A DNA stretch of 64,000 bases, taken from the NCBI GenBank assembly GCA_003116975.1, contig BGKB01000031.1:1-64000 (forward strand). The letters are read 5' to 3'. Numbering within the stretch: the stretch's first letter is position 1; the number at the start of each line of letters is the position of its first letter. Below the pieces are notes generated by a model. It did not search any database, was not told the DNA's origin, and worked only from the letters and a program-made list of their open reading frames with translations. This document shows positions 1 through 64,000 of the stretch, piece by piece. Origin of the DNA: Aurantiochytrium sp. KH105. Lineage: Eukaryota > Sar > Bigyra > Thraustochytrida > Thraustochytriidae. Both the position numbers and the translations under genes were made by a program.

Positions 1-223
1 GGCCGCAAGTGGGGAATGGCGGCGCGCAAGTGGAGAATGCGCGGCGGCGGCACTTGCGCGGGCGCGGGGAACGGGGGGCGGCGCGGGGGCGGGCCACGCA
101 AATCGGGGGCCCGCGGGGCACCCGAAGGCGCGGGCGGCGGGGCGCGCCCTGCGGCGGCGGCAAGAGGCAAAACCGAAGGAGCGCAGCGCAGCAGGAGCGC
201 CGCAAGCACGAGCAGCAGGCAGC

Positions 224-1475
224 ATGGGCCGCATCATCCGCGCGCAGCGCAAGGGCGCCTCGCCGATCTTCAGGGTAGGTTGCAGCGCGGGCGGGGCCCG
301 GGCCTCGCGTCCGTCCGGCGCAGACGGACGCGCCGTCGCGATGGTGACATCGACATGGGCATGCGGGCATGTGGGCATGCGGCCAGGCCAGGCCAGGCCA
401 GGCGAGGCCAGGCGAGTCTGGCGTGGCTCGTGGTGGCCTCGAGAGGACAGGACGGCGTGCGCGTCTGCTGGCCTGCCTCCCTGCCTGCGTGACCCAGTGT
501 CTGCGTGTGCCACGACGAGGACGAGGTCGCGGTGTTGGAGAGAGATTGTCTCTTTTGGCTGGTCATCTGGATGGCTGGCTGCCTGGCGACCTGCGTGCTG
601 TGAGGCCATGACGCTTAGTCTATCGCTCCCCACGTAGGCCGTCAGCCAGCCGAGCGAGCAAAGACGGACGACCGAAAGAACGATCTAACAAAGGATTGAT
701 TGGAGGAACGAACGATTGACTGACCACGCTTTCTCTTGACCCTCTTTGATGATCACAGTCGCACACGCACACCCGCAAGGGTGCTGCCAAGCTTCGCGTG
801 TTCGACTACAGTGAGCGCCATGGCTACCTCAAGGGTGTCGTCAAGGACATCATCCATGACCCCGGTCGTGGTGCCCCCCTTGCCGTCGTGCACTTCCGCA
901 ACCCGTACAAGTTCAAGAAGGACAAGGAGCTTATGGTGGCCACCGAGGGCACCTACACTGGCCAGTTCATCTACGCCGGTGCCAAGGCAAAGATGGATGT
1001 GGGCAACATCCTCCCCCTGAGCGCCCTCCCCGAGGGTACCGTCGTGTGCTGCCTCGAGCAGACCGCCGGTGACCGCGGCAAGATCGCCAAGGCATCTGGC
1101 GAGTACTGCACCATCAAGATCCACGACGTCGACAACCAGAAGACCCAGGTCGCCCTCCCCTCGGGCAACAAGAAGATCCTCCCCTCGGCTTGCCGCGCCA
1201 TGGTCGGCCTCGTCGCCGGTGGTGGCCGCATGGACAAGCCTCTCCTCAAGGCTGGCGCCGCCTTTCACAAGTACCGCGTGAAGCGTAACGAGTGGCCCAA
1301 GGTCCGTGGTGTTGCCATGAACCCTGTCGAGCATCCCCACGGTGGTGGTAACCACCAGCACATTGGTCATGCTTCCACCGTCAAGCGTGACGCACCCGCC
1401 GGTAAGCGCGTCGGTCTCATCGCCGCCCGCCGCACTGGTCTCCACCGTGGTCGCACTGCTGCCAAGGACGAGTAA
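224..1475 (+). CDS. RPL8: Large ribosomal subunit protein uL2 (RPL8), two exons
   Basis: Cytosolic ribosomal protein uL2, which lines the peptidyl-transferase region of the 60S subunit. Exon 1 is 224-274 ([17 protein letters not shown]) and exon 2 is 759-1475; joining them in phase 0 gives 255 residues, the usual length for eukaryotic uL2. The junction reads ...[18 protein letters not shown], matching the family N-terminus. Exon 2 carries the conserved [13 protein letters not shown]-like [19 protein letters not shown] and [19 protein letters not shown] segments; the last holds the histidine-rich loop essential for peptidyl transfer. Codons end strongly in C, as expected of a highly expressed gene. 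Identity is certain. The splice sites are inferred from GT/AG and protein alignment. Confidence 0.96.
275..758 (+). other. Spliceosomal intron of RPL8 (484 nt)
   Basis: Begins GTAGGT right after the AGG codon and ends ATCACAG right before TCG. It interrupts the coding sequence after residue 17, near the start, as is common for ribosomal protein genes in intron-poor genomes. It contains a CCAGG/CGAGG pentamer repeat at about 381-416. It is the only intron I can support in the window. No snoRNA was recognised inside it. Confidence 0.88.
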
Positions 1476-2050
1476 GCGAGTGCACTTATTCTTTCTTACG
1501 TTTGCCGGATTTCTCCTTGAAGTATTCTCTCTCTTGACGACTCTTCTTGATCATTTTAAACGGACTACCAAGGGGACATCCCTCTTGCTTGAGTCATGAA
1601 GTCCCTCTGGAATCTGTCCACTTGTTGATTCTCTTGTTGCTTGCACACGTTTGATATCTGGGAAGTAGTCGAGCAGAGCGGTTGCCCATGCACACGCCTT
1701 TCATCAAGGTCGAGTCAGGTCTGTGGACCTCGCTCCTCGGCATGGCCACAGTCCGCTCGTACGATCATCGTGGCCACAGAACTTGCCCCCACCCGCAAAG
1801 AGTAAAGCAGGCAAAGAAAGATAAAAAAAAAAGGAAAGAAAGAAAGATTTGCTTGCAGTGTTCAGACGTCGGCCTACCTCTTGCTTTCAGGCAAAGCGCA
1901 TTCAGGGGCTACAAGCGAGGCCAGCTCGCGTGCATACGCCATTCGCTTGCTTGCGGGCGCACGCACAGCTATTCGTCAGGCACCTCGTCTTGCTAGCGCG
2001 CAGCGCAGCGCAGCGCAGCGCAGCGCGGATAAACGATTCCACTGCCTGCC
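1476..2050. other. Intergenic region RPL8-ALAD
   Basis: 575 bases holding the RPL8 3' flank and the promoter/5'UTR of the downstream gene. A poly-A/purine patch lies at about 1820-1850, and a CAGCG pentamer repeat (about six copies, 1996-2027) sits just before the ALAD start. No coding signal seen. Confidence 0.7.
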
Positions 2051-3088
2051 ATGGAGCCCTCGAGAAGCTTTTCGGAGGCCGGCAGCGGCCGGGCCACCGG
2101 CCTGCACGCCAGCCTGCACTCTTCGGTGTCGCGCGAATGGACCGAGCCACACCTGCACGCAAGCCAACTCGTGTACCCCCTCTTTGTGACGCTCGAGGCG
2201 GAAGACAAGCCCATCGCAGGTTTCTCGCCCAATATGCAGTGGGGTGTCGGGGATGGCGCCGAGCCATACCCGGGTCTCATCAAGCATCTGCGCGAGCTCG
2301 GGGAAAAGGGTCTTCGATCTGTCATGCTCTTTGGCGTCGTCAAGGACAAGGACCCTGAAGGATCCATGGCAGCTGCCGACGACACTCCGGTCATCGTGGC
2401 CACCAAAGCGATTCGGGCTGCTTTGCCCGAGATGCTCGTCATGTGCGATGTCTGCATGTGCGAGTACACGAGCCATGGGCATTGTGGTGTGCTGCGCGAG
2501 GTTGCAGGCGATCACGAGGATGTTATTGATAACGAGCGCACCATTGACATTCTCGCCGACGTCGCTCTTGCCTACGCTCAGGCCGGCGCCGAGTACGTGT
2601 GCCCAAGTGACATGATGGATGGCCGCATTCACACGATTCGCGAGAAGCTCGACCAAAATGGTTTTCGTCATGTGGGCGTGATGGCGTACACGAGCAAAAA
2701 GGCTTCCACCATGTACTCGCCCTTTCGCGCCGCCGTTGATTCCACTTTTACGGGTCATCGCAAGCGGTATCAGCAGCCTGTGGGCTCCATCCTGCACGCG
2801 AGGCAGGCATTGGCGCGCGATGAGTCCGAGGGCGCGAGCGTTGTGCTCGTCAAACCAGCGCTTTTCTACGGCGATATTATCAAGGAGTATGCGCAGCGTT
2901 CGGTTTTGCCCATCGCCTGCTACATCGTTTCCGGCGAGTACGTCATGCTTCAAGACTACGCAAAGCGTGCTGGTGATCTGGAGAGCGTTCTCAAGGAGTC
3001 GCATGTTGGTCTCTTGCGCGCAGGAGCTTCAATTCTCATTACTTACTTTACACCGGAGCTCCTCGACATGATTCCCAAGTGGCGTTGA
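2051..3088 (+). CDS. ALAD: Porphobilinogen synthase (5-aminolevulinate dehydratase)
   Basis: Condenses two 5-aminolevulinate molecules to porphobilinogen in haem/tetrapyrrole synthesis. The protein has 345 residues, normal for the family. It keeps the zinc-site cysteines in CDVCMCEYTSHGHCG, so it is the zinc-dependent animal/fungal type rather than the Asp-rich magnesium type of plants. The two active-site lysines lie in VMAYTSKKAS and VKPALFYGDI; the latter is usually VKPGMPYLDI, a modest divergence. The C-terminal LLRAGASILITYFTPELL is typical. There is no obvious transit peptide, so it is probably cytosolic. The start is the first in-frame Met and gives a normal N-terminus. Confidence 0.96.
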   Translation: MEPSRSFSEAGSGRATGLHASLHSSVSREWTEPHLHASQLVYPLFVTLEAEDKPIAGFSPNMQWGVGDGAEPYPGLIKHLRELGEKGLRSVMLFGVVKDKDPEGSMAAADDTPVIVATKAIRAALPEMLVMCDVCMCEYTSHGHCGVLREVAGDHEDVIDNERTIDILADVALAYAQAGAEYVCPSDMMDGRIHTIREKLDQNGFRHVGVMAYTSKKASTMYSPFRAAVDSTFTGHRKRYQQPVGSILHARQALARDESEGASVVLVKPALFYGDIIKEYAQRSVLPIACYIVSGEYVMLQDYAKRAGDLESVLKESHVGLLRAGASILITYFTPELLDMIPKWR

Positions 3089-3440
3089 GTTGAACTCCCT
3101 CCCATCTTTTTCCTCTTCTTTTTCTTTCTGCAAAAGCAACAGATGGGAAGCGGTTCTACACAAGAGCCAGCTACACACTGATTCTATTCTACGCAGCCAT
3201 CACCTTTCATATTCATTTTCGAACAGATAACACACAATCATGCGATCTGATATTACACGAGACATCTCGTGATTGATTTGCAAAGATATGGTCAACATTG
3301 ATCGCCTTGCTTGTTTGTTTGCTTTCCTTCTCCGTTGACGTCTTTTGCAGGAAAGAATGCTCTGGTCTGCTGCGCTCAAAGTGCGTGGAAGAGGGCGAGG
3401 TCCACAAAAGCTCATCCAACGTTGTGTTTTTGCTCACCTC
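3089..3440. other. Convergent 3' intergenic region ALAD/CAMTA
   Basis: 352 bases between two convergent genes, T/C-rich just after the ALAD stop (about 3095-3130). It serves as the 3'UTRs of both genes. Nothing else recognised. Confidence 0.7.
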
Positions 3441-6400
3441 TCAGGGTTCCGCTGACTCCATGACATTGTCTTCAAAAGTCGCAGGTTCCATGAGTTGGTC
3501 GCTTTGATGATCCGCAGGCCCCATCAGACTGCCGTATACATAGCTTGTTGTTTCTCCCAAAGCGCCAGGATGTTCAGCAGATTCCATCAAACTGTCGTCA
3601 TGGTGTTCCGCAGGGGCCTTCGCAAGGTGTTCCGCAGATGTCTCCATGGGGTTTTCGGAAGATGCCCCCATGTGGTAATCAGCAGGTGCCTCCATGTGAT
3701 GTTCGGCAGATGCTTCCATGTGATGATCCGCAGACGTATCCACGTGGTGGCCCACGAGGGTGTCCTGGTGATCTGCAGACTCCTGCTCGTGGATACGTCG
3801 ACGCCTTTCTCGGATTGAGCGCTGAATGACAAGGGTAGCGCTCAGCTGTCGGCGCCAAGCGTGAAAGTTTTTACGCGCCAAGAGGCAACGCGTTGCCGCT
3901 TGGACCTGGATTACATCCTGGCGAGCCTGGCGATACTCTTTGCGAGCAAGAAACCCTTTACTCACAGCCTGCACCTTTGTGGCCTTTTCTTCGAGATCGA
4001 GCTTGTCCTTTTCCTTTTCCTTTTCCTTACGAAATCCCTTTGTCTCTGTTTGCACCTTGCGCGTGGCCTGCACGCTGCGACGCAAAAGCCACCGGCGAAT
4101 GTTTGACTGAATGATTCGCGCCTCAACCTCGAGCTCTTGACGCTCCTCGTCATTCAAGCTTGACATGACCGCCACCAGGTTTGGCTCTTGCTCCGATACA
4201 ATCTGCTTTACTTTGGCAGACTCGCGTGGGTGCTCGAGTGACTCGCTCTTGATTGGCGTCAACGCTGTTCTGGCCTCGCCGCCGTCAAGGTTCGCGGCCG
4301 CCATGGAGGAGAGCGAGGCAGACGAGAACGATGACGACGAAGACGCGGGCATAGCGCCAACACCAACGCTCTTAGCACCGGGCGAAGCCCCGCCAGAGGT
4401 ACTTGGATTTGCGTCGGGGCTCGGGCCCGCAAACGAGCTCGTCCGTGAGTGGCTGGGCTCTGACCCACTCCCTGTCACCGAGGCCACGTCGCCATCGCGT
4501 ACGCCAAGAGAGAGGGCGCAGCGGTCTTTGAGGCTCATCGAGGCAAGCGCCTTTCGAAGCATCTTTTGTTGCTTGTCCTCGAGTGACTCTTTCGAATTCT
4601 GCCCGCCGTCATCGGGCGAGCCGGTCGGCGCCACGGCGCCTTCGTTGCGCAGCAATTGAATTAGCTCTGGAACACCGTGCATTTCGACCAGGTCTCCCGG
4701 GGTCTGCCCCGAGGCGTCGCGCAAACTGGTGTCGCTTCCCGCGTGCAAGAGGGCGCCCACGACATCAATATCGGCGACCTCCGCCGCCAAATGTAGCGGC
4801 GCATCACCCGTTGATGTGACCTTGTTTGGATCCGCGCCATGATTAAGAAGCAGCTTGACCAGCTTGACATGGCCAAAGGCTACCGCATAGTGCAGAAGGT
4901 TAAAGCCAGAATCGTCAAGCGCGTCGAGCTCACCAAGCAAATCATTCTCCTCGCTACAAAGATCCACCAGAACCTTGACGACACGTTCGAGAAGCGACTC
5001 GGAAAGTTCCGTGAGTTCCTCGTCATTGAGTTCGTCCATATCTGGGTCGTCTCCGTCCTCGCCTTCGCTGCAGCTTGCCCCTGGGACGGGCGACAGTAGC
5101 TTCCGGCTCCGTTTGCGCTTTAGAAATCTGCGCGGGGCTGAGTTCTGCGAAGTCGGCGTCCCGGCGGGACTTGCGTTACTCGCGGCGCTTAGACGCGTGC
5201 GGAGGTTGCTCAATGGTGGCGGAGCAGCGATTTCGAGTCTATCGTACAGGCAAAAGTGAACACACAGTGGCGGCGACCCTCCGCGAGGCGCAATGGTCAT
5301 ACCGTTGATCGCGACTTGCACAGGAACGCGAGTGTTGCGGCGCATTGTGGGCGTCTTGCAGCGGACGACTCCATTGGCCATCATGAAGCCTTTGACCACG
5401 GACGAGTCCCCGAAAATAACGTCAACGTTCTCGACAGTGACCGAAAGCATAGACTTTGAAAAGGGCTCGCCGCCGATCTTGGCAAGAGAAATGAGCATCT
5501 TCGTGCCCCCGTTGACACTCGCCACGTCAGGAGCCAGATCTTGAACCTCGAGAGAACTCACGTCAACCAGGGAAATGACCTCTGGCGACCGGGGCATCCC
5601 CATGTCGAAGGCATTCAAATCGTGCAAAAAGTCGTGCACTGCTACGTCATCATCGCGCGTTTGCGCGGCGCTCTCCGCTTCGGATAAGGGGCACAGTTCA
5701 GGTTCTGGTTTGACGTGAGACACGCGCCCCGACAAATCGGCAGGTTCATCGTGGTGATGTGAGAGTAATTGCGGATCATCCTTGAGGTCGTCCAGTTTCA
5801 GCGTTTCGAAATCATCGTCATCGTGCAAATCGCCAAGTGGATCATCGTCTCGCTGTGTGCCCGAAAGTCCCTGAACTGCAGGCTGCAGCGCCGAGGGCCG
5901 GGATGGTGTTTGCGAGGCAGGGGGACGCGACGCCGAACCCGAGGTTTGCGACAGCGCGAGCTTATCCGTCGCACTTGCGGCGTCAGCTTCATGAGTGTGG
6001 TGAGTAGTCGCAGGCTTTGCTGAGGTGCTCGATCGGACCACGGCGGGCGCTGCTCTAGCCGACGTGGGTCCTTTTTCTTCGATTTCGAGCGTGCAGCCAA
6101 TACAGATACAGTCCATGGGATGGGTTTCATGCGCACCGACAGCGCTGTCCCAATAGTGCACGAGAATGAGATTGTTGCGATTCTTGAGATCCCAATAGCT
6201 ACGACGATGCATGGACTCGCGCTCTTGCGAGTGTACGTGGCATGCGTAGATGCGCTCCTCGTGGGCGTACTTGAGCTTGACGTGGTCCTCGCGCACAGCA
6301 GCAGCGTTTCCCTTCTTCTTTACATACTCGTAGCCGTCGACGCGAAACTGAGGTGTCCGCGAGCGGTCATAGAGAAAAATGCTACCACTGGGCGGTCTCC

Positions 6401-6905
6401 GCTGGACCTTTTGCAGAGGCTGAATGTCGCCCTTGGCGCCCATTTCGAGCAGAAACAGCACGGCGTGCGCGTCGAGATATCTTCGCTTGGCGGCCTCGAC
6501 AATAAAGCGAAGCTCTACTTTCGAGGTGACGATGCCCTTTGCAGAGCCTGCGGAGCGATCGTTTGCGTTATTCCCATTCTTTTTCGTGGCTGGAGAGTTT
6601 TTACGGGCGCCGCTGCCGCGTTTCTTGCTCTTGCTCGCGGAGGCTGCAGCCGCCGCCGAGGCCGCGGCGTTGGAGGCAGCCCAAGCCTGTTGCGCGTGCA
6701 CGTGATGGGGATGCGGCACGTACCCGTGAGCGTGCATCATGTGCATTTGCTGCGCCTGTTGCGGGTGGTACGGGACGCCCATGCCGTACCCGGGGTGCGG
6801 CGCCATGTACCCTTGTGCCGCCGCCGCCGCCGGCGCCATGCCCACGTGTCCGTAGTACGGCATGCCGCCGTGGAGCCCTCGCACGTTCTGATGATGGTTC
6901 TGCAT
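3441..6905 (-). CDS. CAMTA-type calmodulin-binding transcription activator
   Basis: 1154 residues with the full CAMTA order. An Ala/His/Met/Gln-rich N-terminus is followed by a CG-1 DNA-binding domain at about 130-255 (PPSGSIFLYDRS, FRVDGYEYVKKKGN, VREDHVKLKY, RRSYWDL, LVHYW). Then come an acidic linker, an IPT/TIG fold at about 451-560, a basic RRFLKRKRSRK patch at about 591-602 (possible NLS), ankyrin repeats at about 660-755 (NLLHYAVAFGHVKLVKLLLNHGADP), and four IQ-like motifs at about 928-1040. Expected role: nuclear, calcium/calmodulin-responsive transcription factor. Unusual: the last ~100 residues are a degenerate octapeptide repeat (SAEHHMEA-like) that I do not associate with other CAMTAs. 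The gene is intronless, convergent with ALAD and divergent from the Vps4-like gene. Confidence 0.93.
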   Translation of the reverse strand: MQNHHQNVRGLHGGMPYYGHVGMAPAAAAAQGYMAPHPGYGMGVPYHPQQAQQMHMMHAHGYVPHPHHVHAQQAWAASNAAASAAAAASASKSKKRGSGARKNSPATKKNGNNANDRSAGSAKGIVTSKVELRFIVEAAKRRYLDAHAVLFLLEMGAKGDIQPLQKVQRRPPSGSIFLYDRSRTPQFRVDGYEYVKKKGNAAAVREDHVKLKYAHEERIYACHVHSQERESMHRRSYWDLKNRNNLILVHYWDSAVGAHETHPMDCICIGCTLEIEEKGPTSARAAPAVVRSSTSAKPATTHHTHEADAASATDKLALSQTSGSASRPPASQTPSRPSALQPAVQGLSGTQRDDDPLGDLHDDDDFETLKLDDLKDDPQLLSHHHDEPADLSGRVSHVKPEPELCPLSEAESAAQTRDDDVAVHDFLHDLNAFDMGMPRSPEVISLVDVSSLEVQDLAPDVASVNGGTKMLISLAKIGGEPFSKSMLSVTVENVDVIFGDSSVVKGFMMANGVVRCKTPTMRRNTRVPVQVAINGMTIAPRGGSPPLCVHFCLYDRLEIAAPPPLSNLRTRLSAASNASPAGTPTSQNSAPRRFLKRKRSRKLLSPVPGASCSEGEDGDDPDMDELNDEELTELSESLLERVVKVLVDLCSEENDLLGELDALDDSGFNLLHYAVAFGHVKLVKLLLNHGADPNKVTSTGDAPLHLAAEVADIDVVGALLHAGSDTSLRDASGQTPGDLVEMHGVPELIQLLRNEGAVAPTGSPDDGGQNSKESLEDKQQKMLRKALASMSLKDRCALSLGVRDGDVASVTGSGSEPSHSRTSSFAGPSPDANPSTSGGASPGAKSVGVGAMPASSSSSFSSASLSSMAAANLDGGEARTALTPIKSESLEHPRESAKVKQIVSEQEPNLVAVMSSLNDEERQELEVEARIIQSNIRRWLLRRSVQATRKVQTETKGFRKEKEKEKDKLDLEEKATKVQAVSKGFLARKEYRQARQDVIQVQAATRCLLARKNFHAWRRQLSATLVIQRSIRERRRRIHEQESADHQDTLVGHHVDTSADHHMEASAEHHMEAPADYHMGASSENPMETSAEHLAKAPAEHHDDSLMESAEHPGALGETTSYVYGSLMGPADHQSDQLMEPATFEDNVMESAEP
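3444..3755 (-). repeat. Degenerate 24-bp (8-residue) coding repeat at the CAMTA C-terminus
   Basis: Residues about 1051-1154 of the CAMTA protein repeat an octapeptide: SADHHMEA, SAEHHMEA, PADYHMGA, SSENPMET, SAEHLAKA, PAEHHDDS. It decays into LMESAEHP, LMGPADHQ, LMEPATFE and VMESAEP at the very end. At DNA level the unit is 24 bp, clearest at 3569-3746. Confidence 0.85.
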
Positions 6906-7857
6906 CCCGCCGCGGGGCTGCCCCGCCGCGCCCTGCGCGGGGCCGCGCCGGGCGGGTCGCCGGAGTCGCCGCCGGCTGCCGCTGCCGCCGTGCGTGCGCC
7001 GGCGGACACCGAGCGAGCGCCGGGAGCGAGCGTGGGAGCGTGCTCTGTTTGTTTCTTTGTCTCTCCCGACGATGTCAGTCAGACTCGGCTTCTTCTTCTT
7101 TTTCTTCCCGTTTCCTTGTTTTCAAGGCTCAGCCTTTTCCTTTCTTTCCTCGTTCGAGAAAGTATACGGTATACTACTACGTTGTGAACAGAACACGGGA
7201 AAACCTGTCGCTCAGCTGTTTGCTGGGCGCCAAGCGCGACTTGGGACGCGCCGCCACAGGGTTTTATGAGCGATCCTCCACTTCGGGCCGCCGCGACCGT
7301 TCCGCTGGCTGGCCGTCCAGGCCACTCGCCAGCCAGGAACCCGGCGGTGGGAATAGATTGTTACTGTGAAAAAGCCAGTTTGCAAGTGGGTTATTGTAGT
7401 ATAGTATACAGGCGCAACTTGAAGTATACGCCGTGGTCGCAGTACTTCCATGACTAGACCTAGGCAAGTATAGTGCTAGTAGACCTGCCACAATAACGGG
7501 CAAATGAATGAATGAAGGAGTGACACGAAATGAATAGGTGAATGACTGTGAATGAATGAATCGATCTTCATTGGTGCATCGGGCGTGGCTCGAGCGTGCG
7601 TACCACGGCAAGGCGTGCGTCCGTACACATTCTTGGATGCCAGACTCACGCGGGCAACAGGCCTCGCAGTTGGGACCTCGAGGTTGAGGGGTTCGCCGGG
7701 AGAACGGGCGTCGACCTCTCGCAGGTTCATTGACCGACACCGAAAAAGGAGGATCCTGAGGACAAACGAGCCCCCCTGCCAGATTATCTCTCAAGATAGT
7801 CAAACGAAGATTCCCCTGCCGCACCTCCCCCCCCCCTTCGCCGCGGTGACTCAGAAA
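6906..7857. other. Divergent intergenic region CAMTA / Vps4-like
   Basis: 952 bases between two divergent starts. It has C/G-rich sequence next to CAMTA, a T/C-rich stretch at about 7088-7160 and a GAAT/AATG-type repeat cluster at about 7503-7560. The frame of the downstream gene stays open back to 7552, but that extension resembles no known N-terminus and is treated as untranslated. Confidence 0.6.
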
Positions 7858-9006
7858 ATGAATGTAGAGCGTGCCGTGCAGGAGGCGCTGCGACTCGATA
7901 CAGCCGGAGAGTTTTCGCGAGCGGCTCAAATCTATGAAGAGGTAGTGCTTGTGCTAGCCGATATGTGCGCAGCTGATTCAAGTGCACATGAGGTGAAATC
8001 CCTGCTCGTTGCCCTTGAAAGACGCAAGAACGAGATCCGAAGTCATCTTCTCGAAGAGCTGTCCTTGCAGATGCAAAAGCCTGTGAAAGAGGGCAAACAA
8101 GACAAAGGCATTGCAGCGTCTCAAGTACCATCGCTCGCAGGATCGGGGAGGATCTTTGGTCTTCGCGAGGCCCAAACATTCGTACGCGAACAAATCATCC
8201 TACCTGCGCGATTCCCAGATTTGTACACGAAGAAGAGAAGATTTTGGAACGCGTGTCTCTTGTATGGCCCTCACGGTTGCGGCAAGACGCTTCTACTCGA
8301 GGATCTCGTTCGAATGCTCGAGCCACTCGCACCAACAACAACTGTACGCATTCTCCGATGCAAGAAGCTCGTGACGTCTGCTTCAGAAGGCGTTCAATTG
8401 ATGCAAGATGCGCTCAAAGATGCAGCTCGCAGACAACGTGACGAGCGCACGAGCGTTCTCATTCTCGAAGATCTTGATTTTCTTAATGAGCAAGTGGTAG
8501 ACGAGGACAAGGTTGTCCATCTATCAGGTGGACAAAAGTTCAAGGCCTGCAAGAGGCGCGTTGCGGCAGTTCGTGGTGAGCTTTTCCATGGCCTTCGTGA
8601 AACCAACAATGATCATTTTCGAGGACTTCTCGTTCTTGGTTCAACAAGTAGACCTTGGGCCTTGGATGCTGGGCTACGACGCCGTTTTGACAAGCGAATC
8701 CTGTGTCCTGCACTGGATCGCGACGAGGCGCAAGATATGCTGACGCAGCTCGTGGCCGATAAGCGACTTACAGCGGCCCTTGCGGATGAGTTTGCCGAGC
8801 TTGCAGCGGGCAAGGCCACCACGCGAGGTGTTGAAGCCATTTGCCGAGCGCTTTCCCCGACATTCGACGACTCGCTACTGGACACACCTGCAAAGGAGGT
8901 CGAGATCCCCTTGCCGACGGTGGAATCGTGTCTTTCCATTTTTAACGAGCACATTGTAACGCGAGACGAAGATGACTTGCGTGCATGGGCCAAATTTTCC
9001 TGGTAA
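7858..9006 (+). CDS. Divergent Vps4-like AAA ATPase (MIT + AAA)
   Basis: 382 residues. An MIT-like helical domain at about 1-70 (AVQEALRLDTAGEFSRAAQIYEE) precedes an AAA domain starting IILPARFPDLYTKKRRFWNA. Walker A is GPHGCGKT (137-144); the arginine-finger segment LRRRFDKRI (273-281) is kept. The C-terminal helix EDDLRAWAKF (372-381) is the Vps4 signature. Vps4 disassembles ESCRT-III filaments. Here several key positions differ: Walker B reads LILEDLD rather than hhhhDE, the sensor-1 Asn of ATN is Ser (STS), and the aromatic pore-loop residue (WLGE) is missing. It may be a slow or regulatory paralogue. The start at 7858 was chosen because the MIT homology begins there. Confidence 0.82.
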   Translation: MNVERAVQEALRLDTAGEFSRAAQIYEEVVLVLADMCAADSSAHEVKSLLVALERRKNEIRSHLLEELSLQMQKPVKEGKQDKGIAASQVPSLAGSGRIFGLREAQTFVREQIILPARFPDLYTKKRRFWNACLLYGPHGCGKTLLLEDLVRMLEPLAPTTTVRILRCKKLVTSASEGVQLMQDALKDAARRQRDERTSVLILEDLDFLNEQVVDEDKVVHLSGGQKFKACKRRVAAVRGELFHGLRETNNDHFRGLLVLGSTSRPWALDAGLRRRFDKRILCPALDRDEAQDMLTQLVADKRLTAALADEFAELAAGKATTRGVEAICRALSPTFDDSLLDTPAKEVEIPLPTVESCLSIFNEHIVTRDEDDLRAWAKFSW

Positions 9007-9703
9007 TCAGCAAGGTGCACTGGGAAGGAAGGGGGGTTGTTGACGATACCTTCCATCGTTGCGTTCGAACAGGGGGAAACAGGGCTTTTGGAGAAAAAGC
9101 CTGTGGTTTTAGGAATGTTTGAGCATGCTTTTTGAGAGCCAAGCAATTCTTCTCGCTGGCCAGCTGTGAAAAATTCTTTTTCGGAACCAAAACGATTCTT
9201 CTCGCTAGCCAGCTGAGATTTTATTTGCGGAGAGGCTTTGCTGTATTTTTATGTCTGCATCAGGTGGATTTTATTTTCGTAAGCCTGCAACAAATTGTCA
9301 CTGGACTGGCACCACGCTGTGTTCGGGAATCCGCATACATGCATGCCTGCAAATGTGGTGTGGAGGCAGAGAAAAACAGCCCATTTTGTAAAATAAAGAG
9401 AGAAATTTTTTTAGAAAAGTAGCCGTTGAACGGCTACTTTTCTGAGTCGAAGTCGAGTATTTGTTCAATTTTCACTCGGCCAATGTTTTTTGGCAAAAGT
9501 TAGGCCCGTCTGGATTGCAACACGGCTGCCGGTGCGAAGAACCATGTATGTTTCTTCACAAACGCGGGTTCCTGGAGCCTTTTGAAAGTAGGTGTCAGTC
9601 AATGAGCGAGTGACCCGAGCGGCCACCTAGAGGCAAGGCAAACGCACATGCACACGTTAATTTATTTTTTTATTTACAAGTTTGGCGTGGCGAACGGGGC
9701 GGT
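9007..9703. other. Intergenic region, relatively AT-rich, with hairpin and duplicated motif
   Basis: 697 bases between same-strand genes. A 21-base motif ATTCTTCTCGCTRGCCAGCTG occurs at 9146-9166 and again at 9195-9215 with one mismatch. A perfect inverted repeat lies at 9413-9443. The stretch just before the kinase start is A/T-rich. No coding signal. Confidence 0.7.
9413..9443. repeat. Perfect 15-bp inverted repeat with 1-base spacer
   Basis: Arms AGAAAAGTAGCCGTT and AACGGCTACTTTTCT separated by a single G. As DNA it could extrude a cruciform. As RNA the strand would fold into a stable hairpin with a minimal loop. It lies about 400 bases after the Vps4-like stop and 260 before the kinase start. 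Confidence 0.85.
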
Positions 9704-11779
9704 ATGGAGACACCGGAGACTCAAGGCGCGGGTCTGCCCGGCCAGTCGAGGGCAGGCAAGCGCATGAGGCCGCCGTCGGCAACGTTGCCGGCTATGGCGA
9801 CGACGCCGGTGGCAACGGCAGGGCTCAACACGAGCCACTGGGCTGTAGATGAAGATGGAACGAGTAACAAGGGCAAAAGTAGAAACGCAGGCATGGCGCA
9901 GGTGCAGAACCAGCCACCGCTGCGCGCACCAGCATTAGGCCCGAGTGGAGCGGCACAAGGGTCGCCACATATGCCGCGGTCTCCGAAGACACCGTCGTCA
10001 AAAAGGTCACCTCCAGCGCTGTCTGCACCAAGGTCGCCTACAGCATTATCGTCATTGTCTGCACCAAGATCGCCATCCGCTTTGGCAACGCTGCGGTCAC
10101 CGACGGGTCCTTTGTCGCCAACACCATCACGCTCACCGACAGCAAAATCGCAAGGTTTCTTGACGGTACGGCCGCCCACGACAGCGCCGCCCGCGAACGC
10201 CACAAAGGCAACTGCCGCAGGTGGCGGCGGAGGAGCTGCTGCAGCTGCTGCTTCTTCGGCTGCGGCAATGACAGCAGCACAAGTGCCTGCGTCAAGGCAA
10301 GCGACGCGTGCGCCTCCACAGCACCACTATTTGGGCGCAGCGTCGCGACCTCAGACACTACCGGCCGTCTTTGACGCACTGACTGTTGAGATGCCCTCAT
10401 CTGAGAGCCTCGAGTACGCGGCACCCGCACGATCACCAGGAGGTTTGCAAGGCTTGGCGCCTTCGCCATCTTCTGCATCGAACTTGTCGGCATTGGCAGC
10501 GCAGGCCAAAGAGACAAGTCGGCAGCGACATGCATCGAGTCGCATTGCACTGGGCGAAACACCACGATCCATGACGACGAGCAGCGCCAGACCATGGTCG
10601 GCGGCAACGGGTGCAGGGCCTCGACGACTCCCGACATTACAGGCGACGAGCCCGAAAGCGCCAAGCTCGCCATCAAGGGCGCCCTCACAGGCTCCGCTTG
10701 GTGATGGGTATGGCATGTATTGTGAGCCGTGGCGGCGCGAAAAGCTGATTGGCCAGGGTCAGTTTGGCGTCGTGTACAAGGCGGTGAACCTGCGGAGTGG
10801 CGAGAAGCTCGCGGTCAAGCAAGTGCGCATCGTCTCCATCGCAATGCTTGAACAAATGATTGACGAGGTTGTGCTCATGTGTCGCGCTTCCTTTCGCAAC
10901 CAGAATGTCGTGCAGAGCCTTGGATGGTCCATCACGGATGAGATGTCGCAAGAGGCGATTTCTGCAGAGGAGCAGTTTGGCATGCCGATCCATTCGCTCG
11001 ACAGTCTCGATAAAGCCGGGGCCGTGGGCAAGATGTTCAATATCTTCATGGAGTTTGTGGAACGTGGATCGATTGCCAGCGTGCTCGAAAAGGAGGGTGC
11101 CATGTCGGAATCAACAATGCGTGTCTACATGCGGCAGCTCCTGCTCGGGCTGCGCTCGCTACACGCGGCGGGCATTGCGCACAGAGACATCAAGTGTCAG
11201 AACTTGTTGCTGTCCAGCGACTATACGCTCAAGGTTGCGGACTTTGGGAGCGCCAAGAAGGTGGCGGACCACACGACGGGTCCGACGAGCTCGATTCAGG
11301 GCTCAATTCCGTGGATGTCGCCCGAGGTGATTCGGCAAGAAGTGGGCAAGGTGTCGAACAATCATGCTGCTGGCGATGGGAGCGGCGGCGGCGGCGGCGG
11401 CGAGGTCGCTGTGGATGAGGAGGCAGTCAAACTTGCTGGGTGGAAGCTTGCCGACGTGTGGTCGGTGGGCTGCACGATGGTGGAGATGGTCACGGGAAGG
11501 CCCCCATGGAACAACTATTCGAATCCAGCGGCGATGATGTTTGCGATTGCAAGTGCAAATTCTGCGCCCGCGTTGCAGGAGGGCCTGCTTCATCCTGACG
11601 GCGTGGACTTTTTGCACCAGTGTTGCCAGATTGACCCGCACCGACGTCCGTTGGTGGCCAAGCTTGCGTACCACCCCTACATGCGTCCGGAGAATGTCGA
11701 CGCGGACGGAAACTACGCGCCTCGCGCTTCGCCGGTCGGTGGCGATGACGATGACGATGACGACGACGATAACGAATGA
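9704..11779 (+). CDS. MAPKKK-like (STE11/MEKK-type) protein kinase
   Basis: 691 residues. Residues 1-335 are low-complexity Ser/Pro/Ala with repeated RSP-type motifs (APRSPTALSS, APRSPSALAT, LRSPTGPLSP), candidate sites for proline-directed kinases. The kinase domain spans about 343-662: glycine loop GQGQFGVV, K372 in LAVKQV, HRDIKCQN (D495), DFGS (513-516), GSIPWMSPEVI (533-543), then DVWSVGCTMVEM and GRPPWNN. The GxIPWMxPE and WSxGCTxxEM pattern is that of STE11/MEKK/NPK1 kinases. Insertions lie between the beta4/beta5 strands (about 412-440) and after the SPE motif (about 545-580, with a Gly-rich stretch). The C-terminus is a run of Asp. The upstream activator is not evident. Confidence 0.9.
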   Translation: METPETQGAGLPGQSRAGKRMRPPSATLPAMATTPVATAGLNTSHWAVDEDGTSNKGKSRNAGMAQVQNQPPLRAPALGPSGAAQGSPHMPRSPKTPSSKRSPPALSAPRSPTALSSLSAPRSPSALATLRSPTGPLSPTPSRSPTAKSQGFLTVRPPTTAPPANATKATAAGGGGGAAAAAASSAAAMTAAQVPASRQATRAPPQHHYLGAASRPQTLPAVFDALTVEMPSSESLEYAAPARSPGGLQGLAPSPSSASNLSALAAQAKETSRQRHASSRIALGETPRSMTTSSARPWSAATGAGPRRLPTLQATSPKAPSSPSRAPSQAPLGDGYGMYCEPWRREKLIGQGQFGVVYKAVNLRSGEKLAVKQVRIVSIAMLEQMIDEVVLMCRASFRNQNVVQSLGWSITDEMSQEAISAEEQFGMPIHSLDSLDKAGAVGKMFNIFMEFVERGSIASVLEKEGAMSESTMRVYMRQLLLGLRSLHAAGIAHRDIKCQNLLLSSDYTLKVADFGSAKKVADHTTGPTSSIQGSIPWMSPEVIRQEVGKVSNNHAAGDGSGGGGGGEVAVDEEAVKLAGWKLADVWSVGCTMVEMVTGRPPWNNYSNPAAMMFAIASANSAPALQEGLLHPDGVDFLHQCCQIDPHRRPLVAKLAYHPYMRPENVDADGNYAPRASPVGGDDDDDDDDDNE

Positions 11780-12309
11780 ACTGTATTCTTGCTTGCTTGC
11801 CTGCCTTGGCAGTGCTTTTGGAATGAAGGAGGATAATGATGATGGTGATAGTTTTGTCAGACCTCCTCCTCCACTTTGGTCAGCTGGCTGGCTGGCTGGC
11901 TGGCTGGCTGCGTCTCGGTAGAGTCACTTCTTGACTCTTTTTGAACACATCGCAGTCTGCACAAGCACTTTGGCATGGCGATCATTTCCTCTTTGTCATG
12001 GCGATCGTTCCTGTGCCTCGACGACGTCGCACGAGGGTGATCGCGATCAAGATCGCGGGCCGCATCCGACTCAAACTCGTCTGCATTCTTTTTCGAAGAA
12101 GAAGAAAAAGAGGAAGAGGAAGAAGGAAAACTAGGACTCCGCTGCCGTGCAGGCACGAACGATCTGTCTCCAGCTGAAAAGATCCTCTGCTCGCTCGGCT
12201 CGGCCGCCTCCCACTCTCGCTGGCGTCCCTACGCGCAAGGCTTGGCGCGTGCCCTTTCCTCGCGCGGTCCTCTCCCACCCCGGGCTGCCTGGTTGCCTTA
12301 GCTCTCTCG

Positions 12310-12355
<46 letters not shown>
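12310..12355. repeat. (TCTG)n microsatellite
   Basis: About eleven uninterrupted TCTG units in the gene-free tract between the kinase and the ammonium transporter. Confidence 0.95.
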
Positions 12356-13051
12356 TGGTCGCTCAGTTATGTTCCGCTCGCGCCGTCCCAGCAACTGAGC
12401 GAGCGCGCGTGCGCGCGTGCGCGGGCGTCGCGGTGCACCTCGACGAGCGCGCCATGGATGCTGCTGCTGACCGCGCAAGCGTCAGCAGCAGCAGCGGTAG
12501 CAGGTGGTGCGCAAGTCTCCGCTGCTGCCGGCGCGACGCCCCTGGCCTAGCTTCGCTAGCTGCCACTGCGCGCGCATTGCGAGTCACAGTTTTTATGTAA
12601 ATTACACGCTCGGTGATGCATGTGTGGGCGCGCGCACAGGTGTGTGCGGGTGTGTGGGGCCGTGGCGAGAGGAGGTGTGCGCGCGTGCACAACAGCCTGA
12701 ACAAAGAAATCAAAGGACAAAGCAAAACAAAGCAAGAGGAACTGCACGCGCTGGGAGCTAGCGAGCTAGCTGCAGCTGCAGCTGCCAGAGCCGCCCACCA
12801 ACGCACAAACTTGACGAAGGTGGCTGCGACGGCAACATTCGATCACGATCGCAACGAGGGAGTGTGAGGGCAACTCTGGAATGCAGCAGAACCGTGCGTG
12901 CGACCTCCTCGGAAGGGCCCGCCCGCACGCACGCACGCACGCACGCTAGCACACGCGCGCACGCTCCGCTGCCGTTTGACAAGCCATGAATTTGTTGCGC
13001 CACTGCCGTCCGCACCGCGTCCTCGGCGCTCGACTACGCACGCACGTTCGC

Positions 13052-13089
13052 TTGCCATGGTTGATCGATCGCTTGATCGACCATGGCAA
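13052..13089. repeat. Imperfect inverted repeat
   Basis: Arms TTGCCATGGTTGATC (13052-13066) and GATCGACCATGGCAA (13075-13089) pair at 14 of 15 positions around an 8-base loop. Function unknown. Confidence 0.75.
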
Positions 13090-14117
13090 TGGATTTATTA
13101 TGTAAGCGAGAAACGAACGAAAGAAACCCAACCAAGTTGAAGCGTGCATGGCATGCGTGCATGAGCTCTGAATGAATGCCAGTGTTTGCCGCACCAGCGC
13201 CGCCGGCGTCAAGAATGTCGTACGCGCTGCGCCGCTTCCTCCGAAGACGACGAGTGGAGCGACTGCGAGCGAAGCGAAAGCGACAACATGACCAAGCTCC
13301 AGCCACCAGCCAGCCGCCCCTGCCGCTGCCGCAAGCAGCGTCTGCAACGTCCGGCAGCGGCGCGCGCCGCTGCCGGCAGCCCAGATTGACCGCTTGACCA
13401 GCATCTGCACTGCAGGCCCGAGCAGCATTGGAAAAAAATATGCCAAAAAGCCTCAAACTAACTATAACTGACGCGGCCGGCCCGTGCCGGCGCCGCCCGG
13501 GGTCACGCGGGATCTCGCTGTCGCGTGCGTGGCTGCTCGCCTCGCGCTGGTCATTTCGACATCCCCGCGCTTTCAGCGGGCGAGCGGCGAGCAGCAGCGG
13601 GCCGGTGGTAGAAGAGCAGCAACAAGAAGAACAAGAAGAACAACAAGAAAAAGAAGTCGGCGAGGACGTCATTGTGATTGGCGTGGCGCTGGCCGCGTCT
13701 TCCTTCCTTTTTTTCTTCCCGAGGCTCCCCGTCGCATCGCATCACATCGCATCGCATCGCGGAGATGACCCAAGTCGACCTCGCTACGCTACGGAGCGGC
13801 CTGCGAGGGCGGGCCGGCAGACTGGGCGGCGGGCCGGCGCGAGGGAAGGTTGGTCCGGGACCGCCTAGCAAGCAAGCAAGCAAGCGAACAAGCAAGCAAG
13901 AAGACACGAAGCACGCAAGCACGCGGAAAAAAGGTTTTCAAAGGATCGTCGGCGACCATGCGCGGTCCGAGCAGCACGAAGTGTGCGCGCACACCCTCCC
14001 TCAGTCTCTCTCTATCCCTTTCTCTATCCCTTGCTCTGTCCCTCCAGCTCCCACGGCTAGTCGGCTAGCAGTACTGTAGCGGCTGGCTAGTGCTGCGGCT
14101 GCCCTGCAACTCGCACC

Positions 14118-14160
14118 GCATCGCATTGCATCGCATTGCATCGCATTGCATCGCATCACA
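14118..14160. repeat. GCATCGCATT decamer repeat
   Basis: About four copies of GCATCGCATT ending in GCATCACA. Related CATCG/CATCA pentamer runs occur at 13732-13760 and 38051-38094. Confidence 0.9.
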
Positions 14161-14396
14161 GTTGGTTGCATTCCTTGTTGGGCTTCGCATCGTGATCTTG
14201 CTCCACCTACCCGGCCGGCTGCGGCTAACAAGGCTACCTGGCGCTCGCATCACTCTCTGAGCGGCTGATGTCCGCCAGCTGAGTCGTGCCGTCAGCAGCG
14301 CAGGCCAGAAGAAGCCTGATTGATTTTACCCGAGTGCTGAGGAACCCAAGGCGCTCGGCAGCTAGTTCCCGGGTCTTGACCCCGCTTCGACTCGAC

Positions 14397-14445
14397 TCGA
14401 CTCGGCTCGGCTCGGCTCGGCTCGGCTCGGCTCGGCTCGGCTCGG
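14397..14445. repeat. (CTCGG)n pentanucleotide repeat
   Basis: Two CTCGA units followed by about nine CTCGG units. A GAGC tetranucleotide run follows at 14478-14500. Confidence 0.95.
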
Positions 14446-15570
14446 ACGGGAGAGGACAGGACAGAACAGAGCAGGTGCGAGCGAGCGAGCGAGCGAGCGA
14501 TTGTGTGTTCGATCTTTCGCTTGTTGCTGTTGCCTTTGATTGATGCTTGTGATTGAGGCGTCGGCGTTGGCGCCGTTCAAGATCAGTCGGCTCTGGTTTG
14601 TCGTCAATCCATCCTCGTCGATCATTAGCTGCACTCTAGCAAACCCCAAGGCAAGCTGGCCGCCGCCAACAAGGCTTGCATGCTCGCTTGCTTTTCAATC
14701 TTTCTTTCATCCTTTCATCCACCACCCACCCTCTCACGTTATTCTTTCTTTCATTCACCCTGCGGAAACACCTCGATTGCACATTTCAAATTTCCCGCCT
14801 CGCGCGATCCACGCAGCCGCGCCCGGGAGCCTCCCGGGCTTGTCCTAACGTTTTCTTTAGCAGACGCCTACACACGCGCGGCCCGCGCTCCGAGCAGCGT
14901 CGATGGCGGCGCGTGCCGCGCCTGCGCGCGCTCCAGCCGCCCTCGCGCCCTCCCTAGCGCCCTCCCGAGACCCATCCCTCGCCTGCCGCCCGGGCCGAGC
15001 CTCGCCGCTGGCGGGCTAGCCGGCCGCCTGCCTGCCTGGCGGCCTGCCTCCGGCCTGCCTGGCCGCGACCGGCCGGCCTGGGCGCGGCGGCCCGAGGCCT
15101 GGCTCTCGGGACGAGCAGAGCAGAGCAGAGCCCGGGCGGCGCCCTGCAACCACCTAACAGTAAAGCAGAGCAAAAGCAAGATAAAAGAAAAACTAAAATC
15201 TTTTTCCGCTTTCCACTCCATTCCATTCCTTCCCTTTTCCCCTTCTCCTCTCGCGGCCCATCCCATCCCATTCCTGCTCGCTTCGCGGCGCCTCTTCCGA
15301 AGCCCAGCCGGCCTCGCACCTCTCGCTGCTCGCTTCGTTTGCGTCGCGCGCCGCAAGCTTGCTAGCTGCCGCAGCTGCAGCCCGTGCACAACGTTTGCCT
15401 CCTCGTCGAGTTTTGTTCTCTCTCTCCCCTCTCTCCCTCTCCCGTGCACCGCTCGCTCGCACCGCGCCCTGCACGCACTGCACGTGCGGCGCAGTGCTGC
15501 GCTGCTTCCTCGCCGTCGCGTCGCAGCTGCCACTGGCTGGCCTGCCGGCGACACTCCGCGAGTGCCGCAG

Positions 15571-15632
15571 GAATGATTGAACGAATGAATGAACGAATGA
15601 TGAATGAATGAATGAATGAATGAATGAATGAA
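15571..15632. repeat. (GAAT)n microsatellite
   Basis: Near-continuous GAAT/GAAC units about 600 bases upstream of the ammonium transporter. On the minus strand it gives an artefactual HSFI-rich open frame. Confidence 0.95.
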
Positions 15633-16225
15633 CCATGAATGCAAAGCAAGCCCGGCACAGCGAGTGCGTGGGTGAAAGAAGGAAAGAAAGAAAGGGTGGA
15701 AGCAAGCCCTGCACCCGGGCGCCTCCAAGTCCCGCCGCTTCCGCCTCTCTCTCTCTCTCTCTCCCCGCTCTGCACCGCCCTCTCCCTCTCGCCGCCTCTG
15801 GGCACGCGCGGCGCAGCACCAAATCCCTTTCGCGCACCGCGTCACCGCCTGCGCGCAGCGAGCGAGGAGCGACGGCCGCCCGCCTGCCTGCGTGCCTGCG
15901 AGCCTGCGTGCGTCGGGCCAGCCAGGGAGGGAGGGTCGTGCAGACAGACCGACAGCGGACGCGGACGCGGGAGGGCCAGGTCTCCGTCTCGAGGCGCGAG
16001 GATCGACCGCCTCGACGGGCCGAGCAACTGCGAGCAAGCCAGCCCCAGCAGGCAGTGCACACGCACACCGCGGCGACTAGCTTCCGTCCATCCTGCAATC
16101 CTCCATTTCACCCATCCATCCTTGAGCAGCAGTAGCAAGCAGCCAGCCGCGGCAGGCGGCAGCATCAGTGGCGGCAGGGGCGGCAGCAAACGGTGATTGT
16201 TGGCGAGAGGACGCAAAAAGACACA

Positions 16226-17779
16226 ATGTCGACCGAGGAGATCGCAGCGCTCCAGGCGGAGCTTGAGGCCCAGCTGGCCTCGCAGCGCGCGACCATCGAT
16301 GAGCTCTGGCTCGTCGTGTCCGCCATCAACATTCTCGGGCTCCAGCTTGGCTTCGCCATGCTCGAGACCGGCGTGGCCCGCGCCAAGAACACAAAGAGCA
16401 TCCTGCTTAAGAACTTGGCAGACATGTCGCTCGGCGTCTTCGTCTGGCTCGTCATCGGCTTCGGCCTCTACGTCGGCGACGGAAGGTTCGTCTCCGGCGC
16501 CCCCCACGATGGCTTCATGCTCCTTAACGACGAGGACTACGCCCTCTTTGCCCAGTCGTACGGCTTTGCCATCACCGGCACCACCATCATGTCTGGTGCC
16601 GTTCTCTCGCGCATGAAGTTCGAGTGGTACATCCTCATCTCGTGCATCTTCGTCGGCCTCGTCTACCCTGTCTCGGCGCACTGGGCCTGGGCCGAAAACG
16701 GATTCCTCTCCGTCGACTTTGACTACAAGGATTACGCCGGATCCGGCGTTGTGCACATGATCGGCGGCGTCTACGGTCTCGTCGGCGCATGGGTTTGCGG
16801 ACCCCGTGTCGGCCGCTTCGTCCAGCAGGGCTTTGATACCAAGTCGGTCCCGCGCCCTCTCCCCGGTCACTCGAGCACGCTCCAGGTCATGGGTGTCTTT
16901 CTCCTCACGGTCAGCTGGATGTTCTTTAACGCCGGCTCTTCGGGCGGCACCAACCCGGAGCAGATGCGCTCGGCGAGCCGTGCCCTGGCAGCCTCGATGA
17001 TCGCTCTCTCCACCTCGTGCGGTGTCGTCATCATCATCATGTACATCAAGGACCGCACGCACCATCTCGCCGAGGCCTGCAACGCCGTCCTCGCCGGTCT
17101 CGTCGCCATTACCGGTCCCTGTGGCCACGTCGACCCCTGGGGCGCTGCCGTCATTGGCGCGGGCGCGGGCGTCGTCTACCTCTGTGTCAGCCACGTCATG
17201 CTTCACCGCCTGCACATCGACGATCCCGTCGATGCCTTTGCCGTGCATGGCGCATGCGGAGCCTTTGGTGTCATCATGCTCGGAATCCTCGACTACCAGG
17301 ACGGTCTCGTCTACGCGGGTTCGCTGGATCTCCTCTACGGCCAGTTTGTCGGCTTCATCTGTCTCTTTGTGTGGGCCCTCGTCACCGCCCTCATTCTCTT
17401 TGTCAGTCTCAACAGAATCTTTGGCATCTCTCTCGATGAGGACGACCAGCTCCTTGGTCTCGACGTCAAGTACCACGAGGGCTACGCTTACCCTGAATTC
17501 TCAGCGCAGGATGTCATGGAGTACAACCGCACGCGCGACGCCGCCACGCGCAAGTTGCGCTTTGGCAACAAGAACCGCGCCCACGGCTCCGAGTCCTGGG
17601 CGGCCAGCGAGGCCTCGATCCACTCTGCTGGCAACGACCTTTCCTTCCGCTCCGCCAGCTCTGAGGGCTCCGAGACCGGCTGGAAAAAGGGCCGCGCGAA
17701 GCGCAACAACTCTGAGGACGTCATCACCCCGCCTGCGCCCCAGCGCTCGAGCACTGGCGATGATGATCAGTATGTGTAA
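16226..17779 (+). CDS. Ammonium transporter, AMT/Mep family
   Basis: 517 residues forming about 11 membrane segments, trimeric in the family; it moves ammonium across the plasma membrane. Signature elements are present: GLQLGFAMLETGVARAKNT, DYAGSGVVHMIGGVYGLVGA (Asp plus first pore His) and VDAFAVHGACGAFGVI (second pore His), so the twin-His pore is intact. The cytosolic tail starts GISLDEDDQLLGLDVKYHEGYAYPEF, matching the trans-regulatory C-terminus. At the position of the phosphorylatable Thr of plant AMT1 (LTRHGG) this protein has Lys. A Ser-rich tail of about 90 residues follows. The start at 16226 is the first Met giving a normal N-terminus. Codons are extremely C-ending, suggesting high expression. 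Confidence 0.96.
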   Translation: MSTEEIAALQAELEAQLASQRATIDELWLVVSAINILGLQLGFAMLETGVARAKNTKSILLKNLADMSLGVFVWLVIGFGLYVGDGRFVSGAPHDGFMLLNDEDYALFAQSYGFAITGTTIMSGAVLSRMKFEWYILISCIFVGLVYPVSAHWAWAENGFLSVDFDYKDYAGSGVVHMIGGVYGLVGAWVCGPRVGRFVQQGFDTKSVPRPLPGHSSTLQVMGVFLLTVSWMFFNAGSSGGTNPEQMRSASRALAASMIALSTSCGVVIIIMYIKDRTHHLAEACNAVLAGLVAITGPCGHVDPWGAAVIGAGAGVVYLCVSHVMLHRLHIDDPVDAFAVHGACGAFGVIMLGILDYQDGLVYAGSLDLLYGQFVGFICLFVWALVTALILFVSLNRIFGISLDEDDQLLGLDVKYHEGYAYPEFSAQDVMEYNRTRDAATRKLRFGNKNRAHGSESWAASEASIHSAGNDLSFRSASSEGSETGWKKGRAKRNNSEDVITPPAPQRSSTGDDDQYV

Positions 17780-18444
17780 GCGCTACGATGAGCGCGTGAC
17801 AATTTTGTCCAATCTCATTGTGCTTCATATGCTGTTTGTCTCTCTATGGTAATCTCTTGCTGTTGTCGCTTACGCCTGTGTTCACGTGCAGGTGCATTTG
17901 CTCGAGTGCTTGCATTTCACTCGAGCATTGCGCGGCTTCCCCTTATATGTCTGTGTCTATCGAGAACGATTTTCCCCCTTTGTTTCCTTTGGCCCTTTCA
18001 CTCGCTTGCTTGCTTGCAATCGCAATCCTTCCATTTTTATTTCCAACTGTTGCGAAACGATGAATGAGACACAGGCTGCCCGTCAAACTGTAGCAAATTA
18101 GAAAGGGCATGCATGGGCCCATCACGTATGAGACACAAACAGTGTCTCACGTGGAACATGATTCACTGTCAACGCAGCCTATCGCCTTGGACAACTATAC
18201 CTACCTATTCGGTTCTTCACAGTTCTGCACAGTCCTGCACAGTTCTCTCTTTGGTGCTTCTCCAGCAACAAAAATTGTCCATCCTATTTTCCATTGATCA
18301 CCGATTTTCGCGGGAAATCGCCACGCACGACAAAATCTTCCTTTTGTTCTAACTCTATTGTATTAGATTGTTATCTCTTCCTTTTGATGAGGCACGACTT
18401 TTAGCAGCAGGCGTTCTGAGAACATTTACAAACATATTTTCTTT
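17780..18444. other. Convergent intergenic region AMT/DOHH
   Basis: 665 bases of 3' flanks. A perfect 8-bp inverted repeat TGAGACAC-AAACA-GTGTCTCA lies at 18129-18149, and CACAGTYCTG repeats lie at about 18217-18246. No coding signal. Confidence 0.7.
18129..18149. repeat. Short inverted repeat
   Basis: TGAGACAC, loop AAACA, GTGTCTCA, flanked by ACG/CGT. It sits between convergent genes and could form a small RNA hairpin in a 3'UTR. Confidence 0.6.
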
Positions 18445-19473
18445 TCAATTGGCCTCTCCAGAGACTACCGGCTCTGCTGTGGCGGCGCCCTCAAAGTCCT
18501 TCCAATAGTTAATGGAGTCAAGCGCGGTCTCGCAACTCTCGGCAACGATACGCTCCGGGTCATGCAGGTACTGCTTGAGAAGGGCGATGCACTCTTCAGT
18601 TCCGACCGCGCCAAGGGCTTCGGCAGCTTCGTGGCGCACCATCTCATGCTCATTCACGTTCTTGAGCGAAGCCTCGAGCGCCGGCACCGCAGGGCCGCCA
18701 ATCTCGCCGAGCTCACCAAGCACAAAGGCCACCTCATGCCGGAACAGAGCGCTCGTGGTATCCGAGAGTCCAGCTGCAAGAGCAAGGATGGCCTTTTCAC
18801 TGCCGCTGCCAGCATCTTCACCCCCCTCGTCGTTGGCACTGGCCTTGGCGGCGGCCTCCGACGCCGCATTTCTAATGGCGAAAAGCGCTTGGTAGCGCTC
18901 GAAAAGAGGCCGACTTGTGTCCATGAGCAAGGCGCCGAGCGCTTCGAGAGATTGCTCCCCGGAAAGCGCGGGCGCGGGGTCGACGCCTTCGGCCGTCGAG
19001 TGTTCGGCCTCGTGGCGTGCCTCTGGGTTCTCTTTGACCCATTCCAATCGACGCACAGCGAGCTTGCACGTCTCAGAGACCTCGGGCCGCGCGTCGTCGC
19101 AATAGGTCTGCAGGGTCTCCAGCGTCTGGTCCACGTCGGCGGCAATGGCGGCCATGGCCTCGGCGGCCTCGTGCCGCACCACGGCGCAGTCGTCCACGTC
19201 GGCGAGAATGGCCGCCAGCGATGGCACAGTGCTCGCGAGCTGCATTTGTCCGAGCACATACGCGACCTCGTGCCTCAGCAGCGAGCTGTCCTCCTTGACG
19301 GCCAGCGCGCGGCACAAGGTCTCGGCCGCCTCCTCGCTGCCATCCGTGCGCAGGTAAAACACCGCTCGCATGCGCTCGCCCATGCGCTCGTCGCGGTTCA
19401 GGAGCACGGGGCCCCACTTCGCCACGGCGTCTTGCTGCTCCTCCTCCGCCATCTTGCCGCTGCACACGTGCAA
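18445..19473 (-). CDS. DOHH: Deoxyhypusine hydroxylase (HEAT-repeat di-iron enzyme)
   Basis: Completes hypusine on translation factor eIF5A by hydroxylating deoxyhypusine. The protein is built of two symmetric halves of HEAT-like repeats. Four His-Glu metal motifs are all present: LRHEVAYVLGQM and VRHEAAEAMAAI in the first half, FRHEVAFVLGELG and VRHEAAEALGAVG in the second; they bind the di-iron centre. The 342-residue length is slightly above the usual ~300 because of an acidic, Gly/Ser-rich linker (NDEGGEDAGSGSE). An internal Met eight residues in (19452, MAEEEQQD) is an equally good start. Cytosolic; likely constitutive. Confidence 0.96.
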   Translation of the reverse strand: MHVCSGKMAEEEQQDAVAKWGPVLLNRDERMGERMRAVFYLRTDGSEEAAETLCRALAVKEDSSLLRHEVAYVLGQMQLASTVPSLAAILADVDDCAVVRHEAAEAMAAIAADVDQTLETLQTYCDDARPEVSETCKLAVRRLEWVKENPEARHEAEHSTAEGVDPAPALSGEQSLEALGALLMDTSRPLFERYQALFAIRNAASEAAAKASANDEGGEDAGSGSEKAILALAAGLSDTTSALFRHEVAFVLGELGEIGGPAVPALEASLKNVNEHEMVRHEAAEALGAVGTEECIALLKQYLHDPERIVAESCETALDSINYWKDFEGAATAEPVVSGEAN

Positions 19474-19531
19474 GGCCTCCTCGCGGGACTTGGCTGGCGC
19501 TCCGACTTTGGTCTGCCTTCAATTCGCCTGC

Positions 19532-19563
<32 letters not shown>

Positions 19564-20285
19564 CTGCTTGCCAGGCTTGCTTTCGTCACCAGTCACTTTC
19601 GGACAATGTCACAATTCACAACAAAACAGGGAACCAGCCAGGCAGGCAAAGCAATGCAGGGGAAGAGCACAGTGCCAGCATCGTATTCACAGTCAATCAA
19701 GAACCCAAATGTTAAAAAATAGCCTACACAAACGCTGGCCAAAGCAGAGCGCAGGCCGCTTTACATGAAAAGAAGGGGGGCAAGGAGGCCTCGGTCGGCC
19801 GCAGAACGGCAGCATCGTGTCTACGCCCAGAGGCAAAGACATGATGAAATGCAGGCCGCTGTCGCTCTTTTACATGAGAAAGTCAGACGTAGTAGAGAGG
19901 ACGTTCTGACCTCGACGTCCTTGCCTTGACATTCGATCTGGGATTTTCTGTCCGTCCAAAATCCACCTTTCTAAAATATCATTTTTTTACTCCCACTTGC
20001 TTGGACGCTCAATAGCCCGAATCGCGCACCAACATCACCGGCATCGCTGCAGCGCGAAGCTCCTTCTTCTTGCACTTACAGTTAAACCATCTACGACAAC
20101 TGCACGTTCGTTTAGTTATGCACTATAAACAACGCACCTTGTACGCGGGTCTAGTGGCGGACAAAGAAAGACAAAGACGAAGTTGGACCTGTGCGCGGCA
20201 GTTCCCAAACGCAACGAGGTCGCCACGCGCAACAGTACTTCTTCGGCGGCGCGCGCAAGGACAAGGGGGCAAGAACCGCCGCACG
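19474..20285. other. Divergent intergenic region DOHH / dehydrogenase
   Basis: 812 bases. A GCTT/GCCT tetranucleotide run (19528-19575) lies about 55 bases upstream of the DOHH start. A relatively AT-rich stretch follows at 19960-20100. The dehydrogenase frame is open back to about 20070 as an Arg-rich sequence with few acidic residues. This is probably leader, though a targeting presequence cannot be excluded. Confidence 0.6.
19528..19575. repeat. (GCTT/GCCT)n microsatellite in DOHH 5' flank
   Basis: Tetranucleotide run, CCTG then CTTG units, just upstream of the minus-strand DOHH start. Confidence 0.95.
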
Positions 20286-21107
20286 ATGAAGGTGCAAGGC
20301 CAGGTCTGCTGGGTGTCCGGCGCCGCCCAGGGCATCGGGCTCGAACTCTGCAAGCTGCTGGCGGCTGATGGAGGCAAGGTGGTCTTGGTGGATATCTGCG
20401 ATGAGGCCAAGGGAAAGCGCGCCGCGGAGGCCGTCAAGGCCGAAGGAGGCGACGCCGCTTTTGTCCGCGCGGACATGTCTGATGTCGCAGAGGTACGCCG
20501 CGCACTCGAGCAAGCCAAGGTCCTCTTTGGAGACGTTGCGACCATCGTCTCGCACAACGCAGGCATCGTCGTCAAGGATGACTCTGCTGAAAAGGTGGCC
20601 AAAATGATCGCAATTAACACGCAGGCCATCATTGTCGGCACGCAAATCGCGGCAGATCTCATGATTCAGGCTGGGAAAAAGCAGGGTGCCATTGTCAACA
20701 CATCTTCCATGGCCGGCTTGACCCCAGTCCTCAATACACCCGCCTACGCTGGCAGCAAGTGGGCCGTGGTGGGATACACCATTTCGAGCGCCAAGCTTGC
20801 TCGCCAAGGAATCCGCGTCAACTGTGTCTGCCCAAACCTCGTCGACACTCCAGATGTTGGCAGCTTCTTCGAGGCCGAGTTCAAAAAGGGTGGCAAGGTC
20901 ATGCAAAAGATGGCCGAGGAAAAGCTCGATGCTCGCGATGTCGCCCGCGCCCATCTTTCTGCCATTTATGACGATGAATTAGTTGCCAGCGCCATTACGG
21001 TCGTTTACGGCAAGACGTCTTTGTACAAGCCGAACACGCTCGAAGTTGTCGGTCATGCATTCTCCAAAAATAGCCAAGACTACTTTGTCGAGACCTCTAA
21101 ACTCTGA
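20286..21107 (+). CDS. Short-chain dehydrogenase/reductase, 15-PGDH-like, with peroxisomal PTS1
   Basis: 273-residue classical SDR, an NAD(P)-dependent oxidoreductase of hydroxy/keto groups. Cofactor loop SGAAQGIG (TGxxxGIG variant), Asp at the end of beta2 (VLVDI, suggesting NAD), HNAG in place of NNAG, catalytic Ser in NTSSMAG, and YAGSK (YxxxK). The overall spacing and the ADMSDVAEV region resemble 15-hydroxyprostaglandin dehydrogenase-like SDRs; the actual substrate is unknown. The protein ends VETSKL, a canonical type-1 peroxisomal targeting signal, so a role in peroxisomal lipid oxidation is plausible. The start at 20286 gives a standard SDR N-terminus (MKVQGQVCWVSGAAQGIG). Confidence 0.9.
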   Translation: MKVQGQVCWVSGAAQGIGLELCKLLAADGGKVVLVDICDEAKGKRAAEAVKAEGGDAAFVRADMSDVAEVRRALEQAKVLFGDVATIVSHNAGIVVKDDSAEKVAKMIAINTQAIIVGTQIAADLMIQAGKKQGAIVNTSSMAGLTPVLNTPAYAGSKWAVVGYTISSAKLARQGIRVNCVCPNLVDTPDVGSFFEAEFKKGGKVMQKMAEEKLDARDVARAHLSAIYDDELVASAITVVYGKTSLYKPNTLEVVGHAFSKNSQDYFVETSKL

Positions 21108-21643
21108 GTACAAGGCCTTTTCACACAGCAAGAAGTGCGTCTGCTTTACGGCGCGACGCTTTTTGAGTAAGTAATTCTAATTTATGAGCAAAGCAAAACA
21201 GACAACGTCGATTCGTCCTGATAGTGAGTGACAAGTTTCATGTCGCTCCGGCGCGCTCCGGGAACCCTTTCTCTCTGTCAATGGTGTAGTTCGTCGGTCC
21301 AGCTGCAAAGTAAAGACAAAGCAAGCGCCCGCGCCCCGCGCCCGGGCCTAGCACTCCCGCCCGAGTCGGTTTCCTCCAGCCGAGCCGTGCTGGATGCCGC
21401 GCTTGTGCTGCGCAGGAATCTGCCTGCCTGCGCGGCGACTCCCGCAGAAGATCGTCGTGAAAAAAGGTCCGTTTGCGCCCTTTTCTTCAAGTTCCGGGTC
21501 AAGTAGCAGTGATTCCGGCCCGTCGGCGCTGCGTCACCACGCCAGTTCCGCCAGTTCCGAACGCAAGAAGTCCGAGCGAGCGAGGGAGCGCGCGAGCGAG
21601 ACTGACACTCGCGCGCGGAGATTCGTGCACTCGGCCGCGGGGC
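21108..21643. other. Intergenic region after the dehydrogenase
   Basis: 536 bases of 3' flank and GC-rich sequence. No repeats or coding signal beyond the doubtful ORF that follows. Confidence 0.5.
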
Positions 21644-22141
21644 ATGGGAGCCCTCCGGGCGCTCCGGACGCGCACGCTGGCCTTGTTGGTGACGGTGCGG
21701 CGAGTTCTTGAGCATGGCATTGGGCCTGTGGTCATGTTCGTCTTGACGCGCGTGCGAATGTACGCGCCGACTGCCGCGCGCATCTTGGGCCGCGCGACGC
21801 GCAAGGGTATTGAATGTGGCTGCCGTCTGGCGCAAGTCCACGTTCGCGTGGCGACGCACATTGTGCTCCCGGTATTGTCGAGAGTCTTTTGGTTTCAGGC
21901 TCATGGCGCGGCGCGTGTGCTATCGAGAATCGCGGGATTTCCTCGAGCGCGTCTCTTGCGCGCGTTTCCGGCGGCAGCAAGACTATTGCGGCGTATTTGC
22001 CGCATCGCCGCCAAGGTCGTGGTTGCCAGCTCGACCACCTTGCGCGCAGCAACGCAGGGACCTCTGCGAATATGTACACAGGCATCTTGCCAAACTCTTC
22101 GAAGAACTAAACATCTAAATATGACAGCCCTTGTCTTCTGA
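21644..22141 (+). CDS. Hypothetical small basic amphipathic protein
   Basis: Not recognised. An open frame of 165 residues in a region of no other gene, rich in Arg, Ala, Leu and Val with almost no acidic residues. It shows amphipathic-helix patterns such as AARVLSRIAGF and AARLLRRICRIAAK, with Arg recurring every 3-4 residues. It could be a lipid- or membrane-associated peptide, a mitochondrial protein, or only a chance open frame in GC-rich DNA. The frame is open further upstream to 21473. No domain supports it; treat as doubtful. Confidence 0.25.
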   Translation: MGALRALRTRTLALLVTVRRVLEHGIGPVVMFVLTRVRMYAPTAARILGRATRKGIECGCRLAQVHVRVATHIVLPVLSRVFWFQAHGAARVLSRIAGFPRARLLRAFPAAARLLRRICRIAAKVVVASSTTLRAATQGPLRICTQASCQTLRRTKHLNMTALVF

Positions 22142-24666
22142 AAAACGTCTACTCTTTCTTATTCTCACTTGCATCCAGAGCGGGCACTGGCATGATCACT
22201 TCGAGAAACAAGATCGGGCCAAGTCTCGGTTCGGAAAAGCAGTAGTAGCAGCAAAAACAACAACAATAAAAAAGTCAAGGAACAGGCTTGTTGCGTCGGT
22301 CTTGCTATCAAAGCAGGTTGCGCCAATTCTACTTTCCAAGCCTCGTATCAAGCTACTTTAAGTTACGAGTCAAACTGCTTCAAGCCGCCTCAAGTCTATG
22401 TAGCCTGCGCCAAGCTGCTTCAAGTAAGATCAATTCACATCAATCTGCGCCGAGCTGCGCCAAGCTACGTGGCTCCTCTGGTCATTCATACGAATAAGGA
22501 AGGCATACAGCTGCTGCTGCTGCTGCCTCGGTCTCAAATTTCGGCCCAAAAATTGACAGCGAACCGACAAGGATAAGAACCCCTCCTCAAAGAACTGATC
22601 CAGGAACCATGCTCGAGGCAAGGTAGTATACACTTGTTGTGCGTGCCTAACCTAGGTTTCCATGTCGGATCCTGAGAGGGCGCTGTTGCCACATGCATGT
22701 GCTGGCAGCACAAGTAACGACCCGGAAACGTTGCTTTGGTTGTGCCTCCCATCCCCACTTCCTCTCACAAGTCTATGTTTACCTCTTGTGTTTTTGTTCC
22801 CTTTCGTCCTACCACACTCCCTTGACCATGGCATGCAGTAGCCTACTTCAAGTTCTTGTGCCTGCAGCACTGACCGCCCTTTTCCCATCAACCAGCCAGT
22901 CAGCCACACCAGCTGCAGCTGCCACCTGCAGCCAGCCAGCGAGTGAGTTTGCCATTCGGCCTTATTACTACCATGCCGGCGACTCAACTTGCCTCGAGCG
23001 CGTGGTTTCTCGCGCGGAGCTGCGCTGAGCTTTCCTGGGACGGCCCTCTCTCTCAGCGCGTGGTCCATTTCCCCGGGCAAGCATCGTCCGCGAGCTCTCG
23101 GTAGCTACGACCTGCAGCTGCTGGCTGGTTGCCTGTGCGTGGTGGTAACCCGGCCCCCATGGAAAACATCAAAAACAGCCCTTGGCCGTCCATTCCACTC
23201 ATCACCGCCACACGCCAGCCAACATCCGTCCATCCATTCGTACATTCACACATACGCCCCTGTACCTAAAAGAGGCGGCCGACCATCTTGATGCCGCCAG
23301 CCAGCTAGCTCTCCATCATCCGCACGCATGCAATGCTGACGAAAAGCTGCACCTGGCTGAGCACAGACTTCTTCGTCTGGCCGATATCCTTCACCACCTT
23401 CGCGGTGCCGGGAACAGGGTCTCCCGCGCTGTGTTCAGGCCGCGCGGCATTCGTCCATTCTCTAGGCCTGCGTCGAAAGAGTACATATGATAGTGAAGCA
23501 GGCCATCGCCACTTCTATGGCCGAGGCGCCGGAACCTTGCGCGGCCGCAGCGGCGACTTCTGTCTGCAGAGGCAGCTGCAGCACGACGGTGATGTGACGC
23601 TCGGAGGAAGGAGGTCTTGGAGGAGCGGAGCCGAGGCGCCGGCGATGCGAGCGAGAGCGCGAGAACGAGCGTCCTTCAACTGCCTGCCGGGCAGGAGGGC
23701 GAGGTGCGCCTCCTCGAGCAGCGGCTCGTTGACGATGTCTGCGCCGCCTCACCGAGCGGGCCTTCGCGAAGGCTGCGGCCCGGCCGTTGCAGCTGCCCCG
23801 CTGCCTCTGCGCTCGGCGCCGGCGACGACGCGCCCGGTGGCCGCAGGGCTCGCGCCGGCGAGGCGCCTCGCGCAGCCCGGGCTCGAGGCTCGAGGTCGCG
23901 CGGGTCGAGCTCGAGCGCGAGGACCCGGAACATTGCGCGCGTTCCATTCCCGTTCTCTCCGCGGGGTCCCCCCAGGAGTCTGCGCCGCCTCCGGCGCCGG
24001 CGCCGCGGCTCGGGGCCGGGGGCGCGCGGGGGCAGGGCGCCCAGGGTGCCCCCCGTTCTCTCCGGCGGAGGAGTGGCCCTCGCGCCTCGGCGGTGACTGT
24101 GAGTAAGCAGGCAGAGAGAGAGAGAGACGGGAGGAGAGACCCGCGACCAGACCCCGATCTCGAGCACCCGATCGTTCGATCTCCGCGCAAGGTACGTGCG
24201 GCGCGCGACGCCTGCCCGGGCGGGCCCGACGTCGGCCCGCGACCCCGGCGCCCTCTCTCCGCCCTTCCTGCCTGCCTGCCTGCCCGCTCGCGCTGCGTGC
24301 GCTGGCGGGATGGTCGGGATGGGATGATGGCGTGAATCAATGAATGGGGCCATGAAGTGGTGGTGGCGGTGGTGGCTGGCGCTGCGGCGGCGGCGTACGG
24401 ACGGCGCGAGCGCGTGGAGAAGCAAGGGGAGGAGGAGGAGGAGAGGGAGAAAAGGGCCAGAGTGGGGCTGGAGAGAGGACGCGCGAGATGCTTTCGCGTC
24501 GGGAAGGGTTAATTAAGTGATGCAGGCAGGCAGGCGGGAAATTGCAAGACCTGAGAACTCTGGGCGACTAACCTTTTTTTGTCATTCGACAACCCCACTT
24601 CTCGTGGCTACAGAATAGCAGCAGCAGTAGCAGCAGCCAAACAAACAGAAAAGCAACAACAACAAA
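22142..24666. other. Gene-free tract and PDX1 5' region
   Basis: 2.5 kb. A degenerate motif related to CAAGCTGCTTCAAGT recurs at 22330-22470. The rest is GC-rich, with Arg/Ser-rich chance open frames on both strands, a CCTG run near 24268-24285 and a GA-rich patch near 24420-24455. A GGTACGTG site near 24190 and a CTACAG near 24611 could be a leader intron's ends for PDX1, but nothing proves it. Confidence 0.55.
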
Positions 24667-25599
24667 ATGTCCGGCGAAGATAAGATCATGGAGAACCGCG
24701 GCCTCGCCCGCATGCTCTGCGGTGGCGTCATCATGGACGTGACCACCCCCGAGGAGGCCAAGGTCGCCGAGGCCGCCGGCGCCGTCGCCGTCATGGCCCT
24801 CGAGCGCATCCCCGCCGACCTCCGCCGCGATGGTGGCGTCGCCCGCATGAGCGACCCCGACATGATCCTCGCCATCAAGGAGGCCGTGAGCATCCCCGTC
24901 ATGGCCAAGGCCCGTATCGGCCACTTCGTCGAGGCCCAGATCCTCGAGGCCATCGAGATCGACTACATTGACGAGTCCGAGGTCCTCACCATGGCCGACG
25001 AGGAGAACCACATCAACAAGCGCAACTTCAAGGTCCCCTTCGTCTGCGGCTGCCGCAACCTTGGCGAGGCTCTTCGCCGTATCCAGGAGGGCGCCGCCAT
25101 GCTCCGCACCAAGGGCGAGGCCGGCACCGGCAACATCGTCGAGGCTGTCCGCCACCAGCGCTCCGTGCAGCGCGAGCTCCGCAAGCTCCAGTCCATGGAC
25201 GAGAACGAGCTCTTTGTGTTTGCCAAGGACATCCAGGCCCCTTACGACCTCGTCAAGGCCTGCGCCAAGGAGGGCCGCCTCCCCGTTGTCAACTTCGCCG
25301 CCGGTGGTGTCGCCACCCCTGCTGACGCCGCCATGCTCATGCAGCTTGGCTGCGATGGTGTCTTTGTTGGCTCGGGCATCTTCAAGTCCGGCGACCCGGC
25401 CAAGCGCGCCAAGGCCATTGTCGACGCCGTCACTCACTACAAGGACCCCAAGAAGCTCGCCGAGCTTTCGAAGAACATTGGTGAGGCCATGGTTGGCATC
25501 TCTGACCTCAAGAAGGACCACGTCAACTTCCGCGACCGCGAGGGCGGCAGCTCTGCCGCCAACGGCAACGGCACCCCTGCCCCCCACGGCACCTGGTAA
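24667..25599 (+). CDS. PDX1: Pyridoxal 5'-phosphate synthase lyase subunit PDX1/SNZ
   Basis: Builds vitamin B6 (PLP) from ribose 5-phosphate, glyceraldehyde 3-phosphate and ammonia supplied by the PDX2 glutaminase, which is not in this window. 310 residues, (beta/alpha)8 barrel, dodecameric in the family. Conserved runs include [55 protein letters not shown] (first catalytic Lys), [10 protein letters not shown] and [12 protein letters not shown] (second catalytic Lys). The barrel ends in [13 protein letters not shown] and [14 protein letters not shown]. Codon third positions are almost all C or G, the strongest bias in the window with RPL8 and AMT, so it is probably abundant. Confidence 0.97.
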
Positions 25600-26012
25600 A
25601 ATCGGACATGCCTTGGCAACAACAGCAACTACCTCAACCCGTAAAATTGTTGTCTCTTTAGCGCATTTCTTTCGTCTCGGACTCGCCACAACATCATGTG
25701 GAGTCTCCTCCACCTGTGTTCGTGGCCCTTCTCTTTCTATATCTCTTTCGCAATCACCCGTCATCACGCGAACGCGGCTCTCCTAACTCTTTTTTTTTTC
25801 ATAGGAAAGGCTTATGAGCCTGCGTGTACGCACATCCCCTAGCTCAGGTTTCGTGAGTGAGTTCATTTTATATTGGATATTTTTTCTCACAATCCACGCA
25901 CTTTTTCGTGCACGCACAGAGATGAAAAAGTAAAAAGGAAGAACAATCTCCGTGAGCTGGACCATATTTTCTCTTTGGAAAATGGATTGCTCGATCATTG
26001 CTGGTATGCTTA
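25600..26012. other. Convergent intergenic region PDX1 / calmodulin-like
   Basis: 413 bases of 3' flanks with a T9-10 run at about 25791-25800. Nothing else recognised. Confidence 0.65.
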
Positions 26013-26573
26013 CTACCATGACGAGGAGAGAAGCGTCGATGCAATGACCTGATTATCGAACTTGCCAGCTTCGTTGCGAGGAAGACGCTCAAAGACAAAG
26101 TCTACCTCCTCCTCCGTCATTTTCTCACCCAAATTAAGCAGCGCGTGTTTGAGCACAGACACGGAGACACTACCTTGCTGGCGCGGATCAAAAAGCCGCA
26201 AGGCGTCAACGAGGTCCTCTGCAGTGTCTCGGTCCTGGATCTTGGTGCGCATCATATTCAAGAACTCGGCAAAGTCAATCGTTCCGGACTTGTCTGCATC
26301 TACTGCCTCGATCATCTCCTGCAGCTCTACTTTGGTCGGATTCTGTCCAAGTTCGTGCATCGCTGCCTCTAGCTCTTCGGCGTCGATCGTCCCGCCATTG
26401 TCCTTGTCGAATCGGTCAAACACCTTCTTGAACTGCTCCTGCTGTTCCTCCGTGAGCTGCAGCTCCGATTCCGTGTCGCTCTCTTCGACATGCGGCGTGC
26501 GCTCGTCTGGCGCCACTGCGCGAAACTTTCGATCCATCTCCCCGTCCCCCTTCCCGCGCACGCCCTCGCGCAC
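26013..26573 (-). CDS. Calmodulin-like EF-hand protein
   Basis: 186 residues with four EF-hand units in the calmodulin arrangement. The first two loops are canonical calcium binders ([12 protein letters not shown] and [12 protein letters not shown], the latter followed by FLNMM as in calmodulin). The third ([12 protein letters not shown]) and fourth ([12 protein letters not shown]) have lost most ligand residues. It is therefore a calmodulin/centrin-like sensor with only its N-lobe competent, perhaps a light-chain-like subunit of an IQ protein. A charged N-terminal extension of ~40 residues precedes the first EF-hand. A second Met 12 residues in (26537, MDRKFRAV) is an alternative start. Confidence 0.88.
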
Positions 26574-26902
26574 GCGCCCGCGTCTCTTGCACGTCTGCCG
26601 CTCTCAGGTCGAACAGGAACCGCCGCTAGTGGCACAGATCCGTTTTTTTCTTTTTTCTTCTCGTTCAAGTTCTCAGCTCAGACCCAGATGTTATTTTCAT
26701 TATTAGCCCATCCCCCTTTCTTTCTACAAGCGTCGTCCGGCGCGCAATAAAATGATTTTAAACCAAAGGTGAAAGTGGGACGATCAAGATTAGCATCCCG
26801 AAGTTGGGATGATTGCAAAAGCGTAAGACAAGAAGCATGTCATAAGATGGACTCATCTTCTTACGCATGCACAGCGCATTCGTCGATGCGATCTTCGGCA
26901 TG
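26574..26902. other. Intergenic region between same-strand genes
   Basis: 329 bases holding the promoter of the calmodulin-like gene and the 3'UTR of TMEM19. T/C-rich at about 26641-26670. Nothing else seen. Confidence 0.6.
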
Positions 26903-27916
26903 TCACAGAATAATATAAGGAGTGGCAAAGCCAAGAGCAGTAACAAGCAGCACGGATACAACATTGACCTGCTGGTTGTCGAGAATGTCGCGACCACAAA
27001 TGAGCTTGCCGGTCTTTTGCAAAGTAATACACTTTCGATCTTCGTCGTAGCGGCTTTCTTGCAAGGTGGCACCGAGCAGACTGTCTACAAGACTTCCCAG
27101 CAGCCCAAACGCCCCACTGATAGGAACGAGGAGCCATTCTTGCCCAAAAGATGTACCGGCACAAAAGGGCCCCGAAAGCATGAGCACCGCACCTGCAAAG
27201 ATCCCCCCGAGAAATGAAGCTGCAAGACCGAGCGCACTCACGCCACCATTCGTACCCGGAGGAACTGACTCCCAAGGCCTGGTGATGAGCCGAGGCCAAG
27301 ACTTGTTCAGCACGCCGACCTCGCTCGCCCACGTATCGGCTGCACAAGTTGCGTAGTGCGCCGCTGTGCCAAGCAAAACAGCGCTGTGCAAGATGCCGCC
27401 TTGATCCCAGGGACCATCCCAAAATCCAAACTTGCAAAAGTGCCCTACGGCCAGAACTGTCGCAAAAAGAGAGCATGCAAGCACCTGACCTGCGCCGCGC
27501 TGACCTCCCTCACGGTACTCATCGTCAAGAAGAGCCTTTTTCTCCGCGGCCACCTTGGTCAACTTCGATCCCGAAAGGTAAAACGCGAGCAAGCTGATTC
27601 CGCTACGTGGGAGGCTCGCCATCGACGCTGAAGCCACAACGATTGCAGCCGAGGCGCCTTGCACGTTCAGGCTTTTCTTGCGCAGGCCACGGTAAGCCAC
27701 GAGCCCAGCGAACGCGAGCGAGCCGCCCACGCGTGCGGCCGCCATGGACCACGTCGCGCCATCCGACACCGACATGAGCTCGGCGGCGGCGGCGGCGGCG
27801 GTGGCCGTGGCAGTAGCCGCAGAGCGCCCTAGAAAGTCGCCGGTGAGGCACTCGCTCTTCGCCAATATGCAGTGGACCGCCGAGGACGTGCGAGTTTCGC
27901 CGCTCTTGCGCTGCAC
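26903..27916 (-). CDS. TMEM19 / DUF92 integral membrane protein
   Basis: 337 residues with about six to seven hydrophobic segments. Family signatures are GSKLTKVAAEKK, CAADTWASEVGVL, LITRPWESVPPGTNGGVSALG, GSLVDSLLGATLQ and the C-terminal GRDILDNQQVN. The last matches animal TMEM19. The wider DUF92 family includes plant VTE6, a phytyl-phosphate kinase of tocopherol synthesis; TMEM19 itself has no settled activity. A polyprenyl/phytyl phosphate kinase role is thus a family-based guess. The first ~45 residues are Ala/Thr-rich and may be leader or a targeting sequence; a Met at residue 48 is an alternative start. Confidence 0.88.
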   Translation of the reverse strand: MQRKSGETRTSSAVHCILAKSECLTGDFLGRSAATATATAAAAAAELMSVSDGATWSMAAARVGGSLAFAGLVAYRGLRKKSLNVQGASAAIVVASASMASLPRSGISLLAFYLSGSKLTKVAAEKKALLDDEYREGGQRGAGQVLACSLFATVLAVGHFCKFGFWDGPWDQGGILHSAVLLGTAAHYATCAADTWASEVGVLNKSWPRLITRPWESVPPGTNGGVSALGLAASFLGGIFAGAVLMLSGPFCAGTSFGQEWLLVPISGAFGLLGSLVDSLLGATLQESRYDEDRKCITLQKTGKLICGRDILDNQQVNVVSVLLVTALGFATPYIIL

Positions 27917-28171
27917 GATGGGTTTGTGAGCTCACTCAGATCTTTGCTTTTTGTCTTCTTCTTCCTGCGCGGAACCATTGCGGATCAGATTCGGAACAAA
28001 GTTGCGTTACGGACAACAAAGACCAGGCCTCGTTCTCTTGTTTGTCGCATTCTCCTTTTTTTTTCTTAAAATTGTAAAGCTGCAGATCAGAACGCGCGCG
28101 CGCTCGTGCGTGTTGGTCGTCGCTCCAACGACCACGTGAATCTCTTTTTCCAAGGGGTCGGTCAACTCCCA

Positions 28172-28720
28172 ATGAATCTAAAAAATCAGCTCGGCGAACT
28201 CGACGTTTTGCTCCAGAACCTCGTGCAGGAACGTCGCGAGAAACTCAATCAATTCGAGGACGAGGAGCTTGAAGACGTCACAAGTCATGAGCAGAGAAAC
28301 GACCTCTACAGCGCGCCCAGCGAGGAGCACCGCCAAGAAAATTTCACACGAAAGAGTCAAAGCAACGAGGGAGAATTCCGCGATGTAGTCGTCAGCGACA
28401 GCGATAGCGAGGACGAGAGCGAAGGCGAAACACTCCGCCAAGACGCGCCCATTTTATGGCAGGCATCAGACCGTCTTGAGCTTGCCACCCGGCTTCCCCA
28501 CGAAATGCTCACGGAAGAACAGATTTTGGACCAAGAAGAATACGACTTTGCGATCGATACAAAGCGAGCGGCGCTCGTCGACGCATTGGAATCGCAGGGC
28601 GTCAAGTCGAGCCCTTACGGAACTGCATGGTATATTTCCCCACGCAAGTGGAACGAGGCTGCCAAATCCAAACCTGGCGCAAGTTCAGAGGGCCTACCTG
28701 GCCGGAGAGACCTTCCGTAG
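28172..28720 (+). CDS. Hypothetical acidic protein with a DUSP-like C-terminus, possibly frameshifted
   Basis: 182 residues from Met 28172: a coiled-coil-like N-terminus (QNLVQERREKLNQFEDEE), a Ser/Asp/Glu-rich middle (SDSDSEDESEGE), then GTAWYISPRKWNEA, which resembles the opening of a DUSP domain of ubiquitin-specific proteases (xTWYLVxxxWxxxW). The frame ends soon after, at 28720. The next frame, open to 28893, reads TWRKFRGPTWPERPS and then NPGPSISDL, resembling the following DUSP segment (WKKYVG...YPGPIDNS). A one-base indel near 28664-28675 would join them. Either a sequencing/assembly error, a pseudogene or coincidence. No protease domain is nearby. Confidence 0.5.
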   Translation: MNLKNQLGELDVLLQNLVQERREKLNQFEDEELEDVTSHEQRNDLYSAPSEEHRQENFTRKSQSNEGEFRDVVVSDSDSEDESEGETLRQDAPILWQASDRLELATRLPHEMLTEEQILDQEEYDFAIDTKRAALVDALESQGVKSSPYGTAWYISPRKWNEAAKSKPGASSEGLPGRRDLP

Positions 28721-28832
28721 CAAACCCTGGGCCATCCATCTCAGACTTGCACATCATTCATTCAATCAAAGTCAATCAAAATCAAGGACAAAAAGGAAAC
28801 GCAAACTTGCGCCTCGAGATAAAAGTCTACAG

Positions 28833-31800
28833 TCAACCACTTGCATCCGCGGCAATGGGGAAGAAGATGCGAATCGTGACACACTTCATGTGATTTGAGG
28901 CCTCGAGGGCCTCCTGGTCCGCCCAAACGTAGAGAATGTGCCGACCGGGTTGCCGAAGCATCTTGAACTTGCCGCCTTCCACAACAATATCAAATTGAAC
29001 CACGGAGGAAGTCGCGCGCGCTACGTACTGGATATCAGGAACAAAAATTTCTGTGGCAAACTCCAGGTTTCCATACTCGAAGTTGCGAGGATTGGGCTCG
29101 TACGAGTGCTCAAATGAGCGGGCCTTGCGCTGAAACAGCGTCAACGTAGGCATACCACACACGAAAGGCGCAAAGGGACGCGAAAAGCCGCGAGTGCCAC
29201 GTCCACCAGACTCAATGTTCTTGTCGGCCGACACGGACTGCTGATCGCGCGAAAACAATGAAAGATCCTCCAAATTCCAATTGTCGCCCCAATCGTTGCA
29301 GTTGTCCCCGCAGTAGTTCCATTGCGTCGAGTGCAGCTGCAAGGCGTCCATCACATCGTAGTACACGGACATGGCGCGCTCATGCATGCGAAAATCGCCC
29401 GTTTTAAAACCATACTTGTTGTTCATATTGAAGGGAATGCCAAACTCCCCAATCAGAGTCGGCATCTCCATACGCGCGCCATCTAGCGCGCGCGGCAGCT
29501 CTGATATAGCCTTGAGATCCCGCATGTGCATATTGTAAATGCGACCGGCGCCAAAAACCGGAAGTTTGGTTGAAACGTCGACGGAGAAACGCGGATTGAA
29601 GTTCGCCGTAAACAAGGTAAAACCATCGTACCAGTGCGAGGCGTTCACAACCCCACGAGGATCGGCGTGATCCCAGACAAACTCTTTTTCTCCAAAGCCA
29701 TCTCCTTCGGCAAAAAGGATCGCGCGAGGCATGAGTGCACGAATGCGACTAATGTAGAGAACCATAAAAGGCCGCAAATAGTCCCGAAAGAACTCCACCT
29801 TGCCAACAGAGGCGCTCCCGCGCGGGAAGTTGCAAAAGTACTCGTTTTGAAGAATTCGCGCCACCCGGACCTTGGCGCCATTCTCGTTTGTGGTTGTTTG
29901 CACGTCGTACACGCCGTGTTGCTCCCACACGTCTGCAACGCCCTCGCGCCATACCCGTGTTTGCGTCGGATTAGCCTTATAACGGCCCGTGATGAGTCCA
30001 ATCGAGTTTGCACGCCCCACACTCGAGGTGTGACCGGCCGCAGTGACCATCGCATCGATGGGCCGGAACACCGGGCCAGGTGGGATGATCACTTCGGGAA
30101 GACCATCTAGACGACTGCCAATGAAGCCTGGCGAGGGCTCGTTAAAGCTGTCAAAGCCCACAACGTGAGGCATATCCTTGACGCGATACGCGACTTGGAG
30201 CATGGCATCAATAAAGTGTCGCTGCAGATACTCTTGAATGGGAATACCACCCGCAACAGCAAACTCGGGCGCAAAGTCATTCCCTCCCCAGAACAAGGTA
30301 AACATGTGCGCGGCTGCAAAACGTTGGTAATTTTGGGGCCAGGACATGCGCTGAAACTTGGCTGGGTCTGTCGCAGCATTATGCGTGAACGCAGCCTCGC
30401 TTGCCTCCAATTTAGAAAGGTCTAGTCCGGCAGCCGTCAACGTCCAAGCTGGTGCACCAGACCCGCCCGTCATTCGACTCCACACGTCTTGATGCGGATC
30501 GATAAAGGCGTAGAAGCCATACGTGCCTGCTATGCGCACCATTGCCTCTACATAGTCCAAGTACTCGGCGTCGTACTGGCCCGGTCCAGCATGTTCGATA
30601 GCTTCCCAGGTGACGAGGAAACGAAAGCAGTTAAAGCCCCAGCGCCTCAGTCGCGAAAAGTGCTCATGAGCCTCTTCCAAAGGAAACGGCCGGCCCACAA
30701 AGGACAACGCTGCGGCAGCGGCCGGGTCTTTAAGAGTGCCCCAATCAACCCGAACATGCGAACGTGAATCAGGAGCGAAAGGCAGCTTAACGTTTCCGGA
30801 AAGGTTCACGCCGCGCAAAAGCACTGCGCGTCCAAGCGGTTCACCGGGCCCATTGAACTCGTAAAACCACCGGCCTTGCGTCACGAGCGGTTTTAACTTG
30901 ATAGGGACGTCGCGGAGCAAACGATTCAGCTCATGAAATGAGACAGAAGATCTTGAGTCTCCTAGATCTTCCCAAATACGCTCAAATGGCGTCTGTGGCA
31001 GACCCGCCGGACTCATCTCAGGGGTTGCCATAGCACTGACATGAGCAGGCTTTGCGGAAAGCTTTCGCCGCCGCGGAGGTTTGCGCTTCGAGGCGAATTC
31101 GACGTGCTCCGTTGGCGCCGCCTCATCCTCTTCATTATCGTCATCCTCGGAGGCCAAGGTTTGTCCCGCGAGCAAAGCGCCCTCCGGCCCTTCCTCGCTT
31201 TCACCGTCATCCACGTCTTCGTCTTGTGACAAAGTCGTCATGTCCGAGTACCGTGCAAAGAGGGACATGGCGCGACGGTGACGATTTGACGTTGCTACGC
31301 TGCCAGAAGGTGGTACTGCGGGCGGACTTTCGGGGTCGGCCTCTTGGGTCGCTGCAATTGTTACTTCGTCTGGCTGCGGCGTGAACGAGGTCAAAAGACG
31401 ATCTGCAAGATCGACACCTTCGGGCTCACCTTCAGAGTGAGCATCGGAGCTGTCTGCAAAGCGATCGAGGGGGCGCACCTCGATATCGTCAACGCTAAAA
31501 TTGAACGATTTCCGCTTGCTATTTCGCGCAGACTGCGGACGCACGTTCTCGCGCAACGAGGCTCTGCCCGAACCGAGTCGAAGCGCGAGGTCGTTCTTTT
31601 GCGAAAATTTGCCTGCGGGTGTCTTTATCGCGTTCAGAGAGGAGCTTCGACGTTGCCGTGGCTCCACGGCAGCGCCAAGAACAGCCCCTTGAAAGGAGAC
31701 AAAAAGTTCGCTCACTACAATGTGGGAGATGGACGTCTTCATGGACGTCTCGATGATGGCGGGGACGTTGCTTGGATCAAGGTAAAAGCTCGACGACCCC

Positions 31801-32669
31801 GTGGCTGCGACTCCGCCTTCGCTCGAGAGCACGAGCCTTGTAGGAGGGATTACAGATTCCTGCGTCCTGGGCTTCTTCTTCTTTCGACTCGCAGCAACTG
31901 TACTTCCCGTAGTGCCCGGGGTGTTCTGCTTTTTTGGCAAAGCCTCATCAGCCGACGAGCTCCGCAACCGCAGCGTGGAGCCGTATCCACCTCCGTTAAT
32001 AGTTGCCCCATTGCTTGTTTCGTTGGCATGCAAATAGCTCGCATAATCCTCGAGAGAGGGCTCGGCGTCGGCCGAAAATGAGTTCAAGACAACAACTGCG
32101 AGATGGTGAACGTCACGAACACGGATGTCGATCTTGACGCCACGAGTCCTAGAAGACGAGGGAGGTGAGGAAAAACCTGCAGAAGTGGCATTTGCACCCG
32201 CGCCACCTGCTGTCAGTGACGTGCTTGTCGTTGAGCTACGAAAAGAGGCCATCTTTGCCCGAAAGCGCTCGCGCTTTGAGAGACGCTTCCGTGTCGACAA
32301 GCTCCTTGCCATTTCCTCAAGAGACTTGCGTTTACCTGATTCACACTCGGCATTTCCCGCAGAGGTTGCTGTCGTTGCGGACGCAGTTTTCCCTTTGGTC
32401 TCTGCACTCTTCAGGCCGCCGTGCATGGCCGCGAAACGCAGCACATAAAACCCGGGCTCGTGGACGACAACGCTCCGCGTCGTCGGGGAGCCGGCCTTGA
32501 GTTCGTCGGTCCATCGCGGGAGCGCCGCGGTCTCCTCGCCAGTCTCGTCCGTCGACAGCGACGAGGCCTCGGCCCGCAACAGCGTCGGGTTCCTGCGCAG
32601 CGGCGACCTCGCGGCCGGGTCCGAGGGCAGGTGGTACTCGTCGGCCTCGGCCAGGGTCGACGTCGACAT
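28833..32669 (-). CDS. GH5 (GH5_12-like) glucosylceramidase/steryl-glucosidase with long N-terminal extension
   Basis: 1278 residues. The glycoside hydrolase family 5 domain starts about residue 605 (AVLLRGVNLSGNVKLPF). It contains FIDPHQDVWSR, acid/base Glu in DSFNEPSPG (about E844), ASHWYDGFTLF and nucleophile Glu in LIGEFGIPF (about E1075), plus WNYCGDNCNDWGDNWN. The pattern fits the fungal EGCrP/Sgl1 group that hydrolyses glucosylceramide or steryl glucosides. A C-terminal beta module (RHILYVWADQ) follows. Residues 1-~590 are Ser-rich with acidic and basic patches and scattered beta-like stretches (HEPGFYVLRFAAMHGG, VHHLAVVVLNSFSADAEP); I recognise no domain there. No signal peptide, so intracellular. 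The start at 32669 avoids an Arg-rich upstream open frame. Confidence 0.87.
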   Translation of the reverse strand: MSTSTLAEADEYHLPSDPAARSPLRRNPTLLRAEASSLSTDETGEETAALPRWTDELKAGSPTTRSVVVHEPGFYVLRFAAMHGGLKSAETKGKTASATTATSAGNAECESGKRKSLEEMARSLSTRKRLSKRERFRAKMASFRSSTTSTSLTAGGAGANATSAGFSSPPSSSRTRGVKIDIRVRDVHHLAVVVLNSFSADAEPSLEDYASYLHANETSNGATINGGGYGSTLRLRSSSADEALPKKQNTPGTTGSTVAASRKKKKPRTQESVIPPTRLVLSSEGGVAATGSSSFYLDPSNVPAIIETSMKTSISHIVVSELFVSFQGAVLGAAVEPRQRRSSSLNAIKTPAGKFSQKNDLALRLGSGRASLRENVRPQSARNSKRKSFNFSVDDIEVRPLDRFADSSDAHSEGEPEGVDLADRLLTSFTPQPDEVTIAATQEADPESPPAVPPSGSVATSNRHRRAMSLFARYSDMTTLSQDEDVDDGESEEGPEGALLAGQTLASEDDDNEEDEAAPTEHVEFASKRKPPRRRKLSAKPAHVSAMATPEMSPAGLPQTPFERIWEDLGDSRSSVSFHELNRLLRDVPIKLKPLVTQGRWFYEFNGPGEPLGRAVLLRGVNLSGNVKLPFAPDSRSHVRVDWGTLKDPAAAAALSFVGRPFPLEEAHEHFSRLRRWGFNCFRFLVTWEAIEHAGPGQYDAEYLDYVEAMVRIAGTYGFYAFIDPHQDVWSRMTGGSGAPAWTLTAAGLDLSKLEASEAAFTHNAATDPAKFQRMSWPQNYQRFAAAHMFTLFWGGNDFAPEFAVAGGIPIQEYLQRHFIDAMLQVAYRVKDMPHVVGFDSFNEPSPGFIGSRLDGLPEVIIPPGPVFRPIDAMVTAAGHTSSVGRANSIGLITGRYKANPTQTRVWREGVADVWEQHGVYDVQTTTNENGAKVRVARILQNEYFCNFPRGSASVGKVEFFRDYLRPFMVLYISRIRALMPRAILFAEGDGFGEKEFVWDHADPRGVVNASHWYDGFTLFTANFNPRFSVDVSTKLPVFGAGRIYNMHMRDLKAISELPRALDGARMEMPTLIGEFGIPFNMNNKYGFKTGDFRMHERAMSVYYDVMDALQLHSTQWNYCGDNCNDWGDNWNLEDLSLFSRDQQSVSADKNIESGGRGTRGFSRPFAPFVCGMPTLTLFQRKARSFEHSYEPNPRNFEYGNLEFATEIFVPDIQYVARATSSVVQFDIVVEGGKFKMLRQPGRHILYVWADQEALEASNHMKCVTIRIFFPIAADASG

Positions 32670-33723
32670 CCTCGGCCTCGCGCGTCGCGGTCGGGTCAGC
32701 CAGCTCGAGCGAGCCTCCTCGAGCCTGCTCGTCGCGCCGCGCCGGGAGTCAGGCCCGCGCGTCCGCGCGGCCTCTGCGCGCCGTCGCCGCGACCTGCCGC
32801 GCGCGCGTCTGCGTCGTCGCCTCGCTCCCGATCGCGCGCGAGGCCTCGACAGGATCCGAGATTGCTTTGTTGCTCTTCTGCTTTTGCCGAGAAGAAAACG
32901 AGAACAAAAACAAAGAACAAAAAAAAACAAAAAACAAGAAGCACAAACAAAGCAGAAGCGAGAAAATCAAGGAATGAAGGAGAAACGAAACGAAGGAAAA
33001 AAAAAGAGAGAAAAAAAAAGCGTCATCCGCTGCATCGGACAGAGCCTCGTCTGAGCGAGAATATCCTGTGCTCGGGAGAGATCCGTTGACACAGCCTGCG
33101 ACTTTTGGTTGAGTGAATGCCTGATAGCAGCGGCTCGGGCGGGCGAAAGAATCGACGAGCGGGGCTGGAGCGCGGCGCCGAGACACTCGAGCGTGAAGGT
33201 GAATGTCTATGGCAGCGTGTAGAAGAGAAAGGCGCGTTTTCTTCTTTTTTGGAGGCGGGGGGGAGCCGAGGCGGCGGCTTGGCTTGAGTTGGCTTGGTGA
33301 GCTCTTCTTCTTTGTTTAGGAGTGCTTTGGAAGACTGGATTGACTTGCGGCGACAAGGTATCACTGATTTGCTTCCTTGTCACTTGATCTCCCTTGATCG
33401 AGCGTACAAGTCAGATCGAAGAGCCTTTGCCGTCAATGAGAGGTGTGGCAACAAAGCTAAGCGCGAAAGAGAAGTGAGCTCGCGCGTACTGTGCGCGCTG
33501 CCTCGGCTGCAACGTCGCGCCGCGACGCGCCGAGTGTCGTGCGTCGTGAGCAGAACGTGGACCTTTGCGCGCCAGCCATTGCCTGGCAGCAGCGTAAATT
33601 TGCCGCAAAGCTCTCCAAAAAGTGACGACACGTTGAAGGTCAACGTGTTGGGGTTGGCGTCGCCTGCGTATGCGCGCGAGAACTAGACAAAGTCGGCGAG
33701 AGGACCGCGATTGAAAGCACACT
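32670..33723. other. Divergent promoter region GH5 / IQ-WW gene
   Basis: 1054 bases between divergent starts. GC-rich Arg-coding open sequence lies nearest GH5, then an A-rich stretch (about 32890-33020) and G/A-rich patches. No further gene recognised. Confidence 0.6.
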
Positions 33724-36700
33724 ATGTCGAACGTTTTCTTTCCATCCGCAAACACGCTGCAGCAGCCGCAGCACAAACAGCAGCAGCAGCCGCGGCCACT
33801 CGTGAGCAGAGGACACAAGGTAAAGTTGTTGGATGTCGAGGAGGTCCGCAATGCTCTCCATCAGCAGCATCAAGGTCAGCAGCGAATGAAAGCAAAAACA
33901 CGACAGCAGCGCACGGATGACCGGAACAGAAATCAACAATTACACGATGAAGGCCAGCAGCACGAGTCATTTCCTCAAGAGAGGGCAAAACAAAGTCCAA
34001 ACCAGCTACACACCAGAGCACGATCACCCGTGCGAAAGACCAAACAGCCGGCAAGTGGTCTTCGAGCCGGCAAGAAGCGCCGCATGAAACGAGGTACACG
34101 AGAACGTCACGCTAGAGGCAGTCCTTCTCCCGGCCCCGCGCGTGAAATGAAAGGTGGAGAAACCAGGGAAGATAATGATGTCGGCGTGCTGTCCTCTGCG
34201 CTCGACATGGACGAAGAAATGGTCCGCGCTCTTGACGAGGCGGACCGAGCTGCAGAAGACGCCGCAAGCGAGTACTTGCGTGCTTTTGAACAATTCGATG
34301 AAGATGGAAGTGGGTCTCTATCAAGCGATGAGGTTCTTCAGGTTCTCGTGTCTCTTGGTGTCGAGGCCGTAGAGCTCGAAAGCATTATGAACGAGGCCGA
34401 CAGAGACGGCGATGGCTCAATCGATTATGAGGAGTTTGTCACTCTCATGAAGAACCGAAAGCGTTTGCAGGAAATGAAGCGGACTCTTGACGCGCAAATT
34501 GAACAACAAGAGCAAGACGACAGATACAACAACCGCTTGGGCGAAGGAGGAGGAACGCGACGTAAACGCACACGCAAGCGACGAAGGCGACAAGTAGGAC
34601 CGTCCTCAGGGGTTGAAGGCTTGCGCGAAGAACTCTCCCAGGCTCAGGCGGTGATGACAAAGCTAGAAGCCAAGGTTAACGCCAACGTGCAGTGGGTTCA
34701 AGAAAATTGTAATGTGACGAGCCTCCGTGCACAGCTTTATTGCAAACGATGGGGCATGCAAAAGCTGCAAAACATCATGCGGCGGATCGAGTACAAGGAC
34801 GTCATGGCCGCATGGAAAGTTTGGAATACCTTTGTTTTGAAGGCTCGAAACGAAGCCCAAGTCGCGCAATATATGAAACTTAAAGGCAGCCGACGGCTCA
34901 GCAACCTCTTTGCTAACTGGAAGCGGAAAAAGAGCATTGCTGCGCTCAACACCTGGATGCGTGCCGTCGAGCACGACCGTGCCATGGAACGCCTTGCTGC
35001 AGCTCTTCAGGTGCAGCGTGTGGTCCGAGGCTTCCTTGGGCGTATCGCAACAACAATCAAGGTGCGCGAGTTTGCTGCCTTGCAGGTCCAACGCGTCTTT
35101 CGCGGTTTTCGGGGTCGGAAACAAGCTGCGGACGCTCGCTCGCATCTGCGCGACGTTCGTGCCGCCAAATACATTCAGCGTTGCTACCGTGGATATGCCG
35201 GCAAAAAACTGGCGGCGGCAATGCTTCGCGCCCGAGCCGAAACCAATGCGGCCGCCAAAATTCAGGCTTTATACCGCGCGCGCCGTGATCGAGCTCGATT
35301 TGCACAGGTACTTTGTGCCCATCAGGAGCGCCTCGCGGCGACCAACATCCAACGCGTCTTTCGAGGCTTTGTGGCGCGACAGATTGTACTTGTACGTCAG
35401 CAGGCCATCGCCGAGCACATGAGCGCCGTCATTATTCAAGCACAGGTGCGTGGGTACCAAGGCCGTTTGCACGGCTTTGAGCTCATGGAGACTCGCATGC
35501 AGCTCATTGCGGAGGATGAAGCCAGTCTGAAAATCCAAGCAGTCTTTCGAGGGTATCGCGATCGTCGTCGGGTGCTAGAGATTCGGCAAACGCGAGCGGC
35601 CATTCTCTTACAAAAGACTTGGCGCGGACACAGGGACTTCATGAGTATGCGCGTCGCCAAACTGGAGCGACGCCGCCAGTCAACAGCTGCCACGCGCATC
35701 GAGACGGCTTGCCGCGGGTATCTTGCTCGTAAGCGTGTGCGAGCGCTTCGGGAAGAGGCGCAAGCCGCGCGGCAGATTCAGCGAGTAAGGAGAGGCCAGA
35801 TTGCTCGCAGACGCTATCAGTCTCGCAAAGAGGCTTTTGCGCTAGACATGCGACGCAATCGGGCACGCGAGGATGCGGCGACACGGATCAACGCTCTCGT
35901 TCGAGGATTTCTCGCGCGGAGACGCGTGTCGCGAATTCGTGCAAAAAGGATGGCCGAAGAGCATGAAGAGGAGGCGGCCGCCATCAAGCTGCAGGCTCTG
36001 CAGCGCGGCAGACTAGCACGCAAGGCCTTTGATGAGGAAAAGCGCGCGGCCGAAATCCTGCAGGCCCAAATGCAGAAGGCGCGTGAGGAGGCTGCCGCCA
36101 CGCGCATTCAGTCTCAATTCCGCGCCAAGCTGGCGCGAGACCGCGTGCGCAAGCTCCACGCCCGAAAAGCGCAGGAGGCGCTCGCCCAGCTCCACGAGCA
36201 GGAGCGCGCCGAGGAGGAGCGCCGGGAGCGCCAAGAGGCGGCGATTCGCATGCAGGGCGCGTGGCGGGCGAAGCAGGCGCGCGACGAGACGCAGGCAAGA
36301 CGCGCCAGGCTCGCCGAACAGCGCGCGCGCGTCGAGCAGGAACAGGCCGCGCTCCGCATCCAAGGCGGCGTCCGCCGCGCGCAAGCAAAGAAGGCCGCAG
36401 AGGCACGAAGAGTCGAGCGCGCGAACCAGCTGCGGGAGGCCCGCAGCTTGGAGGAACGGGCCCAGCTCGAGCGCGAGCACGTCAGGCACGAAGCCGCGAC
36501 GCGCATCCAGGCCTTCTCGCGCATTGTGCGCGCACGCGGCGAGACGCGGAAGCTGCGGCAGAAGCAGGCCGCGCTGAGACACGCGGCGCTCGCGCATGAG
36601 AGGCACGAGGCGGCCGTAAAGGTACAAACCATGTACCGCGCCTGGCGCGACCGCAAGGCGTGCCGGCGCATCCGCTGGGAGCGCGAGAACAAGGAGCTCG

Positions 36701-37728
36701 CGCGCCAGCAACGCGAGGAGTCGCGCCGTCGCAAGGCCGCGGAGAAGCGCGAGCAAGAGGAAAAGGCTGCCGTCAAACTCCAAGCCCTCGCGCGAGGTCG
36801 GGTCGCCAAGCGGGAGGTGGCGGCGCGGCGTGCCAGCGCAGCCAAGGAGAAAATGCGTCTGCGCGCTCTCGAGGAGGAGCGGCGGCAGCAAAGTGCGCTC
36901 GAAGACGCTGCGTTGCGCATTCAATGTGCTTTCCGAACGCGCCAGGCGCGGCGCAAGATGCAGGAACGGGTTCGGCAGCATCAGGCGCGATTGGCGCAGC
37001 TGCGAGAGGAAAGCGAGCGCGAGGCCGAGCTGCAGCGCCTACGGGAAGAGCAGGAGCGCGAACTGGCCGCGACTAAAATGCAGAACCTATATCGGGCCAA
37101 GGCTGCGCGGCTTCAAGTACAGGCGCGAAAGGCGCAGCGAGATCGTGAGACAGAAGAGGCGAGGGTCCGACTGCAAGAGGAGGAACGCCATCTTGCGGCG
37201 AGCAAGATCCAAGCAGTGTACCGTGGTTTTCGCGATCGCCGGTCTCTCGCGCAGGCCAAAGTTGCGAAAGAGACTGCTCCGGCTCCTACGGACCAATGGG
37301 TCGAATATTGGGATGAAAATTCGCAAGCGTACTATTACTACAATACGGAGACAGGCGAGGCAAGCTGGACAGATCCTCGTGTGCAAGGCGGCTACGAGAC
37401 CGTTGGTTCCATCACGGACTACGATACGGACAACTATCAGTATGATCACCAATTTTACGACTACAACCAAACCGCCGCAACGCCTGACTATGGAAATTAT
37501 GCAAATGCTCATCAAGAAGAACACCAACAGCAGTACGACCAGCAGCAGGACGCCTATGGGGCAGGGCAATATGGGGCTGAAAGTCAGGAGGAATGGCTGC
37601 AATACTACGATGACACGTACCAGGCTGCGTATTACTACAACCAATATACAGGCGAAACGGCCTGGGAAGCTCCACCCGGCTTTGTGTCCAAGTACGATGA
37701 TCCAACGCATGCACCGCGCTACACGTGA
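33724..37728 (+). CDS. EF-hand / multi-IQ / WW scaffold protein
   Basis: 1334 residues. A Gln-rich N-terminus and basic linker precede an EF-hand pair at about 187-247 with two complete loops (DEDGSGSLSSDE, DRDGDGSIDYEE). Then come Trp-containing helical repeats (MAAWKVWNTFVLKAR, FANWKRKKSIAALNTW). About 21 IQ motifs follow at about 425-1170, such as ALQVQRVFRGFRGRK and SLKIQAVFRGYRDRR, embedded in Arg/Glu/Gln-rich coiled coil. Two WW domains end the protein: WVEYWDENSQAYYYYN...W (about 1190-1222) and WLQYYDDTYQAAYYYN...W (about 1288-1322). It has no motor or CH domain, so it is neither myosin nor ASPM. Expected: a cytoskeletal calmodulin/light-chain scaffold binding Pro-rich partners through WW. 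The architecture is unfamiliar to me. Confidence 0.88.
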   Translation: MSNVFFPSANTLQQPQHKQQQQPRPLVSRGHKVKLLDVEEVRNALHQQHQGQQRMKAKTRQQRTDDRNRNQQLHDEGQQHESFPQERAKQSPNQLHTRARSPVRKTKQPASGLRAGKKRRMKRGTRERHARGSPSPGPAREMKGGETREDNDVGVLSSALDMDEEMVRALDEADRAAEDAASEYLRAFEQFDEDGSGSLSSDEVLQVLVSLGVEAVELESIMNEADRDGDGSIDYEEFVTLMKNRKRLQEMKRTLDAQIEQQEQDDRYNNRLGEGGGTRRKRTRKRRRRQVGPSSGVEGLREELSQAQAVMTKLEAKVNANVQWVQENCNVTSLRAQLYCKRWGMQKLQNIMRRIEYKDVMAAWKVWNTFVLKARNEAQVAQYMKLKGSRRLSNLFANWKRKKSIAALNTWMRAVEHDRAMERLAAALQVQRVVRGFLGRIATTIKVREFAALQVQRVFRGFRGRKQAADARSHLRDVRAAKYIQRCYRGYAGKKLAAAMLRARAETNAAAKIQALYRARRDRARFAQVLCAHQERLAATNIQRVFRGFVARQIVLVRQQAIAEHMSAVIIQAQVRGYQGRLHGFELMETRMQLIAEDEASLKIQAVFRGYRDRRRVLEIRQTRAAILLQKTWRGHRDFMSMRVAKLERRRQSTAATRIETACRGYLARKRVRALREEAQAARQIQRVRRGQIARRRYQSRKEAFALDMRRNRAREDAATRINALVRGFLARRRVSRIRAKRMAEEHEEEAAAIKLQALQRGRLARKAFDEEKRAAEILQAQMQKAREEAAATRIQSQFRAKLARDRVRKLHARKAQEALAQLHEQERAEEERRERQEAAIRMQGAWRAKQARDETQARRARLAEQRARVEQEQAALRIQGGVRRAQAKKAAEARRVERANQLREARSLEERAQLEREHVRHEAATRIQAFSRIVRARGETRKLRQKQAALRHAALAHERHEAAVKVQTMYRAWRDRKACRRIRWERENKELARQQREESRRRKAAEKREQEEKAAVKLQALARGRVAKREVAARRASAAKEKMRLRALEEERRQQSALEDAALRIQCAFRTRQARRKMQERVRQHQARLAQLREESEREAELQRLREEQERELAATKMQNLYRAKAARLQVQARKAQRDRETEEARVRLQEEERHLAASKIQAVYRGFRDRRSLAQAKVAKETAPAPTDQWVEYWDENSQAYYYYNTETGEASWTDPRVQGGYETVGSITDYDTDNYQYDHQFYDYNQTAATPDYGNYANAHQEEHQQQYDQQQDAYGAGQYGAESQEEWLQYYDDTYQAAYYYNQYTGETAWEAPPGFVSKYDDPTHAPRYT

Positions 37729-37775
37729 GCTGATCTGAGCTGATCTGAGTTGATCTGAGCTGATCTGAGGTGATT
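37726..37775. repeat. Decamer direct repeat TGATCTGAGC at the IQ-WW stop codon
   Basis: About four copies of TGATCTGAGC/T/G begin immediately at the TGA stop of the IQ-WW gene and decay into TGATTTCC. Confidence 0.85.
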
Positions 37776-38261
37776 TCCGAAGAGGCTGCAGAGTCGCACA
37801 GAGCTGACGGTTCTTGGCGAACAGGCAGACAGCCATTTGTCCGTCAACGTTTGCCTCCTTTCATGGCGTCTCATCAAGATTGATGACGGCACGGTAATAA
37901 GAAGATCTCGCTCGCTAAAGAGCGAAGAAGCGCAGCGGCCTCGAAAAAGGACCAGCAGAATCGTAAGAAGATGAAGAATTCGTTTCAGATGTGTTGTGAA
38001 TGATGGCTCGGAACAAAGCAAAAGAAGAAGATGCGTAGGTAGGCGTCGACGCATCGCATCACATCCCATCACATCACATCACATCACATCACCCACCAAA
38101 GGCAAGCGGCCAAGCAAACAGCCAGACCGCGTCGCGGGGCGCGGCTCGACGTCCGGCGAGGCTGGGCCGGCACGTCCTTGAGCGCGCTCTTCCTTGCCGC
38201 GGCAGCCCTTGCTGCGAGCGGCCGAGTCGGTTGGTCGGTCGGCCGGCCGGCCGGCATCACC
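37729..38261. other. Intergenic region IQ-WW / CAMK
   Basis: 533 bases, with the decamer repeat at its start and a CATCA/CATCG pentamer run at 38051-38094, followed by the GC-rich leader of the kinase. An in-frame upstream ATG at 38178 exists, but 38262 has the better context (CACCATGA). Confidence 0.65.
38051..38094. repeat. (CATCA/CATCG)n pentanucleotide repeat
   Basis: Nine or so CATCR units (GCATCGCATCACATCCCATC then CACAT units), similar in sequence to runs at 13732-13760 and 14118-14160. Confidence 0.9.
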
Positions 38262-39809
38262 ATGACGGACTTCGACGCAGAGCTGGGAAGAGCCTTCGCG
38301 CTCGAGCACGACGGCGGCGGGGCAGGGGGCGGCGGCGGGGCGGGAGAAGAACTGCGCGGGGGCCTCCCGGAGCGGGTCCAGGACGACGATGACCGGAGCC
38401 GATTTCGTCGCGCTCGAGGAAGCAGTCGGTACAGCGACGAGGAGGAGAGCCCAACGTCGGAATCGTGCCCCTGCTGTTTGCAATGGCTGAGCCGGCTCGG
38501 ATGCGGCGGCACGAGACAGTTTGACGACGGCGATGGGTACGAGGGCGCGAAAAACACGTATCGGAGGCTTTACGACGACGGCGACGACGACGATGACAAA
38601 TTGTCCATTGTCAAGTTTGGGGACGCCTTTGAGCTGGGAGACGAAATTGCCAAGGGCAGCACCGCCAAGTGTTTTGCCTGCGTTGAAAAGGCCACAGGCA
38701 AGGAATTTGCTGTGAAAATCATCAACAAGCGCAAAGTCTTGGTCCTGTATAGTGACCTTTTGCCTCAGTTCAGGCGCGAAGTGGATATTTTGCGCCGTCT
38801 CGAACATCCGAACATCATCAAGCTTCAAACCGTCTTTGAATCGCGTGTGCATTTGCACGTGGTTACTGAGCTTGCGCGCGGCGGTGAACTTTTTGACTAC
38901 TTAGTGAGCCGCCCTAATAGCACCTTGACAGAAGCAAAGGTGTCGTTCTTAATGCGCCAGTGCATTAGCGCTGTTGCCTACCTGCACGAGCATAATGTTA
39001 TTCATCGTGATCTCAAACTAGAGAACATTCTCTTGCAGGACAAGGTCGAGCATTACCGTGATATACAACTCAAGATCATCGACTTTGGTCTGTCGAAGAC
39101 GCTCACGGGTAGAGCTGCAAGTAGAGGTCCCGGCGATGAAAGCCCAATGTCGTACACGTCGCCACTTAGCACACGAACATTCTTTGGCACAATGGGTTAT
39201 ATTGCGCCAGAAATGATGCATCGTAAAGCGTACACACGCGCCATTGATGTCTGGGCGCTCGGGGTGGTCACCTTCGTTTTGTTGTGCGGTGTCTTTCCTT
39301 TTGACGAGAAAAGAAATAAGCGTCGGACGGATTATCGCCTAAGGTACCCGTCATGGGTTAAGGATCTTAGTGGGTCTGCCAAAGACTTACTTGGTCGTTT
39401 GTTACATAGCAACCCAGCAAAACGATGTACGGCAGAACAGGCGCTTCGGCATCCCTGGGTAGCCGGCGAAACGGCATCGCCGGCATCCGTCATTCATAGC
39501 CCGCGTCATTTGCGCGGGCTCAAGGCGCCGCCAGATCTTTCTGCAGCACTTCAGGAAGCAAACACCGCACTTGCCGGACAACAAACTCCTACCGGTCGTC
39601 ACTACAATTCGAGCATGGGAACATTTGCTCAGAGCGATGGTGCGCAACGCCAAGACAACAGGGAACATGGCGTAGAAGCACATCATCGCGCAACCTTTCA
39701 TCCTGACGCGAACGATGACGATGACGAAGATGATGATGACGATGACGACGACGACGACGACGGGGCTTCATCTTCATCATCTTCGCTTGGTTCGCCAAGC
39801 CTCTTGTAG
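38262..39809 (+). CDS. CAMK-group serine/threonine kinase with acidic tail
   Basis: 515 residues. An acidic, Gly-rich N-terminus with a Cys cluster (SCPCCLQWLSRLGCGG, about 68-83, possible lipidation or metal site) precedes the kinase domain at about 123-400. Motifs: EIAKGSTAKCF (glycine loop with two glycines replaced), K152 in FAVKII, HRDLKLENILL (D250), DFGLSK (274-279), a long activation loop to GTMGYIAPE, DVWALGVVTFVLLCGVFPF and the CAMK-type end RCTAEQALRHPWV. The group assignment rests on HRDLKLEN, LLCGxxPF and HPWV. No classical autoinhibitory/calmodulin helix is obvious. The C-terminus is a poly-Asp/poly-Ser tract from a GAC/GAT microsatellite (about 39709-39765). Confidence 0.9.
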   Translation: MTDFDAELGRAFALEHDGGGAGGGGGAGEELRGGLPERVQDDDDRSRFRRARGSSRYSDEEESPTSESCPCCLQWLSRLGCGGTRQFDDGDGYEGAKNTYRRLYDDGDDDDDKLSIVKFGDAFELGDEIAKGSTAKCFACVEKATGKEFAVKIINKRKVLVLYSDLLPQFRREVDILRRLEHPNIIKLQTVFESRVHLHVVTELARGGELFDYLVSRPNSTLTEAKVSFLMRQCISAVAYLHEHNVIHRDLKLENILLQDKVEHYRDIQLKIIDFGLSKTLTGRAASRGPGDESPMSYTSPLSTRTFFGTMGYIAPEMMHRKAYTRAIDVWALGVVTFVLLCGVFPFDEKRNKRRTDYRLRYPSWVKDLSGSAKDLLGRLLHSNPAKRCTAEQALRHPWVAGETASPASVIHSPRHLRGLKAPPDLSAALQEANTALAGQQTPTGRHYNSSMGTFAQSDGAQRQDNREHGVEAHHRATFHPDANDDDDEDDDDDDDDDDDGASSSSSSLGSPSLL

Positions 39810-40182
39810 AGTGCGAGCGCAACTTGAAAAGCATTTTGTTCAATTACTTCACGCATTTCTTTTGTCGGCTTATCGTAGTAAAACATATCCTGTGACACAG
39901 GTTCACAGAGACTTGTCCCGCAAGAACTGTCGAGCGTCGCGGGGAGCAATCTACGAAATTTAGTTTCAAAAGAAAAACAAAACGGCCAAGGATATTACTT
40001 TTGTAAACATTGAATGCTGCGCGAAGAGATACGTCGGATCCCATGTTGATAATTCTTGACGTTGAAACCCCCTTTACAGGTGGATCTGGAGCCAGAACCT
40101 AACCTCTTACTCCAGACTTATTAAAGTCTTGATCATACCCTTGTCATTGAATCCCTTTTCTATCCTGACTGATGTGGAAGGT
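39810..40182. other. Convergent intergenic region CAMK / cyclase A
   Basis: 373 bases, AT-richer than the genes. On the minus strand a frame is open from about 39995 through 39698, overlapping the kinase 3' end. It includes DMFYYDKPTKEMREVIEQNA, which reads like real protein but has no supported start; see findings. Confidence 0.5.
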
Positions 40183-43100
40183 CTACATGATCGCGCACAT
40201 TCGGGACTGCTGTAACGTCACGACCGGCTCTTCATCCTCGTCCTCACTCAGGTGCGACGGAACAAAGCACGATGATGGCGGCCGGAAAGAGTCCTTGAGA
40301 TACTCCATTGCCTTCAATCGAAGAGTGATTGACGCCATCTGAATGAAAGAACCAAGAATGAGCTGCGTAGTCTGTCGATGCATGATGACGAGCCGATAGA
40401 AGCGAAATCGCGCGGCCCCCTTTTTCTGCAATTTGTAAAATGCCATGACAGTGTCCATATCGAGAGGCTGCAAGTGGCAATTGTGCGGAGCTTGATCCTG
40501 GTCCTTCTCAAAGGACTCGACGACGCTGCAGTCGAGAGGATTGATGAGAAACGAGCTCTCAGTGGAGATCACTTCCAAGCACCGAAACTGGAATCCAGAG
40601 TACGGATCTGGGGCGTGATGAATGAACAGAATTGCTCGTGCATTGGTGGCCAAGCGATAGCAATCGCAGGTGTCGAGACTACCCTGTTCCTGATTGCACT
40701 TTTCGGCAGATTTACAGGGTGGATGCAAAAGCGGCGCGAGCTGCGCGAAGCTTCGCAGGCAGGTTACAAATGCATTAAAACTGTTTCGGAGATTTCCCAT
40801 TCGCTTTTCCATCTTTCCGATGAGAAATTGCGCCTTGGCCAAAGTGTTCTCGGCTTTATCAAACTGTGTATCGAGCCAAGAATCTGCAAGTTTGTAGCTG
40901 CGGGCTGCTAAGCGTGTTCCGTACAGTGGGTCCTGGGAAGACACCAAGGTTGATGCCTGGTTAAAGTGTGAGCACGCGTCGAGATGTGAATGCGGCCCAG
41001 CATGCGCAAAATGCGAGCCAATGATAATTTGCATATTCTGCTTCGGAATGTCTGCCAAGGTGCCCAGCGTCAAATGCTCGGTGTAGGCGTTACCTAGCCT
41101 TCGATGTACCTCCATTCGGTAAGACAGGAGCAAATTCTCGTAGAGATATTGGATACGATTATCCACGTCGTTGATGCTGTACGAGTTCTTGTGCACATGA
41201 CGCAGGATCTGGAAGTCGGTCTGCAAAGCCTCCAAGGCATATTGCACGTCTTGCGCGGCGTTGACCGGCATCAATGAGTATAACACTTCCGCATCAATGC
41301 GGGGATCAACCACGCCCATGACGGCAATATACTTGAGTGTTGTTTGCACAGCCTCTGCACGATCGAGACCGACCGTGAGCCGTGAGATATCCGCCACGAA
41401 CCCTCCATGTTGACGTCTCCATCGAGAATCCGACTCGTCGTGATTAAGGATGTCACGCACACGCACGCATAGAGGAGCGCGGACAATCGAAAGATGTGCT
41501 ATCACCTCACCATCGCGGAGAGAATCCATTGTCTCGTCGGGATCCAATGGGAAGAATATTTGCAAATTGCGCTCAAAGCCTCGTGGAAAAATCTCAGATA
41601 CCACGAAACGCGTGTCCAAGCACGGCGGGAGACAGTAAAATGTAGACTGATCCACGATAATGAGCGGCTTCGCGTCTGTGATCGCCCAAAGCGATGTCGC
41701 TCGATCTGCGAGTCGAGCGGAAAGCCGTGGAACCCCGCCAACCACGGAGTAGGCGCATCTTGCGGCGCTTCCGACTACGCCGATCTTACAGAGCCCGGAT
41801 GCGAGGCCCAACGCTACCTTAAAGCCCTCCGCTCGAAGCATGTCGCGCACCTTGAGCGCTGCTTCCAATCCCTCATTTTCGGTCCCGTAGGCTCCGTTTC
41901 CAAAACTGATGGTCATATTGAGACCCTTGTGATCGAGCCAGGCTCGCATAAAGTCTCCTAGAAACTCGCCAACGACAGAATCGACGATGGATATTGCAAT
42001 CGACATTGAGAGTGTATCGATCTTGTCCTCAAGAGCGCAGCTTCCATCACTCACGATAATTGTCAACACCGTTGCGTGGCAGGATTCAAGCTGCGCAACA
42101 AAGCAACCTGCGAGAAGCTCGACAACGACCCTCCTGGGCACGAACCGACTCAGCGCGGCGATCCGTGCATTACCTTGGCGCCCCCGAGTCGTTGCATCCG
42201 AGAGTCTCCGGTCGCTCAGTGCTCGTCCGCGAATTGCTTGGGGGGCATCATACTCTGTCGAGTCATTAGTAGTCTCTCCCGCCAAAGTGGCATTCATAGC
42301 TATTGGCACTGGGGAGCGAAATGATTCCGATTTCCCAAGTCGCATGCTACGGCGCGTATTTGTCACTTCGAGCCCATTGAAACTCGGCACATCGGAGCGA
42401 TCTCGCTTGTGTGCACTGCCCGTCATGTAGGGCGCATCGGCCTGCGCTAGCTTCAGATAGTCTCTGGCCTCGACGAGCCTTTCATAAAGCAACTTTGTCG
42501 TTGGCTGGGTTGCGTCCATCCGAAGCCGCACAAAAGTCTTTGAGAGGACAACGCGATCCTTCACGTCCGTGATGGACTCATGGACGAGCGTTTCTGACCC
42601 TTGCGCCTGGACGCACAGATCCAGAGCTAGGGCAGGAGCCTCTCCAGACAGCAGAACTTCATGACGCATGCGGGAACCTGCAATGTGCAGCTGAGCTTTC
42701 CCAAAAGCGATGCCTAGCTTCGTCCTCATGTGGTCCTTGGCGAGCACGTCCCGGTCGATCTCGAAGGTATTAAGTTTGTGCATGAGGTCGAGAGCGAAGA
42801 GCAACCCCCGACTTTGGCACTTTGTGCGCGCTAAATGTGACTTGTTAATGTGCGAGAACAAGGGCTCTACGGGAAAGATCACCTGCACGCTGTCGTCAAG
42901 AATTTTGATCGCATCTCCCTGGAATGTGCGGATCTGACCAATAAGAAATTCCCAAAAGCGTGTGACTACCTCGGGACTGAGTCCTGACCTCGGAATCTTA
43001 GGAGCGGTCGACTCCTCGCCTTCGAGAATGGAGCGGTCCATTGCATGCCGTGCTCGGGTCACGTGACGTGCGAACTCGGTGAGGCCTTCAACGTAGATGT

Positions 43101-43530
43101 GGACGACGACAGTCTCGAAAGTGGAAGAGTACGGAGCTTTGCATTCGCGGACGCTCTTGGTCGAGAGTGTCCACTGAAGAAAATTCGAGGTGAGTTCAAT
43201 GACTTTTGCCCGTGATTCTCCGAGGTGCATCGGAGGAAGGGGCTCAGCATCTGGATCTTCAAGGGTTCCCACAGCATGGCGATACTGCGCGGCGAACTTT
43301 CTCCTTGCATCACTCTGCTGTGCCTTTCGAAGGAATCGTTGAATGCGAACACTAGCTCCAAGCTCAGACTTGGGGTCGAGGCCTTTGTCTGCTGCCTGGT
43401 CTGAAGGCACCGTCCTGAACTCAATGTTCTCCTCATGGAACTCGATTTTCGATCGCGTCGCTGTGATGTCGTTCACCGCTTCACCGACAAGTTCTTCATC
43501 GAGCTGAGAGAGATGACTGCTGCTGTCCAT
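40183..43530 (-). CDS. Soluble-adenylyl-cyclase-like protein A (catalytic residues lost), CaaX-terminated
   Basis: 1115 residues, the most divergent of three tandem ADCY10-type paralogues. It keeps the order: IQ-like motif (SVRIQRFLRKAQQ, about 60-73), C1 cyclase-like domain, C2 domain, remnant sAC C-terminal region (GFVADISRLTVGLDRAEAV...), C-terminal module (FIHHAPDPYSGFQFR) and terminal CAIM. C1 has HIYVEGLTEF where the others have FVDMKGFT, so the first metal Asp is gone; the second survives in ILDDSVQ. C2 has VVGGVPRLSARLA where Asn-Leu-x-x-Arg is expected, so the base/ribose-binding Asn is lost. Most likely a pseudo-cyclase, perhaps a regulatory partner. The gene is intact with no stop codons, so it is probably under selection. 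Confidence 0.87.
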   Translation of the reverse strand: MDSSSHLSQLDEELVGEAVNDITATRSKIEFHEENIEFRTVPSDQAADKGLDPKSELGASVRIQRFLRKAQQSDARRKFAAQYRHAVGTLEDPDAEPLPPMHLGESRAKVIELTSNFLQWTLSTKSVRECKAPYSSTFETVVVHIYVEGLTEFARHVTRARHAMDRSILEGEESTAPKIPRSGLSPEVVTRFWEFLIGQIRTFQGDAIKILDDSVQVIFPVEPLFSHINKSHLARTKCQSRGLLFALDLMHKLNTFEIDRDVLAKDHMRTKLGIAFGKAQLHIAGSRMRHEVLLSGEAPALALDLCVQAQGSETLVHESITDVKDRVVLSKTFVRLRMDATQPTTKLLYERLVEARDYLKLAQADAPYMTGSAHKRDRSDVPSFNGLEVTNTRRSMRLGKSESFRSPVPIAMNATLAGETTNDSTEYDAPQAIRGRALSDRRLSDATTRGRQGNARIAALSRFVPRRVVVELLAGCFVAQLESCHATVLTIIVSDGSCALEDKIDTLSMSIAISIVDSVVGEFLGDFMRAWLDHKGLNMTISFGNGAYGTENEGLEAALKVRDMLRAEGFKVALGLASGLCKIGVVGSAARCAYSVVGGVPRLSARLADRATSLWAITDAKPLIIVDQSTFYCLPPCLDTRFVVSEIFPRGFERNLQIFFPLDPDETMDSLRDGEVIAHLSIVRAPLCVRVRDILNHDESDSRWRRQHGGFVADISRLTVGLDRAEAVQTTLKYIAVMGVVDPRIDAEVLYSLMPVNAAQDVQYALEALQTDFQILRHVHKNSYSINDVDNRIQYLYENLLLSYRMEVHRRLGNAYTEHLTLGTLADIPKQNMQIIIGSHFAHAGPHSHLDACSHFNQASTLVSSQDPLYGTRLAARSYKLADSWLDTQFDKAENTLAKAQFLIGKMEKRMGNLRNSFNAFVTCLRSFAQLAPLLHPPCKSAEKCNQEQGSLDTCDCYRLATNARAILFIHHAPDPYSGFQFRCLEVISTESSFLINPLDCSVVESFEKDQDQAPHNCHLQPLDMDTVMAFYKLQKKGAARFRFYRLVIMHRQTTQLILGSFIQMASITLRLKAMEYLKDSFRPPSSCFVPSHLSEDEDEEPVVTLQQSRMCAIM

Positions 43531-44880
43531 TGTCTTTCCGGAGTTTCTGGCGCGGATCGCCCTCTTCCTCGACCTCTACGTGTCGAGGCTCACAATGGCC
43601 GTCGTTCTCCTCTTTTCTCTTTCCTTTCTTGCCTTGGTGTCTGCTGCGCAGCGTGCCTTGCGCAGATTGGCCTGGCCTTGCCCGGCCTCGCACGAGAGGC
43701 GTGACGAGGAACGCAACCGCGTGGTTCTCCTCTTTGCAAAGTCTGCCTGCCAAGCGCGATCGGCCAGCGCAGCGCGACCGTGGCGACTCCTAAGTAACGA
43801 AGGTAGGTTCTGGCTGTGTGCAGCCAGCTCAAGCAAAGCCAGAGCAAGAGTGTGTGCAAAGGAGTGGTATGATCGCGGACCTTGAAAGACCGCCGCGCGA
43901 GTGTTCATTCACCCTTGCACAAAGGAGGAATGATGGAAAGAAAACAACCGATGGCCAATGTGGGGCACACTCGCCTCTCCGTGCAAGTGGACTGCGTAAG
44001 AATGGATTCGTCAATGCCTTTTCTGTCACCGTGACAGTGGATTGGGGTTACCCGCGCCAACTTTTCATGAACTGCTTCGGCTCGAGCTGCACAAGAAGGG
44101 TATATCAGCTAGCAAAGCTAGCGACTGGGGCACGGGCCGCGCGCCGCGTCTCTCAGAGCCGGTGCCCAGGCTGACTGTGAATCCTATGTCAGAAAATGAA
44201 TCTAGGTTGAGCTACTGTCATGACCCGGGTCACCGTAACGTAGTACTAATACGTAGCATTGTGCTACAGAACAAAAGTCAACGGATCGTTCACATTGTAT
44301 GCGAATGCAGCGCTCCACAGTCCGGTGACAAACCTCTGGTCGGTTGATCGGTTGCGCTTCGCTTTCCCGCACGCTGTGTATACAACGCCGAGCAACATTT
44401 AGTAAGACCGGACAGCTCACTCAGCTCTGCTCAGATGACCTTGCCATCTTTTACTTTGATGTCAAAAGAAAAGTCTTTCGAAAAAAAACTTTTGGAAAAA
44501 AAAACTTTTATGACGCCGTACTGGCGGCACTGGTACGTCCGTTCTAAAACGGATCTTAGCCGTACCGCAGGTGGGCCTGTCAGACTCACCTCGCACTCCA
44601 TCAGATTCAAACAAACACCTCGAATCAGCCACTTTCCATCAATCTTTGTCTTAGTTTATAGCGTGGTGGATTACATATCATTCGAAACAAATCGAGGGCC
44701 CACACACAAAGCTACGAGCTAAACCTAGTCCACGCCCAGACCCGGGCCAAATTTTAGGCCAAGACCTAGGCTCTGGTGAAAGTCTTCATTCGTTGACGGT
44801 ATAAAAAAGTGTATCTGGAGCCAATCCTGCAAACTTTGCAGGTAGAATGAACGGAGATGACCGGCTGAGAAATGTGATCT
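43531..44880. other. Intergenic region between cyclases A and B
   Basis: 1350 bases, promoter of A and 3' flank of B, AT-richer toward B. It contains a GCTAGC-AAA-GCTAGC palindrome near 44108-44122 and A-runs at 44467-44510. A plus-strand open frame at 43580-43885 begins like a signal peptide but has no homology and lies in A's 5' flank. Confidence 0.6.
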
Positions 44881-47800
44881 TTACTGAATGTGACACACTT
44901 TTGAGCGGTCCATGAGCGTGCTTCCAGAGCGTGACAGCCCCCCTTGTTCACCTTTGCTTTGCTCACTTGTAAGAGTATCTTGTGTGTGTTGCGTGAATGA
45001 GGTGGAGCGAACTTGGCCTGCAGATTTGACTTCCATCATGGAAGAGACCTTGGCGAGCTGGGCTAGCATGTGAAGAACGAGCTTTGCGACAGCAGCGTCG
45101 TGAATGTAAATCTGATAAAACGACTGTACAGTAGAGTCGCGGTCGACCATTTGGTATCGCTTGAGTGTCTCTTCCTCTGACATTTCTTCAAGTACGCAGA
45201 CAGAGGAATTTGAGTGTCTTGGCTGCGCGGACGAGAGATTTGCGCATTCGAATGGTGTGAGGTGAAAGTTGCTGCCACGCGGAGACTCGACCTTCATTCC
45301 ACGAAGGTAGTACGTGCTCGAATGCGCATCCTCTGTGTGGTGTACAAAAAGATAGGCTCGCATGCGAGGTCGGAGTAAAAGACAGTTGCAATTGGGCGCA
45401 GACTCATGTAAAAGGCGACAAGTCGCATTTGACTTGCATCTGGGCTTCAAAAGAGGCTTGAGAGCCCCGTAACATCGAAGTCCAGCGACAAAAGCGCCAA
45501 AGCTTTGCTCATAATTGTTGGACTTGAGCTCGCATCCACCAACAAGGTACATGGACATTGCCTTGGCCTTTTCTGCCTTGGCCTGCTGCTTTCGTTGCCA
45601 GCCCTGCACGAGCTTGCGACTGCGGCGCGCGAGGAGCGCTGCGTACTGGAGGTCATGATGAGCGATCTTGGAAAGTCCCTTGTTGAGGTACTCTGCTGCC
45701 TTGAGGTGATGCTCCACACCGGCAAGAGCGTAATGCGAGCCAACGATCACGTGAAGGCTGTCTTTCGCAAAGTCCTTGAGATTGTCATTTCGCACCTGTT
45801 TTTCATAAATTGTGGCGAGATCTTGGTGTAATCGCGTCCGAAACGATTGCATCAAAGTCTCGTAAAGCGGCTTGACATGCTGCGTTGCGCTGCGCACCAT
45901 GTACACCTGGTTACCAGCATCCTGTAGAATCTGCAGGTCATTTTCGAGCACTTGTAGCGAGTATGACAGGTCGGAGCACACCGAAACGCTTTGAATGACA
46001 GAGTAGAGGATGGTGACGTCAATGCGTGGGTTCACCACACCCATGACGGCTACGTGCTTTAGCACCTCTTGCACAGACTCTGATCTCTCGAGTCCCACCG
46101 TGAGACGATGAATGTCGGCAACAAAACCGGAACGCTTTTGCCGCTCGCGAAAACTCACGGCGGATCGTTTGGTAACATGCGTCACCTTGACAATGCGAGT
46201 TTCTCTTTCAAAGCCGAGGTGCTTTGGAACATCCATATCCTTCAGATCTTCGAGCGACTCGCGTCGGTCGAGCGGGGAGAAGACCTGAATAGCTCGCTCA
46301 AAGCCCTTCACCTTGACGTTGGACGTTGCGAACTTGGTGGCACAGTGTGCGGGAAGTCCGAGGAAGGTAGTGTGATCAGTCAAGATGAAAGACTTTGTAT
46401 GAAAATAGTTGGCCGCCTTGGAAGCACGGGCCATGAGTCGTGCCGACAGATTCACTGTGCTTCCCACGACTGCATACTCATTGCGCGTTGCTGCGCCGGT
46501 CGGGCCAAAGTGGCACGCTCCTGATGCAATTCCTATTGCTGCCACAATGCCCTCTCTCGCGTAGGATGCCTTGATTTGCATGGCGGCGTCAAAGGCCGAG
46601 GCCTCCGCGTTTGCGGCTGAGATCCCAAACATGCCAATAATGACGAGACCCTTGTCATCGACAGCCACCTGTCGCAGATCGCCGAGGTGCTGGTAAATAG
46701 CAACTTGCGCTAGCGTCATCGCTACTTGCATAAAAATCGTTTGGTATTCCTCCGTTGCAGTGGGGTCGTAATTGGAAATCTCAATGAAGAGCACCGCACA
46801 GTATCCTTGGCCCAGCTGCGAAGTGTGGCATCCCGCGGCAATTTGGGATAGAGCGCAAATGGGGACAAAGCGTCCAAGCACGTCAAATGATAGCGCCGCG
46901 GAGGACCTGCCCTCCTGTGACTTGGTGTCGATGGCATCCTCAATTTCTTTTAGCCTCATAGAAATGCTCGACCCGGACGCATTGAAGCGCGACGCACCCG
47001 CAGATCCAAGCGAGCTTATCGACGACAAATGCCGGAGGGAAGCTCTTCGTTCCTTCGCGCGGGCCACGGCAAGATGTTGGGCGTGGTTCAGTGCTCGAAC
47101 ACCTTCAAGAAGCTCCACCGTCGACTCGCCTTCGTCGTCGTCGTCCTTGTAAGGATTTTTGTACAGACTCGCATCGAAGTAGTCGCCTGTTTGCGTGAGA
47201 TACTGGTACAAATCTGCCACCTTGGGGTATTTGGGTCCAACCTTGACTCGTACAAAGCTCGCGTCGCGGCGATTTCGGGGCAGCATTTCTTTAGCGATGA
47301 CAATGCTTTCGTGCACAATGGCTTCATCGTGGTTGGCTTTGCCACTCAACTCCGCCGCAAGCTCGGAAGTTTCGCCAGAAAGCACGAACTCGCAGCGTGA
47401 TGCAACTCCGCCGAGTACGCGGACGCTCATCATTCCATACGCAAGACCAATCTTGAGGCTCATGCGCGAGGTACCTAGGTCGAGAGAGGCAATTTCGAAA
47501 AATTCGAGCGCGCGGAGCAGCTCTAATGTAAACATGAGACCTCGATTTTGACACGATGTTGCCGCTTCCTCAGGATCCGCCACATTTGTGAAGAGTGGTT
47601 CGATGGGGAAAATGATTTGCACAGCGTCACCGAGGTACTTGAGCACAGACCCCTGGAACTTGTGGGCGTACATGATGACCAGCTCCCAATACTTTCCGAG
47701 AACAACGTTAGTGAGCTCGGAAGAAAGGTTAATATTCAAATCTTGGTCGAGAAAAACGGATGAGCCAGTTGCGTCGACAGTATTCTTTTTGGCAAGATAT

Positions 47801-48315
47801 TGTGCAAGATTGGTGAATCCCTTCATGTCAACGAAAGCGACGACGCCTTCGATGCGGTGACACGTCTCGGGCTTGAGACTCTCTGGACCCTTTGTTCGCA
47901 ATAGCCACTGGAGATACATGGGGGTGAGCGCGCACAGCTTTTCCTCGGTCTCATAGAGTTGCTGCTGGGCGTTCCTGTCATTGGGCGTGCTCATCTTGCG
48001 CAAATCTGCCTTGGTTCGCATTAAGCGTCGCTTCCACAGCCATCGCGCGTATTTGAGTTTTCGTTCTCGTAGCCATCTTTGAATTCTTCTTGCGCAGGCG
48101 CTCCTTTCCGCATCTGCAAAGGCCTCGTCGTGTTTGCCTGAAATGAGGTCTCGCGGGTTGAACTTGAAGCTGACGCCGTGATGATCGCGATTATCGCTGC
48201 CATCCTGCCTCGAATTTGTTTTGGCCTCGCCGAGCCACCTCGACAGGCCTCCAGAGTCGTCGTTGTCGTCGCCGCTGACAATGGAGGCGCGGCGGATCTC
48301 CGCAGTGGCGTCCAT
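44881..48315 (-). CDS. Soluble-adenylyl-cyclase-like protein B, CaaX-terminated
   Basis: 1144 residues. IQ motif RRIQRWLRERKLKYARW at about 76-92; conserved pre-domain LTPMYLQWLLRTKGPE. C1 at about 155-345 has both metal Asps (D163 in FVDMKGFT, D230 in YLGDAVQ). C2 at about 480-670 has VDDKGLV (K555, the sAC-type base-contacting Lys), EYAVVGSTVNLSARLM (N622, R626) and IASGACHFGPTG. The residues needed for one C1/C2 active site are thus present. The sAC Thr that reads the adenine is Ala here (A615). After C2 the sAC winged-helix-like segment (FVADIHRLTVGL...VAVMGVVNPRIDVTILYSVI) follows directly, without the P-loop NTPase. It ends VCHIQ, a CaaX box. Predicted to make cAMP (or cGMP) at membranes. 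Confidence 0.9.
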   Translation of the reverse strand: MDATAEIRRASIVSGDDNDDSGGLSRWLGEAKTNSRQDGSDNRDHHGVSFKFNPRDLISGKHDEAFADAERSACARRIQRWLRERKLKYARWLWKRRLMRTKADLRKMSTPNDRNAQQQLYETEEKLCALTPMYLQWLLRTKGPESLKPETCHRIEGVVAFVDMKGFTNLAQYLAKKNTVDATGSSVFLDQDLNINLSSELTNVVLGKYWELVIMYAHKFQGSVLKYLGDAVQIIFPIEPLFTNVADPEEAATSCQNRGLMFTLELLRALEFFEIASLDLGTSRMSLKIGLAYGMMSVRVLGGVASRCEFVLSGETSELAAELSGKANHDEAIVHESIVIAKEMLPRNRRDASFVRVKVGPKYPKVADLYQYLTQTGDYFDASLYKNPYKDDDDEGESTVELLEGVRALNHAQHLAVARAKERRASLRHLSSISSLGSAGASRFNASGSSISMRLKEIEDAIDTKSQEGRSSAALSFDVLGRFVPICALSQIAAGCHTSQLGQGYCAVLFIEISNYDPTATEEYQTIFMQVAMTLAQVAIYQHLGDLRQVAVDDKGLVIIGMFGISAANAEASAFDAAMQIKASYAREGIVAAIGIASGACHFGPTGAATRNEYAVVGSTVNLSARLMARASKAANYFHTKSFILTDHTTFLGLPAHCATKFATSNVKVKGFERAIQVFSPLDRRESLEDLKDMDVPKHLGFERETRIVKVTHVTKRSAVSFRERQKRSGFVADIHRLTVGLERSESVQEVLKHVAVMGVVNPRIDVTILYSVIQSVSVCSDLSYSLQVLENDLQILQDAGNQVYMVRSATQHVKPLYETLMQSFRTRLHQDLATIYEKQVRNDNLKDFAKDSLHVIVGSHYALAGVEHHLKAAEYLNKGLSKIAHHDLQYAALLARRSRKLVQGWQRKQQAKAEKAKAMSMYLVGGCELKSNNYEQSFGAFVAGLRCYGALKPLLKPRCKSNATCRLLHESAPNCNCLLLRPRMRAYLFVHHTEDAHSSTYYLRGMKVESPRGSNFHLTPFECANLSSAQPRHSNSSVCVLEEMSEEETLKRYQMVDRDSTVQSFYQIYIHDAAVAKLVLHMLAQLAKVSSMMEVKSAGQVRSTSFTQHTQDTLTSEQSKGEQGGLSRSGSTLMDRSKVCHIQ

Positions 48316-48507
48316 TCGGCTCGACGATGTGTAGCCGACGAGCTAACTCCTCGCCAGCAACGCCCACGCACCGCGGCGCGGCGCGCTTCGCGCTCGGCCT
48401 CCGGAGGAAGGGCGCCAGGGCGGGGCTTGTCACGGCCAGCGCTTCGCCGACCTCCTTGCCCGTGAACTCGACTCGCGTCGAGTTGCAGTCGCAACAAGCT
48501 CCGTGTT

Positions 48508-48509
48508 GG

Positions 48510-48571
<62 letters not shown>
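48508..48571. repeat. (GGCA)n microsatellite upstream of cyclase B
   Basis: About sixteen uninterrupted GGCA units (TGCC on the coding strand of cyclase B), roughly 190 bases upstream of its start codon. Confidence 0.95.
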
Positions 48572-48572
<1 letters not shown>

Positions 48573-49181
48573 CTCGCTGTTTTTGCTTTGTTTTGTAGCT
48601 CTTTTCGTATGAGGGCGCGCCGCGCGCTCTCGCAGCGGGCGTGCGCGCGCCACACAGGCCCGCGGCACGCTCGTGCGCCCGCGTGCCCACGAAAGCGAGG
48701 CGAAGCGAGGCGAGGCGCGGCGGCAAGCAAGGCACTCTGCTTGGTTTGTTCGCCTTGATTCGCGTTGCCTCGCGTCGCCTTTTTCCTTCGCCCCGTTCTG
48801 GACGCACGCCGAGTGCACTTGAGAGCGCTGTCTTCTTTTTCTCTCTCCCCTCTCCCTTCGCGTCTGCGCGGCGACGGCGCGGCGCCGCGCAGGCAGGCGA
48901 ACGGGCGGGCGGGCGGGCGCAGGCCACTCGCCGAGCTCGCCGACCGACCGAAGCGGTGATGCACGCCGCCGCTGTATTGTCTGCTCCGGCCAGTCAGCCG
49001 GCCAGCCAGCCAGGCCAGGCACACGCTGCGCAGCGCCGCCGCGCGCTTGGCCACTCCACTTGTCTACAGTGCCACGAGGTTCCGAACGGATACTTTTGCT
49101 GTACACCTCCGGTGTGTGCCTCCCGTACACACAGCGCGACTCAGGTAGAGAACCTGAGTGGACGTGCGGGGAGGCCGCGAC

Positions 49182-49224
49182 GCAGCAGCAGCAGCAGCAG
49201 CAGCAGCAGCGGCGGCGGCGGCGG
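49182..49224. repeat. (CAG)n-(CGG)n trinucleotide repeat
   Basis: About nine CAG units followed by five CGG units in the B-C intergenic region. Confidence 0.95.
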
Positions 49225-49830
49225 TAGCGGCAGCGAGAGGAAAAACGAGCAGGCGCCCGCCGCTCCGCGCGCTCTTGCGCCAGAGCTCACAGTGGAAGGC
49301 GCCCTTGGTGATTGTCTCGCCCAGCTTGGATTTTGTTCGCCGGACATGTTCGTTTTGGTACACAGCGCGGCACAGCACAAAAGGGGGTGTGTATGCTACT
49401 TTTACCTTAATAAAATACCGTAATGTGTACTAGCAATGAAACAGTGGAGCTCTGCACAGCGGCGGTGCAACAGACCCTCATGGCGCGAGCGGATCGACGC
49501 AACGAAGCTCGCGACGCAACGAAGCTCGCGACGCAACCTGATGCAACGCAACCTGATGCAACGCAACGCAGCGCAAAGCAGCGCAACGCAACGCAAACTT
49601 GCGTCGGATCCATTGTCCGCGCTCGCTCTTACCCTCACTGTCAATCCTTCATTCTTTATAATCCTTCGCGAAAGCGCCCCACAGTGGTCGGCTGCGCCGG
49701 GACCGGGCGACGCCATTTTCAACGGACACAATAATTTAGAAAACAAAGGGGCGGAGAGCCTAGGAGGGTAAAAAAGAGACTGATATCAGTCACAGAGAAA
49801 GAAGCCATACGATCAGCTACAAATCGAATG

Positions 49831-49941
49831 AATTATTGAATAGTACAAAGTCTGGGCGCTCACAAGCGAGACGATCAGCGTTAAGTAAAAAAAAACTGAC
49901 AGCTGCAAGAAATTATTGAATTATTGAATAGTACAAAGTCT
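49831..49941. repeat. 23-bp direct repeat duplicating the cyclase C terminal codons
   Basis: AATTATTGAATAGTACAAAG plus TCT occurs at 49831-49853 and 49919-49941, 88 bp apart. The second copy is the end of the cyclase C coding sequence (…LCTIQ stop, minus strand); the first lies downstream of it. Confidence 0.9.
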
Positions 49942-52900
49942 TGATCTGGGCTCTTCCTCCATCATTTGTTCCTCATTGTCTTCATTGACCTCCAAGATTG
50001 ACTCGGCCAGACTTGTGCTGCGTTCTACAGAGGTCTTCTGGCCCGAATGAAGTCTGGAGGTTGCCAGATCGAGCTGAGCTAGGCTCTGCAAAAAGTGTTT
50101 GGAAGTAAGAGGGTTGTAGAGGGCGACGCGGAAATACTGTAAAACACTTGCATCTTCGCGACTCAGTTGGTATTCCTCTTCCGCCTTGTCTTTTGTGAGC
50201 TCCGTGAGCGTGCAATTGACCGTGTTGGCCGATTCGCTAAAGTTGTGTTTCATGATCACGCCCTCGCAGGCCTCCATCTTGAGACCGGAACCGTCTGTCG
50301 ATTTTACATGAAGACAGCGGAAAGAAAATGAAGACGAACTTGCATCTTCGGCATGATGAACGAAAAGGAAGGCGTTCAAGCCAGCTCGTAAGCGGTCGCA
50401 CGTGCAATTGTTGTGAGCTTGGCTAATACTGCCGGCCTGACGTCGTGCTGACTTGAAGAGGTCGACGTCATGTGCGATACACAATGGCGAAAGAAGGGGG
50501 TACAAGTTGCTGTACGCTCGCAAACAGCCCACGAAGGCGCGAATACTTGCAGCTTGATCTTGCTGCAAAGCTTTCATGGTACCAAGAAAGAACATCGACT
50601 TTGCTGCGACCTTTTCTGCCCGAGATCGTTGCATGTTTTGCCAAGAACGCACCAGCCTCTGCGAACGCTGCACGGTTGCCTCGGCAGACTTGGGGTCGGT
50701 AGCATATTGCCGGCGAAGGCCTTCATTAAGAAATTCTGCAGCTTGGAGGTGGAAGTCGACACCTGCTAAGGCATAATGAGATCCGATCATCTCATGAAGG
50801 CTGTTGCGCGGAATCTGTCGCAGATGACCGTGTAAGAGCTGATCTTGGTAAATTTCGGCAAGCTCGCGATGGAGTTGATGCCTGAACGATCGCATGAGCG
50901 TCTGATACAGCGGACGAATGTGTTTCTCGACGTTGCGAACGAGATACACTTGATCGCCTGAGTCCTCAATGATCTCCAATTCTTTCTCGAGAGCTTCAAG
51001 AGCTTCGTTTAAGTCGGTTCGTACAGCGTGGCTGGGGATGATTGCATAGAGAATTCCTGCGTCGATCCTGCGGTTAACAACCCCCATGACTGTAATATAC
51101 TTGAGAACCTCGCGAACGGACTCCGGTTGCTTCATGCCTAGCGTGATGCGGAAGATGTCAGCTACAAAAAAGTTGCTGACCGAGCTCGAGGAGCGACGCA
51201 TCCTCTTGTGCGTGGCAGCAGATACTCGCACGATCTCTGGATCTCGACAAAGTGCGAGGCATTGGATGGTAAAGTCATCTTGAAGGATCTTCAAGGTACA
51301 TCCCTCGTCAATGGGGAAATAGATTTCGACCGCTTCATCCACACCTTTGACTCGAAGTGCCGCATGTATAAAGTCCGTTGTGCACGACAGCGGTAGGCCT
51401 TTGAAGGTGTTTGCGTCAATGAGAAGATTGCAAAAACGAGTGCTCTTTGCACTCAGTGCACCTACGGCCTTGCCCATGAGACGAGCAGATAAATTGACTG
51501 TACTTCCAACGACGGCATACTCGGCTCTCGTATCAGCCCCAGTTGGGCCATAGTGGCATGATCCTGTGGTGAGGCCAAGGCCCGCCTTAATTCCTGCCGC
51601 CGCGAACTCCTCCTTTACTTGCAAAGCGGCGCTAAATCCTGGCAGCTCGGGTGCCTCTGCAGCAAGTCCGAAAACAGCAATGAGGACTAAACCTTTGTCA
51701 TCGACTGCGACCTGTCGTAGGTCGCCGCGATTCGAATAAATTGCACTTTGCACTAAGCAAGTGGCCTGATGAATAAGAGCTGTCTGTGCTTCTTCTGGGG
51801 CTTCCGGGTCGTAGTTCTTAATTGAAATGAAGAGAACGCTGCAGAAACGATGGCCAAGCTGCGCGTTATGGCAGCCCGCAACAATTTGAGAGAGTGCACA
51901 CATGGGAACAAATTGACTAAGCAGTGGAATCATGTGCTCGCTTTGCACTAACGCTTCGCCGGTCTGGGATGTGTTAGATATTGCACTTGACAGCTGTGAC
52001 GAAGAGCATCTCGAGCGCGTTGCGGCGTTGAGCTTTACGTTGTTGAAGTTGAAAATTGAACTGCTCGTGGGTTGCACAGAGAACTCGGGAAGGGATATCT
52101 GGCTCGGGCGAGGTGCCTGCGAGCGCTGCGAAGCGCGTTTGGCCACAAGCTTTTGGAATCTTGCGAATGAGTCTATGCCTCGATCCTGGTATTCATTATA
52201 CAGTGCGTTCCCAGATAGATACGGATTCATGTTCACGCTGACATTGTAGTAATCTTCAGTCTGCGTCAGCGTGTGATAGAGGGCCTCGACCTCGGGGAAC
52301 TTGTCGCTCATGCGGAGTCGTACAAATTGGGCCTTTGCCGAGGCTGCTGTTTCCAATGAGTCAATCGACCCGAAACCCAGCTCTGCAACAGTCTCGTCGT
52401 CCTTGGCGCGCGAGCTGAGGTCTGCGGCCTTCGCTGCGGCTGGGCCCGACAGAACAAATTCGCACCTTGAAAGCACGCCTCCGACGACGCGAAAGCTCAT
52501 GTCCCCAAATGCGAGGCCGATTTTGAGCTTCATCTTGTTTGTACCTACTTCAAGAGAACTGATTTCAAAGAACTCGAGAGCGCGCATGAGCTCGAGGGCA
52601 AAGAGGAGAGCTCGATCTTGGCACAGCTTTTCCGCCTCTACTTCGTTCACGACGTGCGAAAAGAGCGGGCGCACGGGGAAAACGATTTGAACAGCATCGC
52701 CAAGAAATTTGATCACGTCTCCGCTGAACTTGTTCGCGTACATGATCACGAGGCCCCAATACTCTGCCAAAACTGCAGAGGTGAACTCCGACGAAGCGTC
52801 AATTTTGCTGGCTTTCCATGACTCGTCAATAAAGAGAATCGAGTCATTTCCTCGCGTTCGAGGCATGTTTTGTGCAAGTTTGGTGAAGCCTTTCATGTCG

Positions 52901-53352
52901 ACGAATGCCACTGCTCCTCGCGCATTAGTAAGACGTGGTGCAGAAGCTTCTTCAGGTCCTCTTGTCTCGATGAGCCATTGCAGGTACTCAGGTGTTAGAG
53001 TGCGTAAGCGAAACTCTGTCTCGACCGCTTGCTGCGCGACAACTCCTTCTCGGTGCGAATCCGTGACCGTGAGGCTTCTTCGGACTTCCATCATTTTACG
53101 TCTATACTTGCGCTCTTCCTCTCGTTTTCGGGATGTTCTAAATTCCTGTTGAATATGGCTTGCAGCATCAATCTCTGAAAGCTGTTTTCGCAGTGGAGGT
53201 TTGGACGGTCGACTACCATGGTCCTGCTCTGCTTTCTTCTGCTCCTTGGCCTCATCATGCTCATCTTCCCACTTGTTTTCCTCCTTTTCCTCCTCGACGT
53301 CAAGTATGTGGTGAACGTCCATGACGTTCCAGCCGCGTGCGCCACGCGTCAA
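49921..53352 (-). CDS. Soluble-adenylyl-cyclase-like protein C, CaaX-terminated
   Basis: 1143 residues, closely similar to cyclase B. Acidic/Lys-rich N-terminus, IQ-like motif SHIQQEFRTSRKREEERKYR (about 66-85), LTPEYLQWLIETRGPE. C1 has D152 (FVDMKGFT) and D219 (FLGDAVQ). C2 has VDDKGLVLIAVFG, TGSCHYGPTGADTRAEYAVV and VNLSARLMGKA, so metal, Lys, Asn and Arg positions are all kept; the adenine-reading Thr is Ala, as in B. The sAC-like C-terminal remnant (FVADIFRITLGMKQPESVRE...ITVMGVVNRRIDAGILYAII) lacks a P-loop. A CxC pair (NNCTCDRL) and the module FVHHAEDASSSSFSFR precede the terminal CTIQ. A Met at 53322 is an alternative start. Lead gene of the head-to-tail trio. Confidence 0.9.
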   Translation of the reverse strand: MTRGARGWNVMDVHHILDVEEEKEENKWEDEHDEAKEQKKAEQDHGSRPSKPPLRKQLSEIDAASHIQQEFRTSRKREEERKYRRKMMEVRRSLTVTDSHREGVVAQQAVETEFRLRTLTPEYLQWLIETRGPEEASAPRLTNARGAVAFVDMKGFTKLAQNMPRTRGNDSILFIDESWKASKIDASSEFTSAVLAEYWGLVIMYANKFSGDVIKFLGDAVQIVFPVRPLFSHVVNEVEAEKLCQDRALLFALELMRALEFFEISSLEVGTNKMKLKIGLAFGDMSFRVVGGVLSRCEFVLSGPAAAKAADLSSRAKDDETVAELGFGSIDSLETAASAKAQFVRLRMSDKFPEVEALYHTLTQTEDYYNVSVNMNPYLSGNALYNEYQDRGIDSFARFQKLVAKRASQRSQAPRPSQISLPEFSVQPTSSSIFNFNNVKLNAATRSRCSSSQLSSAISNTSQTGEALVQSEHMIPLLSQFVPMCALSQIVAGCHNAQLGHRFCSVLFISIKNYDPEAPEEAQTALIHQATCLVQSAIYSNRGDLRQVAVDDKGLVLIAVFGLAAEAPELPGFSAALQVKEEFAAAGIKAGLGLTTGSCHYGPTGADTRAEYAVVGSTVNLSARLMGKAVGALSAKSTRFCNLLIDANTFKGLPLSCTTDFIHAALRVKGVDEAVEIYFPIDEGCTLKILQDDFTIQCLALCRDPEIVRVSAATHKRMRRSSSSVSNFFVADIFRITLGMKQPESVREVLKYITVMGVVNRRIDAGILYAIIPSHAVRTDLNEALEALEKELEIIEDSGDQVYLVRNVEKHIRPLYQTLMRSFRHQLHRELAEIYQDQLLHGHLRQIPRNSLHEMIGSHYALAGVDFHLQAAEFLNEGLRRQYATDPKSAEATVQRSQRLVRSWQNMQRSRAEKVAAKSMFFLGTMKALQQDQAASIRAFVGCLRAYSNLYPLLSPLCIAHDVDLFKSARRQAGSISQAHNNCTCDRLRAGLNAFLFVHHAEDASSSSFSFRCLHVKSTDGSGLKMEACEGVIMKHNFSESANTVNCTLTELTKDKAEEEYQLSREDASVLQYFRVALYNPLTSKHFLQSLAQLDLATSRLHSGQKTSVERSTSLAESILEVNEDNEEQMMEEEPRSRLCTIQ

Positions 53353-53470
53353 AAGGGGGCGTGCGCGACGGCGGCTGCTCCAAGGCCACGCACGTCGTCG
53401 GCGCGCTCTGCGCGCCCGTACGCCGCGTGTTGCCTTAACTTTTTGCCGATCTAATTGGATGGAAATGTTT

Positions 53471-53520
<50 letters not shown>

Positions 53521-54616
53521 GGATGATGATGCTCCTTGCCTGAATGAACTCTTGCAGGTAACACACTTGCGGGGCTGCCCACAACGCGCCTTTCTTGTTA
53601 TTGCCCCGTCTATGTCGCCACTGTTCTCTCCGAGTTCGTGAACATAGGCTTTTCTGGTAAATAGAGGAACTCACTTAATTTTGGCTGCCGGTGGAATCAT
53701 TCGCCCGACCGCCCGGCCGCCATTGAAACTCGAAACGGATAGGTGTGTGCTGTGGGCGAGCGATCTAAGGCCTGTGGTAGCCTGATCTTAGGCGGGAAGG
53801 AGGGGAACCCGAGAGGATGCACGTAGAGTGAGCTCGAGCCTTGTGAGTGTAGGCTTAGTGAGTTCTGATACTTGGGCACAGTGGCTGGCAATGTAGGTTC
53901 TCCTTTGAAAAATAATGGAGAAAAAATCCTTGACTGTCCTCTGAAAAAGAAAAGAGATGCCCGAAAGGAAGCTAATTTTGGCGCTCTTCTTTCAAATTCA
54001 AATGCTCTGCTGGTTTTTCAATTTTTAACATCATCAAATCGAGGCGTGCGTCGAGCATTTACTTTTTGATCGGAAACTAAATCTCGAATTTTCGCAAGAA
54101 CTCAGCAGCTCAACAATTAACTTTGAAGACGTTTCTTAACCAAAAGGGTTTAGTGATGAAGAGCTTGCAACGAAGAAAAAGGAAAGGTCCACGAAAGAAA
54201 GAAATAAGCGACCTTTTATCATACCTCGTTATGTTTGCAGCGGAATAAAATTTGAGAAAGAACTACAGCAATCAAAAGTGACGAAGGATATTTTCCACAC
54301 CTCTTATCCCGAAGTAAAGACTGCGCATTCATTTCTTTTACTGCCGCGTAAGCCGAAGGTATCTTCGACTCATGAAAGCGGACCCTGTCTAAGAAGTAAG
54401 GATATGATGACGCAACGAATGAGACGCCTTTTGTTGCTGCGGAGATCTTGTCTCCGTTGAGGAGAAAACAAAAACATCGCGTTCATGCCGTGGCTTTTGA
54501 TCGGAAGAGAGAGGGAGCGAGAAAAGGATGAAAAGAGAGAAAACCGCGATGCCAGAAACTAGCCCAATTCGCTCAAATCTGTAAGTCTGAAAGTAATTAA
54601 GGGGGAGGAAAAAGAA
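53353..54616. other. Intergenic region cyclase C / Dpy-30, with (GA)n and an AT-rich block
   Basis: 1264 bases. A (GA)n microsatellite of about 20 units (53475-53515) lies about 120 bases upstream of cyclase C. 53860-54600 is markedly AT-richer than the rest of the window, with no ORF over 70 codons that looks real. It may hold only 3'/5' flanks or a decayed element. Confidence 0.6.
53475..53515. repeat. (GA)n microsatellite upstream of cyclase C
   Basis: About twenty GA units, (TC)n on the coding strand of cyclase C. Confidence 0.95.
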
Positions 54617-55081
54617 TCAGTTGGTCTTTTTAGCAGGGTTGTTTCGCAGCAGCCAGTGCGCAAGCCACTCGACGGGATCGCCGTCGGGGCGCTCCTTGAC
54701 AAGCTGCGAAAGAGCGCTGAGGAGAATGGGGACTACAGTCTGGTCAAGGTACGTGCGAATTGGCAGGTTGTTCTTGTTGCCCTTTGCCGCGGCGCCGTCC
54801 GCGCCCTTTGCGGCCGTCGCCTCTGCCTTTGCGGCGTCCTCCGACGACGGTTTGCCGGCGAGGGCGTCGCCGAGCGCCTTGGCGGCCTCCGCGTTCGCGT
54901 CAGCCGCCTCCGCAGCGCCGCCTGCGGCTGCCGCAGCGTCCGCGCCGCCGGCCGCCGCTGCTGCGCCCTCGCCCGCGTTCTCCGCGCCCTCGCCTGCGCC
55001 CGCGGCCGCCGCCGCCGCGACGTTCTCGCCGCCGCCATCGCCGCTCGTGTCCATGGCCGCGGCCTGCGGATCCTCCGCCAT
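54617..55081 (-). CDS. DPY30: Dpy-30 domain protein
   Basis: 154 residues. The last ~50 form a Dpy-30 motif: [20 protein letters not shown], then [23 protein letters not shown]. This two-helix dimerisation/docking module is found in the COMPASS H3K4 methyltransferase subunit DPY30 and in flagellar and anchoring proteins with an RIIa-like fold. The near-identity of [13 protein letters not shown] to animal DPY30 favours the COMPASS subunit. Residues 1-~100 are an Ala/Gly/Glu-rich low-complexity region typical of this genome, giving a longer protein than the ~100-residue animal form. The start at 55081 ([13 protein letters not shown]) was chosen over an upstream Arg-rich open frame. Confidence 0.9.
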
Positions 55082-55854
55082 CTCGCTCCGCCCCGCGGCG
55101 CGCGCCGCCTCTACCGCCGCGCTCCGCCCGCCGCTCGCCGCCCGCCGCGCTGCTCGCCGCGCCTCGCTCTCGCTCGCTCTCGCTCTCGCTCTCGCTCGCT
55201 CGCTCGGGCTTTGCGCGCGCTGGGCTCGTCCCCGTCCACGTCCACGACGCCCGTCATGGCGGCCGTTGTGCGCCTTTCTTCTTTCCCCTCCTCCTCCTCC
55301 TTTTACCGGTAGCAACATCGTGCTGCAGCTGCACGAGTCCAGCCTAACCGTAGGACGAGGCCTGGGCGCTGCGCATCGATACCTGCGGAGACCGGAGCAC
55401 CGCGCGCCCGCGCCCGGTGGTGCGACACCTGCAGCGGGCAGGCAGCTGGCACCGCCTCCTCCCTCCGCGCATCGGGACAGCTGAGCTCGCCGCGCTCGGA
55501 GGCCCGGCGGCAGCTCTGCAGTCGCACGATGCGGTCCAAGTGGAGCAGTTTCTATTTGGGCCTTGCGACGACGAACAGCGGAGGTATCCGGATGGTGGTG
55601 TGGCAGTGGCTAGCGTTCGTGTCTGCAGCGATGTGCATGCTCGCTCGCTCGCTCGCTCGCTCGCCCGTGGTCATCCAAGGTGTCCGTAGACTGACGAGGA
55701 TGCCGCGGCACGAGCGGATTCTTGCATGCCATGTGTCAGATTGAGTGCCTCGTTCCATGTTTCGAGTGTCTCGAAGTCCCCAACACCGAGGTGGGTGGGC
55801 CAAAGCAAATCCACAACGCGAGAAGCGAACAGGCTGGATAGCTAGCCAGCGAGG
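55082..55854. other. Divergent intergenic region Dpy-30 / glutamine synthetase-like
   Basis: 773 bases. GC-rich with CTCG/CTCT-type repeats near 55165-55205 and a GCTC tetranucleotide run at about 55638-55664. No further gene recognised. Confidence 0.6.
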
Positions 55855-57216
55855 ATGTCGGAAAAGTTTTCTGTGCTCCTGTGGACGGATCTTGTCGGCG
55901 TGCGACGCTCTCGATGCGTGCGTGCGCGTGCGAGTTCCTCGCTGACAGCAATGTCTCGAGTTGGCGCTATTTGCTTTGCGCTACCTGCTTTCGAGGACTG
56001 CGCTGTCCTTGGAACTGCGCTGCCGCAGGCCGAGGAGTACCTGCTGACCGAAGCCGCTGACGCGCAATCATACAAAGTATATATGCAAGCGACTCTTGAC
56101 AGTCATTTGATGCATGAGCCTGTGACAGTTCTCCTCGCCGACGTCTTTACAATGTTGCCACTCTCGTCGAGCAATGACATCAAAGTGCCTGCATTCGTGT
56201 GCCCGCGAAACATACTGAAGACCGCACTGGATTCTCTTCTCGCCGAGGCGGCCTTGAGCGTTCGCGTGGGGTTCGAGCTCGAATTTCTCCTCTTGGACGC
56301 CACGTCGCGCAAGCCTGTGGACTCGCAAGTATATGCGTCTTCTATTGCTCTCTGCAAACAAATGGACATCTTGCTTGCAATGTCTATGAAACTTGAAGAA
56401 AATGACATTGGCGTTCTGCAATTTCACGCCGAGTCAGCACCAGGCCAGTTTGAAATTGCTTTGGACCACTACCCAGCGCTCGAGGCCGCAGATAAGGTCA
56501 CCATTGCCAAAGAAATCGTCGTTGCTGAGGCAGCCAGACATGGTCTCATTGCGAGTTTTATGCCAAAAGCGAGCGAGAATGCGGCGGGAAGTGGAATGCA
56601 CTGCCACATCAGTGTGGCGTATACATCAAAAGAGAGGAAAGGGGAAAATGCGCTGGCAGATCGACCCCTTCGGAATGCAACCGATACGGGCCTGCGGCCC
56701 GAAGGCGAGGCTTTCATGGCTGGAATTCTCGGTCACTTGCCAGCCTTGCTGGCGCTCACCACATCATCTCCCAATTCGTTTTCTCGTCTCTTACCCAATT
56801 GCTGGGCAGGAGTGCACCAAGTTTGGGGCGTCGAAAATCGATCTGTACCACTTCGACTTATTTGCACGGGTTCCAGCACACGACCGGCGGAGCATTTTGA
56901 GGTCAAGGCTTTTGACGCAACCGCAAATCCTTATGTGGGTCTCGCAGGTATCATCTATGCGGGTTTGGAGGGCGTGCTGGCTGGGATGCAGCTTCCCGCG
57001 CCAAGTCAGGAAGAGCCCTCGGAATGCAAAGGAGATGTCCGTCTTCCTACGAGCATGACCCAGGCAGTCGATATGCTCAACAAGGACGAAAGGCTTGGGA
57101 CGCGCCTTGGAAGTGAGCTTGTTCGAACAATCTCCAAGTTGCGTCTTCGTGAAGAAGAGTTCTTCGAGCACCTTTCGATTGCCGAGCAGAGAGATCATCT
57201 GCTTGAGCGCTACTAA
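55855..57216 (+). CDS. Glutamine synthetase family protein, GSI/FluG-like
   Basis: 453 residues. The class I glutamine synthetase fold of the FluG/NodGS/PuuA branch: N-terminal beta-grasp (FSVLLWTDLVGVRRSRCV), then metal and substrate motifs GFELEFLLL, HAESAPGQFEIAL, GSGMHCHIS, PNSFSRLLPNCWAG, VWGVENRSVPLR and FEVKAFDATANPYVGLAGII. Metal-binding Glu and ATP/glutamate residues look intact. It lacks the amidohydrolase half of full FluG proteins. Enzymes in this branch ligate ammonia or amines to glutamate, so true glutamine synthesis or gamma-glutamyl-polyamine formation are both possible. No targeting peptide is evident. The start gives a normal N-terminus. Confidence 0.88.
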   Translation: MSEKFSVLLWTDLVGVRRSRCVRARASSSLTAMSRVGAICFALPAFEDCAVLGTALPQAEEYLLTEAADAQSYKVYMQATLDSHLMHEPVTVLLADVFTMLPLSSSNDIKVPAFVCPRNILKTALDSLLAEAALSVRVGFELEFLLLDATSRKPVDSQVYASSIALCKQMDILLAMSMKLEENDIGVLQFHAESAPGQFEIALDHYPALEAADKVTIAKEIVVAEAARHGLIASFMPKASENAAGSGMHCHISVAYTSKERKGENALADRPLRNATDTGLRPEGEAFMAGILGHLPALLALTTSSPNSFSRLLPNCWAGVHQVWGVENRSVPLRLICTGSSTRPAEHFEVKAFDATANPYVGLAGIIYAGLEGVLAGMQLPAPSQEEPSECKGDVRLPTSMTQAVDMLNKDERLGTRLGSELVRTISKLRLREEEFFEHLSIAEQRDHLLERY

Positions 57217-57862
57217 AAGGAATTGAGGCTGTACACTACGAGCCCACTTTTCGAGGAAGCCCACTGGACCATCGCTGGATCGAAGAGATTATACAAGCCT
57301 GTCGCCAGCGCGCACAAAATGACGAAAACCGAATGATATGTACGCGCCCGACTGCGCTTCACAAAAGAAAATTTATTGCCATGGCTCGGCCATGCCCATT
57401 ACCTCTTCTAAATTATCATCATAAGACTCGGCTTTGGACGATTCGCATCTCGTGCATTTACGAGCAAGAGCTCATGAAACAAACGCAATCGACTCTCCCC
57501 GCGGTCGTGCCTGCATGGAAATGGCAGTTGTCCTCCGCTGCCACGCAGTCGCTGAGCTGTATGGCGTCGCGTTGTGTTGTTGCTCCGTTGGCGCAAGAAA
57601 ACCTGGCGAGAAAAGCCAAATCCAAAAAGAGCACGGCGCGGCGCGACGCGACGCAGACGCAGTGGCGGCGCAGAGCCAGGAGCGGCAGGACTCGGGCGCG
57701 GGACTCGCGGCTCGCCTCGCGTCGCCTCTCGTCGCCTCAGCCTCGGGGGCGGAGGCGAGCGGGCGCGGAGTGGGGGTCAAACCAAGATTGATAGATAGCC
57801 AAGTCAAGCACGCCAGCAACGTCGGCGTGGACCAACGAGCGGCAGGGTCGGCGACGCAGAAG
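57217..57862. other. Intergenic region before the TMEM145-like gene
   Basis: 646 bases. The downstream frame is open from 57434, but the extension is unlike any receptor N-terminus and would bury the signal peptide, so it is treated as untranslated. Confidence 0.6.
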
Positions 57863-59386
57863 ATGACGGCGGCGCGGGCGGGCGCGAGCGGCGCGGGGTG
57901 GCTCAGCATGGCGTCGACGCTGCTTGTCGCGCTGGCGCTTCTGTCGGGCCTGGGCCCCGCACAGGGCAAGATCGTCAGCGGCAAGGGCTACTTTGGCACG
58001 CACCAGATCACCGAGGTGACGAAATTCAGTTTCCGGCCCGGGTCGAGCAAGGTGGTCGGTAACGTCACGTACACTGGAGAGCCGCGCGGATCTGTGTACA
58101 TGTTCATGGACACGAACTGGCATGACAAGTTTCACAATGAACCCGACTGCGAAAAGGTGAAGCATGCTCACACCCGCATCCCAATCGGCCGCGTTGGCAA
58201 GGTTGGCCACGGCATTGGAGTGGCCCGTGCACACGCTCCGGAACCAGTCAGCCCCAACTCGGAAAAGGTCAACTGGCAATTCACCTGGACAATCAAGCAC
58301 GAAGTGCGCACCTACGGCTGGTACATTGTCATTGCGGATTGCCGAGGCTTTGAGAACGGTGACGATCGCGTGGAAGACGATGAAGAGGCGCGTGATCTTG
58401 CTTCGGGGAGCAAGAAAAGACGCCGGCGTCGCCTCAAGAAAAACCTCTTTCGTTACACTTTTGAGCTCTACAATCCAGACGGTGACCACCTGCCCGCGGA
58501 CGAGCGCGGCTTGCCGACGCTGTACTTGCTGACCACCGCGGCCATGGGTGGATACCTTTGGTACAGCTCTTCAGCGTACCAGCGCAAAACGGGTCACGGG
58601 ATGGTGGTCGGCCCATCGCATGCAGTCATCAAGGGCCTGGCGTTTGCGTATGTTTTCCAGATCATATCCATGGTCCTCGAGATTATTCACCTCTTTTCAT
58701 ACTCTTACAATGGCCATGGCGTTTTTGTCTTTGACCTCATGTCTGAGTCCACTGAGGCGCTCTCGCAGCTCATCATGTCCTTTTTGCTTCTCTGCCTTGG
58801 CAACGGTTGGACTTTGGTGGATTTCTCGCGCCGTCCGCCTGGCAAGGGCAATAGTTGGCTCAAGCAGCTGCTCAACCGTCCACAGCTCGATGACGAAACG
58901 CCGACGCTCTTTGTGCTCATTGTCATTGTCTTTATCTCCACAATCCTGCAGATCATCAACAAGGTCAAGGATGATGACTTTCTCAAGTTCCATGACTACG
59001 ACGGCCTCGCGGGCAAGTTTCTCTTGCTGCAACGCCTCGTGCTTGGTATCGCTTTTACGTTGAGCATCGTCAACACTATCCAGTCGGAGGAGGCCAGGGG
59101 CCAGATTCAGCTGCAAGGGTTTTTGCGAAGCTTGGCAGTTTTCGGTGCAGTTTGGTTCTTCGTATTCCCTGTTCTCGTCTTTGTGGCATCGATTTTTGCG
59201 CACTACCTGCGGCACCGTATCGTGACGGGCGGAGTGCTCATTATTCAAGCTACGACATTGACGCTCATGACACAGCAATTTCTCGGTAATTCGAGCTGGT
59301 ACGCGCGTGTCTCTGAGGTGGCTTCTTCAGGCATGCTTCCTGGCGCTTTTGGTGGAGGCCCCGCCAAGGCCGGCAAGATGTTCTAG
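57863..59386 (+). CDS. GPR180/TMEM145-like seven-transmembrane protein
   Basis: 507 residues. A signal peptide (LLVALALLSGLGPAQG) is followed by a lumenal/extracellular beta-rich domain of about 200 residues with WQFTWTIKHEVRTYGWYIVIADC. Seven membrane segments start at LPTLYLLTTAAMGGYLWY and include VFQIISMVLEIIHLFSYSYNG, SQLIMSFLLLCLGNGWTLV, LFVLIVIVFISTILQII and FGAVWFFVFPVLVFVASIF. This matches the GPR180/TMEM145 (intimal-thickness-related receptor) group of GOST-fold proteins, which act in trafficking or as orphan receptors. A basic KKRRRRRLKK stretch lies just before the membrane domain. The start at 57863 places the signal peptide near the N-terminus. Confidence 0.9.
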   Translation: MTAARAGASGAGWLSMASTLLVALALLSGLGPAQGKIVSGKGYFGTHQITEVTKFSFRPGSSKVVGNVTYTGEPRGSVYMFMDTNWHDKFHNEPDCEKVKHAHTRIPIGRVGKVGHGIGVARAHAPEPVSPNSEKVNWQFTWTIKHEVRTYGWYIVIADCRGFENGDDRVEDDEEARDLASGSKKRRRRRLKKNLFRYTFELYNPDGDHLPADERGLPTLYLLTTAAMGGYLWYSSSAYQRKTGHGMVVGPSHAVIKGLAFAYVFQIISMVLEIIHLFSYSYNGHGVFVFDLMSESTEALSQLIMSFLLLCLGNGWTLVDFSRRPPGKGNSWLKQLLNRPQLDDETPTLFVLIVIVFISTILQIINKVKDDDFLKFHDYDGLAGKFLLLQRLVLGIAFTLSIVNTIQSEEARGQIQLQGFLRSLAVFGAVWFFVFPVLVFVASIFAHYLRHRIVTGGVLIIQATTLTLMTQQFLGNSSWYARVSEVASSGMLPGAFGGGPAKAGKMF

Positions 59387-59668
59387 TCGCAGCCCATGAC
59401 CACTCTTTCTAAAAGAAAAGTATGCGCCACATTCATGCAGGAAGGAGACAGTGTTCTTTATGGGGGAGGGGAGGGGAGCCTGAGAGGACTTTTCTTTTTT
59501 TTGCGCCTCTAGGCCGAATTTCTTGGACTCTTGAACTTCTGGAACTTCGAAAAGATAAAAGACAAAACGGATAAATGATAAGGCCAGAACTACTTCTTTT
59601 TCGATCCTTTCCTTGCTTGCGCACACGAAGCTAGACGCAGAGCCACACGTGAAGCCGCACGCGGAGCG
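59387..59668. other. Short intergenic region
   Basis: 282 bases. G-rich patch (about 59461-59475) followed by a T-run. Nothing else seen. Confidence 0.5.
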
Positions 59669-60604
59669 ATGGCGGAGCGCGGAGTCGTACCACCAGCGCC
59701 GCGGTTCCCCCCGCCGCCAGCGCCGGTGCCAACGCATGCGCCGTCGGCCTCATCAGACGAGTTGAGTGGAAATCCTGGCTCGAAAGACGCAAATCGTAGC
59801 GCAGACCCAAGATCTGCAACAACGATGTCAGGTTCAATGGCGAATCGGCCGTCTACATTGCGCATGGGCATGGCGCTTCCGCCTCCACCCGATCAACCGC
59901 CACCGACGCCACGCACAGATCTTCGAAGCCACGGATTCAAGGACAACGAAATTAACAAGTACAAGCAAGTCTTTAATTTACTCGATGGCGACGGCGACGG
60001 ATTCTTGACAGCTGAAGATTTGCGTGGCGCACGGGGAGGTATTACAGAGGAGGATGCATCGTGGCTTTTGAAACAGTTTGCACCACCAAGCGCGGAGCAC
60101 GTTGATCGCATCGATTTGGCTACCTTTGCTCGAACTTGCGAAAAGAATCGACGAGGTCAATGGAGTAACGGTTTTGCTTTTGCACGCAAGGAGCTTTTGC
60201 GCGCTTTGTCGGAGAGCGACGAGCCACTTGAGGAGATCCTTGCCGAGGCTGGCATCGAGATCACGCCGGCAGAGGCAACGGAAATGCTCAAGGTGCTCGA
60301 GAACGAAGCCAGTTTTCTTCGTGCGATGGGCGTAAATACGGCGGCATCCAAACCCAGTCCACGTGCAAACTCGCCGCTAGCAGTACATCAAAATAGTCAT
60401 AACATGGCGTCCGTCTTGGCAGCTATCAATGGCTCTGCAGCGCCTACAGGAGCTGGAAGTGTTTCGAGCTCGAGCGCAAAGCCTGTGGGCGACCTTCCGT
60501 TTTTTGATGGCACGGGCGATCCTCGCGATCTTCCGGCAGCAGGGCCTAGTCTCGCAGAGTCGAAATACCCTCCACCGACGCCACCCCCGCTTCCTGAATC
60601 GTAG
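59669..60604 (+). CDS. Proline-rich EF-hand protein, function unknown
   Basis: 311 residues. A Pro-rich N-terminus (PRFPPPPAPVP; PPPPDQPPPTPRTD), an EF-hand with loop DGDGDGFLTAED at about 105-116 preceded by NKYKQVFNLL, and a second degenerate EF-like unit around HVDRIDLATFARTCEK. A charged helical region follows (KELLRALSESDEPLEEILAEAG), then a Ser/Ala-rich tail ending PPPTPPPLPES. The terminal polyproline could bind SH3, WW or EVH1 modules. The gene is compact and convergent with the PI4K gene. Not recognised as a named family. Confidence 0.8.
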   Translation: MAERGVVPPAPRFPPPPAPVPTHAPSASSDELSGNPGSKDANRSADPRSATTMSGSMANRPSTLRMGMALPPPPDQPPPTPRTDLRSHGFKDNEINKYKQVFNLLDGDGDGFLTAEDLRGARGGITEEDASWLLKQFAPPSAEHVDRIDLATFARTCEKNRRGQWSNGFAFARKELLRALSESDEPLEEILAEAGIEITPAEATEMLKVLENEASFLRAMGVNTAASKPSPRANSPLAVHQNSHNMASVLAAINGSAAPTGAGSVSSSSAKPVGDLPFFDGTGDPRDLPAAGPSLAESKYPPPTPPPLPES

Positions 60605-60720
60605 TAGACTTATTTCTCTGTCTCCTTTGGAGACCTTTGGCAGCTGAGTCAGCGGTCGACGCGCCGTCAAAAAGGGATAAACTAGGGAAAAAAAAAAAAG
60701 AACTTGTTTTTGTTTTCTTT

Positions 60721-63378
60721 TTACACGGGGAGGAATCGGAGGGGAATGCGCAGCTTTTGCGAAGCCGAGGAAGGCGCTGTGTCCGAACGTCGCGAAGGAG
60801 GAGATGCTGTTGCTGGCGAGGGCGATGGGATGGCTGATGTTGGAGAAATCGTGGGTGACAGCGACTCGAGCATAGCATCAGCGAACCCAGACATGGCGGA
60901 ATCTTTGGACTCTTGGAAACTTCTGGACGGAAAAGGTCCGCGGTTCCCAGCGTGTACGATGTGCTTGGTTCCATGCGCATCAATGCGTACAAATTGAGGA
61001 ACGCCAGGTTCCGCAAGAGAAATATCCAGCGGCGCCGGCTTTTTGTCGGCGCGTCGCGTCCGCATCGAGGAAGATGGCACTCGTCGTGGTTGCGAAGATG
61101 TAGCGTTATGGGCGAACGGGATGCCGCTGGTAGGCTTTGCGAAATTCGTACAAGTGCCATCATCAGCAAAATTTTGTTCCCCAGCAGCGAAAGACCGAGG
61201 CGATTCTTCCTTGCAAAGCGGGATGCCCCCCCTATGATGTTGGTTCGGATGGTGCATTCCGGGAGTGTCTTGCTGCTGAGGTGGCGGAGGAAGTTGCGAA
61301 TCCTGAACGAGCCATGTGTGCTCCTCATGCTGGTCCTCTTTATTTTCTCGCTGCCAGATCGCACTTCCTTTATGGTTATTGTCATGGCGCAGGCTGCCTT
61401 CGGGAAAGAACGAATCGTCTGACGTGCACCTTGGACGGCGGTCGATGGTGGGTTGTTGGCCGATATGCTGCGCCGCGTCAAGCAGATCGGCAACGGCAGT
61501 GGTGTGGCGATGCGGGGAGGTCAAATGCATCGACGAGGTCCTGCGGAAGACTAATTTCTGGTCGAGGCGACGATGGTTTTGCACACAGAGGATGACATCA
61601 TCAACGAGTCGCTCAACGTATTCCAGAAAGAAGCGCTCGAGCATGTCTTCTCCTGAAGTGCTGCAAGGCGGGCCTGCAAGATGCGAGGGTGAAGGCGCGT
61701 CGTGAGCCTCATCATCATTTGCTGGGTCCGGAGAGCGGCGCGCGCTCTGCAATTCCTCGTAGCTGGGCGCTGACATGCGGGGCAAGCCAAGTCGCGAGTT
61801 CTCTTTGCCAGAGCGCGAGAGCGCAGAAGAAAAGTCACGTTCGAGGGGCGTTGGATGGGGGAGGTTGCACGAAGAAAGGGTGGCAACACGGCGGTGCTGC
61901 TTGGGCACAAGTAGCGACTTGGCCCTGTCCGCCACATTACGGTGGCGAAGTCGGCGTTGGTGCACTTCGGTCTCCAAAGTGCGGCCGACGCGCCGCGGGT
62001 TTGCGGCGTTGTCGCGAGGAGGACGCTCGGTCATCATTTCGTGCACAACGACACCTTTGACACGCGAGTTGTTGTGCATCATTTGCGCAAGCTCGCGAGC
62101 GCGCGACACCTGGGTCTCGAGGACTGACGGTTTGTCGACGTCTTGGCGAGCGATGATGGAAGCAATGTCGTGGAGACAAAGACCGGCTCTTGCACCCTTT
62201 TTCATCACCATGGCGACGACGCGCATGAGCTGCAGGCAGGGTGCACGAACGTTGAGATCGCGCTGAAGAATTTGTATACATGCATCGACGTCGTACTCTT
62301 CGATCCATCGAAGTGTCGACGCCGAAAAGGGCACGTGCGCCTGGGGCCAGTCCAACCAGCACCAGTCACACCATGCCACTTCGAGTTTGTCAGGGAGACA
62401 GTAACCGTGATCAATGGGTGTGAGCGAGTAGTCAAAGTCCATGGGGCCCATGGAGCAGGAGAAGGAGCGAAATTTGCGGGACTGCGGACACGAGGCGTCT
62501 GTCCGCGGGACGGAAGCGGGCATTGCCCCGGGGCTGCGGGGTTTGGGTTTGCGCGAGACCAGGAGGTTGGCATCGTTGCGGTCCGAATTGAGCATGCGAA
62601 TGTCGAGAAGAGCAATCTTGTGCACCTCTTCAGCGGGAAAGAGATTCGGGCTGAGGTCACTGGCAATGCAGTCGGCATGCACGTAGCGCTGAAAGGAGCC
62701 CGTCTTGTTGAAGACGGCGCCTTGGCGATAGTTGAAGGCCGAATGCTTGGCTTCGACAAGCACTGTTTCGGGGACGCCGCTGAAGCCGCCAAAGTCTGTG
62801 ATAAAGGCCGCTACCTCTCGTTGCACGGCCTCGCCGGCGCGCACACCCTGCCGGAGCCCGCATTGCCCGGTTTGTCCGAGAATACCGCGAGGGTTGTTTT
62901 CTGCGGCGGGCTCTTCGTCTCGAGGCTTGAAGCAGGCAACATGCTTGCCTCGAGCGTCGCGCAAAAAATACGTGCCCCCGGATCCGTCTTCGGAAAGCAC
63001 AGGGCGCTGTCCGGCCAAAAGTCCTGCGCGCGCATCATCGAGCAAGCCTTGGATGGCTTGCAGCGCGCTAGCCTCAACTCGTGCCAAGCTTTCGAGGCCG
63101 CAGATGCGAAGAGCGACCTCTGCGGATGCGTTCTCGAGTGCGTGCGCCGACTCGACTGTGCAGACGAGGCAGTCGGCCTCGTCGTCCAAGACCGTGCAGA
63201 GGTGCGTGGCGTCGCAGAGCTCGACGCCGCGGCGGTAGAGGCGGATGCGCTCGATGGGCACGCCAGCAAAGTCCGCTGCCTTTTCACGCACATCGCGACC
63301 GACCGCAGACCTCGACAGCGTGAGCTCGTGCACGCAGGGTTTGCCCCTCTCCGCGACCTGGACCAAGCGGACGCGCAT
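60721..63378 (-). CDS. Ubiquitin-like-domain phosphatidylinositol 4-kinase, gamma type
   Basis: 885 residues. N-terminal ubiquitin-like domain at about 1-76 (VGRDVREKAADFAGVPIERIRLYRRGVEL), then a PI3/4-kinase fold at about 125-400: GSGGTYFLRDARGKHVACFKP (K151), GEAVQREVAAF, LLDIRMLNSDRNDANLLV (catalytic DRNxxN) and LTPIDHGYCLP (metal-binding DH, DFG-like). WCWLDWPQAHVPFS follows. This is the plant-type PI4K-gamma/UbDK family, several members of which act as protein kinases. Animal PI4KII is more distant. The remaining ~480 residues are low-complexity, His/Pro/Ser-rich, with no domain seen. A 92-base tetranucleotide repeat ends 12 bases upstream of the start codon. Confidence 0.9.
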   Translation of the reverse strand: MRVRLVQVAERGKPCVHELTLSRSAVGRDVREKAADFAGVPIERIRLYRRGVELCDATHLCTVLDDEADCLVCTVESAHALENASAEVALRICGLESLARVEASALQAIQGLLDDARAGLLAGQRPVLSEDGSGGTYFLRDARGKHVACFKPRDEEPAAENNPRGILGQTGQCGLRQGVRAGEAVQREVAAFITDFGGFSGVPETVLVEAKHSAFNYRQGAVFNKTGSFQRYVHADCIASDLSPNLFPAEEVHKIALLDIRMLNSDRNDANLLVSRKPKPRSPGAMPASVPRTDASCPQSRKFRSFSCSMGPMDFDYSLTPIDHGYCLPDKLEVAWCDWCWLDWPQAHVPFSASTLRWIEEYDVDACIQILQRDLNVRAPCLQLMRVVAMVMKKGARAGLCLHDIASIIARQDVDKPSVLETQVSRARELAQMMHNNSRVKGVVVHEMMTERPPRDNAANPRRVGRTLETEVHQRRLRHRNVADRAKSLLVPKQHRRVATLSSCNLPHPTPLERDFSSALSRSGKENSRLGLPRMSAPSYEELQSARRSPDPANDDEAHDAPSPSHLAGPPCSTSGEDMLERFFLEYVERLVDDVILCVQNHRRLDQKLVFRRTSSMHLTSPHRHTTAVADLLDAAQHIGQQPTIDRRPRCTSDDSFFPEGSLRHDNNHKGSAIWQRENKEDQHEEHTWLVQDSQLPPPPQQQDTPGMHHPNQHHRGGIPLCKEESPRSFAAGEQNFADDGTCTNFAKPTSGIPFAHNATSSQPRRVPSSSMRTRRADKKPAPLDISLAEPGVPQFVRIDAHGTKHIVHAGNRGPFPSRSFQESKDSAMSGFADAMLESLSPTISPTSAIPSPSPATASPPSRRSDTAPSSASQKLRIPLRFLPV

Positions 63379-63390
63379 GCTTGCTGGGGA

Positions 63391-63484
<94 letters not shown>

Positions 63485-64000
63485 TCGCGCTGCGGCCGCT
63501 GCCGCCTCCGCTAGGTCAGCCAGAAAAGGCCTGGTTTGCACGCTCGCTTGCGTCAGCGAGGGCCACGCAGGAGCCGCCGTGCTGCGACTGCCTGTCTTGC
63601 CTTTGCTTCCTTCTTCCAGGTCCTTCCTAGAGCGCCTTTCCTGCGGAGACGGAGGAAAAGTCGTCGAGTAGAGAGGAGAAGGAAGAGGAGTTGTAGTAGT
63701 ATAATACTACAGGTGCTGCGCGGAAGGGGTTCGGGTGGTGAGGCCCAATCTGAGCGAGCAACTTCAAGCTGCAAATAGATACAGGTGGCCTGGGCGGTCG
63801 CAAGCGCTGCGCAGTCCAGCACAGCCCTAGTCAGGGCAGGCGTGCTTGCTCGGTTTGCTTGGTTTGCTTCTGGTTTGCTTTTGGTTTGCTTTACTTTGCA
63901 GCGTGCGGTGCAGAGCGATTGATCAACCAGTATACCCTAGCTTCGGAAGGCCGACCGCCCGTCACAGGCCTGCGCAGGCAGACGTCTGCGATGCGTCAGT
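63379..64000. other. 5' flank of the PI4K-gamma gene
   Basis: 622 bases to the window edge: the GCTT microsatellite, then T/C-rich and mixed sequence, and a decayed GGTTTGCTT repeat at about 63850-63895. No coding signal. Confidence 0.6.
63391..63483. repeat. (GCTT)n microsatellite immediately upstream of PI4K-gamma start
   Basis: About 23 uninterrupted GCTT units (AAGC on the coding strand). It has no stop codon in several frames and yields artefactual KQAS or LACL repeat peptides. Confidence 0.97.

Follow-up and report, generated by a model that had tools for sequence, protein, structure and literature searches.

Three genes lying head to tail on the minus strand of a 64,000-nt stretch of DNA (the whole of what was analysed, here called the window) had been predicted to encode soluble adenylyl cyclases (sAC) of the animal, ADCY10 type. 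The locus raises the question of what kind of cyclases these are, what has been kept of the sAC build, and whether all three may still make a cyclic nucleotide.

A tandem trio of sAC-type cyclase genes

Each of the three genes is a single reading frame, and the products (P1, P2 and P3) have 1115, 1144 and 1133 aa (Table 1). The frame of gene 3 extends over 49921-53352 if a mechanical TTG start is taken; its first ATG, at 53322, is kept in the other haplotype and gives the 1133 aa used here. BLASTP aligns gene 2 with gene 3 at 41% identity (E 0.0), and gene 1 at 32% with both gene 2 (E 7.5e-167) and gene 3 (E 4.5e-154). As these alignments span at least 1029 positions, chance resemblance is excluded and the homology, at 30-41% identity, runs from end to end, well beyond the catalytic domains. 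The second haplotype holds a counterpart of each gene, intact and in the same order, on contig G000:C14, with nonsynonymous differences in 17 of 1115, 15 of 1144 and 25 of 1133 codons, so that the trio is not an assembly artefact. Two dispersed paralogues elsewhere in the genome, P4 and P5, complete a family of five members. No tRNAs were found in the window.

Table 1. Positions of the three cyclase genes and their parts within the window
Feature	Positions	Strand	Remarks
Gene 1 (P1, 1115 aa)	40183..43530	-	sAC-type C1-C2-winged helix/TPR-tail-CaaX; catalytically degraded
Gene 1 C1 domain (approximate)	42541..43122	-	Y at the D47 equivalent, D at the D99 equivalent; weak match (12.5 bits with the C1 model, 11.8 with the C2 model)
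Gene 1 C2 domain	41626..42084	-	46.6 bits; N412 equivalent R, R416 kept
Gene 1 winged-helix/TPR remnant (match envelope)	40816..41385	-	HMM best-domain E 8.8e-6
Gene 1 CaaX box CAIM	40186..40197	-	sequence motif
Gene 2 (P2, 1144 aa)	44881..48315	-	same build as gene 1; metal Asp pair and C2 Asn/Arg kept
Gene 2 incomplete IQ-like motif IQRWLRERKLK	48052..48084	-	motif scan; Pfam IQ not reported
Gene 2 C1 domain	47317..47853	-	D47, K95, D99 equivalents kept
Gene 2 C2 domain	46303..46797	-	N412, R416 kept; K334/T405 are Q/A
Gene 2 winged-helix/TPR remnant	45544..46125	-	HMM best-domain E 4.4e-6
Gene 2 CaaX box CHIQ	44884..44895	-	sequence motif
Gene 3 (P3, 1133 aa from first ATG)	49921..53322	-	build of gene 1; metal Asp pair and C2 Asn/Arg kept
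Gene 3 incomplete IQ-like motif IQQEFRTSRKR	53122..53154	-	motif scan
Gene 3 C1 domain	52387..52920	-	PF00211, E 3.8e-6
Gene 3 C2 domain	51388..51849	-	N412, R416 kept; K334/T405 are Q/A
Gene 3 winged-helix/TPR remnant	50593..51123	-	HMM best-domain E 1.4e-7
Gene 3 CaaX box CTIQ	49924..49935	-	sequence motif

Pfam matches the three full-length proteins weakly (PF00211 exceeds its cut-off in gene 3 only), and NCBIfam gave no match in them. ADCY10 is the closest PDB match of both proteins searched, P2 (E 6.3e-8) and P3 (E 1e-9). Among the cyclases of the same genome, a profile built on the first half of the family matched the sAC-types L018, L014 and L013 at E 1.5e-32 to 1.4e-31; a further seven, some of them partial (L039, L010, L009, L016, L020, L041, L017), gave 1.7e-27 to 1.4e-21. 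The cyclases L019, L005, L007 and L001 followed at 2.8e-10, 6e-10, 2.7e-8 and 0.07; we call these other-type, a label of our own for strong PF00211 and weak sAC-type matches that does not type them as adenylyl or guanylyl. One further protein, L015, has a PF00211 match and reached only E 1.1 with the family profile.

Separate C1 and C2 trees were built from 30 rows (5 family members, 11 sAC-types and 4 other-type domains of this genome, 9 bacterial sequences and ADCY10), second alleles, L012, L015 and the remaining bacterial loci being left out; by its near-equal matches, L012 is judged to be the other haplotype of the L017 gene. The C2 tree recovers the family as monophyletic (100/100) and joins it to L009, L018, L020, L014 and L041 of the same genome (90/97), with ADCY10, the sole animal row, placed elsewhere. 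The C1 tree, flagged for long branches, gives no resolved placement. The four other-type domains form a clade of their own, apart from the C1 and C2 of the family, and the highest 19-residue hydropathy among the ten family alleles is 1.64, the peak falling within C2 in each of genes 1-3. On both grounds the family is set apart from transmembrane adenylyl and receptor guanylyl cyclases. By sequence, then, the trio is a set of sAC-type class III cyclases, C1-C2 followed by a winged-helix/TPR remnant, and not specially animal: the descent from an animal ADCY10 lineage in the original prediction gives way to a C2 that sits with sAC-types of its own genome, and the same build, ATPase included, also occurs in cyanobacteria. 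What stood of that prediction is the sAC class, the local expansion with partial divergence and the lipidation tail, while a complete IQ motif did not; the ATPase loss, the Q/A pair and the degradation of gene 1, all described below, had been missed.

Catalytic, substrate and bicarbonate positions

Every chain carries two different cyclase domains, C1 and then C2. The first domain scores 27.4 bits (gene 2) and 34.3 bits (gene 3) with the C1 model, and the second 72.0 and 77.4 bits with the C2 model; the first domain of gene 1 fits the C1 (12.5 bits) and C2 (11.8 bits) models about equally. Genes 2 and 3, alone in the family, keep the metal Asp pair in C1 and the Asn/Arg of C2 (D, D, N, R), which they share with ADCY10 together with its C1-C2 tandem. 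The same four positions read Y, D, R, R in gene 1, H, E, Q, R in P4 and H, D, H, F in P5: the first metal Asp has become Tyr or His, the C2 Asn is replaced by Arg, Gln or His, and P5 is also without the Arg. These motifs are identical in both alleles of each degraded member, and gene 1 retains the equivalents of the second metal Asp, K95 and R416. From these residues, genes 2 and 3 look able to make a cyclic nucleotide and gene 1 is likely a pseudo-cyclase. Two C2 segments once ascribed to all three genes, VDDKGLV and EYAVVGSTVNLSARLM, hold for genes 2 and 3 and are lost from gene 1, and a third, GxxSGxCHxGPTG, is found as written in gene 2, with Thr for Ser in gene 3, and is lost from gene 1.

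K334/T405 of ADCY10, its adenine-specifying Lys/Thr pair, correspond to Q/A in genes 2 and 3 and to R/S in gene 1. The Q/A pair is common to genes 2 and 3 and to L014 and L041, and does not decide between ATP and GTP. Genes 2 and 3 might thus be sAC-type in origin and guanylyl (or mixed) in activity; Dictyostelium sGC is an sAC homologue that produces cGMP. We regard this as unlikely, albeit the strongest of the alternatives, since Q/A also differs from the Glu/Cys pair that guanylyl cyclases carry, the mycobacterial adenylyl cyclase Rv0386 has a Gln at the corresponding place, and the family does not group with the other-type domains of this genome, a set defined without regard to adenylyl or guanylyl type. 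At K95/V167/R176 of ADCY10, its bicarbonate site, genes 2 and 3 have K/L/A, with Arg176 changed to Ala; none of the nine bacterial rows of the residue table has the Arg either.

Loss of the ATPase core and a C-terminal CaaX box

A Pfam scan of genes 1-3 to E<=1 reported no AAA family. A Walker A motif, present in 9 of 12 long cyclase frames of this genome and in 19 of 21 bacterial sAC-like proteins, occurs in 0 of 10 family proteins. By these profile and motif searches the family has lost the P-loop ATPase core behind C2, and the trio keeps the part that follows the ATPase. The signal of this remnant was weaker with broader comparisons (best domain E 0.03 against the long cyclases of this genome; against full-length cyanobacterial proteins, hhalign 0.025 and a single hmmsearch match, L058, at 0.0049) and became clear with a profile restricted to the bacterial post-ATPase region. 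Whole-sequence E values were then 7.1e-8 for P3, 2e-6 for P2 and 4.9e-6 for P1, the best of 210 decoys reaching 0.36; hhalign gave E 2.7e-6 (reversed control 0.74). Across 282 frames of the genome, the 18 rows above threshold were 9 sAC-types and 9 trio genes or alleles, which bears out the predicted sAC-like C-terminal remnant. Taken alone, P4 is not significant with this HMM (whole-sequence E 0.072), though above all decoys, and in P5 the remnant was not detected (4.3, below 12 decoys). The sAC-types L020 and L041 (partial) likewise gave no row at E<=5.

The predicted lipidation tail is seen as CaaX letters at the C-terminus of 10 of 10 alleles of the five members; of 98 other frame tails, one ends in this way. 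The genome has PPTA repeat matches and ICMT matches. From these letters we infer that the family proteins are most likely farnesylated and membrane-sited. For the module formed by the last ~190 residues, Pfam and hhalign found no recognised relative; a PH domain was considered and rejected (no Pfam PH at E<=10, hhalign E 0.82). Near the N-terminus, a minimal [ILV]QxxxR stands at one aligned place across the five members, in 10 of 10 alleles. The shared IQ motif announced for this place is never complete (0 of 10 alleles; Pfam listed no IQ match at E<=1 for genes 1-3): it is incomplete in 6 of 10 alleles (P2, P3, P4) and bare in gene 1, so that the family is not classed with calmodulin-binding IQ proteins.

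Selection on degraded members and a proposed explanation

Between the two haplotypes, dN/dS is 0.068 for P1, 0.052 for P2, 0.095 for P3, 0.109 for P4 and 0.175 for P5, with neutrality rejected for each (p<=1.5e-23). This shows purifying selection on gene 1, P4 and P5 too, a constraint between two haplotypes that does not indicate a specific function. The degraded members fall on one side of the five-member trees (FastTree with local supports) from C1, from C2 and from the post-C2 part, each alone, so a single loss of catalysis is likely, with the root of the family not firmly placed.

The reading that we favour, with reasonable though far from full confidence, is that of sAC-type cyclases without an ATPase, anchored by a prenyl group and accompanied by pseudo-cyclases as partners or scaffolds. 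The trio would belong to a five-gene subfamily of the sAC-type (ADCY10/cyanobacterial C1-C2-STAND) class III cyclases that lack the P-loop ATPase core, retain the winged-helix/TPR part found behind it in relatives and bear a C-terminal CaaX box, its proteins being most likely farnesylated and sitting on a membrane. In genes 2 and 3, C1 and C2 would fold together into a site that cyclises a purine nucleotide, probably ATP, with neither the ATPase part nor the bicarbonate Arg of ADCY10 present. Gene 1, P4 and P5 would perform no two-metal catalysis and, as membrane pseudo-cyclases, may act as regulatory partners or scaffolds by way of their C1-C2 fold and winged-helix/TPR module. More tentatively, a long-lived, dead lipid-anchored branch, arisen once beside active ATPase-less lipid-anchored sisters, could be their dedicated regulatory partner, making a two-part membrane cyclase system out of a soluble enzyme.

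That the whole family consists of membrane scaffolds, the cyclase fold serving solely as a binding platform, seems improbable to us. In genes 1 and 3 and P5 the winged-helix/TPR part does show a lower allelic dN/dS than any other segment (0.02, 0.01, 0.04, each from few changes), and between P4 and P5 it is the most alike segment (55%, against 47% for C1 and 42% for C2), but gene 2 and P4 each have a segment under tighter constraint, C2 is about as constrained in genes 2 and 3 (0.02 in both) as their remnant (0.05, 0.01), and both genes keep all four catalytic residues. Slightly less probable still is an ordinary sAC gene expansion in which all five are active adenylyl cyclases: the residues retained in gene 1 and the strong constraint on its C1 and C2 between alleles (dN/dS 0.06 and 0.03) would suit it, whereas the substitutions at the first metal Asp and the C2 Asn, with the Arg of P5, and their sameness in both alleles, speak against it. 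Decay of gene 1, P4 and P5 into pseudogenes, which the lost catalytic residues and a stop-bearing, P4-tail-like fragment about 13 kb from P4 (C19:240860-241081, E 9.8e-4) might suggest, is very improbable given about 1100 codons open on both haplotypes, the dN/dS values above and a CaaX box retained in all.

Comparison with known systems

Among the matches listed in a word search of the openly licensed PMC literature, no prior description of such a family was found. The role of the sAC STAND ATPase and long C-terminus is unsettled: on purification, full-length mammalian sAC had an activity about three-fold below that of the truncated form, and in nucleotide tests no effect specific to the full-length form turned up (PMC12802110). 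The truncated form, the more active of the two (PMC12802110, PMC3918592), resembles the trio in having no P-loop part. A natural family that lacks the ATPase core alone, keeps the winged-helix/TPR part with a CaaX box, and is split into members with and without catalytic residues offers direct material for testing each piece; if dead members do regulate live ones, sAC-type cyclases gain a pseudoenzyme layer.

Compared with ADCY10, whose C-terminus lay outside the comparison, the trio lacks the ATPase core in the gene itself and keeps the post-ATPase part, has Q/A for K334/T405 and Ala for Arg176 in genes 2 and 3, and adds a CaaX box and degraded paralogues. Cyanobacterial C1-C2-AAA_16-TPR cyclases (L053 and L058, Pfam-scanned) share the order C1-C2-...-winged helix-TPR and, unlike the trio, have the P-loop ATPase and a K/T pair. 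Eight long sAC-types of this genome (L009, L010, L013, L014, L016, L017, L018, L020; open frames of 1416-2969 aa, some with PH, GNAT or PDE domains) have C1-C2 as in the trio and, in all but L020, a detectable post-ATPase region. Unlike the trio, all eight have Walker A, with AAA_16 above the Pfam cut-off in six (not L013, L020). One of them, L014, combines the Q/A pair of genes 2 and 3 with a terminal CaaX box (CAIL). The CAPE protein of basal plants, a combined cyclase-phosphodiesterase with N-terminal PDE and C-terminal cyclase (PMC5159850), resembles the trio only in setting a class III cyclase within a eukaryotic protein of modular build; it bears solely on the cyclase-PDE fusions seen among the long sAC-types of this genome.

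Composition of the cyclase family

The three tandem genes are homologous end to end and lie 1350 and 1605 bases apart; counted from its first ATG, at 53322, gene 3 encodes 1133 aa. Full-length alignment puts identity at 41% for genes 2 and 3, and at 31 and 30% for gene 1 against the other two; the BLASTP values are 41% and, for gene 1 with either, 32%. In the genome assembly searched (G000; 76 Mb, 367 contigs, diploid-like), contig C14 carries a second copy of the trio, with gene order unchanged. Genome searches with gene 2 and P4 also gave two full-length relatives, P4 (C3/C19) and P5 (C54/C117). Each haplotype thus holds five detected genes of the family, the tandem trio and this dispersed pair; both searches score the best candidates only, and more relatives are possible. 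A 1134-aa frame on C58/C17 matches residues 483-633 of gene 2, part of C2, at 33% identity and could be another short cyclase. Additionally, a fragment with stops, ~13 kb from P4 and 45% identical to its tail (E 9.8e-4), is possibly the remnant of a further copy. Synonymous divergence between the haplotypes is ~10-13% across the five genes of the family, which is high for alleles; a hybrid origin or old asexuality is a possible explanation.

Coordinates of the trio, its neighbours and related loci (C, contigs of assembly G000; L, own-genome cyclase loci; otherwise positions in the window)
Feature	Position	Strand	Description
Gene 1	40183-43530	minus	intact ORF, 1115 aa
Gene 2	44881-48315	minus	intact ORF, 1144 aa
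Gene 3	49921-53352	minus	intact ORF, 1143 aa from mechanical TTG start
Haplotypes compared	40183-53352; C14:161260-174091
IQ-bearing neighbours	3441-6905; 33724-37728
Protein kinase gene	38178-39809		convergent with gene 1
Frame matching gene 2	C58:306986-307444 / C17:301582-302040
Fragment near P4	C19:240860-241081
L014	L014:1814-6700		sAC-type, AAA_16
L016	L016:3736-8940		sAC-type, 1735 aa
Cyclase-phosphodiesterases	L011:1223-8338 (C139); C38:440306-447721 / C160

Class and ancestry

The original prediction took the trio for animal-type soluble adenylyl cyclases (sAC). Mammalian sAC, ADCY10, is the best solved-structure match of gene 2 (E 6.3e-8) and gene 3 (E 1e-9), resting mainly on C2, with C1 matches weak alone. 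In Pfam only gene 3 passed the PF00211 cut-off (27.1 bits; gene 1, 12.5 bits; gene 2 not listed). The relatives are stronger evidence of class. The long cyclases of this genome have PF00211 twice, together with an ATPase; AAA_16 lies above the Pfam cut-off in L009, L010, L014, L016, L017 and L018 and below it in L013 and L020, where a Walker A motif is nonetheless present, and the best PDB match of L014 is ADCY10 (E 2.5e-31). A profile built from the N-terminal half of the family matched L018, L014 and L013 at E 1.5e-32 to 1.4e-31, further sAC-types of this genome at 1.7e-27 to 4.1e-15, and cyclases labelled by us as other-type (L019, L005, L007, L001; strong PF00211, not typed further) at 2.8e-10, 6e-10, 2.7e-8 and 0.07. 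The assignment to the sAC type thus holds, both from this profile and from the structure matches of genes 2 and 3. Among these relatives, L016 also has PH and C-terminal GNAT acetyltransferase domains besides AAA_16.

Prokaryotic relatives, mostly cyanobacterial, served as outside references, and the two scanned with Pfam are both C1-C2-AAA_16-TPR. Separate C1 and C2 trees, as originally proposed, were built from 30 rows (five family, 11 own sAC-types, nine bacterial, four own other-type domains, and ADCY10 as the sole animal row). In both, the family is a single group with 100/100 support and the other-type domains group separately. The C2 tree joins the family to L009, L018, L020, L014 and L041 (90/97), with ADCY10 placed elsewhere; the C1 tree gave no resolved place for the family and a long-branch warning from the tool. 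These trees bear out "sAC-type" but lend no support to "animal-type", and a radiation within this lineage is the better reading.

Missing ATPase and protein ends

In cyanobacterial relatives C2 is followed by a P-loop ATPase and then a winged-helix/TPR region. No Walker A motif was found in any of the 10 family alleles; of the 12 own long cyclase frames 9 show this pattern, as do 19 of 21 bacterial relatives. Genes 1-3 have no AAA family match in Pfam. From the end of C2 (683) to the stretch aligning with the bacterial post-ATPase core (749) gene 2 has ~65 residues; the cyanobacterial cyclase L058 has ~330 before the same core (763). An HMM of the bacterial post-ATPase region matched genes 3, 2 and 1 at whole-sequence E 7.1e-8, 2e-6 and 4.9e-6, and P4 and P5 at 0.072 and 4.3; of 210 decoy C-termini, either shuffled or reversed, the top one reached 0.36 and 12 scored above P5. 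Among 282 frames of at least 200 residues (own-genome loci and window, some repeated through overlapping loci), 18 rows exceeded the HMMER threshold, nine from sAC-type cyclases and nine from the trio and its alleles; no row at E<=5 came from two further own sAC-types, L020 and the partial L041. Earlier, less focused C-terminal comparisons gave weak matches; the profile-profile comparison of the family's C-terminal part with the bacterial region gave E 2.7e-6 (probability 88.6%; controls: reversed alignment 0.74, N-terminal half 0.46). The last ~190 residues have no convincing Pfam family match, nor do they match a PH domain.

The predicted lipidation tail is present in letters, since each of the 10 alleles closes with a CaaX box (CAIM, CHIQ, CTIQ, CLIQ/CLVQ, CVVQ). 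A last residue M or Q suggests farnesylation, and the genome has matches to protein prenyltransferase alpha repeats as well as to an ICMT domain. Simple hydropathy gave no clear transmembrane helix in the 10 alleles (maximum 1.64). One of 98 other mechanical frame tails of the same DNA has a CaaX box (CAIL), that of L014, where it may be inherited or independently gained. The N-terminal IQ motif fared less well: it occupies one aligned position in all five members and is complete in none; genes 2, 3 and P4 have an incomplete form, gene 1 and P5 a minimal one. As shuffled proteins hold on average 0.74 minimal and 0.157 incomplete motifs each, calmodulin binding is only a possibility. Pfam-detected IQ motifs occur in two neighbour genes, for a CG-1/ankyrin (CAMTA-like) and an IQ-array/EF-hand/WW protein; the neighbouring kinase gene shows a long stretch of Asp codons towards its end.

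Catalytic residues, constraint and possible roles

Residue letters were checked against the ADCY10 chain, with the roles of its residues taken from the sAC literature. At the metal Asp pair D47/D99, genes 2 and 3 have D/D, gene 1 Y/D, P4 H/E and P5 H/D; at N412/R416 they have N/R, R/R, Q/R and H/F, respectively. In each of the five genes, both alleles have the same motif at the first metal Asp and the same motif at the Asn. The base pair K334/T405 is Q/A in genes 2, 3, L014 and L041, Q/S in L009, L018 and L020, and K/T in all nine bacterial rows. At the bicarbonate site K95/V167/R176 genes 2 and 3 have K/L/A, the Arg occurring in the residue table only in ADCY10, L020 and P5. By these residues genes 2 and 3 should be catalytically competent, ADCY10-like bicarbonate control of them is not expected, and their substrate may be either ATP or GTP.

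Drift of the degraded members (gene 1, P4, P5) as pseudogenes is made very unlikely by low haplotype dN/dS (genes 1, 2 and 3, 0.068, 0.052 and 0.095; P4, 0.109; P5, 0.175), the neutral ratio being rejected for all five (p<=1.5e-23 each; every gene has 73 to 94.5 synonymous differences). By segment, with few changes behind each ratio, the winged-helix/TPR part is lowest in gene 1 (0.02), gene 3 (0.01) and P5 (0.04), and not in gene 2 (0.05; C2 0.02) or P4 (0.09; C1 0.05); C1 and C2 are looser in P5 (0.18, 0.21) and still tight in gene 1 (0.06, 0.03). C1, C2 and the post-C2 part each separate gene 1, P4 and P5 from genes 2 and 3 (local support 0.992, 0.999, 0.977), and the three form a clade in both midpoint-rooted trees (100/99, 99/96), which speaks for a single loss of catalysis in their branch.

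We propose that the family may consist of farnesyl-anchored, ATPase-less sAC-type proteins, in which genes 2 and 3 would make cyclic nucleotide at the membrane and gene 1, P4 and P5 would be dead partners or scaffolds. There is precedent in truncated mammalian sAC, described in two papers as more active without the ATPase part (PMC12802110, PMC3918592). Word searches of openly licensed papers, in which absence is weak evidence, found none on soluble adenylyl cyclase in thraustochytrids, on farnesylated or CaaX-bearing cyclases or on pseudoenzyme cyclases, and nothing on an ATPase-less CaaX sAC-type build among the top matches listed; the sole match for labyrinthulomycete adenylate cyclase concerns histidine kinases. 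Cyclic nucleotide would have abundant possible targets, with at least 154 cNMP-binding domain matches in the diploid-like 76 Mb assembly. Two open frames (C139, 2372 aa; C38/C160, 2646 aa) join sAC-type cyclase domains to a C-terminal class I phosphodiesterase, in the opposite domain order to plant CAPE.
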